64,000 nt of DNA from Apium graveolens (taxonomy: Eukaryota; Streptophyta; Magnoliopsida; Apiales; Apiaceae), in assembly GCF_009905375.1 (NCBI RefSeq), contig NC_133653.1:92739671-92803670 (forward strand), in the 5' to 3' direction. Every line of letters starts with the position of its first letter. Position 1 is the first letter of the stretch. Positions 1 through 64,000 of this stretch are shown here, piece by piece. Position numbers and translations under genes: made by a program. The notes under the pieces were generated by a model. It worked only from the letters and a program-made list of their open reading frames with translations. It searched no databases and was not told the origin of the DNA.

Positions 1-1162
1 TAAATCCGACAGGTTCTCCTCTACATGTAGAAAATGGTGGGGTTGTACTACTACGACTGATCATCGTAAGTGGTCTTCCTGGCGCGGCAAACTCCCGTAA
101 TGAGTTCATCATCCAATTGGATAATTTCTGCAACACTACCCAGAGCACTTCGATAGAAAGGCTACGGTTGGGCGATTGTTGAGTGTTGGCAGGGTCAAGT
201 TTTCAAAATGATGTTTACATCAAATGAAGTATCTCATAACTTCATTTTATTTTGATGATATTTTAAAGGTTGAATCTATTCAAATCTTGTCTTGTAGTCT
301 CATCTATGTGATGAACTTTTGAAACTGGTTATAACTTGAACGGTGGTAGTTCAAGTAGTATTGGGAAAGATATAAGTATATTGGGGTATTTGGTAACCTC
401 ATCTTTTAAACTTATATCTAGTTAATAATTGTCTTATGAATGACAAAGATTTTCAGAAAAACGTTGAGACAAGGTTAGATATATTAGATCACCTTGCAAC
501 GATATTTTTATACAGTTATACACTGGAACTTTGTGTATATTATGCATGGAAGAGGACTTCCAATATTTTGAAAAGTATATATGTATATATACTGAATATT
601 TTGCGACTTCATCGCATTAAGATATCAACTTGGTTCATTTCTTTTGACCAAGACTTTCATGAGTATTATGAGTAGGCTCATATATTGTAAATCATTATAC
701 ATATTATTTTGGTGGGCTTGCTGCTCACCCTTGCTTTATTTCTTCATCACACAACAACAGTTAGGAAAGATGGCCAGACTCCAGCAGACCCAGCACAAGC
801 GCGTGGGAAGCGTCCCGCGTCTTCCCGTTGATGTTGTAGCTGCTATAGCTGCAGAGGTAGATCTATTGTAGATCAGACCATCTACTTTTGAGAATCAATT
901 ATGTATAATTATAACTTGTGGCAGATAATGGCAATTAACTGTAAATTTATCAAGTAATCATTTTGGGTTGTAATAACTTTTAAATTGTGGATTCAAAGAC
1001 TTGTACTTATTTAAATTTCATCTCTGAGACTATAACGGGTTGTGGTGTGTGTTAGTGTGGGGTCACAGCATAAGGTTATTATTATTAATTAAGTGAAGTG
1101 ATATTGTGGAAAGAAAGACCGTGACGACCCGGATCCTCGACCCCGGATCTGGGGGTGTTACA
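1..1162 (+). mobile_element. Tekay-type LTR, 3' part, cut by the window edge
   Basis: The right end reads GGGGGTGTTACA, the 3' terminus shared by all Tekay-type LTRs in this window. The body is the reverse complement of the right half of the solo LTR at 2083-5929 (for example 1-60 against about 3185-3245) and resembles 33100-34043 and 50580-51552. The 5' part lies left of the window. It abuts a - strand Tekay RNase H remnant and is not followed by a primer-binding site, so it is more likely a solo LTR or the 3' LTR of an element entering from the left than a 5' LTR. The predicted TSD is CTAAG (1163-1167), whose partner would lie outside the window. It contains a 33-codon ORF (770-871) in the frame of the small ORF seen in the other Tekay LTRs. 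Confidence 0.85.
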
Positions 1163-1945
1163 CTAAGGGCATTAGCCACCATTTTGGCTTTCCCTGGATG
1201 ATAAAGAATCTCTTAATCGTAATCCTTGATTAGCTCTAACCACCTCCTCTGGCGCATGTTGAGCTCTTTCTGCGTGAAAATGCACTAGAGCACTTATGGC
1301 TTGTGTAAATCTCGCACTTCTCTCCATACAAGTAGTGCCTCCAATCCTTATGGAAAAACTATTGCCACGAGCCCAAGCTCATGGGTGGGGATATCGAATT
1401 TTATATTCCCTTAATTGTCTTGATGCGTACGCGATTACCTTGTTGTGCTGTATAAGAAGCACCCTAATTCCTTATACGAAGCGTCACTACACATCACAAA
1501 ATCTCCTTTTTCCATCCGGTAACGCCAACATAGGGGCCGTCACCAACCTTTTCTTTAGTTTTTAAAAGCTGTTCTCGCATTTCTCTGTCCATTCGAACTT
1601 CTCAGTCTTACGAGTAAGCCACGTTAAAGGGGCTACTATCTTTATAACTTGAACGAACCTCCGGTAGTGATCGGCCAATCCTACCTCTGGTAGTCGCCCT
1701 AACCATGGTCATCAATTCCTCAGTGGTCCTTTATTCATTCTGGTTAGGATCCTCCACGGGATCTTCCTCAGCAACAATCCCTTCTAGGACAACGTCCTCA
1801 ACCGCTACGTCCTCAATATGAACATCATTCGGTCCTGCGTTAGGACGCTCTATCGGATCCACAATCCGATATCCAATTAGTAATAAAACATCATCGCGCT
1901 GTTGCTCCTCAACCTCATTCTGGTTTCTCCCAACAGTTTTGAAAT
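1163..1945 (-). pseudogene. Tekay gypsy remnant: gag N-terminus joined to RT/RNase H
   Basis: Read on the - strand. The segment from about 1945 to 1690 encodes the N-terminal part of a Tekay gag and aligns with the ORF at 51814-52587 (shared pattern of PIE.PN.GP, then VEDV and EELMT.VRATTR). From about 1690 to 1163 the sequence switches to the late RT/RNase H region: remnants of LTRKTEKFEWTEKCE, WRHYLYGEKCEIYT, NMRQRRWLELIKDYD and YHPGKA are legible in shifting frames. The rest of gag, protease and most of RT are deleted between the two parts. Many stops and frameshifts; not functional. Family assignment rests on these conserved blocks. Confidence 0.75.
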
Positions 1946-2082
1946 GAGTTTTGATAGGTGGCTTAAACGAAGGTAGGTTTGAGATTTTCTTTAGAGACGT
2001 TTGGATGGAGGTGATTGGTATTTTAAGTAGAGTGTTTGCAGTTTGTTTATACAGAAGCTTAGGCTTAAAGGTTAAGGGTAGT
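1946..2082. other. Unassigned 140 bp between Tekay remnant and solo LTR
   Basis: I recognise no domain here. After removing the solo LTR and one TSD copy, this stretch is contiguous with 5935 onward, so it may be the distal end of the copia ORF3 remnant W or its junction with the older Tekay remnant. The - strand is Lys/Pro-rich without a clear homologue. Confidence 0.4.
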
Positions 2083-5000
2083 TGTAACACCCCCAAATCC
2101 GGGGTCGGGGATCCGGGTTGTCACGAGTTCCATTTCCCTTAATAACACCCAATCTTAATAAACAACCAACTACTACGTACTGTGACCCCACAATAAACAC
2201 ACACATCACAAGTTATAGTCTCAGAGATGAACATCCAAAAATAACACAATTCATTTTATTCCACAATTATAAGCCATTACACCTCAAAAGGGTTTCTGAA
2301 TAAATTTACATTTCTTTGCCATTATTACAATTCATAAATATACATAAGTCTGGTATATCAAAAGTTGAAAGCCTAGCCTATTGGTAGTTCCTACCTTAGC
2401 TACAGCGACATCAACGCCTATAGGAAACTGCGGAACGTTTCCTATCCGCTCGCGAATTGGGAGCTTGGTCCTGTTCATCTTGTCTATTTGATTTTGTGTG
2501 ATGAAAGAAGAAAGCAAGGGTGAGCAACAAGCCCACCGACATAATTCGTATAATAATTAACAATATATGAGCATTCTCATAGTACTCATGAAAGTCTTGG
2601 TCAAGAAGAAATGAACCAAGCTGATATCTTAACGCGACCAAGTCGCAAAATATCCAGTATATATATATACATATATACTTTTCACAACCTTTGAAATCCT
2701 TTGACATGTATAATATACACAGAGTTCCAGTTTATAACTGTATAAAAATATCGTTGCAAGGTGATCTCATATATCTAACCTTGTCTCAACGTTTTTCTGA
2801 AAATCTTTGACATGCACAAGATAATCATTTACTAGATATAAGTTTAAAAGATGAAGTTACAAGATACTCCAATATACTTATATCTTTTCCGAGTACTACT
2901 TGAACTACCACCGTTCAATGTATAAATAATTCATCCCATAGATTAAGCTACAAGACAAAACTTGTATAGAATCAATCTTTAAAATATCATCAAAATAAAA
3001 TGAAGTTACGAGATACTTCATTTGATGCAAACATCATTTTGAAACTCAACCCTGCCAACACTCAACAATCGCCCAACCGTAGCCTTTCTATCGAAGTGCT
3101 CTGGGTAGTGTTGCAGAAATATCCAATTGGATGATTAACTCATTACGGGAGTTTGCCGCGCCAGGAAGACCACGTACGATGATCAGTCGCAGTAGTGCAA
3201 CCCCACCATTTTCTACATATAGAGGAGAACCTGTCGGATTTACTTGTCAACTGAACACTGGACTCCTAAGGAATGGACCGTCTTAGCGGAACTTTCGGGC
3301 CATTTGGGCCAATATAATAAGGCTGGGCCGGTGCCACTCGACCACTTACGCCACTCCTAGTTCAGATGAAATCCATGACCCTGAAATGTAAAGCTCGTTC
3401 TCCCTTTCCCCAAGTAGAAACTTGTTGATACGACTCCACCAAGAAGTCGCATCTAGTTGGAAAAAAAACTCACCGATATTTCCTAGGCGATGCTTGTTAA
3501 TGGATTAACTTATTCCAAGAATTTTACTTCCCGAGTGTTGGGTAAGTAATCAAAAACTCTTTTATCAAAACAGCAACCTTGTTGCGAATATAAAAATACA
3601 TCACGGAGCCGGATCCCTCAGATTTTTTGAGCGAGTATTTAAATCCCCTTCGAAAGGAAGATCTTAAATTTGAAAACGAGTTTTGGGATCCGCTCTAACT
3701 TTTAAAATCATTTTGAAGACTCGAAAACATTTTTAAGAATGTTTGGAGTAATGCTGATTCAATAAAATAAATCAGTCCCGATATATTAGAAAATATCTGT
3801 ATATTATTATTTAAATAATATTCTCATAAGGATGATCTTTTTAAATATAATCGAAGTAGAAGTTTTAAAACTTATACTTGAAATGAATATTAAATAACCA
3901 AAGATATACATATACGAAAGTACTATCTTTATTTGTATAATCAAAAGTAAGTTTGATTATCGACACATTATTCTTTAATAAAATAAAGAATATTAATTTG
4001 TAAATAATCGGAGTCATAAGTCCTCGAATGAATATTCAAATAATATTCATTAAATAGAATAAACGGAGACATAAGTCTTCGAATGAATATTCAAATAATA
4101 TTCATTAAATAAAATAACCCGAGTCATAAGTCCTCGAATGAATATTCAAAGTAATATTCATTAATAAAAATAAAGTTATCGAATAAACCTTATTCGATTA
4201 ATAGTTTTGAAAACTATATCTATATATATATATATAAATATATATAATATACTCGGGAACATCGACTCCCAGTTTTAGAAAATGTTCACCTTTGGGTCCC
4301 CTATACTAAGGGTATACGCAACTAAGGAGATTCTTTTGCGAGTACCCTACCAACTGCCTAATCCACTTAACATAATTGTTTCATACCCCAATTAGTCATT
4401 TAAACTCCTTAACCAAGGTTTCAAAGTAAGGCGAGGGGTAACGGTTCGGTCGCGAAACACCGTTACTTAAAACAGTCGTTTCTCCTAAACCGTACATCGG
4501 ATTCAAGCGAACCACATATCAAAATGAAGCTTGTAACATGAAATATCTAATCATGGCAATGGTCAAAACCTAACAGTGAGTTCATGGGTCCTAATGTTAA
4601 GAACAAAAACAGTCTAAAGTAAATCGGGCATTACGACAGCTATGTTTACGCGATTACAAAATTTTATCCTACTCCAAATCAACCACAAATCAATCACAAT
4701 TCAACCATACAACCAAACTCCATCCATACATCACTACAACAGCCCCAACACCTGAAGTTTTCAAATTTATATTATTCTCAAACATGAACTAAAACTATTC
4801 TTAAGTTCATTAACTAATAACCAAGATTTACAACTCCAAAAACATCACAAAACCAACTAATCTCTACATATTCAATCACCATGCTTCTCATGAACTATCC
4901 TACTCATAATAAGCTCTTAATATTCAATAACAATGCTAGGTTAAGAGATTATACCTTCCTTGGTGAGTAAGAGTAACTAAGGAGCTTGGAATCACCCTTG

Positions 5001-5929
5001 AAAGTCCTTACCAAAGCTTAATCTAGCCAAAAACACAAGATCAAACAATTTAAATTTCTTGAAAACACTATTCACTCTCTTCTTAAATGATTTATTGAAA
5101 GAGATTGTGAAGGAATGTGGAGCTTAAACTCCTATGATAGCCATAACTAATCATAAGAAACCTTGGATAATTACCTTGCAATTTAACAATGGTTGGATCT
5201 TGGATTTTGAAATTTTCCTCTTTGAAAAAGAAGAAAAGCCGAGAGAAAGAATGAGGGGGAGAAGAAATGCTTGTTGTTTGGTTGTTTTCCCTTTTTTTTT
5301 TGTTAATTACCTTTTACCATGGTAAAAAATGAATGGCTTAAAATCAACCAACAACACACTTCTTTTTGTCATGCTTAGGTCATCATTCTTATGTCATCTT
5401 CCCATGATTGTCCTCTTCTTATTGGTTTGATGACATCATCATCACTAACCTCTTTGATTAACTCCTAATTACTTGCCTAATGACTGCTGATCTGTTATAC
5501 GGTTCGCTTAACTTTTGTTCTCGTTTATCGTTTGAGGGATCATACCCGGGATCATACCCGGGATCTTATTACTTAGGTTCCCTTAACCTTTCTCAATACA
5601 TTATATTCCTTTTATGATCTCCTCTTATAATCCTTGAATTAAAATCCTTTTAATCCTGTTACCTTATACTCAATTCTTTCTGTATCTGGTGGATTTTCGG
5701 GAAAAATCAAAGTGTTCGAATTTGGATTCTGACGATCTTCACATACACTTATATACCATATAAAGTGCTAATAAGATCTCAGAATATCAATAAAAGAACA
5801 CCTAAGATCTCAGAATATCAATAAAAGAACACCTACATAGTGTGGCATGAAAAGTTTTCTTATTCAGCATAATCAGCAAAAACACTATTCATAAGAGTTT
5901 CAAAAATTCCAAAAATTGGGGTTATTACA
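2083..5929 (-). mobile_element. Tekay-type solo LTR (3.85 kb)
   Basis: The + strand reads TGTAACACCCCC at 2083 and GGGGTTATTACA at 5929, so on the - strand the LTR runs TGTAATAACCCC ... GGGGGTGTTACA. It is flanked by a perfect 5-bp TSD, GTAGT (2078-2082 and 5930-5934). There is no internal region, so this is a solo LTR formed by recombination between the LTRs of a former complete element. It contains AT-rich tandem repeats (about 4010-4170), a TA-rich microsatellite near 4205-4250 and a small ORF (2332-2517, - strand). The target was the copia derivative W or sequence adjoining it. Part of this LTR reappears at 11194-14293 through the contig overlap. Confidence 0.93.
4010..4170 (-). repeat. 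Tandem repeats of about 55 bp inside Tekay LTR
   Basis: Three successive units contain a GAATATTCAAATAATATTC core followed by GAGTCATAAGTCCTCGAATG or a close variant. Each unit core is itself an inverted repeat. The same module occurs in the other Tekay LTRs with different copy number (about 32062-32280, 49676-49795, 59440-59540), so copy number varies between subfamilies. Confidence 0.8.
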
Positions 5930-8900
5930 GTAGTTGAATGTTTGAGCTAGTAGGTGTAATGGCTTGGGCCTGTTGGATTTGGATTGATTGGGCATTTTAC
6001 TTTGAGCCTTCACCATCTTCCTTCTTCTCTTCCTTCTTCTTTCTTCTTCTTTTATCTCCCCCTTTCTTGTATTCTCTCTTCTTATCTTCTATCTTGCTGC
6101 CAGTTGCATTTGAAGGTTGACTTGGATTTGAGCCAGAAGCTTTTTGATCATTTTTATTTTGCTCATCCTTTGATTTTTGGGCAAATTAATTTCATCATTT
6201 TTCATATATCTCCCCAGCAACTGATCATTTCTTCATCTTCAACAGTCTTATACTGCTTTGTCTTCAAGTCTGTCTCCAAAGTCATTACCAGCTTCTTTTT
6301 TCCATGACACATTATTTTGGAATTTGGAAATATTTGCAATGTTTGGTGGTTGGACAGATATATGCCACTTCCTTGCTTGGTTGTAGATATGCTTCTGGAA
6401 AAGCAGTTACTTAAGTCTTCTTCAATTCATTTAGCAAGAGAGTATCTTCTTGAATCACTCTGTTTACTTTATTGATTAGAATGTCCAATTCAGATGCCCT
6501 TCTTATTATGAGATAGTTAAAGGACACATGTATAGACATGTATACCCCATAGTCATTTATGTTAACAACTATTCTCCTTTCTTGAAATCCATCCACAGTC
6601 ACCATGATCACCCTTAGAAAATTTACAGTTTTGTTCAAGGCCTTTTTGTATGTGAAGAAGTTATTGTTTAGAGAAGCCTGAGAGCCTTTAGCAATTCATC
6701 TAATTCTCTGCTTAGACTAGGTCCCCCAGCTGCTTTTAGTAGCCTCTGCATTCCAATATCAACTTGTTGTTCATTGTCCTTAGTTTGCCTTTTTGAGCTT
6801 GGACAGATGACCTTAGAAACCTAGCATCTATCTCCCCCTTAGTCTTGTTAGCAGGCAAGATGTGACGTGAGGGGATTTCAGGCCTCACAGCTTCTAGAAG
6901 TGCATGCAATGGAATGTTTAGAGCACCCATGATGGCTCCCAAGGCTACTGAGTTTTGGCATTTGAAGATGATTATGGGAGTCCACCAGGGTCTGGATATC
7001 AGCCTGTTGACTTTGTACCATAGCTGTAAGTTGGGATACTTGAGTTGTCAAGAACTCATTGGATGACTGTAAAGTTGAGACTTGAGATTGGAGAGCTTGA
7101 ATTTATAAGTTTGTGGATCTTGATATTGGTTGGTGAGATGCTGAAGAGAGAGAGAGAGGTGCCAAATGTAGCTGGTACAGCTTCCCTAATTCCTTCCATC
7201 AAAAGAGCAGATGGTTCACATCTAGCCTGATGCAGTTGATATAGTTTGACCCTGATGTCATTATTATTAGTGATTTGGTGTTGGACAACTTCATGTAAGG
7301 CTATACATGATTCCCTCAGATTATTGATGCTCTTGTCCACAGATGACAAATCAAACTTGGCCATTTTATCTGTAAACCTAGAGAATTTTTGCTTGATGTC
7401 CAATTGAGAAGGGATGATCTCATCTAGCTTGTCCTTGACCAGTTTTCTTGTTTATCTTGATGATCAATCAGAGTCAGTTTTAGAGCTTTACCAATTAGGT
7501 GAAAGGATTTAATTTGAGCTTTATAGACATCTGTGACTGCATCATAAACTTCTTGTGGACTGAGTATTTTGGAATTGCTCCCAAGAATAGTGATATACTC
7601 TTCTTTAAATCTGGCCAAAACCTCATCCATCTCAAGATTGAAGTCTTTATCCAACCAGGCATCACAGTTACCATCTTGTTCAGATTTATTTACAATATTT
7701 ATTTGATGTTGTTGAACATCTATCTGATAGGAAAGCATGATAGCTTGATAATCTTGGTTAAATATATCGATGTAAGAAGCTGTTGAGAAATTTGGGCAAT
7801 TCAAGACAGCTGATCAACCAATAGATCATTCATTGTTGTTGGTTGAGCTTCTGCTTCCTGCAGCCACTGAGAGATCAAGTGAGATTATGGTTGAGTATTG
7901 CTGGAAGTAGATGGTTGGTCAATTGGATTTGAGGTGGATGGTAGAGAATCAATAGAACCACCTATGACAGATGCCACAGTTTGACTCACAGGTTGAATTA
8001 TGGTTATGATAGTGTGTTATTCTCTACTTATGGTGTGAACCTCTATTGGAATTGGAGGGGAATTGACCAGGTTATTGTCATGGACCTTGGCCTCAAACCC
8101 TTGTACTTCTTTCAAAGCACTGTCACTTGAATGTGATGTACTTGCCTCCCCCAGAGCAGGATCATTCGTAATTGAACTCCCAACTTCAATTGTGAGTGCA
8201 ATTTCAGCTAAGGTTTTGAGGAGAGTTATTCCTTTAAGAGGAACCTCCAATTGAATTGGATAGGATTTAGATAGCTCCCCCTCAGGAGTATTACCCTCAA
8301 ACCTTACAAACTGTGAAGGTTGATTTGTACATGAAGGTGCATTTGAAACCACCACAGGGTCTTCAGTAAAAACTGATGAAACCCCTGTGTTTGTGTTGGT
8401 GTCATCAAGGTCTACCCTAGAGTGTAGCCTCTCACCAACTAAATTTGGGTCCTGGGTGTTAAGCATAGTTTCATGAACCATGTCACTTGATTTTGATAAC
8501 ACTTGAGAGTTAGATTCAAGTATTTGATTATATGAAGAAGAAATTTTAGATATTAGATTTATGATTTCAGGATTAAGTTTTAACAGCTCCCTCTGAATAG
8601 ATGAGGGAGCTTCAAAAGATGTGCTCTCTATGTGTGTGCCATCCTTATTTCTTCTTTCATACACTTGAATGTGTTCAAGTGTTGGTGCAGACTCTGTATA
8701 GAGTGCAATAGGGAGAGTTTCAAAAGAGACACCCTGTTGAGAGGATGCCCCTAGAGTCTGTTTTATGCCCTCTTTTACAACCACATCCTTTTGAGAGGAT
8801 GCAGAGGTAGCTTGAGTGGTCAACTCAGTTTACTTCGCCTTCTTTGGTTTCTTGACCAAGGTTGACTCTGGTTCTGTTTGATCCTCACCACTCTCATTTA

Positions 8901-9300
8901 TCACAGTCATAAGTGCTTGCTTTCTCTTATTTTTACTCACTTCACCCTTTTGAGAGGATGAAGTGGTTGGTTTCCTAGCTTCTACTGGTAAAAAAGAATG
9001 GGTCTCAGTTTGGGAAGGCCCCTATTGGTGTTCCTGTCTTGTTCTTCCACAGGTACAGGAGCCATTACTGGACTAGTTGTGATTGTAGACCTCATATCAG
9101 GCGTAGGATAAGGGTAAGTCCTGAATCTCTCCAACATAAATGAAATAATTTTAAGACTTACAAGTACCCTGTTCTTTGTAATGAGTGAGCCAAATAGAAC
9201 TTTGGACACTTGTTTACAGTTGCCTATATTAGTTCTATCTATACCATTAAATATACGAATGTCATGCACTTTATGCTTTAAAGCAGGCATTCTTCCTTGC
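5930..9300 (-). pseudogene. Copia ORF3 remnant of derivative W (left contig copy)
   Basis: The - strand carries successive open fragments (8017-8823, 7424-7804, 7056-7403, 6411-6638) separated by stops and frameshifts. Composition is that of the extra ORF downstream of pol in SIRE-like elements: Ser/Thr/Gln-rich linkers with SSQKDVVV-like repeats (compare SSQKDVTIE in ORF3 at 38880-43385), a Gln-rich coiled-coil segment and a Lys-rich tail. It follows gag directly with no pol between, so W is a pol-less derivative. The + strand Ser/Phe-rich ORFs at 5938-6307 are shadows of its Lys/Glu-rich antisense. Near-identical to 14294-17644, which is the cleaner copy. Confidence 0.65.
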
Positions 9301-10057
9301 CTCAAGAGCAACTGTCCTTGACTTTCCTCCTTTCCTCTTGCTTCTTTGTTCCATCTCAAGTTCATGAGTCTTGAGCATCCCATAAATTTCATCAAGAGTT
9401 GTTTCTTCAAGATTATAGTTATCTCTTATAATTGTGGCCTTCAAATCCCAACTTTCAGGAAGAGCTAACAGGAATTTAAGGTTTGAATCTTCAAGATCAT
9501 ACTCCTTATCAACTAGTGACAAATCATTCAAGAGTTTGACAAATCTATCATATAAATCAGTCAATGACTCATTAGGCTTTGAGTCAAAGTGTTCATACTC
9601 TTGAGTGAGTATAGTCTTCCTGTTCTTCTTAATCGAATTCCGTTCCCTGGCATCTTGTCTCCAAGGCATCCCATATCTCCTTTGAAGTCTTGCAGTTAAT
9701 TACCCTGTTTGACATTACATTATCAATGGCACTATGCAGCAAGTGTCATACCTTAGCATCCTTAGCAATTGATGCGATATCTTTAGCAGTGTAATCACTC
9801 TTCTCCTTTGGTACAGACTTTGCTGCTTCACCTGCAACTACAACAGCGAGTTTGGTTGGCTTGTGAGGTCCTTCATTGATTCTGTCAAGATATTCTGGAT
9901 CTGTAGCTTCCAGAAACATAGTCATCCTCACCTTCCATATGGGGTATTCAGATGGTTTCAGTATGGGAACTCTGATAACCTTATATCGACTATGGATTTG
10001 AGTCTTTGGAGGTTCTTCAGTTTTGGTAGGCTTGGTTGGAGTTTCTGCTTCAGACAT
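9271..10057 (-). pseudogene. Copia gag of derivative W, broken (left contig copy)
   Basis: Same gag as 17637-18422, described there. The start ATG is at 10057. The same in-frame TGA follows after 103 codons. This copy has one extra base near 9647 (GAATTCCG against GAATCCG), which shifts the frame where the right-contig copy stays open. That extra base is probably a consensus error at the contig end and not a biological difference. Confidence 0.8.
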
Positions 10058-10113
10058 GATTGTTTTCGGATCTTAAACTGTTTGTGTGTTAACAGATAGG
10101 CTCTGATACAACT

Positions 10114-10705
10114 TGTTAGGTCACACACACTGTAGAAGGGGGTTGAATACAGTGTATAGCACAATCAAATCGAATTCAAAGAACACAAGTAACAGAAAAC
10201 AAACTTTATTAAACTCTGTTACAATGTGGAACTGTTCTCTCTCAGTGATGAACAAATATCACGAGAGCTGCTAGGATTACAATGAATATTTCGATAATTA
10301 TAACACTTTTAGTGTAAACCCTATGTCTGTGTTTATATACTACACAGTTACAAGATAATCACTAATTGATATGGAATATAATTCTGCTTCCTAAATATAT
10401 CAATCAGATATCTTTTCTTCCAAGTATTCTATTCTTCATAGAATTCTTTCTTCATCATCTCTCTTCTTGCGTTTGTCTTGATCTTCTTTTCTTTCAATCA
10501 GCTGCCTTCCTTATCTGAAAGTCTCCTTAAGTCCTGATATTATCTCCTGATAAATATCTGCTGATAACTTAAGTTCTGACAACTTAAGTTCTGACTTCAA
10601 TATAAGTGCTGATATCCAGTTAAGTACTGATTTGTCCTGTTTAAGTAAGATCTGAAAAATAAACACAAATCATATTAGACATGACATTATCAAATATATC
10701 TAACA
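10114..10705 (-). mobile_element. X/W-family copia LTR (left contig copy)
   Basis: The + strand begins TGTTAGGTCACAC and ends ATATCTAACA, giving TGTTAGATAT ... CCTAACA on the - strand. It is the same LTR as 18479-19076 with small indels (for example 4 bp missing near 10290). On the - strand the primer-binding sequence and gag lie downstream and a polypurine tract with ORF3 lies upstream. Confidence 0.85.
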
Positions 10706-11093
10706 ATCTCCCCCAACTTGTAAATTAGCATAATATACAAGTTTAATAGATATTTGATGATGTCAAAAATATTAAGTACAAATGCATGAGAATTTGACTA
10801 GATAACTATAACTTACCGTCTTTAAAGCTTTACCAACTTTATCTTCTGATAACAACTTCAGTCTGTACACATCAGAATTTGAGCAGTTGTAGATCTTGAC
10901 TTGGCTTCAATTACTGATCTCTACAATATTAGGAGTTTTTCTGAGATAGTTCTTTAACAAACATCTCTCAGCATATCTGAGTTCATCAATCATCCTACTT
11001 TTAGCATCTTTAAACTCTGCAGTATCTTCACCAGTTTGGAAGATAGCATATCTGAGATCATTAATTTTTGCTTTTCTCAACTCCTGATCTAGT
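10706..11093 (-). pseudogene. 3' UTR and C-terminal end of copia X ORF3 (left contig copy)
   Basis: A polypurine tract (- strand GGGGGAGAT) adjoins the LTR. The ORF3 C-terminus begins at 10907, reads on the - strand and is cut by the gap at 11094. The complete version is at 19278 onward. An apparent ORF that crosses the N run (10907-11275) is an artefact of the gap. Confidence 0.75.
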
Positions 11094-11193
11094 NNNNNNN
11101 NNNNNNNNNNNNNNNNNNNNNNNNNNNNNNNNNNNNNNNNNNNNNNNNNNNNNNNNNNNNNNNNNNNNNNNNNNNNNNNNNNNNNNNNNNNNN
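11094..11193. other. Assembly gap, 100 N
   Basis: Exactly 100 N, the usual placeholder for a scaffold gap of unknown size. Sequence left of it (2830-11093) recurs right of it (11194-19464), so the two contigs overlap and no sequence may really be missing here. Confidence 0.99.
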
Positions 11194-14100
11194 TACTAGA
11201 TATAAGTTTAAAAGATGAAGTTACAAGATACTCCAATATACTTATATCTTTTCCGAGTACTACTTGAACTACCACCGTTCAATGTATAAATAATTCATCC
11301 CATAGATTAAGCTACAAGACAAAACTTGTATAGAATCAATCTTTAAAATATCATCAAAATAAAATGAAGTTACGAGATACTTCATTTGATGCAAACATCA
11401 TTTTGAAACTCAACCCTGCCAACACTCAACAATCGCCCAACCGTAGCCTTTCTATCGAAGTGCTCTGGGTAGTGTTGCAGAAATATCCAATTGGATGATT
11501 AACTCATTACGGGAGTTTGCCGCGCCAGGAAGACCACGTACGATGATCAGTCGCAGTAGTGCAACCCCACCATTTTCTACATATAGAGGAGAACCTGTCG
11601 GATTTACTTGTCAACTGAACACTGGACTCCTAAGGAATGGACCGTCTTAGCGGAACTTTCGGGCCATTTGGGCCAATATAATAAGGCTGGGCCGGTGCCA
11701 CTCGACCACTTACGCCACTCCTAGTTCAGATGAAATCCATGACCCTGAAATGTAAAGCTCGTTCTCCCTTTCCCCAAGTAGAAACTTGTTGATACGACTC
11801 CACCAAGAAGTCGCATCTAGTTGGAAAAAAAACTCACCGATATTTCCTAGGCGATGCTTGTTAATGGATTAACTTATTCCAAGAATTTTACTTCCCGAGT
11901 GTTGGGTAAGTAATCAAAAACTCTTTTATCAAAACAGCAACCTTGTTGCGAATATAAAAATACATCACGGAGCCGGATCCCTCAGATTTTTTGAGCGAGT
12001 ATTTAAATCCCCTTCGAAAGGAAGATCTTAAATTTGAAAACGAGTTTTGGGATCCGCTCTAACTTTTAAAATCATTTTGAAGACTCGAAAACATTTTTAA
12101 GAATGTTTGGAGTAATGCTGATTCAATAAAATAAATCAGTCCCGATATATTAGAAAATATCTGTATATTATTATTTAAATAATATTCTCATAAGGATGAT
12201 CTTTTTAAATATAATCGAAGTAGAAGTTTTAAAACTTATACTTGAAATGAATATTAAATAACCAAAGATATACATATACGAAAGTACTATCTTTATTTGT
12301 ATAATCAAAAGTAAGTTTGATTATCGACACATTATTCTTTAATAAAATAAAGAATATTAATTTGTAAATAATCGGAGTCATAAGTCCTCGAATGAATATT
12401 CAAATAATATTCATTAAATAGAATAAACGGAGACATAAGTCTTCGAATGAATATTCAAATAATATTCATTAAATAAAATAACCCGAGTCATAAGTCCTCG
12501 AATGAATATTCAAAGTAATATTCATTAATAAAAATAAAGTTATCGAATAAACCTTATTCGATTAATAGTTTTGAAAACTATATCTATATATATATATATA
12601 AATATATATAATATACTCGGGAACATCGACTCCCAGTTTTAGAAAATGTTCACCTTTGGGTCCCCTATACTAAGGGTATACGCAACTAAGGAGATTCTTT
12701 TGCGAGTACCCTACCAACTGCCTAATCCACTTAACATAATTGTTTCATACCCCAATTAGTCATTTAAACTCCTTAACCAAGGTTTCAAAGTAAGGCGAGG
12801 GGTAACGGTTCGGTCGCGAAACACCGTTACTTAAAACAGTCGTTTCTCCTAAACCGTACATCGGATTCAAGCGAACCACATATCAAAATGAAGCTTGTAA
12901 CATGAAATATCTAATCATGGCAATGGTCAAAACCTAACAGTGAGTTCATGGGTCCTAATGTTAAGAACAAAAACAGTCTAAAGTAAATCGGGCATTACGA
13001 CAGCTATGTTTACGCGATTACAAAATTTTATCCTACTCCAAATCAACCACAAATCAATCACAATTCAACCATACAACCAAACTCCATCCATACATCACTA
13101 CAACAGCCCCAACACCTGAAGTTTTCAAATTTATATTATTCTCAAACATGAACTAAAACTATTCTTAAGTTCATTAACTAATAACCAAGATTTACAACTC
13201 CAAAAACATCACAAAACCAACTAATCTCTACATATTCAATCACCATGCTTCTCATGAACTATCCTACTCATAATAAGCTCTTAATATTCAATAACAATGC
13301 TAGGTTAAGAGATTATACCTTCCTTGGTGAGTAAGAGTAACTAAGGAGCTTGGAATCACCCTTGAAAGTCCTTACCAAAGCTTAATCTAGCCAAAAACAC
13401 AAGATCAAACAATTTAAATTTCTTGAAAACACTATTCACTCTCTTCTTAAATGATTTATTGAAAGAGATTGTGAAGGAATGTGGAGCTTAAACTCCTATG
13501 ATAGCCATAACTAATCATAAGAAACCTTGGATAATTACCTTGCAATTTAACAATGGTTGGATCTTGGATTTTGAAATTTTCCTCTTTGAAAAAGAAGAAA
13601 AGCCGAGAGAAAGAATGAGGGGGAGAAGAAATGCTTGTTGTTTGGTTGTTTTCCCTTTTTTTTTTGTTAATTACCTTTTACCATGGTAAAAAATGAATGG
13701 CTTAAAATCAACCAACAACACACTTCTTTTTGTCATGCTTAGGTCATCATTCTTATGTCATCTTCCCATGATTGTCCTCTTCTTATTGGTTTGATGACAT
13801 CATCATCACTAACCTCTTTGATTAACTCCTAATTACTTGCCTAATGACTGCTGATCTGTTATACGGTTCGCTTAACTTTTGTTCTCGTTTATCGTTTGAG
13901 GGATCATACCCGGGATCATACCCGGGATCTTATTACTTAGGTTCCCTTAACCTTTCTCAATACATTATATTCCTTTTATGATCTCCTCTTATAATCCTTG
14001 AATTAAAATCCTTTTAATCCTGTTACCTTATACTCAATTCTTTCTGTATCTGGTGGATTTTCGGGAAAAATCAAAGTGTTCGAATTTGGATTCTGACGAT

Positions 14101-14293
14101 CTTCACATACACTTATATACCATATAAAGTGCTAATAAGATCTCAGAATATCAATAAAAGAACACCTAAGATCTCAGAATATCAATAAAAGAACACCTAC
14201 ATAGTGTGGCATGAAAAGTTTTCTTATTCAGCATAATCAGCAAAAACACTATTCATAAGAGTTTCAAAAATTCCAAAAATTGGGGTTATTACA
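11194..14293 (-). mobile_element. Tekay solo LTR, partial duplicate of 2830-5929
   Basis: Same sequence as the right part of the solo LTR at 2083-5929, ending at 14293 with ATTACA followed by the same GTAGT target-site sequence (14294-14298). It starts abruptly at the gap, so its other end is missing only because the contig begins there. Confidence 0.9.
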
Positions 14294-17200
14294 GTAGTTG
14301 AATGTTTGAGCTAGTAGGTGTAATGGCTTGGGCCTGTTGGATTTGGATTGATTGGGCATTTTACTTTGAGCCTTCACCATCTTCCTTCTTCTCTTCCTTC
14401 TTCTTTCTTCTTCTTTTATCTCCCCCTTTCTTGTATTCTCTCTTCTTATCTTCTATCTTGCTGCCAGTTGCATTTGAAGGTTGACTTGGATTTGAGCCAG
14501 AAGCTTTTTGATCATTTTTATTTTGCTCATCCTTTGATTTTTGGGCAAATTAATTTCATCATTTTTCATATATCTCCCCAGCAACTGATCATTTCTTCAT
14601 CTTCAACAGTCTTATACTGCTTTGTCTTCAAGTCTGTCTCCAAAGTCATTACCAGCTTCTTTTTTTCCATGACACATTATTTTGGAATTTGGAAATATTT
14701 GCAATGTTTGGTGGTTGGACAGATATATGCCACTTCCTTGCTTGGTTGTAGATATGCTTCTGGAAAAGCAGTTACTTAAGTCTTCTTCAATTCATTTAGC
14801 AAGAGAGTATCTTCTTGAATCACTCTGTTTACTTTATTGATTAGAATGTCCAATTCAGATGCCCTTCTTATTATGAGATAGTTAAAGGACACATGTATAG
14901 ACATGTATACCCCATAGTCATTTATGTTAACAACTATTCTCCTTTCTTGAAATCCATCCACAGTCACCATGATCACCCTTAGAAAATTTACAGTTTTGTT
15001 CAAGGCCTTTTTGTATGTGAAGAAGTTATTGTTTAGAGAAGCCTGAGAGCCTTTAGCAATTCATCTAATTCTCTGCTTAGACTAGGTCCCCCAGCTGCTT
15101 TTAGTAGCCTCTGCATTCCAATATCAACTTGTTGTTCATTGTCCTTAGTTTTGCCTTTTTGAGCTTGGACAGATGACCTTAGAAACCTAGCATCTATCTC
15201 CCCCTTAGTCTTGTTAGCAGGCAAGATGTGACGTGAGGGGATTTCAGGCCTCACAGCTTCTAGAAGTGCATGCAATGGAATGTTTAGAGCACCCATGATG
15301 GCTCCCAAGGCTACTGAGTTTTGCATTTGAAGATGATTATGGGAGTCCACCAGGGTCTGGATATCAGCCTGTTGACTTTGTACCATAGCTGTAAGTTGGG
15401 ATACTTGAGTTGTCAAGAACTCATTGGATGACTGTAAAGTTGAGACTTGAGATTGGAGAGCTTGAATTTATAAGTTTGTGGATCTTGATATTGGTTGGTG
15501 AGATGCTGAAGAGAGAGAGAGAGGTGCCAAATGTAGCTGGTACAGCTTCCCTAATTCCTTCCATCAAAAGAGCAGATGGTTCACATCTAGCCTGATGCAG
15601 TTGATATAGTTTGACCCTGATGTCATTATTATTAGTGATTTGGTGTTGGACAACTTCATGTAAGGCTATACATGATTCCCTCAGATTATTGATGCTCTTG
15701 TCCACAGATGACAAATCAAACTTGGCCATTTTATCTGTAAACCTAGAGAATTTTTGCTTGATGTCCAATTGAGAAGGGATGATCTCATCTAGCTTGTCCT
15801 TGACCAGTTTTCTTGTTTATCTTGATGATCAATCAGAGTCAGTTTTAGAGCTTTACCAATTAGGTGAAAGGATTTAATTTGAGCTTTATAGACATCTGTG
15901 ACTGCATCATAAACTTCTTGTGGACTGAGTATTTTGGAATTGCTCCCAAGAATAGTGATATACTCTTCTTTAAATCTGGCCAAAACCTCATCCATCTCAA
16001 GATTGAAGTCTTTATCCAACCAGGCATCACAGTTACCATCTTGTTCAGATTTATTTACAATATTTATTTGATGTTGTTGAACATCTATCTGATAGGAAAG
16101 CATGATAGCTTGATAATCTTGGTTAAATATATCGATGTAAGAAGCTGTTGAGAAATTTGGGCAATTCAAGACAGCTGATCAACCAATAGATCATTCATTG
16201 TTGTTGGTTGAGCTTCTGCTTCCTGCAGCCACTGAGAGATCAAGTGAGATTATGGTTGAGTATTGCTGGAAGTAGATGGTTGGTCAATTGGATTTGAGGT
16301 GGATGGTAGAGAATCAATAGAACCACCTATGACAGATGCCACAGTTTGACTCACAGGTTGAATTATGGTTATGATAGTGTGTTATTCTCTACTTATGGTG
16401 TGAACCTCTATTGGAATTGGAGGGGAATTGACCAGGTTATTGTCATGGACCTTGGCCTCAAACCCTTGTACTTCTTTCAAAGCACTGTCACTTGAATGTG
16501 ATGTACTTGCCTCCCCCAGAGCAGGATCATTCGTAATTGAACTCCCAACTTCAATTGTGAGTGCAATTTCAGCTAAGGTTTTGAGGAGAGTTATTCCTTT
16601 AAGAGGAACCTCCAATTGAATTGGATAGGATTTAGATAGCTCCCCCTCAGGAGTATTACCCTCAAACCTTACAAACTGTGAAGGTTGATTTGTACATGAA
16701 GGTGCATTTGAAACCACCACAGGGTCTTCAGTAAAAACTGATGAAACCCCTGTGTTTGTGTTGGTGTCATCAAGGTCTACCCTAGAGTGTAGCCTCTCAC
16801 CAACTAAATTTGGGTCCTGGGTGTTAAGCATAGTTTCATGAACCATGTCACTTGATTTTGATAACACTTGAGAGTTAGATTCAAGTATTTGATTATATGA
16901 AGAAGAAATTTTAGATATTAGATTTATGATTTCAGGATTAAGTTTTAACAGCTCCCTCTGAATAGATGAGGGAGCTTCAAAAGATGTGCTCTCTATGTGT
17001 GTGCCATCCTTATTTCTTCTTTCATACACTTGAATGTGTTCAAGTGTTGGTGCAGACTCTGTATAGAGTGCAATAGGGAGAGTTTCAAAAGAGACACCCT
17101 GTTGAGAGGATGCCCCTAGAGTCTGTTTTATGCCCTCTTTTACAACCACATCCTTTTGAGAGGATGCAGAGGTAGCTTGAGTGGTCAACTCAGTTTACTT

Positions 17201-17644
17201 CGCCTTCTTTGGTTTCTTGACCAAGGTTGACTCTGGTTCTGTTTGATCCTCACCACTCTCATTTATCACAGTCATAAGTGCTTGCTTTCTCTTATTTTTA
17301 CTCACTTCACCCTTTTGAGAGGATGAAGTGGTTGGTTTCCTAGCTTCTACTGGTAAAAAAGAATGGGTCTCAGTTTGGGAAGGCCCCTATTGGTGTTCCT
17401 GTCTTTGTTCTTCCACAGGTACAGGAGCCATTACTGGACTAGTTGTGATTGTAGACCTCATATCAGGCGTAGGATAAGGGTAAGTCCTGAATCTCTCCAA
17501 CATAAATGAAATAATTTTAAGACTTACAAGTACCCTGTTCTTTGTAATGAGTGAGCCAAATAGAACTTTGGACACTTGTTTACAGTTGCCTATATTAGTT
17601 CTATCTATACCATTAAATATACGAATGTCATGCACTTTATGCTT
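14294..17644 (-). pseudogene. Copia ORF3 remnant of pol-less derivative W
   Basis: Read on the - strand from about 17644, where the gag frame ends (CFKA then stop) and an ORF3-type sequence begins in another frame. Open fragments are 17387-17776 (distal part), 16382-17188 (268 aa, Ser/Thr-rich, with SSQKDVVV and SSQQG repeats), 15789-16169, 15421-15768, 15033-15416 (Gln-rich coiled coil) and 14776-15003. By comparison with the intact ORF3 at 38880-43385 these follow the same order: linker, coiled coil, Lys-rich end. There is no integrase, RT or RNase H between gag and ORF3. The distal end reaches the solo LTR; no 3' LTR of W is visible. It is a decayed non-autonomous element. Confidence 0.65.
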
Positions 17645-18422
17645 TAAAGCAGGCATTCTTCCTTGCCTCAAGAGCAACTGTCCTTGACTTTCCTCCTTTC
17701 CTCTTGCTTCTTTGTTCCATCTCAAGTTCATGAGTCTTGAGCATCCCATAAATTTCATCAAGAGTTGTTTCTTCAAGATTATAGTTATCTCTTATAATTG
17801 TGGCCTTCAAATCCCAACTTTCAGGAAGAGCTAACAGGAATTTAAGGTTTGAATCTTCAAGATCATACTCCTTATCAACTAGTGACAAATCATTCAAGAG
17901 TTTGACAAATCTATCATATAAATCAGTCAATGACTCATTAGGCTTTGAGTCAAAGTGTTCATACTCTTGAGTGAGTATAGTCTTCCTGTTCTTCTTAATC
18001 GAATCCGTTCCCTGGCATCTTGTCTCCAAGGCATCCCATATCTCCTTTGAAGTCTTGCAGTTAATTACCCTGTTTGACATTACATTATCAATGGCACTAT
18101 GCAGCAAGTGTCATACCTTAGCATCCTTAGCAATTGATGCGATATCTTTAGCAGTGTAATCACTCTTCTCCTTTGGTACAGACTTTGCTGCTTCACCTGC
18201 AACTACAACAGCGAGTTTGGTTGGCTTGTGAGGTCCTTCATTGATTCTGTCAAGATATTCTGGATCTGTAGCTTCCAGAAACATAGTCATCCTCACCTTC
18301 CATATGGGGTATTCAGATGGTTTCAGTATGGGAACTCTGATAACCTTATATCGACTATGGATTTGAGTCTTTGGAGGTTCTTCAGTTTTGGTAGGCTTGG
18401 TTGGAGTTTCTGCTTCAGACAT
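17637..18422 (-). pseudogene. Copia gag of derivative W (UBN2-type), with an in-frame stop
   Basis: Starts at ATG 18422, 57 nt downstream of the LTR end. Residues 1-103 include RVPILKPSEYPIWKVRM, the YxxW core typical of copia gag N-termini. A TGA at 18111-18113 interrupts the frame where copia gags usually have Trp (KV*HLLHSA; a TGG to TGA change would explain it). The frame then continues in the UBN2-like region with SKEIWDALETRCQGTD, LTQEYEHFDSKPNESLTDLY, FVKLLNDL and LKFLLALPESWD, ending soon after LKTHELEMEQRSK. The CCHC knuckle expected further downstream is gone because gag is fused to ORF3 sequence by deletion of pol. The same stop is in both contig copies, so it is real. Confidence 0.85.
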
Positions 18423-18463
18423 GATTGTTTTCGGATCTTAAACTGTTTGTGTGTTAACAGATA

Positions 18464-18476
18464 GGCTCTGATACAA
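18464..18476 (-). other. Primer-binding site of W (degenerate initiator tRNA-Met type)
   Basis: The - strand reads TTGTATCAGAGCC immediately inside the LTR end. The standard site, as in the + strand copia and the Tekay element here, is TGGTATCAGAGC(C). One mismatch would weaken tRNA-iMet pairing. Confidence 0.75.
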
Positions 18477-18478
18477 CT

Positions 18479-19076
18479 TGTTAGGTCACACACACTGTAG
18501 AAGGGGGTTGAATACAGTGTATAGCACAATCAAATCGAATTCAAAGAACACAAGTAACAGAAAACAAACTTTATTAAACTCTGTTACAATGTGGAACTGT
18601 TCTCTCTCAGTGATGAACAAATATCACGAGAGCTGCTAGGATTACAATGAATATTATTCTCGATAATTATAACACTTTTAGTGTAAACCCTATGTCTGTG
18701 TTTATATACTACACAGTTACAAGATAATCACTAATTGATATGGAATATAATTCTGCTTCCTAAAATATATCAATCAGATATCTTTTCTTCCAAGTATTCT
18801 ATTCTTCATAGAATTCTTTCTTCATGCATATCTCTTCTTGCGTTTGTCTTGATCTTCTTTTCTTTCAATCAGCTGCCTTCCTTATCTGAAAGTCTCCTTA
18901 AGTCCTGATATTATCTCCTGATAAATATCTGCTGATAACTTAAGTTCTGACAACTTAAGTTCTGACTTCAATATAAGTGCTGATATCCAGTTAAGTACTG
19001 ATTTGTCCTGTTTAAGTAAGATCTGAAAAATAAACACAAATCATATTAGACATGACATTATCAAATATATCTAACA
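18479..19076 (-). mobile_element. X/W-family copia LTR (598 bp), shared by X and W
   Basis: - strand TGTTAGATAT ... GACCTAACA. On one side is a polypurine tract with ORF3 of X, so it is the 3' LTR of X. On the other side is a primer-binding sequence and the W gag, so it is also the 5' LTR of W. One LTR serving two internal regions suggests recombination between neighbouring family members. The U3 half (18895-19020) has five TAAGTNCTGA repeats. The 62277-62882 LTR is from the same family. Confidence 0.88.
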
Positions 19077-19087
19077 ATCTCCCCCAA
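19077..19087 (-). other. Polypurine tract of X
   Basis: - strand TTGGGGGAGAT directly precedes the LTR start TGTTAG, the normal plus-strand priming site. The same tract is at 10706 in the left copy and at 62883-62893 for element Z. Confidence 0.85.
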
Positions 19088-19277
19088 CTTGTAAATTAGC
19101 ATAATATACAAGTTTAATAGATATTTGATGATGTCAAAAATATTAAGTACAAATGCATGAGAATTTGACTAGATAACTATAACTTACCGTCTTTAAAGCT
19201 TTACCAACTTTATCTTCTGATAACAACTTCAGTCTGTACACATCAGAATTTGAGCAGTTGTAGATCTTGACTTGGCT

Positions 19278-22200
19278 TCAATTACTGATCTCTACAATAT
19301 TAGGAGTTTTTCTGAGATAGTTCTTTAACAAACATCTCTCAGCATATCTGAGTTCATCAATCATCCTACTTTTAGCATCTTTAAACTCTGCAGTATCTTC
19401 ACCAGTTTGGAAGATAGCATATCTGAGATCATTAATTTTTGCTTTTCTCAACTCCTGATCTAGTCTGATGATATAGGCTTTGTCAGACTCTAAATTGAAT
19501 TCAAGTCCCTTAATACCAAGATATGTACTGATCTTTGCATTATTAGGCTTCATATCAACAATATCACCCTTATGATCTCTGTACTTGGGACAGTATATGC
19601 TATCAGACTTCACAGAATAAAGCTTCTTCTGTCTCTGAATTTGAGTCTTCAAATAATTTGCAGCACTTTATGTTAATCTGTTATTCACTTGATGTAAGAA
19701 TAAAACATGTTCTAGTTCCTCAAAATACTTCAGTGGTATAGCATTTTCCCTTATGTGGAAAATTCTTCCATCTGTCATGAAATATAACAAGATGTATTCT
19801 TTCAAGAAGGTATGATAAACCATTTATACAGATTCAAGTGGATTCAATCTTTCAGGAGTTGCTCCAACACCTGGTTCACTTAAGGAAGTTGGATCATTGG
19901 TTGTGTTTTGCACTCTTCTTTCATCAGCACTACCCAATCCAGATTTATCTCTTGCTTCCTTTCCTGTAACTACTCTTGCTTCGAAACCACTTGCTGCAGT
20001 CTTCAAAGGTTGAGTCTATTTGGCTTTAGTGAATCCTGGTAGGAGTAACTTTGAGGATTTAACATGAGCAATGTCAGAGGTTTCCTTTAACTTATCTTCT
20101 GATATCAAGCCAACTTGAGCTATGTCAGAGGTTGCTTGCTTCATAGTTATATCAGAACTTACTATATCTTGATTATGAACAACTTGAGCCATGTCAGAGG
20201 TTGTCTTAGAAATCTTCCTTGAAGTCAGAGTAAGATTAGCATCTTCATCAGATATTTCTTCATCCATAGGAGGCACATAAACCTTTACAGGTTCACCAAC
20301 TTTTTTTTGCCCTTGGACCTTGGATCTATCTCCATTTGTGATTAGGCCTTGGTTGCCACATGATTTGTCCTTTCTTTTATCACAATGCCTTTAGCCGTAG
20401 AAAGTTTCTTTTCAACAACAGAAGCTTCAGATTTGAAGATGACTTTTTCTAACTTAAGTCTAGCTTCTTCTTCCTTTAGACTCTAAAAGTCCATTCCTGG
20501 ATTTTCTTTCAGAAATAACTGTCTTGAAATTTCTTCATCAAGTTCCAAAAGTTCATCAGAACTTATCCTTTTACCGGTATCAGAAGTTATTCTTCTCCCA
20601 GTATCAGAACTTGTTCTATGACTTGTAGTTCCAGCTTTACTTGATGAATGATCTTTACCTTGACCATGACCTCCACCCATTCAAGAGTTTCTCGGGTCAT
20701 TACCATCCTTTCCCAGTATCAGAAGTTATTCTTCTCCCAGTATCAGAACTTGTTCTATGACTTGTAGTTCCAACTTTACTTGATGAATGATCTTTACCTT
20801 GACCATGACCTCCACCCATTCCAGAGTTTCCCGGGTCATTACCATCCTTTCCCTTCAGTGTCTTATCAGGTTTACATTTGGACTTAATTAATTTCTCCCC
20901 CTTTTTTGGCATCAGCAGGTAAAAGAAGAGAGACAAGCAATTCCACTGAGGATTGGATCTCATTGAGTTGATTTTGCTGAGAAGCTTGATTTTTCAAAAT
21001 TTCATCAATCTGAGACTGTTGCTTCTCTTGGGTTTTCTCAATGTTGGTAATTTTGTCAAAGGAAGGTTGGAAAAACCTTTTCTTGTCCAACTTGACAAAT
21101 GTATCTTACTGATTTAAGGATTCTTGAATCTTGTCCTCCTTGGCCTGAGTTACAGATTGTTGACCTTGAAAGTGCCTTGTACTAAGTGCAGTAACTCTTA
21201 GCTGTGTCTTGAAATCATCATTGACTAGCATCTCATCAGCTTTTGCCAAGTGATCAGCAAGAATCTTTTCAGTAGGAACAAAGGTAACTGTGTTCCACTC
21301 CTTAGTCCACTCTTGTCCTCTAGGAGTTTCACTCCAAGGTACTGGTGCTTCCCCTGTAACAAACTTTTTGACTATCTTAGCTTTTGAAGGAGCTTGTACG
21401 GGTGCATGTCCAGAAGGACCAGCTGCATCAACATCTATATTTATAGCAGCATCACCAGTATCATCAACATTTGCAGCATCAGAACTTACAGAATCAACAT
21501 CTTCAGCATCCTCTGATAAAAGAACAGTATGAGAGGATATGGAGGCTTCAACATCATCCTCCAAGTGCTGATCTCCAACTATGTTCTGATCAACAGCCAT
21601 ATTCTGATGCTCACCTAAAATCTGATCTTCAGTATCTAGATGCAGAGAAGGTGTTGTAGGCAATTCTGGATTAAAATCAGCATCAGGAATTGGTGTTGTT
21701 GGTGGAGTGATTTGAGTTGGTGGAGCTTCTAGATACAAAACCTGAGGCACTTCCAAGTTATGGATGTCAATTTCATCACGTGGCCCCTGGTTATCAGCAT
21801 GTACTGGAGATACTGGAGGTGTGGGAATGTGAGTAGTTTCTGGCTCATGTAGTGGAGAGTGATGAGTTGCATGAAGGTCTGGATCAGCACTAGGAGAATT
21901 GTGAGTTTCAACAGGGTCTTGTGAGATCAGAGATTCCTGACCCTCTTCCTTACCTGCTGCTTCCATTCCTTTACCAGAATCTTCAAGCCTTTTTGCCAAT
22001 GATTTGAATCTTTTAGCTTTTGAGGATGCTGTAGGAGCTGTATCATCAGAATGATGCTTTCTAAGCCTTTTTAGGGGCCTAGAACTCCCAACATCAATAT
22101 CCTTCTTAGAAGAGACCTTCTCAGCTTCTCCAACAACAGGTTCTGATACAGGAACCTATTCCTCAGCATTTGATTCATCTCACAGAATGAATCTCCTTCT

Positions 22201-22771
22201 CTTTTGTTGTGTTTGAGGTACTTTCTTAGCCCTCTTAGGTTTGGAAGATGAAGGCTGCACTGTAGGATCTGAAGGTTAAGGTTGAGAAGTTTGAGGTAGT
22301 TGAGTAGAAGTGTTGGTTTATATAACCAATAGAATACTAAAAGGCTCAAGGAAAATTGAATGATTATAGGTAAAAGTAATTATACCTCGTCTCCCTAGAC
22401 TAATGAGAATAATAATAGCCATTGGAAGCTTAAAACAGGATTTAATGCGCACACGAAACAAGTAAAAATTAGTGTGCATAGACGAGTACCACTAACCCAA
22501 ATTATGTTGACTGTTAATATCTCACCCAAACATATTCTGATTTTAAATAAGACTGTTTCATGCACCACTATCCCTATCACAGCCGTGTTCCATAAATCCC
22601 TAAGAACATCCAAGTACAGTACTGGATTTGCTGTTAGAGCACTTGCAAAGTCAGTTCAGAAAGAAACTTCACAAAGCTCTTGAAGCTATCAGGATCTTGA
22701 TTTGCATATGTAAAAGCAAGATAATTGGTGCCGTCCTTTGAGATGAAAGGTGTAATTGTGTTTGATGCCAT
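19278..22771 (-). pseudogene. Copia X ORF3 (extra ORF downstream of pol), decayed
   Basis: Begins at ATG 22771 (MASNTITPFISKDG), then a stretch resembling the N-terminal domain of the ORF3s of Y and of the intact element, here with stops and a large internal loss around 22350-22600. Further on: a basic segment (SSKPKRAKK, QQKRRRF; 22130-22300), an acidic Pro/Asp-rich linker (21106-21999, 297 aa open), a coiled coil ending LLLPADAKKG (20884-21090), Ser/Thr/Asp repeats of the type TSDTGRRI, TSDIAQV repeats (20020-20260), and a charged C-terminal domain (19278-19652). The LLLxxDAKKG block recurs in Y ORF3 (25678-26004) and weakly in the intact ORF3 (LLDDNKKGE), which ties the three together. Function unknown; this copy is not translatable. 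Confidence 0.75.
20577..20854 (-). repeat. Two tandem 139-bp units in X ORF3
   Basis: The + strand phrase starting GTATCAGAAGTTATTC occurs at 20577 and again at 20716. Both units continue through CCTCCACCCATTC and GTCATTACCATCCTTTCCC with few changes. 139 is not a multiple of 3, so the duplication shifts the reading frame and helped to kill this ORF. Confidence 0.9.
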
Positions 22772-23638
22772 TGTAAGTGTTTGAATTTGAGTGGATAAGA
22801 AAAATGAGAGAGAAAGAGCTTGAAATGAGAGAAAACGGTTTGAATTTGGAAAAATTAGGTCACTTAGAGATCTCGAAGGCGTAAGGAGTGTATTTCGGGA
22901 TGTCTGGGTATTTATAGTAAAAGGTAAGTGACTTATTAAGAACTCAAAATAAACGTTTGGGATTTGTTTATCGAGAAGTCATATTGAGAGAACAAATACA
23001 TATCGATATATCATTTTCCTTACTCTTATCGAGAACTAGAAAATGACTTATCGAGATGTCTAATAAATACCCAGTTTGTCCTGAATGGACTGAATTGTTT
23101 CCAATTTATTTGAATAAATCAAAATAAAATTAGAAGGATTTTAAAGTATTTTACCAAAATAATTTATTAAATTAAATTTTTTCAGTTCCAAGTTGTTGAT
23201 AAGTCTAAAATTTATTCTTGTAGAGAACTCTGTGAGTTAACACTAATAGAGATCTCTACAATGACTTATCGATAAGTCATAATAAGCTTATCGAGAAGTC
23301 CTTCGAGAAGTCAGAAAAATGACTTATTGAGAACTCACTCGAGAAGTCTCAAAATGGCTTATCGAGAAGTCAATTAGACTTATCGAGAACTCAGTTCTCT
23401 ATACTTTTTTTCTTTTTGATTCTGTCTTATGCTAATTTCACATATTAAAAATATAAATTAACATTTAGACAGTTTTCTTAGAATTAAAAAATTCCAAGCT
23501 AAATTTTGAATTTTGAAAAATAAATATACAGAGATTTCTGAAATATTTATAACTCATATTCCAGTTAAATCAAATTAATTTTGATTTATTAGAATCAATC
23601 TGCTGCAAAACATTAGCTGAGTTCTTGCCTTTATGATG
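22772..23638 (-). promoter_or_regulatory. Pol-ORF3 spacer of X with palindromic GACTTATCGAGAAGTC array
   Basis: Between the pol remnant and the ORF3 start. At least nine copies or close variants of a 16-bp imperfect palindrome lie in about 460 bp: 22968-22980, 23025-23037, 23045-23060, 23263-23278, 23285-23300, 23301-23312, 23321-23336, 23356-23371 and 23377-23392. One is part of a perfect 20-bp palindrome, ATGACTTATCGATAAGTCAT (23261-23280). No ORF is supported here. The position suits an internal promoter or protein-binding array for ORF3; that role is inferred. Confidence 0.7.
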
Positions 23639-24165
23639 AAGAATTTAGCATACATATTTCACCTATAAGTCTAGTGAAAGTTGCTTCATCCAAAGGTTTA
23701 GTAAAAATGTCAATTAACTGTTTTTCTGTTGGAACTAAAATGAGCTCAATGGTGCCATTTGCAGCATGTTCTCTAATAAAATGGTACCTTATATCAATAT
23801 GTTTTGTTCAAGAATGATTAAATGGATTAGCCACAATAGATATAGCACTAGTATTGTCACACATAATTGGAATTATGTGTAACACTAGGCCATAATCCAT
23901 CAGCTGATTTCTAATCCAAAGAACTTGAGCACAGCAACTTCCAGCAGCTATATATTCAGCCTCAACTATGGAAGTTGACACAAATTGTTGTTTCTTGCTA
24001 TACCAGGATGCAAGTCTTTGTCCAAGAAATTGACAGCTTCCACTAGTATTTTTTCTGTCAACCCTGCATCTAACAAAATCTGCAACTGTGTGTCCAACAG
24101 CTTCAAAACCTGTTCCCTTAGGATACCATAATCCCAAGTTTGGAGTTCCCTTTAAGTATCTGAAA
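23639..24165 (-). pseudogene. Copia X pol remnant: RNase H end
   Basis: - strand fragments of copia RNase [46 protein letters not shown] and CDNTSAISI (the 23808-24137 frame), then after a stop TKHIDI, HFIREH and [14 protein letters not shown] to about 23640. DADY has decayed to VADF. The upstream part of pol is displaced by insertion of Y at 24166 and should resume beyond the right edge of the window. Confidence 0.85.
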
Positions 24166-24675
24166 TGTTAGGCCCTTAATCAACTGTAGAGGGGGGTGCA
24201 TACAGTTAATACAATCAATTCGACAAAGCTTCAACAGAATCAACAGTTTTTATATTAATAGATAAAAACATATTACAAACGTACTCTGTCAAAAGGATGA
24301 ACAAATATTCTTGAGAGCTGCTAGGTTATGCGAAAGATATAACAATGTCGCAATGCTTATAGCATGAACCTAATATGTGCTTTATATAGAGAACATCTAC
24401 ATAATATATAAGGAATCATATTCTATTAACAACAAGGAAACCTATACAATGCTTCTGAGGTAAAGTCTTTCACCGCCTTGAGTTCCTGTTTCCTTTTCCT
24501 TATCGAAGATCAACTGATGTGACCAACAGTGATTACATCATCCATTGACATCATCATCCGTCGATATCATTATATGTCGATATCATCATCCGTTGATGTC
24601 ATCATCATCCGTTGATATAAGTTCTGATGTGAACTTCTGATAGTTTCTGCTTGATATCATCAATTGCTTCTAACA
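24166..24675 (-). mobile_element. 3' LTR of copia element Y (510 bp)
   Basis: The + strand runs TGTTAGGCCC ... TTCTAACA, bounded on the right by a polypurine tract and on the left by RNase H of X. The expected TSD is TGAAA (24161-24165); the partner copy would lie beyond 64000 next to the 5' LTR. It contains two ATCCGTTGA motifs (24588-24596, 24607-24615) and the variants ATCCATTGA and ATCCGTCGA. Confidence 0.88.
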
Positions 24676-24690
24676 ATCTCCCCCCACTTT
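24676..24690 (-). other. Polypurine tract of Y
   Basis: - strand GTGGGGGGAGAT directly before the LTR start TGTTAG. Confidence 0.8.
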
Positions 24691-27253
24691 TTCATTATGG
24701 AAATATGGACAAGTTCCAATTGATGATATCAAAACTATCTAAATGAAGGAATCAAGTATGCATATTCAATCTTGCTTCAGTGAATATCAGACTTTACTCT
24801 TCCTTCTAAACCGCTTCTTTAACTTGAGCAATGTCAGCGGTTAACTTCAGTTCATCAGCCCATTCAGCTCCATAAATCTTCCTTCTTTGGTGAGCTAGGC
24901 TGATTTCTTCTTCTTCACATTTTTCTTTAGTATCATAAGCTTGAACTACTCTATAGATTGAATCTATCAGCATTTAAGATTTAGCTTCTTTAGATATGAT
25001 TTTCTTCTTTTTCTTCTTTGCAACAGCTTTAACTTTAGATTTTAAAATCTTTGACTTCTCTCATATCATCTCTTTTCCTTTAAGCTTCTTGTTAGCAGTT
25101 ACATTAACTTATGATCATGAGATCATCTGCCTGACTGATTTCCCTTATAACTATACCTCTGGTTGATCTGTTCAAAGGATCATTTTCATGTAGTACTTGA
25201 AAAATAACAGCAATATCAGCATTTGTTGTCTTCATGGAATTCTTGAAATCTTCCTCCATTTGCCTTAGCTGTTCAAGATCAACTCCAAGATTTTCTCTTG
25301 CAAATATTCTTCTACTCACCTCAGAGTCAAAGAATTGAATCTTTGGATCCTTGTAGAATAGAGTTATCTTTCTTCCTTTATATTTCAGAGTTTGAAGATA
25401 TTGACTTGCTTCAACACCAGTTCTATCTTCAGAATACCTTGGTCTTCATTAGCAGCAGTTGTGACTGGTGAAGATTTTTGCATTTTTGTAGTCACAGTCA
25501 AATCTGCTACTCTTCTTTTATTCCTCTTACTTTCTCCACCTTGTCTAGATTGAAATCTAGTTATTACTTTTGATGAACCACTAACTCCAACTAGCTCTTC
25601 ACCTCTTCTCCTTTCACTTTCTATATGTCCCCCCTTATTACCTCCATCAGGATTTTCATTATCAGTATTTATCAATGTCAGCTACTTGCATTTAGATTTA
25701 ACAATTTTCTCCCCTTTTTAGCATCATGGCCAAGCAGTAGAGAAAGAATCAGCTCCATTGAATTCTTTACTTCTGTAAGTTGATCATATATTTGAACTTG
25801 ATTAGCTTCCAATCTAGCTTGACTGGCTTCAATTGTAGTTTGTCTGGAAACTATTGGTACAATTTGTTTCTGAATTTCCTGATGAGTAGTCAGCTTTGAA
25901 GCAATCAATAATTCTTTGATCTGATTGATTTGAGTAATAATTGCTTCTTGAGCTGTGTGTAAGGATCTGACAACTAAAGTTGATGCTTTCAGATGATTGA
26001 GCATATCAGGATTTGTAATCTTCCGTTCTGCTATTTCCAGATGTGCAACAGCTTGTGTTCTGGAAATAGGATATGTATCATCTTTCCAATGAGCATTCCA
26101 GAGATTATCAAAATAATCCTGCTTCTTTTTAGCATCTAACTCTTTTATTTTCTATTGTCTCACATGCATAGGCATATCTTCAGGGAAGAAAAAATCATCC
26201 CCAGGATCTATAATAGCATTAGAAACATTAGCTTCTTCACCATCACTAGATTCTTCAATAGCAACCAGATTTTGCAATAATTGCTGAACTTCATCACCAA
26301 CTTCAGAATGTAGAATATAATTAGAATTGGTGCAGTATGTGATTCACTAGCTTCAGAAGCTTCCACACCTTCAACAGTTAACTCCACATCTTCAAGTATT
26401 GTAGATAAATGAATTGGAGCTTCGAGATCAACTTCCAGAACCTCAGTTCCTGTAACATGTTGTGGTGATTCTGAAATGAATGAAAGTTTATGAATGGACT
26501 GTTGTGCTACTACATCTTCAGCAACAACAGGGATTTTCTCAGGTGACGGTAAAGTAGAGTAAATGTAATGTTTTTCAACAAAAATATGGATTGTCTCATG
26601 TGGTGAAATAGTAGAATGTATGGACTACAAGAAAGTATCAGTAGTTAGAATTGCAGGGAGATTAATAGCCCTTGGTACATCAGAGTTTTCTTAAGATTCA
26701 ACAGATTGTTGTTCAGCATCTGTTTCTTTAGTATTCTGAGCACCTGCAAACATATAACATTTAAAACTTAATCTCTCTATTCTTTTAAATTAGTCTCACT
26801 ACTCCTCACTCCACACATCTCATGACTTTTAATAGTCAGAGCTTCCTCACAAGGATTATTAAATCCTATCTCCCATCTACCTCTCCTTTTTCCAGAAAGG
26901 ATCCTGCCTCTCTTAAATTCTGTTTTTCTCTCAATCTTTTCACACATCTCACAAAAAAAGGCTCAGAAAGATTATCCTACAGAAATAAGAGGTGGCTAAA
27001 AAAGGGTGATATGTGGTTATACAACTAGAGGTAGTCCTTAAATAAGGTCTAGAAGTAATCATACCAACAACATTTATATCATAAAAAATAAATGCTGAAA
27101 AGACTGAATCAATATTTAGAATAAATGATGATAAAGTAATAACAATATTTATACCTTGTGAATCTGAAGATGCAGATTCCGTGCGAATATTAAGTTATGG
27201 TACTGATAAAATATCAGTAGATAGTTGAGACGGATGAATTTTGCCTTCAGCAT
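24691..27253 (-). pseudogene. Copia Y ORF3, C-terminal half (split by insertion)
   Basis: Continues the ORF3 that begins at 46439; the two halves were separated by the SIRE-like element 27254-44653, and the TSD AGCAT marks the join. In order on the - strand: acidic linker (27253-27155), a 411-nt segment with intron-like borders (26744-27154), further acidic linker, a Gln-rich coiled coil ending SLLLGHDAKKGRK (25678-26004), a linker (25385-25675), a segment with RGIVIREISQADD (25104-25319; compare RAIIIREG in the intact ORF3) and a Lys-rich end near 24790. Several stops and frameshifts. Confidence 0.75.
26744..27154 (-). other. Candidate intron within Y ORF3
   Basis: On the - strand an AT-rich, stop-filled 411-nt stretch begins CAAG/GTATAAAT and ends TATGTTTGCAG/GTGC, matching plant donor and acceptor consensus. 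Removing it joins SASSDSQ to GAQNTKETDAE in one frame with the same polar composition on both sides. It could instead be an unrelated insertion that happens to have GT-AG ends; no TSD was found. Confidence 0.45.
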
Positions 27254-27328
27254 TGTTAGGAATGTATGTGCATTAGTTTGATGATATGTTTAACAAAATA
27301 CTTAAGTAGAAATTTAGTGTCTGTAGCC

Positions 27329-27735
27329 TCAACGGATAAGACCACTTTGGCTATCCGTTGATGGTGTAGCTTTACTTAGAAATAAGTCTAGTGTTGTAGC
27401 ATATTTCAGTCTCTGTATTTAAAATGTAATTCTTGGAAGTTGAGAGAAACTATGAGTCATGTTGACTACTAGATGATATGCAGATAGGAAGGCCAATTGT
27501 AAATACTTCATGCCTTGTAATTTTGTATAAGTGAAGTGGTATCAACGGATGACTTAAAGACCTTCAACGGATGAGAAGCTAAGCTTCAACGGATGTCTCT
27601 AAAGTTTCAACGGATAAAGTCATCAACGGATAACATCCTTCAACGGATGAGTGCATCAACGGATGAAAGCTTCAACGGATAACATCCTTCAATGGATGAG
27701 TGCATCAACGGATGAAAGCTTCAACGGATGTTCGG
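27329..27735 (+). repeat. TCAACGGAT motif array in U3 of the 5' LTR
   Basis: TCAACGGAT at 27329-27337, its complement ATCCGTTGA at 27353-27361, then about ten TCAACGGAT copies between 27542 and 27735 (one mutated to TCAATGGAT), mostly followed by G or A and spaced irregularly by 8-20 bp. The 3' LTR has the same array (about 43650-44057). Related partial motifs (AGCCGTTGA) follow. Confidence 0.9.
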
Positions 27736-27967
27736 ATGATTAGCCGTTGATAAGGGGTTGTTGTACCTACAAACAGAGGCACATGGGTTGATAGAGACAA
27801 CTGAGATGTGGTAGCCGAATTTCAGGAACAACAGAAAAAGCAGCCGTTCTTCTTTAGTACAAAGATGCAATAGTCAACAAAGTACTGGAGTGAACAGGAA
27901 AAGAAGCAAGTGAAGATCTTATTATATTACTGTATTTTATATTGTTCTTCACTTGTACACTTGGTAA

Positions 27968-27975
27968 TATATAAA
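27968..27975 (+). promoter_or_regulatory. Candidate TATA box of the 5' LTR promoter
   Basis: TATATAAA followed by CCAAG, in the middle of the LTR and downstream of the motif array. The identical site in the 3' LTR is 44289-44296. Confidence 0.6.
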
Positions 27976-28334
27976 CCAAGTAGAAGCTAATAATTAGAAG
28001 AGAGATTTTCCAGAGCTGTTTAGAAAAATATTGAGAGAAAATTCATCTAGTTTGTACTAGGATGCAGCTGTGATCAACATTGTTTAATCACAGATTTTCT
28101 AAAATACCATCTCTGGTGGAACAACAAATCCACCAGAAAAGTTTTTAAGGTCTGTTGTGTTCTTTACATTTGTGCTTGAATATATATCTGTCTGTATTAG
28201 CTTAAAGCAATTCACACACTTGTTCTTCTTGAACACACAACTTTCATAAACTGCTCAAAACTTGAAAAAGTTTTGAGATTTACATTCAACCCCCCTTCTG
28301 TAAATCTCATTGTTAGTCCACTAGGAATAACAAT

Positions 28335-28346
28335 TGGTATCAGAGC
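28335..28346 (+). other. Primer-binding site, initiator tRNA-Met
   Basis: TGGTATCAGAGC, two bases after the LTR end, complementary to the 3' end of plant initiator tRNA-Met; the usual site of plant copia elements. Confidence 0.92.
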
Positions 28347-28393
28347 AGGCTCTTGACATACAAAGAGTTTAAAGATCTTGGAATCTAACAAAG

Positions 28394-29871
28394 ATGAGTA
28401 AGAAGGATATTGGAGTAAAAATCCCAGTTCTTGACAAAGACAGTTATCACCATTGGAAGGTGAAAATGCACCTTCATCTACTCTCCCAAGATGAAGGTTA
28501 TGTAAACTGCATTGAGAATGGTCCTCACATTCCCCACAAAGTAGCAACAGTTGCTACAGCCACAGTTGCTGTTGGTCAATCCATTCCAAAACCTAGAGCA
28601 GAATGGACAATGGAAGACACAGAAGAAGTCCACAAGGATAAAAAGGCTATGAACATTTTGTTTAATGGTCTTAACATGGATATGTTTGATAATGTGATAA
28701 ATTGCACAACTGCCAAAGAGGTTTGGGACACAGTTCAACTACTGTGTGAAGGTACAGAACAAGTGAAAGAAAACAAAATGCAGCTTCTCATTCAACAGTA
28801 TGAATACTTTCATTTTGAAGAAAATGAATCTTTAAATGAAACATTCAATAGGTTCCAAAAGCTGTTGAATGGACTGAAGCTGTATGGAAGAGTGTACCAG
28901 GTGAAGGATTCAAATCTTAAATTTTTAAGATCCTTGCCAAAGGAATGGAAACCCATGACTGTCTCCTTAAGAAACTCTCAAGATTATAAGGACTTCACTC
29001 TTGAAAGATTGTATGGAATCTTGAAGACTTATGAACTAGAGCTGGAACAGGATGAGATATTGGAGAAGGGGAGAAAGAAAGGAAATTCAGTTGCATTGGT
29101 AGCTGAAGATGAGAGGAAATGCAGAAAAGAAACTACAAGATCTACATCAAACTCCAAAGATGGTATAAGAAATCAGGAATCAAGCAAGGGGAAAGAGCAA
29201 GTTGCTGAAAATGAAGACAACTCCAGCCAAGATGACTCAGATGGTATTGATGAGCATCTTGCATTTCTGTCCAGAAGATTTGCAAAGATGAAATTCAAGA
29301 AAAACACTAGAGCCACTAAACCTCACAAAAACACTGTGGACAAATCCAAGTTCAAGTGTTTCAATTGTGGTATAAGTGGACACTTTGCAAGTGAGTGCAG
29401 AAAGCCAACTTCTGAAAAGAAGAAATTTGAACAAGTAGATTACAAAAAGAAATATTTTGATCTACTCAAGCAAAAGGAGAGGGCTTTCATTACTCAAGAA
29501 AGGGACTGGGCAGCTAATGGAGATGAAGAGGATGAAGATGTGGAGTATGTCAACCTTGCTCTCATGGCTGATTCTGAAGAAAATGAAGTTAGTTCATCAA
29601 GCAATCAGGTAATCACTACTGACTTAACACAGCTTACTAAAGAAGAGTGCAATGATGCTTTTAATGACATGTCTACTGAATTGTATCATTTGCGTGTGTC
29701 TCTTAAATCTCTTGCTAAAGAAAATAGTAGGATTAGAGAGAACAATCTGTTTTTAAGTAATAGAAATGCTTTGTTAGAAGATAAGATGATTGACCTAGAG
29801 AAAACAAAGTTGCATTGTATATCTGTTGAAAATGAACTAGCTGAATCTGTTAAGAAAGTAGAAATACTTTC
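28394..29871 (+). CDS. gag: Copia gag, first part (interrupted by solo LTR)
   Basis: Capsid/nucleocapsid precursor that packages the element RNA in cytoplasmic particles. ATG at 28394, 48 nt after the primer site. Visible blocks: DKDSYHHWKVKM (gag N-terminal YxxW-like core), then a UBN2-like region with NCTTAKEVWDTVQLLCEGTE, LLIQQYEYFHFEENESLNE and LKFLRSLPKEW, a basic/acidic linker and one CCHC knuckle, CFNCGISGHFASEC (about residues 325-338). A coiled-coil-like region (KSLAKENSRIRENN...) follows. The frame breaks at 29871 where the Tekay solo LTR entered, and continues at 34049 in phase once the LTR and one TSD copy (4177 nt) are discounted. As assembled this gene is disrupted. Confidence 0.92.
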
Positions 29872-31964
29872 TGTAATAACCCCAATTTTTGGAAATTTTT
29901 GAAACCCTTATGAATAGTGTTTTTGCTGAATGAGAAAACTTTTCATGCCACGCTATGTAGGGGTTCTGTTATTGATCTTATGGGATATTATTAGTACTCT
30001 ATGTGGTATATAAGTGTATGTAAAGATCGTCAGAATCCAATTCCGAACACTTTGATTTTTCCCGGAAATCCACAATATACGGAGAGAATTGAGTATAAGG
30101 TAACAGGATAAAAAGGATTTAAATTAAAGGATTATAAGAGAGGATCATAAAAGGAATACAATGTATTGAGAAAGGTTAAGGGAACCTAAGTAATAAGATC
30201 CCGGGTATGATCCTTCAAACGATAAATGAAAGCGAAAGTTAAGCGAACCGTATAACAGATCAGCGGTCATTAGGCAACGATTAGGAAGTTAATCAAAGGG
30301 ATTAATGGGAATGATGTCATCCAACCAATAGAAAGAAGACAAGGAAGGAAGGATGACATCATGAGGATGAGGTAAGCATGACATGGGAAGGAAGGAGGTG
30401 TGGTTGAATAAAAACCACACAAATTCAAGGGCAAGGTAGTAATTTGCTAAATCAAATACAAATCAAGTCAACCAAGCCAAGTAAAAATCATTTCCATCAA
30501 AAAATCAAAACAACCAAGGCATGAGTTCATCTTGCTCACGGCTTTTTAGCATTTTCAAGGCATAGATTTTTCAAAATCAAAGATCAAAGCTTCCTAAATT
30601 GGTAAGAAAATTCCCTAATCATCTTCATGCTTAGTTATGGCTATATCATGAGTTTAATCCATTAATTCTTTCTCTAACTTCTTCATTTAATCAATGAAGA
30701 AGACAATGAATAGTGTTTTCAAGATTTTTAACTTGAAGTTTGTCTTGTTTTCTTGAAGATCCAAGCTTTCTTAAAACTTCTCCAAGCTTCTTAAGGCTTC
30801 CTAGCTCCACCCACCACTTCAAGGAAGGTATACCATTTCCAAACCCTAGGTTCATATATATTATAAGGTGATTTTGATGAGTAGGATGTTATTGTAGCTT
30901 GTTGTTATGATTTAGAGTTTGAGATTTGGTATGGTAGTGAAATGGAATGGTAATTGTTGTGGTTTTGATTTAAAAGAACTTAAGCATGATTAAAGTTAAG
31001 TTTAAGCATAAGTATAAATGATTAAATTGGATTGGTTGGGGTTGTTATGATGTGATAAGGATGGATGTTGGTTGTATGTTGGATTTGAGGTTGATTTGGG
31101 TTGATTGTGGATGGTTTAAAAATTGGAAATCGCGTAAACATAGCCGTCGTAACGTCCGATTTTCTTTGGACTGTTTTTATGCATAGCATCAGAACCCTTG
31201 AACTCACTGCTAGGTTTTGACCATTGCCATGATTAGATAGTTCATGTTACGAGCTTCGTTTTGATATGTAGTTCGTTCGATTCCGATGCACGGTTTAGGA
31301 GAAACGACCGTTTCAAGTAACGGCGTTTCGCGAACGAAACTTTTTCCCTCGCCTTACTTCGAAACATAGGTTAAAGACCGAAAAGGGTTAATTAATGCAT
31401 GAAACATTTATGGTAAGTGTTTTAGGCAGTTGGTAAGTCACTCGCGAAGGAATCGCTTTAAAACTCGTAAAGGTTAAATTATTAAAAATGGTGGAGCCGA
31501 GGGTACCCGAGTGACTTAAGCGAATCAGTGAGCGCAAAACAAGCGTTAGAGTCTAAGTTAGTTAAAGTATAGATTTACAAGTGACTTTGGTTTAATTCCA
31601 ACTTACTTGTTGCTTATAGGTTACCAGACTCGTCCCGAGCCATTCGTAACCCCCAGTCGCTCAGGCAAGTATTCTATCCGTTATACTGTTGTTGTGATGA
31701 ATACACTTGTATATGCATTATCTTGCGATAGATGCATGTTGGTTATTTAGCAAATTCTTGCGATATATTGTAGCATGTGATATGGTATATATGCATGCCT
31801 GTTTCATATTCTTGAAATATATATCTGTTGGTTCAGTTGATAATACCTATGCTAGAGGATAGCGGTAACTTGCATATACCCTTAGTATAGGGACCCAAAA
31901 GGTGAAAATATTTTCTAAAACCGGGAGTCGAGGATCCCGAGTAATCTTATATATATGGATAAGG

Positions 31965-31996
<32 letters not shown>

Positions 31997-34043
31997 ATAT
32001 GGTTATAGTTTTCCAAACTATAAATCGAATAAGGTTTATTCGATAACTTTAACTTTATTTTATTATTGAATATTATTTCGAATATTATTCGAAGGCGTAT
32101 GACTTTTTATTTTATTTATTGAATATTATTTGAATATTCATTTGAGGATGTATGACTCCTTTATTTTATTTAATGAATATTATTTATAATATTCATTCGA
32201 GGTATTATGACTCAGCTTATTTTATTTATTGAATATTATTTGAATATTCATTTGAGGATCTATGACTCCGATTATTTGCTGAGATATATTCTTTATTTTA
32301 TTAAAGAATAAGGTGTAAATAATCAAACTTATTTTCGATTATTCAAATAAAGATAATACTTTCATATAAGTATATCTTTGGTTATTTAATACTCGTTTCA
32401 AGTATAAATTTTAATACTTCTACTTCAATTATTTTTTTTATAAAGATTATTCTTTATGGGAATATTATTTAATTAATAATATTCAGATATTTTCTAATAT
32501 TCTGGGGACTGATTTACTTCATTAAATCAGCTTTACTCCAAACACTCTTTAAAGTGTTTTCGAGTCTTCAAAACGATTTTTAAAAGTCAGAGCGGATCCC
32601 AAAACTCATTTTTATATTTAAGATCTTCCTTTTTTTAAGGGGATTTAAATACTCGCTCAAAACCTGGGGAATCCGGCTCTGTGGTGTATTTTATATTCGC
32701 AACGAGGTTGCTGTTTTGAGAAAACAATTTGATTACTTGCCCAATGTTCGGGAAGTAAGTCCATTTGATTGAGTCGGCATAAGCGACAGGCCGGGGTACG
32801 GTCTATTATTGTGTAAGTGGCTGGGTGGCAGTCCATCAACGCGTGAGGGGCCGGGGTACGGTCGAGCGCGAGGTCCTAATGCGGCCAGGGTGATGACCGG
32901 TGAGGAATTCATCCATCTACAGTAGAAAAGGTTACTTATTGGTATCTTTGCCTGATCAGCGAGATATCGGGTTTATGCCAAAATTCTTTTCCTTTCCAAA
33001 ATTCATTGGATGTTTCAAACTCTGTTCATACTTTGCATAAAAGAGATTCCAGGAAATGTTTAAAGGGATATATATATGTGGATATATATATATCGGGACT
33101 AAATAAAGTATCTCATAACTTTTTCATTCAATAATATTTCAAAGATTGAATCTATTCAAGTCTTATCTTGTGGTCTCATCAGTGGGATGAACTTTTGAAA
33201 CTGATTATAACTTGAATGGTGGTAGTTCAAGTAGTATTGGGAAAGATATAAGTATATTAGGGTATTTGGTAACCTCATCTTTTAAACTTATATCTAATTA
33301 ATAATTGTCTTATGAATGACAAAGATTTTCAGAAAAACGTTGAGACAAGGTTAGATATATGAGATCACCTTGCAACGATATTTTTATACAGTTATACACT
33401 GGGATTTTGTGTATATTATGCATGGAAGAGGACTTCCAATATTTTGAAAAGTATATATGTATATATACTGAATATTTTGCGACTTCATCGCATTAAGATA
33501 TCAAACTTGGTTCATTTCTTTTGACCAAGATTTTCATGAGTATTATGAGTAGACTCATATACTATTAATCATTATACATATTATTTTGGTGGGCTTGCTG
33601 CTCACCCTTGCTTTCTTCTTTCATCACACAACAACAGATAGAAAAGATGAACAGAACCAAGCTCCCGATTCGCAAGCGATTAGGAGACGTTCCGCAGTTT
33701 TCTAGAAGCATTGATGCCGCCGTAGCTGAGGTAGGAACTACCAATAGGCTAGGCTTTCAACTTTTGATGGACCAGATTTATTTATATTTATGAATTGTAA
33801 TAATGGCAAAGAAATGTAAATTTATTCAGAAAACCTTTTAAGGTGTATTGGCAGATAATTATGGAATAAAATGACTTGTGGTTATTTTTGGATGTTCATC
33901 TCTGAGACTATAACGTGTGGTGTGTGTGTTTATTGTGGGGTCACAGTACAGAGTAGTTGAGTAATTATTAAGATTGGGTGTTATTAAGGGAAATGGAACT
34001 CGTGACGACCCGGATCCCCGACCCCGGATCTGGGGGTGTTACA
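29872..34043 (+). mobile_element. Tekay-type solo LTR inside gag (4.17 kb)
   Basis: TGTAATAACCCC ... GGGGGTGTTACA with TSD CTTTC (29867-29871 and 34044-34048). No internal region. It is clearly diverged from the LTRs of the complete Tekay element at 47542-61309, so it belongs to a different subfamily or source. Contains a TA-rich microsatellite (about 31965-32000), four 55-bp tandem repeats and a small ORF (ATG at 33647, stop at 33791-33793). Confidence 0.95.
32062..32280 (+). repeat. Four tandem repeats of about 55 bp in the solo LTR
   Basis: Each unit has a TTGAATATTATTTGAATATT-like core, then a conserved TATGACTC element followed by TTATTTTATTTA. Same module as at 4010-4170, with four copies here against three there and two in the LTRs at 47542 and 57296. 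Confidence 0.82.
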
Positions 34044-34048
34044 CTTTC

Positions 34049-34985
34049 CAATCAATTAGAGAAAGAGCAAGAGGTGATTAAAGCCTGGAAGACATCTAGG
34101 GATGTAAGTGCTCAAATTGCTAAGGTCCAAGGAATTGAATCATTCTGTGAAACTGCCTGGGATAAAAATAAAAAGAAACTGGAATTAATTGATGGGCTGT
34201 CAACGGATGTGGAATCAACGGATGATGAAAGTTATCCGTTGAAGGAAGAAAAGGAGCATCCGTTGAAGGTTCCTCAATCAAAACAGGCAGATGTTTCTAA
34301 AAGAGAGAATCTAAAGAAACTCAACAAAAAGTTTGGTTCAACTTCAAAGAACTTTGTCAAAGAAGAAGCAAGCACATCCAAAGATGTCAGTAAGGTGAAT
34401 GTAGGGCACATGACCTTAGAACAGTTAAATAATAGGCTCAAGATGGTTGAGGATAAAAAGGAATCTAAAAGAAAATCCAACAGAAATGGGAAGGTAGGAG
34501 TTAATAAACACAACAATTACACACCTGATAGGTATGCTCCTAGAAAAAGCTGTGTGCATTGTAGTAGTGTTAATCATCTATCTGTTAATTGTAAATCCAT
34601 TAAGAAGACTCCTATAACTGTACCCTCTTCTATGCCTAATATGTCTGCATCACCTCTGCATGCTATGCCTGTTATGTCTCAACAAAATCCTTATGCACAT
34701 TTTGTAAACATGCCATATTTTAACAATCCTTATCTTGCTGCATTTAGTATGCCTCAAATGCCATACAATATGCCCATGTGGAATGACATGTTTGCACAAT
34801 CAATGCCTAATAATTTTACAAATGTGATAAATGATTCTGTGACTAACCCTACACCTCAACCAACTACATCTAAGACCAAGGTTGACTCAAACTTACCTAA
34901 GTCTAAAGATGCAGGAGGAATGAAGTCTAGGAGAAAGGCTAACAAGAATGGACCCAAGGAAACTTGGGTACCAAAATCAAATTGA
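34049..34985 (+). CDS. gag: Copia gag, second part
   Basis: Continuation of gag after the solo LTR, in the same frame: SNQLEKEQEVIKAWKTSRD and onward. It includes a linker built from the dispersed motif (STDVESTDDESYPLK from TCAACGGAT and its complement), Lys-rich segments, a second CCHC-type knuckle CVHCSSVNHLSVNC (about 34550) and a Met/Pro/Asn-rich tail (MPNMSASPLHAMPVM). Ends at TGA 34983-34985. Two knuckles this far apart are unusual; the second may act with pol processing or in RNA binding. The pol frame has its own stop (34987-34989) just after, so gag and pol are not joined by simple readthrough. Confidence 0.85.
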
Positions 34986-34998
34986 TTGATTTTATGGT

Positions 34999-37900
34999 GT
35001 GCAGGGAAATGGAAGAAATCTATGGTACTTGGACAGTGGTTGTTCAAGACACATGACAGGAGATTTCTCCCTGCTCACAGAGTTCAAGGAGAGAGCTGGC
35101 CCTAGCATAACCTTTGGAGATGACAGCAAAGGGTTTACTATGGGATATGGCTTGATTTCAACAAGGAATGTCATCATTAATGAAGTTGCATTAGTTGATG
35201 GTCTCAAGCACAATTTACTGAGCATCAGTCAACTATGTGATAGAGGGAATACAGTTTCCTTCAATTCTGAAGCCTGTGTTGTCACTAGTAAGAAAGACAA
35301 CAAAGTGGTTCTAACTGGAGTTAGAAAAGGAAATGTGTACATAGCTGACTTCAACTCTACAGATGCAGAATCCATTACTTGTCTCTTCAGCAAAGCAAGC
35401 ACAGTTGAAAGTTGGCTATGGCACAAGAAGCTATCTCACTTGAATTTCAAGACAATGAATGATCTAGTCAAAAAGGACTTAGTTAGAGGAATCCCTCTAG
35501 TTGAATTCTCAAGGGATGGTTTGTGTGATGCTTGTCAGAAAGGCAAACAAAGGAAAGCATCATTCAAAAAGAAGCTTGAAACAACAATTGATGAACCATT
35601 ACAGCTGCTACATATGGACTTGTTTGGACCAGTCAATGTATTGTCTATTGCAAGAAAAAGATATTGCTTAGTGATTGTAGATGATTTCTCAAAGTTCTCA
35701 TGGGTCTATTTTCTTGGATCAAAGGATGAAGCAAGTGAAATCATTATCAATCACATCAGGCAAGTCAACAATCATCCTGACTTGAAGGTTAGAAATATCA
35801 GGAGTGACAATGGAACTGAGTTCAAGAATTCGACATTAAGGCTGTTCTGTGAAGAAAATGGAATCATGCATGAGTTCTCAGCTCCAAGAACACCTCAGCA
35901 AAATGGGGTTGTTGAAAGAAAGAACAGATCTTTAATTGAAGCTGCCAGAACAATGCTTGAAGAATCAAAGTTACCAACATATTTCTGGGCTGAAGCTGTT
36001 AATTGTGCCTGCTTCACTCAGAATATTTCTTTGATCAATCAAGCTAAAGGCATGACTCCTTATCAGTTGTTCAAGAGAAGAAAACCAACTCTAAACTTTC
36101 TTCATGTCTTTGGATGTAAATGCTTTATACTGAGGAATCAATCTGACCATAAAGGGAAGTTTGATGCAAAGGCTGATGAAGGGATATTTGTTGGTTACTC
36201 AGCTGGAAAATCTTATAGGGTCTACAATCTAAGAACCAACATTGTTATGGAATCTGTGCATGTTGTGTTTGATGATAAAAAGATTGATGGACTAACAGAT
36301 GAGGGACATAATGAGAAACTCAAATTTGATAACATTGAGATATATTGTGATGATAGTGAAGAGGAGACTGATGGAGATGACACTTCAAAAGGGATTCAAA
36401 ACATGCCCTTGGATAATGCACAAAATACTGCATCCGATGATAGAGGCAATGCAGTATCCGTTGACAGACATAGTGCATCATCCGTTGAAGTACAAAATGA
36501 AGCATCTGTTGATCATAGTTCATCAACGGATAATCGATTTACATCATCAGTTGATAGAACTCCAAGTTCCCTGCAAAGGACCAACAACTCAGGGGGAGTT
36601 TCAACCAGTCAACACTCTGTCTCACATCATGACAATACTGAGGCCACCTCATCTAGAGCACATCTTCCACCACAAAGGAAATGGACCAAGAATCATCCCT
36701 TTGAACTGATCATTGGTGATGCATCATCTAAAGTGCAAACAAGAAAAGCCACTCAAGATGAATGTCTGTATAGTAGTTTTCTGTCTCAGGAGGAACCTAA
36801 GAAAGTGGAAGAAGCTCTATTGGATCCAGATTGGATATTAGCTATGCAGGAAGAGCTGAACCAATTTGAGAGAAACCAAGTATGGAAGCTGGTACCCAAA
36901 CCAAAGAACAAGAGTCCTATTGACACAAAGTGGGTATTCAGAAACAAGATGGATGAAAATGGCATTATCATAAGGAATAAAGCCAGACTGGTTGCTAAAG
37001 GCTATTCTCAGCAAGAGGGAATAGATTTTGATGAAACATATGCTCCTGTTGCAAGACTTGAAGCCATCAGAATATTTCTAGCCCATGCAGCCCATGCCAA
37101 TTTCAAAGTCTATCAAATGGATGTCAAGAGTGCATTTCTAAATGGGAAATTAGAGGAAGAAGTATATGTAAGTCAACCTCCAGGATTTGAAGATCCAAAT
37201 TTTCCAGACTATGTGTATTATCTGTTGAAAGCACTCTATGGACTGAAGCAAGCACCTAGAGCCTGGTATGAAACCTTATCAAAATTTCTTTTGGAGAATC
37301 ACTTCACTAGAGGTACTGTTGATAAAACTCTCTTCTTTAGGGATGTTAATGGCTCTAGTATACTTGTTCAAATTTATGTAGATGACATAATATTTGGCTC
37401 TAAAGATGATAAACTTTGCAAAAAGTTTGCTAAGCTAATGCAAAGTAATTATGAAATCAGCCTAATGGGAGAACTAACCTATTTTCTTGGTTTACAAGTT
37501 AAACAAGTTAGTGATGGAATTTTCATTAGTCAAACTAAATATATTTATGATCTTTTAAAGAAGTTTGACTTAATGGAATGTTCATCTGCAAAAACTCCCA
37601 TGGCCACTGCCACCAAACTTGAATTAAATAAGACTGAAAGGTCTGTGGATATTACAAGTTATAGAGGCATGGTTGGTTCACTTTTATATTTAACTGCTAG
37701 CAGACCAGATATAATGTTTGCTACATGTCTATGTGCTAGATTCCAAGCTGATCCTAGGGAGTCTCACTTAATTGCTATCAAAAGGATTTTCAGATATCTC
37801 AAGGGTACACCAAATTTAGGTATTTGGTATCCTAGAGAATCTGGCTTTGATCTAATTGGTTATTCAGATGCAGACTATGCAGGTTGCAAAATAGATAGGA

Positions 37901-38319
37901 AAAGTACAACAGGCTCCTGCCAATTCCTGGGAAACAAGCTTGTATCATGGTTTAGCAAAAAGCAAAATTCAGTCTCTACTTCTACAGCTGAGGCTGAATA
38001 CATTGCTGCTGGAAGTTGCTGTTCTCAAGTGTTATGGATGAGGAACCAACTCCTTGACTATGGACTTCATGTTGATAGAATTCCTATCTTTTGTGACAAC
38101 ACAAGTGCCATAGCCATAACAGAGAATCATGTGCAGCACTCAAGGACCAAGCACATTGATATCAAGTACCACTTCATTAGGGAGCATGTCATGAATGGTA
38201 CAGTGGAACTACATTTTGTTCCAAGTGAACAACAAATTGCTGACATATTTACCAAGCCACTTGATGAATCAACATTCACAAGATTGGTAAGTGAGCTAGG
38301 TATGCTTAATTACTCTTAA
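34999..38319 (+). CDS. pol: Copia pol polyprotein: protease, integrase, RT, RNase H
   Basis: 1106 codons without a stop. Domains in order: aspartic protease with [12 protein letters not shown] (D12-S13-G14); integrase zinc finger WHKKLSHLN (H142) ... CDACQKGK; integrase core [15 protein letters not shown] (D270) and the E of [13 protein letters not shown]; a disordered linker rich in the dispersed motif (36420-36560); RT with [23 protein letters not shown] and YVDDIIFG (Y793); RNase H with GYSDADYAG (Y955), [12 protein letters not shown] and DIFTKPLDE. All key residues are present, so this copy could supply enzyme if expressed. The frame opens at 34990 and its first codon in the range given is GTG, not ATG, so expression needs a gag-pol mechanism (see findings). 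Order INT before RT marks Ty1/copia. Confidence 0.95.
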
Positions 38320-38879
38320 AATTCATGTCTTTATTGCAATTTGAATTGAAGCCTGAAATATATTAGTTGCCAAGAACAAATTTGACTTTTAACATAGTTT
38401 ATTCCATCAACGGATGTTCCCTATCCGTTGAAAGTCAAAATTTCTCTATCAACGGATAGTCATTATCCGTTGAAAGACAAATACATTTCTGGAATTTTTA
38501 TCCGTCAACGGATAAAACTGAAGTACCTTTCAACGGATGACAATTTGCCTTATCCGTTGAAATGTCACATCAATCGATTCAGGTGTTTAACAGCCGTTGA
38601 TTCTATTCTCTTAACCGTTGATACTCATACATACATCTGTATGTATTGGTTTTAAAGGTAGTTTTTAGAATACTTACAGTTTATTCTTAAACGGCTGAAA
38701 TTCACTAACGCATATTTATTGATAAATCTTTCTTTCATATTTTTGTTTATTAAATTGAGAAATCATATAAGTCCTTCTGATTGTTCATTTTTACTTTACG
38801 CTTTCTTGAAATTTCAAGCATTTACCATTTTCTCTCTGCAAAAACTTCAAGTTATTCTCTGCAATTTCTACTCACAAAA
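38320..38879 (+). promoter_or_regulatory. Pol-ORF3 spacer with inverted TCAACGGAT/ATCCGTTGA pairs
   Basis: Seven exact motif copies in 38407-38560, set as inverted pairs. 38407-38415 pairs with 38423-38431 (7-nt loop). 38449-38458 pairs with 38464-38473 (5-nt loop). TTTTATCCG 38496-38504 pairs with CGGATAAAA 38509-38517 (4-nt loop). 38530-38538 pairs with 38552-38560. Truncated copies (GCCGTTGAT, ACCGTTGAT) follow near 38593-38625. No ORF is supported before the ATG at 38880. Probably the leader or promoter of ORF3; the role is inferred from position. Confidence 0.75.
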
Positions 38880-41800
38880 ATGGCACCAGTCGTGAAGATT
38901 ATGTCTCAATCTGGGTTCATCTATGAAAAGAACAATTTCATAGCTTTGGTAGAAAAGAATGAAGCCCACTCAGACTATCACAAAATGATGGACTTCATCA
39001 AAAACTGTAAACTTAGCTATGCAATGCTGGAAGCCCCAACAATTTTCTGTGAAGTAGTTGAGGAGATTTGGACAACTGCTGAGTTCAACTCCATGGATAT
39101 GACTATCTCCTTCACTCTCAAAGGTAAAACTCACTGTATTAACTGTGATGATTTACAAGCATGTTTTAAATTGCCTGAGAACAATGCCATGACACCACAC
39201 ACTGATAGTGATGTATCCAGCATGTTAGATTCCATAGGTTATTCTCTTAACTCTGCTAATTTAGGGAGTATTAGAAGAAAAGGCCTTAGGAAAGAATGGA
39301 GTTTCCTTGGGGATGCCTTTATAAAGGTTTTCTCTGGGAAAATTAGTAATTTTGATGCCATAACTTCATCTCTGGTTAATATGCTCTATATGCTTGTTTC
39401 TGATAGGTATTTTAACTTTAGCAACTATGTGATGCTAGAATTAGGTACTAGATTGGGTAACAAAGCTAATAGACCTAATAACATCTATTATGCTAGATTC
39501 TTTATGTTATTGGCTAACCATGTTGCTGAAGGTTTAGTCATAATCAATGAGAATAATAAACTCAAGTGCTGGGCACAAGAGAAAAGAGTTCTTGCAGACT
39601 TGAAGAGAATGGATCTTAACAGCAGTGTGCCATTGGTATATTTACCAATCATGAATGCACCTCAGGTAGGTGAGGTAATTGCTTCTACAACTCCTACTTC
39701 TTCCAACCTCTCTATTTCTTTATCTTCAAGTGTGGCCATGAAATCTGTGATGCCCCAACAGATTTCTACCAAGGTCACCAAAACTAAACTTTCAAAATCC
39801 AAGACAAAGAAATCCACCTCTGTTGTTTCTCAAAAGACAACAGTTGTAACACCAACTATTAACCCTGAGGTGAGTGAACAGGGTGTGAGTGGTGAGGGGA
39901 GGGGTGAACATCAAAGAAACCCCCAGGATAAGGAAGGAGAGTTGAGTGCTTCCCAAGCTAGCCAAGCCACAGTTTCTCAAAAAGCTGTGGTGGTTGAAAA
40001 GGTATCTAGCACATCCCTAGTAGCATCCTCCCAAAAGGATGTTACTATTGAAAATAGTTCCAAACCAGGAACACAGAACAAAAGAGGGAGGGACACTAAA
40101 GCCAAACACTCACCAACAAAAGCCTTTATTAGAAGAAAGAAGGCCAGAACCCAATCTTCTACACAGGGTGCACACACTGCACAGATACATCCATCTGTAT
40201 CTATGCCTTCTCAAACTCAGTTTGATGTGACTCCAATAAATGTGGAGTCACAGCCCCATTCTCTCACAATAATCACACATCAATCACCAAACACTTCATC
40301 ACCATCTCTGGATGTGGATATGTTATTCCCATCAATTCCTGATTCTCCCTCTTTACAACTCAGGGAGAAGCCCCACTCAAATACAGGTGATCATCATCTC
40401 TTAGATGATTTGTTGGATCACCCGCAAATTCTTTCAGATATAATTGAAGGATCTGTGTCACCACATCTCAAATCAATCTACACAGATTCAACAGTTATAT
40501 CACTTTCAATTTCAACTTCTTTTCCTTCTTCAACGGATATCACTCATTTGTTGACAAGTGGTTGTTCTTCAACGGATAAGCTTAACAGCAGTTATCCGTT
40601 GATAACATCAGTTTCACCTTTAACGGATATTCCACATCCGTTGACAGTCTCTACACAAATAACTGAATTAATCCCAAGTGTAGAAGACATGAATACTGTG
40701 CAATCACTCTTAGGATTGAGGGAAGGGAGTGACAATTTGAGTGAGAGGCTGGGTTGCTCCCAGGCAAAAGGAGAGATTGAGAGCTCAAAAATGCATGCTA
40801 TTTCTTCCAGCATGGCAAAAGTAAGTGAGTGGAGTACCACCTTAGTAGGTGAAGGTGAGGGAGTGAGATGTGTGAGCCAGGGGGAGCCCCTGATGCAAGA
40901 ACATAGAGAAAAAGAGAGAAAAGCAGGTACAGTAGATACAAGGGTGGAACCAGCCATTGCTAATGAGTCAATGATTGTGGATGATGCTGAAAAGGAAAGA
41001 CAATTTCAGCAACATTACAAAGCTGTAATTGATAACATTTCCTTGGATGCTGACACTTTTACTCATCCTGTGACAGCCTATCAACTGGTGGCTGCTCAGG
41101 GCAATGAGGAGGCAGAAAGGTCACTACATCTAGTGCACACAACAGAATCTCTTCAAAGGGATAAAGCTGCCATTACCAAAATGCCTTCTACAGCTGGTGA
41201 GCCATCTGAGGAATTTGGAGCAAATTCTGATGATGATGACTCTATTTCTTTTGATGGAAGCATGGACTTAGGGGGAGATGAAGGCCCTAGTTCAATTCCA
41301 AATCTACCTGAATGGGCCTTGACTAAGGAGTATAGATCAGGGGAATTCAATGTCTCTTTAGTCAAACAAATCAACACTATTCAACAGGCCATTCAGAATA
41401 CTTCACATGCAAGTATCAAGGCTATCCTTCAAGCTCACCTGGACTCACTGCATCTCATCAAGCTGCAGCAAGTGAAGCAGAATCTGAGTATGGATGATCT
41501 CAGGAAGGATATTGCTGACTTGAAAACCTATACTTCAGAAAAATTGGATTCAGTCATGCCCTATGGTACATTGCAGGACTTGGTTTTGAGATTGAAGAAA
41601 GAATCTGTTACTGAAAAACGGTTGGCCAAGTTAGAAGACAGAGTTCAAGTTATTGAAGATTCTGTGGCCACCATTCTTCACAATCAACAATCTCAAACCA
41701 GTCTCCTAATGCAGCTGGCAAAAGCACAAGGCTTGACCCCTCTCCTTGATGATAACAAAAAGGGGGAGAGTAAAAGGGAAGGGGAAGGAGAGCCATCTAC

Positions 41801-43385
41801 AAAAGTCAATATATCTAAAGTGCTAGTTCTTGCCATCACTACTTCTCCAATCATTCAAATCAAGGGCAAGCCTGATGGAATTGATTTGATTCAGCTAGCA
41901 GCAGCTGAAATTCAAGTGAAAGAACAAAGGAGGAGAATTGATGAAAGGTTGCAACTGTTGTTTGGTTCTACACAAGACAAATCAACATCTGTGAAATACA
42001 GCACAAAAATTGAACCAATCAACATGGAGCTCATGCCAGTAGGGAGTCATAAGGATGGAGAAGCTTCTTCCAAAGAACTACAAGCTATAATTCTCAAGCC
42101 CAATGAAAGATCCAATAAGGACTCAACAAAGAATCCTTTAAAAGAAGTGGACTTTCCTCCTCCAAAAGCTGATGAGAACAAGATTTTAGGCAGGAGTATT
42201 GCTTATCTCAAAAAGACCATGGATGAGGCTGTAAGGAGAAATAGAGCTATTATCATTAGAGAGGGAAAGAGCATATGTGTGATGCAAGGACATCCCAAAT
42301 TCTCAATAGCCAAGAAGGAAGAAGACAAGCAATTAAAGGCTGACAAAAGAGCACAAGCAAAGCTTGAACAACAGCTAAAGTCAAGTCTAGTTGAAAAAGA
42401 AAAAGGGATTGAAGTCAGGGGTGAAGACAAGACTACAAACCTAGATGAGGTTTTAGGGAGTATATTTGGTGAGAGTGTGGAAGAAAGAGAGGAATGGCAG
42501 AAGGGAAACAGAAGAAAGGCCAAGGCACATAGAAGGAGTGGAGATAACACTGAAGTAACCAAATCTATATCTAAACCACTACCTTCCATACCTGAACCCC
42601 TTGTTGCTGATCCCACAATAAACATCCATGGTGAACCAATCATTCCAAAAGAGGAACCTATTGATTGGGACACTATCAAATTGCCTACCTTTCTAACCAC
42701 TCTTCCACTACCAAAGAAACAGAAAAGAAAACCAAAATCTACACCTCCCATAACCTCTAAGAAATTCACTCAAAAACAAAAACCTAAGCCTAAGTCACCC
42801 ATTTCTAAAGATGATTATGTTCACATCTGTGACATAAAAGAAATTTCAGACATTGAACTCTATCTGGATGAGCTGGAGGATGTAAGGGGAATAGCTGCCT
42901 ACAGACAGCTACCAGAGAGATTAGTGTTCAGATATAAAGGAGCTGGGGAAAGAACATGGCCTCTCCACAGGATTCTGGATGAAGGCTACTCTACCTTGAT
43001 TAGAGTCTATTCAGCTATACAAAAGGATTCTGGCTTTACCAGAACTGCCAAGACTGAAATTCTCAACAAGATAGCCAATATAAGGAAAACTTGGAGGGAG
43101 CCCAATGCTTTACCAAGGACTTTACTCATTCAAGAAAGGGAAATGAAAATTCACAAATCACCTCATTGGTTGATGGAATTTAGAGATGATAAAGGAGTCA
43201 GAAGATTTTTCAGACTTGAAGACCAACTCAAGATTGCCAGCAATGAAACTCTCAAAGAAATGCAATCTAAGTTGGATGTCAGTATTGAAGATGAAGCTGA
43301 ATTCTTCAGACAACTCCAACTCCAAATTGAGGAAAATGACAAAAGGCTAGGAAAGAAAACCAGGGAACAAAGAAGAAAAAGATGA
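38880..43385 (+). CDS. ORF3: large extra ORF downstream of copia pol (function unknown)
   Basis: First ATG in the frame is 38880 (AAAAATGG context); the frame is open further upstream but without ATG. 1501 aa. Residues 1-270: conserved domain shared with Y ORF3 (EKNNFIALVEKNEAH; RRKGLRKEWSFLG; SNFDAITSS; NNIYYARF). Then Ser/Thr-rich disordered linkers with VSQKAVVV/SSQKDVT repeats and a motif-derived stretch (40530-40644); an acidic patch; a coiled coil (about 41350-41740) ending LLDDNKKGE; RAIIIREG (about 42240); an NLS-like KKQKRKPK (residue 1279 on); a charged C-terminal domain ending REQRRKR. I see no signal peptide or membrane span, so the env-like label often used for SIRE does not fit on sequence. 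A nuclear or nucleic-acid-binding role is inference. Intact frame in a young element suggests it was maintained. Confidence 0.9.
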   Translation: MAPVVKIMSQSGFIYEKNNFIALVEKNEAHSDYHKMMDFIKNCKLSYAMLEAPTIFCEVVEEIWTTAEFNSMDMTISFTLKGKTHCINCDDLQACFKLPENNAMTPHTDSDVSSMLDSIGYSLNSANLGSIRRKGLRKEWSFLGDAFIKVFSGKISNFDAITSSLVNMLYMLVSDRYFNFSNYVMLELGTRLGNKANRPNNIYYARFFMLLANHVAEGLVIINENNKLKCWAQEKRVLADLKRMDLNSSVPLVYLPIMNAPQVGEVIASTTPTSSNLSISLSSSVAMKSVMPQQISTKVTKTKLSKSKTKKSTSVVSQKTTVVTPTINPEVSEQGVSGEGRGEHQRNPQDKEGELSASQASQATVSQKAVVVEKVSSTSLVASSQKDVTIENSSKPGTQNKRGRDTKAKHSPTKAFIRRKKARTQSSTQGAHTAQIHPSVSMPSQTQFDVTPINVESQPHSLTIITHQSPNTSSPSLDVDMLFPSIPDSPSLQLREKPHSNTGDHHLLDDLLDHPQILSDIIEGSVSPHLKSIYTDSTVISLSISTSFPSSTDITHLLTSGCSSTDKLNSSYPLITSVSPLTDIPHPLTVSTQITELIPSVEDMNTVQSLLGLREGSDNLSERLGCSQAKGEIESSKMHAISSSMAKVSEWSTTLVGEGEGVRCVSQGEPLMQEHREKERKAGTVDTRVEPAIANESMIVDDAEKERQFQQHYKAVIDNISLDADTFTHPVTAYQLVAAQGNEEAERSLHLVHTTESLQRDKAAITKMPSTAGEPSEEFGANSDDDDSISFDGSMDLGGDEGPSSIPNLPEWALTKEYRSGEFNVSLVKQINTIQQAIQNTSHASIKAILQAHLDSLHLIKLQQVKQNLSMDDLRKDIADLKTYTSEKLDSVMPYGTLQDLVLRLKKESVTEKRLAKLEDRVQVIEDSVATILHNQQSQTSLLMQLAKAQGLTPLLDDNKKGESKREGEGEPSTKVNISKVLVLAITTSPIIQIKGKPDGIDLIQLAAAEIQVKEQRRRIDERLQLLFGSTQDKSTSVKYSTKIEPINMELMPVGSHKDGEASSKELQAIILKPNERSNKDSTKNPLKEVDFPPPKADENKILGRSIAYLKKTMDEAVRRNRAIIIREGKSICVMQGHPKFSIAKKEEDKQLKADKRAQAKLEQQLKSSLVEKEKGIEVRGEDKTTNLDEVLGSIFGESVEEREEWQKGNRRKAKAHRRSGDNTEVTKSISKPLPSIPEPLVADPTINIHGEPIIPKEEPIDWDTIKLPTFLTTLPLPKKQKRKPKSTPPITSKKFTQKQKPKPKSPISKDDYVHICDIKEISDIELYLDELEDVRGIAAYRQLPERLVFRYKGAGERTWPLHRILDEGYSTLIRVYSAIQKDSGFTRTAKTEILNKIANIRKTWREPNALPRTLLIQEREMKIHKSPHWLMEFRDDKGVRRFFRLEDQLKIASNETLKEMQSKLDVSIEDEAEFFRQLQLQIEENDKRLGKKTREQRRKR

Positions 43386-43564
43386 TTTGCTCAGACTAAA
43401 GGAGTGTCCTTGGAAACACTGTAAATCTTCAATTACCTCCTAGTACATACACTTTTGCAGCATTTTTAAAATTTCTACTTAGTTTCAATTCATATATCTG
43501 TTAAGTGTTTTGTTATCATCAAGTTAACCCTGAATTTATGCCTACAATTCTTATAGACATAAAT
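43386..43564 (+). other. ORF3 3' untranslated segment
   Basis: About 180 nt between the ORF3 stop and the polypurine tract. No ORF, repeat or other signal seen. Confidence 0.5.
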
Positions 43565-43574
43565 AGGGGGAGAT
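43565..43574 (+). other. Polypurine tract of the SIRE-like element
   Basis: AGGGGGAGAT immediately before the 3' LTR start TGTTAG; same core as in X, Y and Z. Confidence 0.9.
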
Positions 43575-44653
43575 TGTTAGGAATGTATGTGCATTAGTTT
43601 GATGATATGTTTAACAAAATACTTAAGTAGAAATTTAGTGTCTGTAGCCTCAACGGATAAGAACACTTTGGCTATCCGTTGATGGTGTAGCTTTACTTAG
43701 AAATAAGTCTAGTGTTGTAGCATATTTCAGTCTCTGTATTTAAAATGTAATTCTTGGAAGTTGAGAGAAACTATGAGTCATGTTGACTACTAGATGATAT
43801 GCAGATAGGAAGGCCAATTGTAAATACTTCATGCCTTGTAATTTTGTATAAGTGAAGTGGTATCAACGGATGACTTAAAGACCTTCAACGGATGAGAAGC
43901 TAAGCTTCAACGGATGTCTCTAAAGCTTCAACGGATAAAGTCATCAACGGATAACATCCTTCAACGGATGAGTGCATCAACGGATGAAAGCTTCAACGGA
44001 TAACATCCTTCAACGGATGAGTGCATCAACGGATGAAAGCTTCAACGGATGTTCGGATGATTAGCCGTTGATAAGGGGTTGTTGTACCTACAAACAGAGG
44101 CACATGGGTTGATAGAGACAACTGAGATGTGGTAGCCGAATTTCAGGAACAACAGAAAAAGCAGCCGTTCTTCTTTAGTACAAAGATGCAATAGTCAACA
44201 AAGTACTGGAGTGAACAGGAAAAGAAGCAAGTGAAGATCTTATTATATTACTGTATTTTATATTGTTCTTCACTTGTACACTTGGTAATATATAAACCAA
44301 GTAGAAGCTAGTAATTAGAAGAGAGATTTTCCAGAGCTGTTTAGAAAAATATTGAGAGAAAATTCATCTAGTTTGTACTAGGATGCAGCTGTGATCAACA
44401 TTGTTTAATCACAGATTTTCTAAAATACCATCTCTGGTGGAACAACAAATCCACCAGAAAAGTTTTTAAGGTCTGTTGTGTTCTTTACATTTGTGCTTGA
44501 ATATATATCTGTCTGTATTAGCTTAAAGCAATTCACACACTTGTTCTTCTTGAACACACAACTTTCATAAACTGCTCAAAACTTGAAAAAGTTTTGAGAT
44601 TTACATTCAACCCCCCTTCTGTAAATCTCATTGTTAGTCCACTAGGAATAACA
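43575..44653 (+). mobile_element. 3' LTR of the SIRE-like element
   Basis: Same length and sequence as 27254-28332 except four single-base differences. Motif array about 43650-44057, TATA at 44289-44296. Followed by TSD AGCAT (44654-44658) and then ORF3 of Y. Confidence 0.94.
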
Positions 44654-46439
44654 AGCATCTATGATAAGAGTTACTATAGCAGGAGTAAGGCTTGCATTGC
44701 AACTTTGATGCAATGGTTCTTGTGGAGCTGGAGAATCAGGAGTTGCTAGATGACTTTGACAACTAGGTTCTTGTGTAATCTTCTCCATAATTGCAGTAAT
44801 AGACTCTTGAGCAGTTTCATTCAGAGGCTCCTGTTCTTCAATATCTGCTGCACCACTTTGAGGTGCAGGTTCTTGTGGGATTGGATCAGGAGATGTAGTT
44901 GTTGAACCCCTTTGAGATACAGGTTCTTGTGTGTTTGATCCTTGAAAAAGTCCTTTCCCTTGCAGCCTCTTGACACTAGATTTTACTTGCTCATGAGAGA
45001 CTTCCCTAGCTCTCTTATGATATTGCATGAACGGAGTTTCAGACAGTTCTACAAGCGCTTCAGCAGTAGACTGAATGTCAGAATTTGGATTTGATGCACT
45101 CTGTGTCTCCTCAACAATATCCTGTTTAATTTAGAGCAAGTTCTGATTTTAATAGGCTTTGACCAATCTTCTTTTCTTTGGTCTGGGATTTGCACCAGTA
45201 TCTGCAGCTGTGTCTTTTGCAGTTGATGGAACAACTGGTCTTGGAGAAGAATCAGATGAAAGGTTTGTAAATCTGGAAGATAAGGTAGCATTGTCCTCAT
45301 CTGAATCTGATTCTAATCCAGCAAGTACAAGTTTTCTCTTTACAATTTCTGAAAGTTTTGAAGAATGAGGAACTTGAGATGCTTCATCTTTTGGCTTAGC
45401 TACAACATGATTTGTAGCTCTTTTAGCCAATTGTTTCTTTCTTTTTACAACAAGTGTCTTTTAAGAGACACCTGAGGTGGCTTCTTTTTGAGATTTCTTT
45501 GGTGGTTGACTTTGTGTTTTGATTTTTTGTTTGAGTTGTTGTGCTGGGGTGAGCTACAGGCAGGTTTCCAATGGTGATTTCTTGCAGCTTAGCACTCTGG
45601 TTGTTAAGCAAACCATAAGTCTCAGGAAGCCTTGCTAAAACCAAATTCCTTGCAACCAGTGGTAACCTCAAAGGAGCTAAATTTAACCGCTTTTCATCTT
45701 GTGAAATTAAGTCAGAAAAAGCCCTTTTTGTCAACTTAAACACTGACACTATTTGATTAGAGGGGATAAGGGTATCAGGAAAACAAGCATTGAAAATAAA
45801 CTGTCAGAATCTAACATAATATACAATATTTCTATCAGCATTTATCCTATCACCAATAAAAGACAAAACTACTCTACCATAATCATAATGTGAACCATGA
45901 ATTAGAGAGTACCCAATCTGCTCTATCATAATGGGCAAGGCATCAAAATTTGAAGTTTTGTTTTTGAATGCCTTTGTGATGGAATAAAAGGAGAAATTCC
46001 ATTCCTTCCTTGGCCCATTCCTTTTTAATTGATCAAGATTCTTCAAATCCTTTTCATAGCCAATCTCAGTAAAGAATCTCCTCATCTCAATATCACCTAT
46101 CAGTCTTGTGTAGGATGTATGAGTAGTTAACTGTAATACATTCCTTACAGTTTTAGGAGTTACAATCCTTGTTGTATTGTCAAATTCAAATACAAGGCTT
46201 GGAGATCCATTAGCTCCTCCATCATCAAATACTCCAGTCCTCCAGATAGCAAGCACCTGGTCACCAGAGATTGTGGGTGGGGCTGTGAGAGCAAACCCAA
46301 TCTCGCTAGATCTAAGAAAGTCCTGAAAAATATGAAAATCAACTTTCACACTGTCGTTAATCAAGATAACTAAATAGTTATTAGTCACAAACTTTGCACC
46401 ACCATAATCAAATGGCTTAGAAGCAGCAGGTGAAGTCAT
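44654..46439 (-). pseudogene. Copia Y ORF3, N-terminal half
   Basis: Starts at ATG 46439. The first 211 codons form the conserved N-terminal domain: ALTAPPTISGDQVLAIWRTG, NGPRKEWNFSF, SNFDALP and RNIVYYVRF, corresponding to block order in the intact ORF3 (IYYARF, RKEWSFLG). A TGA after YYVRF (45804-45806) interrupts, then the same frame continues (45423-45749). Next come a basic segment PRPKKRR (45149-45180) and a repeat linker with QEPxxQS units (44700-44980). Frameshifts near 45425 and 45150. It reaches the SIRE insertion point and resumes at 27253. Not translatable; useful as an outgroup for ORF3. Confidence 0.8.
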
Positions 46440-47088
46440 GGTTAATTTTTCAAGAAAGATTTATGAACAGTATTTAGGGTTTCAGAGTTTATGGTTTTGA
46501 GAAAGGTAATGTAGCAGAGAGAGAATAATGATGATAAGTAAAGTATTATCTAAAATCAAAAATTGATTTTATACAACACTTATCTCCACTAATTTAGTCA
46601 TATTCAGTTCAATGGGACACGTGGCAATATACGATTTACTGTAAAAGTAATCGTGTAAATGTGTGTTACTGCGTGCACAGTTCCCGAGAATAAAGTTATA
46701 GATTAAACGAACGTGTTTCAAATCCTTACTCAACGTGTACACATCTATAACCATGAAATATTACCCATCTATGGCTAACTTCAAACCTGAATTACAATAT
46801 TGACTTAAGCAATATCTTCATAAAAAATAGCCAATCAAAGTTTGACCATTATTAGTATGTAATCAAAACTATCAGAATTTAACAACTACTGACAAAACCT
46901 ATTAGTAAAAGCAAGTTTAATTAATAACAGAGCTTGTACGCATAATCAGTAGTTCAACATGCAATTTTCACATAAGATCATTTAGCATAATTTGCATGTT
47001 ATCATGGCATCAACATTTAGCACAATAATCAGTATCTAACAAGTACTGACACATAATAAGATACCACACTTAAAAAATATCAGTAGTC
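46440..47088 (-). other. Pol-ORF3 spacer of Y
   Basis: Noncoding spacer. Towards the pol side it has several AGTAGTT/AGTACTGAC-like words on the + strand (for example near 46890, 46950, 47030 and 47078), weaker and less regular than the arrays in X and the SIRE-like element. No supported ORF. Confidence 0.45.
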
Positions 47089-47541
47089 TTAATTATCAAA
47101 GTTTGAGAATTTTCCTGATATCATTCCCAATTCATTCACCAATCTTGTGAAAGTAGCTTCACAGAGAGGCTTGGTGAATATATCTGCTACTTGCTGATCT
47201 GTTGGAGCAAAGATCAATTCCACTATACCTACTTCCACATGTTCCCTTATGAAATGGTACCTGATACTGATGTGTTTAGTCATTGAATGTTGCACTGGAT
47301 TCCCTGTCATTGCAATAGCACTTTCATTATCACAATATATAGGAATAGAGGAATAATCTAACCCATAATCCAGTATCTGATTTTTCATCCATAGAATCTG
47401 AGCACAATAGCTTCCTGCAAGAAAGCAATCTACCACCAAGAGATTGGCAGCTTCCAGAAGTGCTTTTCCTGTCTATTTTACATCATGCAAAATCAGCATC
47501 TTAATATCCAATTAGCTTAAAGTCTGAATCTCTAGGATACC
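47089..47541 (-). pseudogene. Copia Y RNase H, C-terminal part
   Basis: - strand: decayed DADFA and DRKSTSGSCQSLGG just inside 47541, then [48 protein letters not shown] and DIFTKPLCEATFTRL. Stops and a frameshift near 47440. The upstream part continues at 61315 on the other side of the Tekay insertion. Confidence 0.85.
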
Positions 47542-49587
47542 TGTAATAACCCCAAAAATTTTGAACTTTTTGTAACCCTTATGAATAGTGATTTGGCTGA
47601 TTATGCTGAATAAGAAAACTTTTCATGCCACACTTTGTAGAGGTTCTTTTATTGTTATTCTGAGATCTTATTAGTACTCTATATGGTATATAAGTGTATG
47701 TAAAGATCGTCAGAATCCAAATTCGAACACTTTGATTTTTCCCGAAAATCCTCCAGATACGGAAAGAATTGAGTATAAGGTAACAGGATAAAAAGGATTT
47801 AAATTCAAGGATTATAAGAGAGGATCATAAAAGGAATATAATGTATTGAGAAAGGTTAAGGGAACCCAAGTAATAAGATCTCGGGTATGATCCCTCAAAC
47901 GATAAACGAGAACGAAAGTTAAGCGAACCGTATAACAGATCAGCGATCATTAGCCAAGTAATTAGGAGTTAATCAAAGAGGTTAGTGGATGATGATGTCA
48001 TCACACCAACAAGAGGAAGACAAGTGTAACAAGATGACATAAGAATGCTGACCTAAGCATGACAAAAAGGAAGTGTGTTGTTGGTTGATTCTTGGCCATG
48101 CAAAAGTTACCATGGTAAAAAGTAATTAACAAACAAAGGAAGAAACCAACCAACAAAATATCACAAACACAAAATGAGAAGTTGACTTTCCCATTTCAAG
48201 AAGAAACCTCTCGGCCTTCCTTCATTTTCAAGGAGAAAAAAATCAAAATCCAAGATCCAAGCATTGTTAAATCGTGAGGTAATTATCCAAGGTTCCTTGT
48301 ACATAGATATAGCTATCCTATGAATCTAAGCTTCCATTTCCTTCACAATCTCTTCCAATAATTCATGGAAGAAGAGGGTGAATAGTGTTTTCAAGATCTT
48401 AAAAATTTTGATCTTGTGTTTTTGTTTAGATGTAGCTTTGGTAAGGATTTTCAAGGGTGATTCCAAGCTCCTTAGTTACTTCTACTCACCAAGGAAGGTA
48501 TAATCTCATACCCTAGCCCTAATTTTGTATATTTAGAGTTTTTATGTTTGGTATGGTTCATGAGAAGCATGATTCTTGTATACTTAGAGTGTGGTTGGAG
48601 TTGTAATGAGTTTGAAGTTGTAAATCTTGATTATTGGTTAATGAACTTAAGTATAGCTTTTAGTTCATGATTGAGAGTAGTATAAATTGGAAATCTTGAG
48701 ATGTTGGGGCTGTTTTAGTAAAGTATGGATGGAGTTTGGTTGTAGTAATGATTGTGGGTTGATTGTGGATTGATTTGGAGTGGTATAAATTTGGTAATCG
48801 CGTAAACATAGCCGTCGTAATGCCCGATTTACCTTAGACTGCTTTTGTTCTTAATATCAGGACCCGTGAACTCACTGTTAGGTTTTGACCATTGCCATGA
48901 TTAGATAGTTCATGTTACGAGCTTCGTTTTGATATGTGGTTCGCTTGAATCCGATGTACAGTTTAGGAGAAACGACCATTTTAAGTAATGGCATTTCGCG
49001 AACGAACCATTACCCCTTGCCTTACCTTGAAACCTTGGTTAAGGCCCTTAAATGACTAATTGGAGTATGATACAATTATGTAAAGTGGACTAGGCAGTTG
49101 GTAGAGTACTCGCGAAAGAATCGTCTTAAAATTATTAATGGTTAATTTATTAAAAATAGTGGAGCCGAGGGTACTCGAGCGACTTAAGTGAATCGTTAAG
49201 CGCAAAAGCGAACGTTAGGGTCTAATTGGTTAAATTATAGATTCTTAAGCGACTTTGGTTTAATTCCAACTTATATATTGTTTATAGGTTACCAGACTCG
49301 TCCCAAACCTTTTACCACCCCCAGTCGCTTAGGCAAGTTTTCTACCCGTTATACTGTTGTTGTGAGGTAAATATATGTATATGCATCATCTTGTGATAAG
49401 TGCATGATTGTTATTAGCAAATTTTGCAAAATATTGGAGCATGCTGATATGGTATATATGCATGTCTGTTTCGTAATCTTGATATCTAATTGTTGATTCA
49501 AATGCTTATAAGTTTCATATATACCCTTAGTATAGGGGACCCAAAGGTGAACATTTTCTAAATCGGGAGTCGATGTTCCCGAGTATA

Positions 49588-49619
<32 letters not shown>

Positions 49620-51552
49620 TGATATAATTTTCAAAACTATTAATCGAATAAGGTTTATTCGATAACTTTATTTTATTTAATGAATATTATTTTGAATATT
49701 CATTCGAGGACTTATGACTCCGCTTACTTTATTTAATGAATATTATTTTTGAATATTCATTCAAGGACTTATGACTCCGCTTATTTTATTAAATAATATT
49801 CTTTATTTTATTAAAGAATAATGTTTCGAGAATCAAACTTATTTTCGATTATTCAAATAAAGATCGTACTTTCGTATAAGTATATCTTTGGTTATTTATT
49901 ATTCATTTCAAGTATGAGTCTTAAAACTTCTACTTCAATTATTTTTATAGAGATTATCCTTTATGGGAATATTATTTAAATAATAATATTCAGATATTCT
50001 CCAACATATCGGGACTGATTTATTTTATTAAATCAGCATTACTCCAAACATTCTTAAAAATGTTTTCGAGTCTTCAAAATGATTTTTAAAGTTAGAGCGG
50101 ATCCCAAAACTCATTTTTATATTTAAGATCTTCCTTTCAAAGGGGATTTAAATACTCGCTCAAAACCTGAGGGATCCGGCTCTGTGGTGTATTTTATATT
50201 CACAACAAGGTTGATGTTTTGAGAAAACATTTTGATTACTTGCCCAACGTTCGGGAAGTAAGTCCATCTATTTGAGTCAGCATAAGCAACATGGGCTCAG
50301 TGGGCGTCCATGAAAGTGTAAGTGGCTCAGTGGGAGTCCATCAATGCGTAAGTGGCTGAGTGGCAGTCCAGCATAGGTCTTAATGCGGCCAGGGTGATGA
50401 CCAGTAGGGAATTCGTCCATCTACTAGTAGAAAAGGTTACTTATTGGTATCTTTGCCTCATCAGCAAGATATCAGGTTTATGCCAAGGTTTTCTCCTTTC
50501 CAAATTCATTGGATATTACAACTCTGTTTATAATTTTCATAACAGAGGTTTTCAAGGAGTGTATGAAATGTATATATATAGGTGTATATATATATATCGG
50601 GACTTAATGAAGTATCTCGTAACTTCATTATTTTATAATGATATTTCAAAGATTGAATCTATTCAAGTCTTTCCTTGTAGTCTCATCTATGTGATGAACT
50701 TTTGAAACTGATTATACCTTGAACGGTGGTAGTTCAAGTAGTATTCGGAAAAGATATAAGTATATTGGAGTATCTTGTAACTTCATCTTTTCAACTTATA
50801 TCTGGTTAATGATTATCTTACGCATGATAAAGATTTTCACAAAAACGTTGAGACAAGGTTAGATATATGAGATCACCTTGTAACGATATTTTTATACAGT
50901 TATAAACTGGAACTCTGTGTATAATATGCATGGAAGAGGACTTCCAAGATTTTGAAAAGTATATACACATATATACTGAATATTTTGCGACTTGGTCGCG
51001 ATAAGATATCAAACTTGGTTCATTTCTTCTTGACCAAGACTTTCATGAGTATTATGAGAATGCTCATATATTGTTAATTATTATACATTTTATTTCGGTG
51101 GGCTTGTTTCTCACCCTTGCTTTCTTCTTTCATCACACAACAACAGATAGATAAGATGAACAGGATCAAGCTCCCAATTCGCGAGCGGATAGGAAACGTT
51201 CAGCAGTTTCCTGTAGGCGTTGATGTCGTTGTAGCTGAGGTAGGGTCTACCAATAGGCTAGGATTTCAACTTTTGATGTACCAGACTTATATATATATAT
51301 GAATTGTAATAATGGCAAGGAAATGTAAATTTATTCAGAAACCATTTTGTGGTATAATGACTTATAATTTGTGGAATAAAATGACTTGTGTTATTATTTG
51401 GTATTCATCTCTAAGACTATAACTTGTGGTGTGTGTGTATATCATGGGGTCACAGTACGCAGTAGTTGGTTGATTGTTAAGATTGAGTATCGTTAAGGGA
51501 AATGGAACTCGTGACAACCCGGATCCCCGACCTCTGATTTGGGGGTGTTACA
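47542..51552 (+). mobile_element. 5' LTR of the Tekay element (4.0 kb)
   Basis: TGTAATAACCCC ... GGGGGTGTTACA. A candidate TATA box TATATAA lies at 47687-47693, only about 145 bp in, which would leave a very long R-U5 leader if used. Contains two 55-bp tandem repeats (49676-49795), a TA-rich run (about 49590-49615) and a 48-codon ORF near the 3' end. Confidence 0.95.
51156..51302 (+). other. Small ORF in the Tekay LTR (48 codons), recurrent in all copies
   Basis: ATG at 51156. The frame reads MNRIKLPIRERIGNV and continues with VDVVVAEVGSTNRLGF. The same frame is open in 33647-33793, 60914-61060, the - strand solo LTR (2332-2517) and, more diverged and shorter, in 770-871. No database family comes to mind. 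Many differences change amino acids, so it may be chance persistence. Confidence 0.35.
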
Positions 51553-51556
51553 GAAA

Positions 51557-51569
51557 TGGTATCAGAGCC
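51557..51569 (+). other. Primer-binding site of the Tekay element
   Basis: TGGTATCAGAGCC, four bases after the LTR end, complementary to initiator tRNA-Met. Confidence 0.93.
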
Positions 51570-51708
51570 AAGTGTTATAAACCTCATAGATGATGTGACG
51601 TTAAAATAATAAGTCCACTAAGATAATAAGAACTCTTGCCAAGTTCATAGTCGGACTACCTAACGTAGTACTGACAGTTAAAACCCTTATGGGAACCTTT
51701 ATAAATAT

Positions 51709-52587
51709 CATGATAGTAACATAGTTCGTGATCATATAGGGCAGCGGGCACCGAACCCTGAGGTTCAGGAGCATCAGCGTGAGGATGTTTTATTACATGT
51801 TGGATATCAAATTGTGAATCCGATAGAGTACCCTAACGAAGGACCGGATGAGATTCATATTGGGAATATTGCAGTTGAGGATGTTATCCCAGAAGGGATT
51901 GCTGCTGAGGAGGATCTCGTGGAGGGTCCTGACGAGAATAAAGAGAGGACTGCTGAGGAATTGATGACCGTAGTCAGGGCGACTACCAGAGCTAGAATGG
52001 CCGCGAGGGTGGCACTAGAGGATGAAGAGTTACCAAGGGCACAGAGGATAATGGGGGCAGAAGGAGTGGGGCCTTCCATGGCACCAATTATACCAGTATC
52101 AGACCCTCTTCCAGAGGTTCCTGTAAACATCCATGAGGTTCCACCAATTCCTGTTCCCTCCCCTGTACAGAGCCCAACACCTACTGAGGAAATGCCACCT
52201 TTATCTCCTGCACCATTGTCACCTAATACCGTGCTTGGTGATCCATTTGGATCCCCTGGGTCTGCACCACCTGCACCCCATGGACTGCTAGATGCTACCA
52301 CTCATGCTTCTCTTATCGCTGATTATCATATGAGTTTGGGTGGCCTGTCTGAGGCCCGTAATGTTGGGAGTGATCTATTGGATCGACTTACTGCACCAAG
52401 GATTGAGGGCGGGGTACTTCCGACAGGATTAGCTTATAGCATGGACAGGATTGAGGCTACCACCCGAATTACAGCTAGAGGCCATATTGAGGGTCAAGTT
52501 GATCCAGCTCTACTTACAACTATCTTAGACCTCATCACCTCTATGATGGAGCAGGTTAAGGATGTCGTGCGTGCCCGCATTTCTTGA
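51709..52587 (+). pseudogene. gag: Tekay gag, N-terminal part
   Basis: A frame open from about 51709 with no ATG near its start (51814 begins GTG) and ending at TGA 52585-52587. Acidic N-terminus (VEDVIPEGIAAEEDLVEGP), then EELMTVVRATTRARMAARVAL, a Pro/Ser-rich linker (PPIPVPSPVQSPTPTEEMPP) and a helical tail. The capsid core expected next appears only as decayed sequence around 53400-53460 (traces of QKTIFVTYLPKREATRW). The N-terminal part also occurs in the - strand remnant at 1690-1945. Confidence 0.7.
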
Positions 52588-55500
52588 TCCATGGTAGTGT
52601 GCAGAGCCAGAGCGATCAGACAAGGGTTTCATGTAGCACCACTTTTGGAGGATTAGCCTAAGTGATGAATGATTAGTTTTAATGACTAGATGATTATCTA
52701 TGGTAGTACTTTTGGGATAGAAGCGATCAGATCAAATGATGTAATTCTCTTTAATGTGTTCAGTTGTTGTACCCTCGAACAAATGGTTATGTATATATTC
52801 ATTAATTTCAGTTCAGATCAGTTTGTTTGTGATAAGTTCATATTGTTAATTGCACTATTAACACTTAAGAGTGTCCTGAAGTTTATAGAACTTGAGAATT
52901 CATAATTTGCAATCATGTAAGGACTGAACGAGGGAAAGACTTAAGCAAAGTAAGTAAGACAAATATCCAGAGATTCTCAAAAAAATTCCAAGCATTATGC
53001 CCCCACGAGGAATAAGATTAGGGGCAAACCTTGAATGTGATAATCAGGGAGGTCACAATTAAGATATAAGGAACCCAGAATATAATGAAGTGGAAAATGA
53101 GGATTTTAAATTAAAAGATGACCCCAATTATGGGGAGTAGGAAGAAATATTTAGACTGAGAAAACAGAAGTCGAGCAAGATAGGAAGAACCAGGATGGTA
53201 CTCCTATTGGGAAATCCATGGACCTGCCTAAAACAAAACTTCTACTTTTTTCCCTAACCACCACCTTGAGGAAACAATGTGGTGTGAAATTCTTTCAGGA
53301 CCTTTAAGTCGCTAAGCTCTCAGAGTTCCAAGGAACAAGCTGACCCAGTCGCGGCGAGAGCCCGGTTAAAAGAAATAGAGGAATCATTGGAGATTCTAAA
53401 TGATTGACGAAGCGCAAAAGACTATTTTTGTCACCTACCTTCCCAAGAGAGAGGCCACCCGCTGGTGAAAAAAACCAAGAAAGGCACGGAGCCAGAGGCT
53501 AGAATAAACTGATTAAAGTTCAGTCAATTGTTTTCGGGAAAGTAATTCCCAAGGTTATGGAGATAGTGTAAAATCTTTAGAGCCAGAACAAAGGTGAACG
53601 AGTATGATGAATTATGAAGCTAAGTTGTAAAGTTGTCAAGATTCGTTCTGATGACAAGAATCCCAGAACGACGTGATGTTTGAAGTCAATGAGTAGTGGG
53701 TTTATGAAATGATTGTAATAGAAAAGAAAATAAAAAGAAACTGAAGTGGAAAGGAAAATAAAGACAATAGAGTTTGAGGAATGATAAGGGAGTTGGGTGT
53801 GAGGAAACCCTAAAGACTCGTAGCAATAGAAATAGAAAAGTATGTAATCGTCAGGATGAGGGTGATTCACCATGAGTTAAAGTTGATGGTTGAAGGCATA
53901 AGAGATACATATATTTTATCCCCTGTAAGTGGGGAGGATTCGAGGAAACCTTGAGATAGTTCGAAGGATAAATAATGAGGCGCGGATAGACTGAGGAGAC
54001 AAGAAAGTAAGAAATTAGGAAAATCGGATGAAGGAAGTGACCTTCAAGAATGTGAAGTGTAAGACCGGTGGCATGATACCCAAAAAGGGAGACGCTAGGT
54101 ATAAAAGGTATTCCAACATTGAGATGACTGTTAAGATAAATAACCGAGGTAAAAGAATAGTTAGAACTAAAAAGTTCACGTTGAACACGCCCAATATCTT
54201 CCAGAACATCCCTGCTATCATTACCAAATCATGCAAAAAAACCAGATAACCATTGTTATCTTTTGGAGGCCATATGAATTGACCTCAGTTTGGAAAAAGG
54301 ATGTTACCATGACACTAAGTATAGACTATCGAGGTGGGAATGATTGAATAAGATACCCCTGTTAGGGATAGATGAATTGATTTATCAATGGAAGAGTGGA
54401 AGTACCTTTTAAAGGTGGAATTAAGGATAGAACTTCGATAACTTGAGATGAATTATGGGGGAATGCATAAAGGTTGGCATTTCACCCTTAATAGGGATAT
54501 TATAAGTTTGGGCGATAGGGAATGAAGGACTAAGGCAAAAAACAACCTTTAAAGATCAGTGGAGAAAGTTTTCAGAACTATATAGACAATAGTTCTAGTA
54601 TTAGTAAATGGTATCTTGATATACCATGTACCTAGAGAGTACATGATGAAGGATTTAAGGGAACCTTAGAGGTTTTACAAGGGAAAAGGTAATATTCAAA
54701 GTTCTCAAGAATTTTGGATAAAGAAAATATGACGTAATAATAATAAGGCCAAGTGGGGCACATGTTAAACCATGAGAAAGTATAGATAGAACACAATAAA
54801 GGTCAAGACTGGTGAAAACAAGAAGGACCCAAGATAAGAGACGTCCTAAGTATGATCAAGAGTCAGTCGTGATAATGTTAACCTCTAAAGACCGAGGCAA
54901 TAACTTATGGAAAAATGGTGATATTTTTTTTTCTCTCACCAATGCTTAAGGAAGAGCATTTTCACACAAGCAGTGATTTGAAATGAGGTAGAAAATTTAA
55001 TTGGAGGGGGGTTAAAATGATATTGATTGTAAGGAAATTTTACTATCAGGAAGACCAAAGAGGTGGCCGACACTTTAAGTGTAAGAGGACAATTATAGGC
55101 GCTCGTTCCAGAGGAATACAGTGATAATGGTTAAAGCCGTGAAGATTGTATTATGGTTTGAAAGATTGACATTCCTTTTGATGATTGTGCGATACTCAAC
55201 CGTGATAGTAGTTTGGTAAAGATTTAATTTATGTAATCGTCGTGAACGGGCTATCTATCTTATAAAGTCATATCTTGAGATAAGCCAGGACCATGTTACG
55301 AAATGACTAAATGAAATTTTGAGCTTCATGAAGACATATGGTTAATAATGGTATTAACCTGCTATCGTTACTTTTATTGAAACTATTCTACAATTTTATC
55401 TGCTTCATGTCATATGTACGCCAAGTTCAGGGGTGTTCTTCATGAATTATGGAATGGTGATTATGTTGCCTCCTTAGAAGAATTTGATATGACATGTATG

Positions 55501-56519
55501 GACTCCGTATGGTTAGCTATTAAGATTTCATAGAAAATGAATGACTACAGTAGGTCAGTGGTGGACCATAGTAATACAACAATGATTCTGCAAGTAATGA
55601 GCCGATTACTTGCAACCGTGAGAGTTGTATTGGAATGGATGTTGAGATTGAGTACCACTAATCGGGTCGTGGTGGTGTATAAGTTATCATTGATAGACTA
55701 ATTAAGTCGATTATCTACCTATTAAATATTTATTCCTTCTTATGAATAGAGAGCCGTATTACTATACGAGGAAGGTTGCAGTGCAAGCATAGAATTCTAG
55801 TAACGATGATGTCTAGAATGAAATCCCAGATTCGATTTTCGCTGTCGAGGGAGTTTCAACGGTGATTGTTTATAAGCTCGAGCGAGAGCATGGGTCCATA
55901 AGACGATGGACGGAATAGTAAATATTCAGGCACGTGATTTGCGATGTTATAATACTTGATGTTGATATATATACACATATGTTTTGTTCTCTTATGACAA
56001 ACCTCTATAGTTCAGAGGTAGATTCCAAACCAGATATTTGTGACAGTATTTTTTTTCCTATACAATTCTCTTCAATTCTTTCTTTTCTCTCTTTTTCATT
56101 TTGTATAAGCTGGGAAGAACAACCCTTCTAGAAGGGGAGGTATTGTCGAATGACTATCTATCTGTGTGATAGAAGCCTAGTAGGATACCACATGTTGTTT
56201 AATTGCTTGTCAAGTACTAAAGGCTGGCCACCTTCTATACTAACTATGCAATAGAACAAGTGTTCATGATCATAGTGATCTCTCAATAAATTCTTTTACT
56301 TCTACACGAAGGACCAAGCTTTCGAAGATGGAGGCAGCTAGAGATGAAGTGGTACCAAGTATGGTGGTATTCGGAAATGGAAACACATTCGTGATACTAA
56401 GGTTGACGCGATTATTAAAAGGTTATAAAACTCTAGCGAGTAAAGGTATATCTAGAATAATATTCTGTACGGAAGATAGTAACGATTACGAACTGAAAAA
56501 GAATGGGTATTGAGAAGCA
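52588..56519 (+). pseudogene. Degenerate Tekay gag-pol (capsid, protease, RT, RNase H, integrase core)
   Basis: No long ORF. Collinear traces can be read across frames: gag capsid near 53400; RT YREVN...YPLPRIDDL-like sequence near 54325-54390 (TATCGAGGTGGGAATGATTG); an RT catalytic-region relic near 54590-54625 (VNGILIY where V/I-DD-IL-Y is expected, so both catalytic Asp are lost); an integrase IDRLTKSAHFLP-like trace near 55692. The region is unusually purine-rich on the + strand. There are far more stops and indels than the LTR divergence predicts. Confidence 0.65.
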
Positions 56520-57262
56520 AAAGCTATAATGCTAGAAGCTATGAGGAGAGTCTGTGCAATAGACTTGAAAGAATTTGGAATGATCACTTAACGCGGATTG
56601 AGTTTTCTTACGATAATAGATCGTATGTCAGTATCGAGGTATCTCCTTATGAGATCCTCGAGGGAAGACAATGTCGATCTCCCTTATGTTAGGATGAAGT
56701 TGTAGAGCGTAAGATGCTCAGACCTGCAGTAGTCCAAAGGACCAAGGATATAATAGATCTAATCAGAGGACGGCTGGTAGTAGCCCAAGATGGACATAAG
56801 AAGTATGTTGATTTGACATGAAAGGACAAAGAATAGGAAGTAGGGGACCTAGTGTTGTTATAGGTATTCCCTTGGAAAGGATGGATGAGGTTCGGAAAGA
56901 AAGGAAATCTAAGCCCACGAATTGTTTGACCCTTGGATATATTAAGACGTATTGGGAAGTTAGCTTACAAGCTAGCCTTACCCCCGAACCTACAACAAGT
57001 TCATAATGTGTTCCATGTGTCAATGCTAAGGAAGTATCATCGGGATGCCAGACACATAGTGGAGTACGAGCAAGTGGATATGCAACCAGATCTGACTTAC
57101 GTGGAGAAACCAGTAAAGATTATAGATAAGAAGGAACAGGTGCTTCGGAACAAAGTGATCAAGCTAGTCAGAGTGCTATGGCAGAATCATAATGTGGAGG
57201 AATCAACTTGGGAACTAGAGAGCGCAATGCTAGAAAAGTACCCCCAATTGTTTTCTATCTGA
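56520..57262 (+). pseudogene. Tekay integrase C-terminus with chromodomain
   Basis: Fragments of one former frame: WNDHLTRIEFSYDN, APYE-like SPYEILEGRQCRSPLC, a DEVVER block, PWKGWMRFGKKG, then the open 56933-57262 frame with LRRIGKLAYKLALPP, VHNVFHVSMLRKYHRDARHI, PVKIIDKKEQVLRNK and LVRVLWQNHNVEESTWE, ending MLEKYPQLFSI and a stop at 57260-57262. The final block is the shortened chromodomain typical of Tekay, thought to guide insertion to heterochromatin. Frameshifts near 56513, 56690 and 56930. Confidence 0.88.
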
Positions 57263-57282
57263 TTTCGGGACGGAATCCTTTT

Positions 57283-57295
57283 AAGGAGGGGAGAC
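57283..57295 (+). other. Polypurine tract of the Tekay element
   Basis: AAGGAGGGGAGAC immediately before TGTAATAACC of the 3' LTR. Confidence 0.88.
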
Positions 57296-60200
57296 TGTAA
57301 TAACCCCAAAAATTTTGAACTTTTTGTAACCCTTATGAATAGTGATTTTGCTGATTATGCTGAATAAGAAAACTTTTCATGCCACACTTTGTAGAGGTTC
57401 TTTTATTGTTATTCTGAGATCTTATTAGTACTCTATATGGTATATAAGTGTATGTAAAGATCGTCAGAATCCAAATTCGAATACTTTGATTTTTCCCGAA
57501 AATCCACCAGATACCGAAAGAATTGAGTATAAGGTAACAGGATAAAAAGGATTTAAATACAAGGATTATAAGAGAGGATCATAAAAGGAATATAATATAT
57601 TGAGAAAGGTTAAGGGAACCCAAGTAATAAGATCCCGGGTATGATTCCTCAAACGATAAACGAGAACGAAAGTTAAGCGAACCGTATAACAGATCAGCGG
57701 TCATTAGCCAAGTAATTAGGAGTTAATCAAAGAGGTTAGTGGATGATGATGTCATCACACCAACAAGAGGAAGACAAGTGTAACAAGATGACATAAGAAT
57801 GATGACCTAAGCATGACAAAAAGGAAGTGTGTTGTTGGTTGATTCTTGGCCATGCAAAAGTTACCATGGTAAAAAGTAATTAACAAACAAAGGAAGCAAC
57901 CAACCAACAAAATATCACAAACACAAAATGAGAAGTTGACTCTCCCATTTCAAGAAGAAAGCTCTCGGCCTTCCTTCATTTTGAAGGAGAAAAAAATCAA
58001 AATCCAAGATCCAAGCATTGTTAAATCGTGAGGTAATTATTCAAGGTTCCTTGTACATAGATATAGCTATCCTATGAATCTAAGCTTCCATTTCCTTCAC
58101 AATCTCTTCCAATAATTCATGGAAGAAGAGGGTGAATAGTGTTTTCAAGATCTTAAAAATTTTGATCTTGTGTTTTTGTTTAGATATAGCTTTTGTAAGG
58201 ATTTTCAAGGGTGATTCCAAGCTCCTTAGTTACTTCTACTCACCAAGGAAGGTATAATCTAATACCCTAGCCCTACTTTTGTGTATTTAGAGTTTTTATG
58301 TTTGGTATGGTTCATGAGAAGCATGATTCTTGTATACTTAGAGTGTGGTTTGAGTTGTAATGAGTTTAAAGTTGTAAATCTTGATTATTGGTTAATGAAC
58401 TTAAGTATAGCTTTTAGTTCATGATTGAGAGTAGTATAAATTGGAAATCTTGAGATGTTGGGGCTGTTGTTATAAATTATGGATGGAGTTTGGTTGTAGT
58501 AATGATTGTGGGTTGATTGTGGATTGATTTGGAGTGGAATAAATTTGGTAATCGCGTAAACATAGTCGTCGTAATGCCCGATTTACCTTAGACTGCTTTT
58601 GTTCTTAACATCATGACCCGTGAACTCACTATTAGGTTTTGACCATTGCCATGATTAGATAGTTCATGTTACGAGCTTCGTTTTGATATGTGGTTCGCTT
58701 GAATCCGATGTACGGTTTTGGAGAAATGGCCGTTTTAAGTAACGGTGTTTCGTAAATGAACCATTACCCCTCGCCTTACCTTGAAACCTTGGTTAAGGCC
58801 CTTAAATGACTAATTGGAGTATAAAACAATTATTTAAAGTGGATTAGGCAGTTGGTAGAGTACTCGCGAAAGAATCGCCTTAAAATTCTTAATGGTTAAT
58901 TTATTAAAAATGGTGGAGCCGAGGGTACTCGAGCGACTTAAGTGAATCGTTAAGCGCAAAAGCGAACGTTAGGGTCTAATTGGTTAAAGTATAGATTCTT
59001 AAGCGACTTTGGTTTAATTCCAACTCATATGTTGTTTATAGGTTACCAGACTCGTCTCAAGCCTTTTACCACCCCCAGTCGCTCAGGCAAGTTTTCTACC
59101 CGTTATACTGTTGTTGTGATGTAAATATATGTATATGCATTATCTTGTGATAAGTGCATGATTGTTATTAGCAAATTTTACGATATATTGGAGCATGCTG
59201 ATATGGTATATATGCATGTCTGTTTCATAATCTTGATATCTAATTGTTGATTCAAATTCTTATAAGTTGCAAAATACATATGCTAGAGATAAGCAGTAGT
59301 TGCGTATATCTTTAGTATAGGGGACCCAAAGGTGAACATTTTCTAACCCGAGAGTCGATGTTCCCGAGTATAATATATATATATTGATATAATTTTCAAA
59401 ACTATTAATCGAATAAGGTTTATTCGATAACTTTATTTTATTTAATGAATATTATTTTGAATATTCATTCGAGGACTTATGACTCCGCTTACTTTATTTA
59501 ATGAATATTCATTCAAGGACTTATGACTCCGCTTATTTTATTAAATAATATTCTTTATTTTATTAAAGAATAATGTTTCAAGAATCAAACTTATTTTCGA
59601 TTATTCAAATAAAGATCGTACTTTCGTATAAGTATATCTTTGGTTATTTATTATTCATTTCAAGTATGAGTCTTAAAACTTCTACTTCAATTATTTTTAT
59701 AGAGATTATCCTTTATGGGAATATTGTTTAAATAATAATATTCAGATATTCTCCAACATATCGGGATTGATTTATTTTATTAAATCAGCATTACTCCAAA
59801 CATTCTTAAAAATGTTTTCGAGTCTTCAAAATGATTTTTAAAGTTAGAGCGGATCCCAAAACTCATTTTTATATTTAAGATCTTCCTTTCAAAGGGGATT
59901 TAAATACACGCTCAAAACCTGAGGAACCCGGCTCTGTGGTGTATTTTATATTCGCAATAAGGTTGCTGTTTTGAGAAAACATTTGTGATTACTTGCCCAA
60001 TGTTAGGGAAGTAAGTCCATATATTTGAGTCGGTATAAGCAACATGGGCTCAGTGGGCGTCCATGAAAGTGTAAGTGGCTCAGTGGGAGTCCATCAATGC
60101 GTAAGTGGCTGAGTGGCAGTCCAGGATAGGTCTTAATGCGGCCTGGGTGATGACCAGTGGGGAATTCGTCCATCTACTAGTAGAAAAAGTTATTTATTGA

Positions 60201-61309
60201 TATATTTGCCTCATCAACAAGATATCAGGTTTATGCTAAGGTTTTCTCCTTTCTAAATTCAATGGATATTGTAACTCTGTTTATAATTTTCATAACAGAG
60301 GTTTTCAAGGAGTGTATGAAATGTATATATATAGGTGTATATATATATCGGGACTTAATCAAGTATCTCGTAACTTCATTATTTTATAATGATATTTCAA
60401 AGATTGAATCTATCGAAGTCTTTCCTTGTAGTCTCATCTATGTGATGAACTTTTGAAACTGATTATACCTTGAACGGTGGTAGTTCAAGTAGTATTCGGA
60501 AAAGATATAAGTATATTGGAGTATCTTGTATCTTGTATCTTCATCTTTTCAACTTATATCTGGTTAATGATTATCTTACGCATGACAAAGATTTTCACAA
60601 AAACGTTGAGACAAGGTTAGATATATGAGATCACCTTGCAACGATATTTTTATACAGTTATACACTGGAAATCTGTGTATAATATGCATGGAAGAGGACT
60701 TCCAAGATTTTGAAAAGTATATATACATATATACTGAATATTTTGCAACTTGGTCACGATAAGATATCAAACTTGGTTCATTTCTTCTTGACCAAGACTT
60801 TCATGAGTACTATGAGAATGCTCATATATTCATAATTATTATACATATTATTTCGGTGGGCTTGTTGCTCACCCTTGCTTTCTTATTTCATCACGCAACA
60901 ACAGATAGACAAGATGAACAGGATCAAGCTCCTAATTCGCGAGCGGATAGGAAACGTTCCGCAGTTTCCTGTAGGCGTTGATGTCGTTGTAGCTGGGGTA
61001 GGGTCTACCAATAGGCTAGGCTTTCAACTTTTGATGTACCAGACTTATGTATATTTATGAATTGTAATAATGTCAAGGAAATGTAAATTTATTCAGAAAC
61101 CATTTTGTGGTATAATGACTTATAATTGTGGAATAAAATGACTTGTGTTATTGTTTGGTATTCATCTCTGAGACTATAACTTGTGGTGTGTGTGTATATC
61201 GTGGGGTCACAGTACGCAGTAGTTGGTTGATTGTTAAGATTCAGTATCGTTAAGGGAAATGGAACTCGTGACAACCCGGATCCCCGACCCCGGATTTGGG
61301 GGTGTTACA
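57296..61309 (+). mobile_element. 3' LTR of the Tekay element
   Basis: Same termini as the 5' LTR. It differs by scattered substitutions and a few indels: one tandem-repeat unit is truncated near 59500, and around 59270-59310 it has extra sequence (TACATATGCTAGAG) missing from the 5' LTR, which is present in the 29872-34043 LTR. The small ORF (60914-61060) is intact. Followed by TSD ATACC. Confidence 0.94.
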
Positions 61310-62276
61310 ATACCATAATCCCAGATTCATGGTGCCTTTGAGATACTTAAAAATTCTTTTCACAACTAACAGATGAGGTTCTCTAGGATCAGCTTGGAAC
61401 CTTGCACATAGACAGGTAGCATACATGATATCAGGTCTACTAGCAGTCAGATATAGGAGTGATCCAATCATACCTCTGTAGTTTGTTATATCTATCGAAG
61501 AACCAGTATTTAAATCTAACTTGGTTCTAGTGACCTTGGGAGTTGATGCAGTTGAGCAGTCTTGCATTCCAAATTTTTTGAGTAGAATCCTGGTGTATTT
61601 GGATTTATTTATGAAGATTCCTGCATCAGTCTGTTTAACTTATAACCCCTGAAAATAACTCAGTTCTCCTATCATACTCATTTGATACCTGGACTGCATT
61701 AGCTATGCAAATCTCTCATATAATTTATCATTAGTAGATCCAAAAATGATATCATCAACATATATCTATACTAATACCATGGTATTTATAAGAGAGTTTT
61801 ATCAATTGTACCTCTTGTGAAACCACTCTCTAGCAGAAATAGAGCAAGTGTTTCATACCAGGCCCTTGGATCTTGCTTCAGTCCATAGAGTGCTTTATCC
61901 AGTAAGTAGACATGATCTAGATAGTTTGAACCCTGAAGGCTGTTAAACATAAACTTCCTCTTCGAGTTCTCCATTTAAGAATTCACTCTTCACATCCATT
62001 TGGAACACCTTAAACTTCTTGTGAGCATCATAGGCAAGAAAGATTCTAATTGCCTCAAGCCTTGCAACTAGAGTAAATGTCTCATCATAATCAATGGCTT
62101 CTTGTTGTGAGTAACCCTTTGCAATCAGTCTTGCTTTATTCCTTGTAATAATGCCCTCACTGTCAGTTTTATCCCTGAACACCCACTTTGTACCAACTAC
62201 AATCTGTTCTTTGGTCTTGGCACAAGAGTCCAGACTTTGTTCCTTTCAAATTCATTGAGTTCCTCTTGAATTGCTA
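61310..62276 (-). pseudogene. Copia Y reverse transcriptase and start of RNase H
   Basis: - strand from 62276: EELNEF, then after a frameshift [23 protein letters not shown] (61943-62182), [29 protein letters not shown] (61786-61974), a decayed YVDDIIFG near 61750-61770, then [41 protein letters not shown] and FKYLKGTMNLGLWY (61315-61567), where the Tekay element cuts in. Several frameshifts and stops. Upstream pol is displaced by element Z at 62277. Confidence 0.88.
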
Positions 62277-62882
62277 TGTTAGGTCACACACACTGTAGAG
62301 GGGGGTGAATACAGTGTATAGCACAATCAAATCGAACTTTAATAACTCAAGTAACAGAAAACAAACTTTATTCAAAACAATAAACTCTGTTACAGTATGG
62401 AACTGTCCTCTCTCAGTGATGAACAAATATCACGAGAGCTGCTAGGATTACAATGAATAATCTTCTCGATAATGATAACACTTATAGTGTAAACCCTATG
62501 TCTGTGTTTATATACTACACAGTTACAAGATAATCGCTAATTGATATGGAATATAATTCTGCTTCCTAAAATATATCAATCAGATATCTTTTCTTCCAAG
62601 TATTCTATTCTTCATAGAATTCCTTCTTCATGCATATCTCTTCTTATGTTTGTCTCGATCTTCTCTCCCTGTAAATCAGCTGCCTTCCTTATCTGAACGT
62701 TTCCTTTAAGTCCTGATATTATCTTCTGATAGATATCTCCTGAACCTTAAGTACTGATGACTTAAGTTCTGACTTCAGTATAAGTACTGATTTCAGTTAA
62801 GTACTGATTTATCCTGTTTAAGTAAGATCTAAAAACTAAACATAAATCACATTAGTCATGACATTATCAAATATATCTAACA
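62277..62882 (-). mobile_element. 3' LTR of an X-family copia element Z entering from the right
   Basis: The + strand runs TGTTAGGTCACAC ... ATATCTAACA and is closely similar to 18479-19076. A polypurine tract follows (62883-62893) and then ORF3 C-terminus, so this is a 3' LTR and not a solo LTR: the flanks TGCTA (62272-62276) and ATCTC (62883-62887) do not match. TAAGTNCTGA motifs at about 62700-62825. The TSD partner TGCTA is expected beyond 64000. Confidence 0.88.
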
Positions 62883-64000
62883 ATCTCCCCCAACTTGTAA
62901 ATTAGCATAATATACAAGTTAACAGATATTTGATGATGTCAAAAACATTAAGTACAAATGCATGAGAATTTGACTAGATAACTACAACTTACAGTCCTTA
63001 AAGCTTTACCAACTTTAACTTCTGATAACAACTTCAGTCTGTATTCATATCAGAATTTGAGCAGTTGTAGATCTTGACTTGGCTTCATCTTCTGATCTCT
63101 CTAATGTCAGGAGTTGTTCTGAGATAGTTCTTTAACAAACATCTCTCAGCATATCTGAGTTCATCAATCATCCTCTTTTTAGCATCTTTTAAGTTCTGCA
63201 GAATCTTCACCAGTTTGAAAGATTGCAGCCCTGAGATCATTAATTTTAGCTTTCTTTATGTCCTGATCCAGTCTGATCAAATACGCCTTGTCAGACTCAA
63301 GATTTAATTCCACAGCCTTGTAACCCAGAAAGGTAGTTATAATCTTAGCAGAGTTAGGCTTTATCTCAACAATATCACCCTTGTGATCTCTGTACTTTGG
63401 AAGATATGTGCTGTCAGATTTAACAGAATAAAGCCTTTTCTGTCTCTGAATTTGACTCTTCAAATAGTTTGCAGCACTTTCTGTTATTTTGTCATTCACT
63501 TGAAGTAAGAATAATACATGTTCCAATTCTTCAAAATACTTCAGTGGAATGGCATTTTCCCTTATATGATAAACCCTCTGTCATGAAGTACAACAAAATG
63601 TGTTCTTTCAAGTAGGTATGGTAAACCATATGTACAGATTCTAGTTGATTCAATCTTTCAGGAGTTGCTCCAATACCTGGTTCACTTAAGGAAGTTGGAT
63701 CATTGGTTGTGTTATGTATTCTTCTTTCATCAGCACATCCCAGTTTTATCTCTTGCTTCCTTTCCAGTAACCACTCTTGCTTCAAAACCACTTACAGCAG
63801 TCTTCAAAGGTTGAGTCTGTTTGGCTTTGGTGAATCCTGGTAGGAGTATCTTTGAAGGTTTAACATGAGCAATGTCAGAGGTTTCCTTTGATTTATCTTC
63901 TGATATCAAGTTAACTTGAGCTATGTCAGAGGTTACTTACTTCTTTGAGATATCAGAACTAACTCTATCTTTACTCTGAACAACTTGAGTCATGTCAGAG
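62883..64000 (-). pseudogene. Element Z: polypurine tract, 3' UTR and ORF3 C-terminal part
   Basis: The C-terminal domain at 63179-63526 (SQIQRQKRLYSVKSDS, YRDHKGDIVEIKPN, DKAYLIRLDQ) matches X ORF3 at 19278-19652. Beyond it are the PTSLSEPGIGATPERLN segment (63531-63791) and TSDIAQV-type repeats to the window edge. A frameshift near 63190 and others show that it is also decayed, but it is a separate insertion from X. Confidence 0.8.

What the first reader, a model, noticed from the sequence alone, without database searches (positions are those of the whole stretch)
27254..44653. One 9-bp motif (TCAACGGAT/ATCCGTTGA) scattered through all parts of a young copia element
Exact copies occur in both LTRs (about 11 each), in gag (34200-34208, 34215-34223, 34234-34242, 34258-34266), in the pol INT-RT linker (36456-36464, 36480-36488, 36523-36531), in the pol-ORF3 spacer (7 copies) and in ORF3 (40530-40538, 40569-40577, 40594-40602, 40636-40644). 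In coding regions it lies in different frames and both orientations (read as STD, YPL or SVD), always in disordered linkers. That points to pressure on the DNA or RNA word and not on the protein. A close precedent is the short family-specific motif bound by VANC in Arabidopsis VANDAL elements. A comparable system in Ty1/copia would be new to me.
Basis: partly seen in the sequence, partly recalled or inferred. Interest (0 to 1): 0.88.

Follow-up and report, generated by a model that had tools for sequence, protein, structure and literature searches.

The report
Family-specific DNA word throughout celery Sireviruses
A very abundant celery jumping element carries one 9-letter DNA word in its ends, spacer and three genes, and a sister family carries a changed version at matching places, which suggests each family marks its own DNA for a dedicated DNA-binding protein.

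Summary
TCAACGGAT occurs 43 times in the element (45 in the window, 0.18 expected), at every coordinate given, above codon-preserving and Markov nulls in gag, pol, ORF3, spacer and LTRs. The genome holds 405,245 copies against 31,150 of the reversed word.

The element is a Sirevirus-like Ty1/copia in celery. New evidence: a sister clade (reverse-transcriptase DNA 84-88% identical) carries YCGACGGAT at matching internal places and in its own LTR array; four sampled members have no TCAACGGAT. Coding sites follow the DNA word, not the peptide (YPL becomes YPS). Between two subfamilies words stay intact while flanks diverge. Carrot homologues read STD/HQL there, implying a third word, TCAACTGAT (inference).

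LTR and pre-ORF3 repeats of this kind are known: the 'RM boxes' of Bousios 2010. Copies in gag, the INT-RT linker and mid-ORF3, and the word switch, go beyond what I read there. The binder is unknown. I favour element-encoded ORF3, working like VANC, but found no accepted DNA-binding or VANC domain. Host factor and RNA hairpins remain rivals.

The parts
27254..28333 (+). 5' LTR (TGTT...AACA), target-site duplication AGCAT on both sides of the element; 12 exact words, upstream of a TATA-like box at 27968
27329..27361 (.). inverted word pair near the start of the 5' LTR
27542..27729 (+). same-strand array of 10 exact words (spacing 16-22, one 33 gap where a copy reads TCAATGGAT)
28335..28346 (+). 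TGGTATCAGAGC, primer-binding-site-like sequence just inside the 5' LTR
   Evidence: name of the site recalled
28394..29871 (+). gag, first part (Retrotran_gag_2, zinc knuckle), interrupted by an insertion
29872..34043 (.). nested insertion TG...CA with 5-bp duplication CTTTC, looks like a solo LTR; 0 words
   Evidence: nature is inference
34200..34266 (.). gag-linker cluster: words + + - - (STD, STD, YPL, HPL)
34999..38319 (+). pol (integrase core, RVT_2)
36456..36531 (.). pol cluster between the SH3-like domain and RVT_2: words - - + (SVD, SVE, STD); one-mismatch copies at 36432, 36504, 36546
38407..38560 (.). pol-ORF3 spacer cluster: 7 words, two inverted pairs 16 bases apart (7 bases between)
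38781..43385 (+). ORF3 (env-like position), open for 1534 codons; first MAPVV at 38880; no Pfam family
40530..40644 (.). ORF3 linker cluster: + + - - exact words (STD, STD, YPL, HPL) plus a one-mismatch copy at 40620; copy E1 has six exact words here in alternating orientation
43565..43572 (+). polypurine tract AGGGGGAG followed by the AT/TG junction
43575..44653 (+). 3' LTR, 13 exact words

Best explanation
TCAACGGAT is a cis-acting double-stranded DNA recognition word of a Sirevirus-like Ty1/copia family: a half-site variant of the known Sirevirus repeated motif (RM). It is spread over the whole element, including coding linkers, so that a sequence-specific DNA-binding protein can load along the copy. 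Word and binder have diverged together between sister families (TCAACGGAT; YCGACGGAT; probably TCAACTGAT in carrot). The binder is most likely element-encoded, with ORF3 the best candidate, and the likely purpose is family-specific activation or counter-silencing of its own copies, as VANC does for VANDAL elements. Shown: enrichment, conservation between subfamilies, both orientations, and a word switch at homologous sites. Inferred: a protein binds it, the protein is ORF3, and the outcome is transcriptional or epigenetic.
For: Enrichment against codon-preserving and Markov nulls in each region with words. Genome counts: TCAACGGAT 405,245 vs reversed 31,150; TCGACGGAT 160,570 vs 8,571; CCGACGGAT 167,710 vs 2,365; neighbour control TCYACGGAT, two words together, only 19,229 (its own reversed control 57,594). 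Word partition, TCAACGGAT/YCGACGGAT: W 43/0, E1 39/0, E2 41/3 (the three lie before its LTR start), L066 internal 15/1, E3 0/23, E4 0/18, L065 internal 0/3, E5 0/13. At 14 shared internal sites position 3 is A in 51 of 52 copies of one clade and G in 38 of 40 of the other, while positions 4 and 7-9 hardly change. Words kept while flanks diverge, E1 vs E2: ORF3 54/54 vs 147/210, pol 36/36 vs 187/225, gag 34/36 vs 137/172; W vs E2 spacer 61/63 vs 234/314; 4 word differences where 22.8 are expected even at half the flank rate. Peptides follow the DNA (STD/YPL/HPL to STD/PTD/YPS/HPS). CpG decay of words is strand-symmetric, 37 C>T vs 41 G>A on the sense strand. E3 against the window: gag pieces 65-71%, pol pieces 74-87%, ORF3 44-47% amino-acid identity. 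In the published set linker RM copies go with the env-like gene.
Against: No DNA-binding, DUF1985 or DUF287 match in ORF3 or its two end parts; among nine homologues scanned the only hints are sub-threshold, Transposase_32 in P0001 and P0003 and a Myb/SANT-like MADF match in the distant P0036 (E 0.0052, 17.5 bits against a cut-off of 22), the last of which would if anything favour DNA binding. AlphaFold models of its N- and C-terminal parts are poor (pLDDT 50 and 59) and profiles found no convincing PDB relative. The word class follows the element phylogeny, so gag and pol segregate with it as well as ORF3 does. TCGACGGAT to TCAACGGAT is one CpG-deamination step, and two of six further loci of the second clade each show one TCAACGGAT (L076, L078). 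Conservation is weak between E1/W and L066 (8 differences, 15.2 expected at half rate, P 0.03) and absent between E3 and E4 (3 against 4.0). 17 of 21 Heracleum ORF3 homologues with this linker listed read STK and no word pattern. Nothing here shows binding, expression or methylation.
Confidence: 0.5

Rival explanations
1. Host transcription-factor sites: the word is a binding site for a plant factor (for example of the MYB type, whose recalled core is AACNG) that drives the LTR promoter, and the internal copies act as further enhancers.
For: The LTR array lies upstream of the TATA-like box. TCAACGGAT and the inferred carrot word TCAACTGAT both hold AACNG. Published RMs mainly matched stress-factor sites in PLACE.
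Against: The sister clade in the same host genome uses YCGACGGAT, which lacks AACNG, at the same places. Enhancers inside gag, pol and ORF3 linkers at the cost of amino-acid changes are hard to explain by a promoter need alone.
Confidence: 0.25
2. RNA structure: inverted word pairs form hairpins in the genomic RNA, for packaging, translation control or small-RNA production.
For: Gag, spacer and ORF3 clusters contain inverted pairs and fold far better than shuffles: gag z -7.7, two spacer pairs -5.4 and -5.8, ORF3 -4.4.
Against: The LTR array, the densest cluster, is all in one orientation and does not fold (z +0.6), and the pol cluster is weak (z -1.8). Decay shows no preference for pairing-preserving C>T over pairing-breaking G>A changes (37 vs 41; related copies counted more than once). 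Inverted half-sites are equally expected for a dimeric DNA binder.
Confidence: 0.1
3. Duplication artefact: the copies spread by tandem duplication and gene conversion without function.
For: LTR spacing of 16/17/22 and 24-base steps in the pol linker point to tandem duplication there, and E4 has an extra pol unit.
Against: Gag, spacer and ORF3 copies sit in unlike flanks and both orientations. Words are conserved above flanks between E1/W and E2. A switch at dispersed sites in four internal regions plus the LTR array is not a local duplication.
Confidence: 0.04
4. Peptide-level selection: a repeated short peptide in linkers drives the pattern.
For: In the pol linker S-T/V-D recurs in 8-codon steps.
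Against: The same word gives STD, YPL/HPL or SVD/SVE by orientation and frame. Spacer and LTR are non-coding. The sister word changes YPL to YPS. Codon-preserving shuffles do not reach the counts.
Confidence: 0.03

Closest known systems
Sirevirus repeated motifs (RM boxes), Bousios et al. 2010, PMC2829016 (RM sections read, other passages seen)
   Same: Many near-identical short CGG-core copies, element-specific in sequence, in the LTR upstream of the TATA-like box and in the linker upstream of the env-like gene; same PPT AGGGGGAG with AT/TG junction.
   Different: RMs in the paper are palindromes, reported in the LTR, the linker and, for two elements, the beginning of ENV. Here the unit is a 9-bp half-site that also occurs in gag, the INT-RT linker and mid-ORF3, and a word switch between sister clades is seen.
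VANC anti-silencing of VANDAL elements, Hosaka et al. 2017 PMC5735166 and Sasaki et al. 2023 PMC10398659 (passages read); a 2026 meeting report, PMC12859917 (passages), mentions unpublished VANC-target co-evolution
   Same: A short (9-base for VANC21) motif dense in one family; related families have different motifs; array growth by tandem duplication; proposed co-evolution of an element protein and its word.
   Different: Not a Ty1/copia element; VANC21 motifs lie mainly in non-coding regions, whereas here coding linkers carry them too; VANC proteins have DUF1985/DUF287, not found in ORF3; binding and demethylation are shown for VANC and untested here.

Membership tests
Sirevirus (Ty1/copia) | copia-type gag and pol | tested here: met
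   Retrotran_gag_2, gag_pre-integrs, rve, RVT_2 above Pfam cut-offs
Sirevirus (Ty1/copia) | PPT AGGGGGAG followed by AT/TG at the 3' LTR | tested here: met
   43565-43576; definition from PMC2829016
Sirevirus (Ty1/copia) | several PPT copies clustered upstream of the 3' LTR | tested here: inconclusive
   one in the terminal linker; further AGGGGGAG at 36591 (pol) and 40879, 41270, 41761 (ORF3)
Sirevirus (Ty1/copia) | inverted repeat around the PPT/3' LTR junction | not tested
   not examined
Sirevirus RM box | high-copy near-identical motif in the LTR upstream of the TATA-like box | tested here: met
Sirevirus RM box | copies upstream of the env-like gene in env-containing elements | tested here: met
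   7 copies in the pol-ORF3 spacer
Sirevirus RM box | palindromic unit with CGG-CCG core | tested here: not met
   the unit is a non-palindromic half-site holding CGG; palindromes arise only where two inverted copies face each other
VANC system | family-specific short motif at high density, different in related families | tested here: met
VANC system | motif confined mainly to non-coding DNA | tested here: inconclusive
   32 of 43 exact copies in the window element are non-coding, but 11 are coding and the two fetched pieces of E1 have 14 coding copies of 39
VANC system | encoded protein with DUF1985 and DUF287 | tested here: not met
   no such Pfam match in whole ORF3 at E 0.001, its two end parts and P0001, P0003, P0006 at E 10, or six distant homologues at E 1
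VANC system | encoded protein binds the motif and removes DNA methylation | not testable with these tools
   needs binding and methylation experiments

The most novel reading that the evidence does not exclude
Sireviruses run a VANC-like self-recognition system that arose independently in Ty1/copia: the env-like ORF3 protein binds the family's own word along the whole element, coding regions included, and protein and word co-evolve, splitting one genome's elements into non-cross-reacting families. The unexplained RM boxes and env-like genes of Sireviruses would then be the two halves of one system.
Probability: 0.35. Interest if true: 0.9.

Novelty: new variant of a known kind. Interest (0 to 1): 0.72.

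Why it matters
Env-like genes and RM boxes of Sireviruses had no proven function in the 2010 paper that I read. A word that is kept in coding linkers and is switched at matching sites across a sister clade is strong evidence that something reads it, and it turns the env-gene question into a simple binding test with a built-in specificity control (two words, two ORF3s).

Tried and rejected
Chance, peptide-level repeats and one local duplication were tested and rejected as sole causes. RNA hairpins: gag, spacer and ORF3 clusters fold, the LTR array does not, and the sense-strand decay test was symmetric. Structure prediction of the ORF3 N-terminal part (pLDDT 50) and C-terminal part (pLDDT 59) was too poor for fold searches, so none was run. 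PDB searches by profile found nothing for A2 and two weak hits for A4 that I take for chance. Alignment A3 was made and not used further. Loci L001-L038 were fetched but not analysed beyond the search rows.

From P0048 I predicted the word CCGATGGAT (PMD with HPS). The three forward sites were exactly that in L073, but two reverse sites were TCGACGGAT and CCGACGGAT and the third was not a full match, so the peptide read-out held for forward sites only. My first conservation comparison defines words by one member of a pair, which by itself favours identity; therefore repeats it at half the flank rate. It stays strong for E1/W-E2, weak for L066, absent for E3-E4. An attempt to read a mixed-looking family from P0050 and a genome count of TCAACTGAT did not complete by the busy tool. 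An earlier count said 11 of 20 LTRs have at least five copies; the right count is nine.

Literature: seven searches, of which I saw titles and starts of abstracts of the listed papers (three lists were cut: 20 of 187, 20 of 256, 15 of 27), showed no report of such words in Sirevirus coding regions or of anti-silencing by a Ty1/copia protein. Passages of PMC11728184 (extra ORFs of sunflower elements, one Athila ORF with Transposase_32) and PMC12859917 were seen. Subscription papers are mostly not held, and a 2016 paper on maize Sirevirus palindromes (recalled) was not available, so absence in print is not established.
Full report
What is there. The window lies in a 3.33 Gb plant genome. Its contig C3 has the same length (298,219,968) as the contig of an Apium graveolens protein (P0033), so the species is celery. 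The element at 27254-44653 has LTRs of about 1080 bases that differ at four positions, and a 5-bp duplication AGCAT. It has gag and pol of copia type, the polypurine tract AGGGGGAG with AT/TG junction, and a 1534-codon ORF3 without Pfam match. This is a Sirevirus-like element. Its gag is interrupted by a word-free 4.2 kb insertion with its own 5-bp duplication.

The word. TCAACGGAT occurs 43 times in the element: 12 and 13 in the LTRs, 4 in gag, 3 in pol, 7 in the spacer, 4 in ORF3. Codon-preserving shuffles gave means of 0.06-0.10 and never more than 2 in 1000 runs for each gene; first-order Markov sequences gave at most 1 in 500 for each LTR and the spacer. The genome holds 202,789 + 202,456 copies against 15,507 + 15,643 for the reversed word.

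Which elements carry it. I sampled 20 LTRs of contig 1 from the first 100 places of a Sirevirus PPT pattern (4,621 + 4,539 in the genome): nine picked for a rarer junction base (L043-L051) and eleven consecutive ones of the common type (L052-L062); this is not a random sample. Nine have 6-12 exact TCAACGGAT (L051, L052, L054-L057, L059, L060, L062), two have 1-2 (L053, L058) and nine have none. Some other families have other over-represented words: AAGTCGACT in L043, ACTTGCGCC in L044, CATCCGTCG (reverse CGACGGATG) in L061; L045 had none above its shuffles. In 10 kb upstream of the L043 LTR there is no exact and one one-mismatch copy of its word.

Conservation. E2 is a subfamily 79-86% identical to the window element in its long matches; one of its two pieces, L042, holds 729 N. 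E1 against E2: words 54/54 identical in ORF3 against 147/210 outside, 36/36 against 187/225 in pol, 34/36 against 137/172 in gag; W against E2 in the spacer 61/63 against 234/314. Because words were defined from one member, identity is expected to be raised; at half the flank rate 22.8 differences are expected and 4 seen (Poisson P 1.7e-6). For E1/W against L066 it is 8 seen, 15.2 expected (P 0.034); for E3 against E4 (gag, spacer, ORF3; pol not compared) 3 seen, 4.0 expected (P 0.43). So purifying selection is clear in one comparison, weak in the second and not seen in the third.

The switch. E3, E4 and E5 belong to a sister clade. RT DNA is 84-88% identical between the clades, and a nine-sequence RT tree separates {W, E1, E2, L066} from {E3, E4, E5, L065}, with local support 0.988 for the second group and 0.853 for the split from L064 plus the second group. 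They have no TCAACGGAT; E3 has 10 TCGACGGAT and 13 CCGACGGAT, E4 8 and 10, E5 0 and 13. These sampled copies have broken frames (for E3 and E4). The sister words sit at homologous places in gag, pol linker, spacer and ORF3. Of 25 aligned sites listed, 14 could be compared in both clades; the other 11 lacked a recognisable word or letters in one clade. At the 14, position 3 is A in 51 of 52 copies against G in 38 of 40; position 1 is T in 51 of 52 against T 20, C 20; position 5 is C in 51 of 52 against 27 of 40; the other positions hardly differ (copies with more than two mismatches were left out, and one rule for admission was a degenerate word that allows A or G at position 3). All aligned columns of these linkers are 55-63% identical between the clades (W and E2 against E3 and E4). 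In ORF3 one pair keeps a 16-base flank unchanged between two switched words. The LTRs of E3 and E4 carry YCGACGGAT copies although only short pieces of them align with the window LTR.

Exceptions. L066 has one TCGACGGAT in its spacer; the three YCGACGGAT counted with E2 lie before its LTR start by their coordinates. Two of six further loci of the second clade, L076 and L078, each have one TCAACGGAT, and the six (L073-L078) have 3-6 YCGATGGAT each. TCGACGGAT holds two CpGs; losing the first gives TCAACGGAT and losing the second TCGATGGAT, so simple decay makes single exceptions. It does not make the uniform state of 43 copies with the second CpG intact. The L053/L058 LTRs show a mixture of TCAACGGAT, TCGACGGAT and TCGATGGAT, which leaves the ancestral word open.

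Protein read-out. In the ORF3 linker, words read STD on one strand and YPL/HPL on the other; the sister word gives PTD (STD in gag) and YPS (HPS in gag). Two carrot homologues (P0042, P0046) read three STD and three HQL there, which is what TCAACTGAT would give; this is inference from protein only. P0002, of unstated organism, reads three STD and three HPL/YPL. Of 21 Heracleum homologues listed with this linker, 17 read STK and no such pattern, P0022 does in part, and three lack the stretch; of 62 proteins held, only those that a short pattern caught were listed. The P0048 check confirmed three forward sites exactly and corrected my guess for the reverse ones.

DNA or RNA. Gag, spacer and ORF3 clusters fold well as RNA, the LTR array does not, the pol cluster hardly. 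Decay at the inner CpG is symmetric on the sense strand (37 C>T, 41 G>A; related copies are counted more than once). A double-stranded DNA reader explains all clusters; an RNA structure explains only some.

Who reads it. Bousios et al. 2010 (PMC2829016; RM results and RM discussion sections read, abstract and other passages seen in a term search) found RMs in LTRs of 13 elements, and linker copies only in the nine with the env-like gene, 77 of 79 of them upstream of it; two elements have extra copies at the start of ENV. That association, two words in one genome, and the greater divergence of ORF3 (E3 44-47% against 65-71% for gag and 74-87% for pol pieces) point to ORF3. Against this stand the absence of any accepted domain, poor models, and the fact that all genes of the element segregate with the word. 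Sub-threshold hints are Transposase_32 in P0001 and P0003 and a Myb/SANT-like match in P0036. VANC (PMC5735166 and PMC10398659, passages read) is the working analogy, not a membership claim: ORF3 lacks its domains.

Judgement. The word as a selected DNA feature: about 0.9. Read by a sequence-specific protein: about 0.75. Element-encoded reader: about 0.5. ORF3 in a VANC-like role: about 0.35. These four figures are my estimates.

Noticed in passing
24510-24615: A second, looser word cluster outside the element (TCAACGGAT x2, TCGACGGAT, TCAATGGAT, TCAACTGAT, with GATGATGAT beside it), resembling the L053/L058 LTR family.
   Followed up: partly
29872-34043: 4.2 kb insertion TG...CA with duplication CTTTC inside gag, without repeats of 60 bases or more of its own: looks like a solo LTR of another element.
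   Followed up: partly
L043 (LTR) and L063 (internal), L044 (LTR): Other Sirevirus-like families have unrelated LTR words (AAGTCGACT/ACTAGTCGA; ACTTGCGCC); the first has no exact copy inside its internal region.
   Followed up: partly
8017-8823 and 16382-17188, minus strand: Two open frames of identical length (268 aa) 8.4 kb apart, probably a duplicated or repeated element.
   Followed up: no
36591, 40879, 41270, 41761: Exact AGGGGGAG octamers inside pol and ORF3, identical to the polypurine tract.
   Followed up: no
ORF3 C-terminus, window 42807-43385: A conserved block (LPERLVF, WPLHRIL, RRFFR) shared by celery, Heracleum and carrot ORF3 proteins, without a Pfam match.
   Followed up: partly
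P0016, P0017, P0026 (public protein records): ORF3 pieces are fused to kinase, kinesin or PPR domains in public gene models, probably annotation chimaeras.
   Followed up: no
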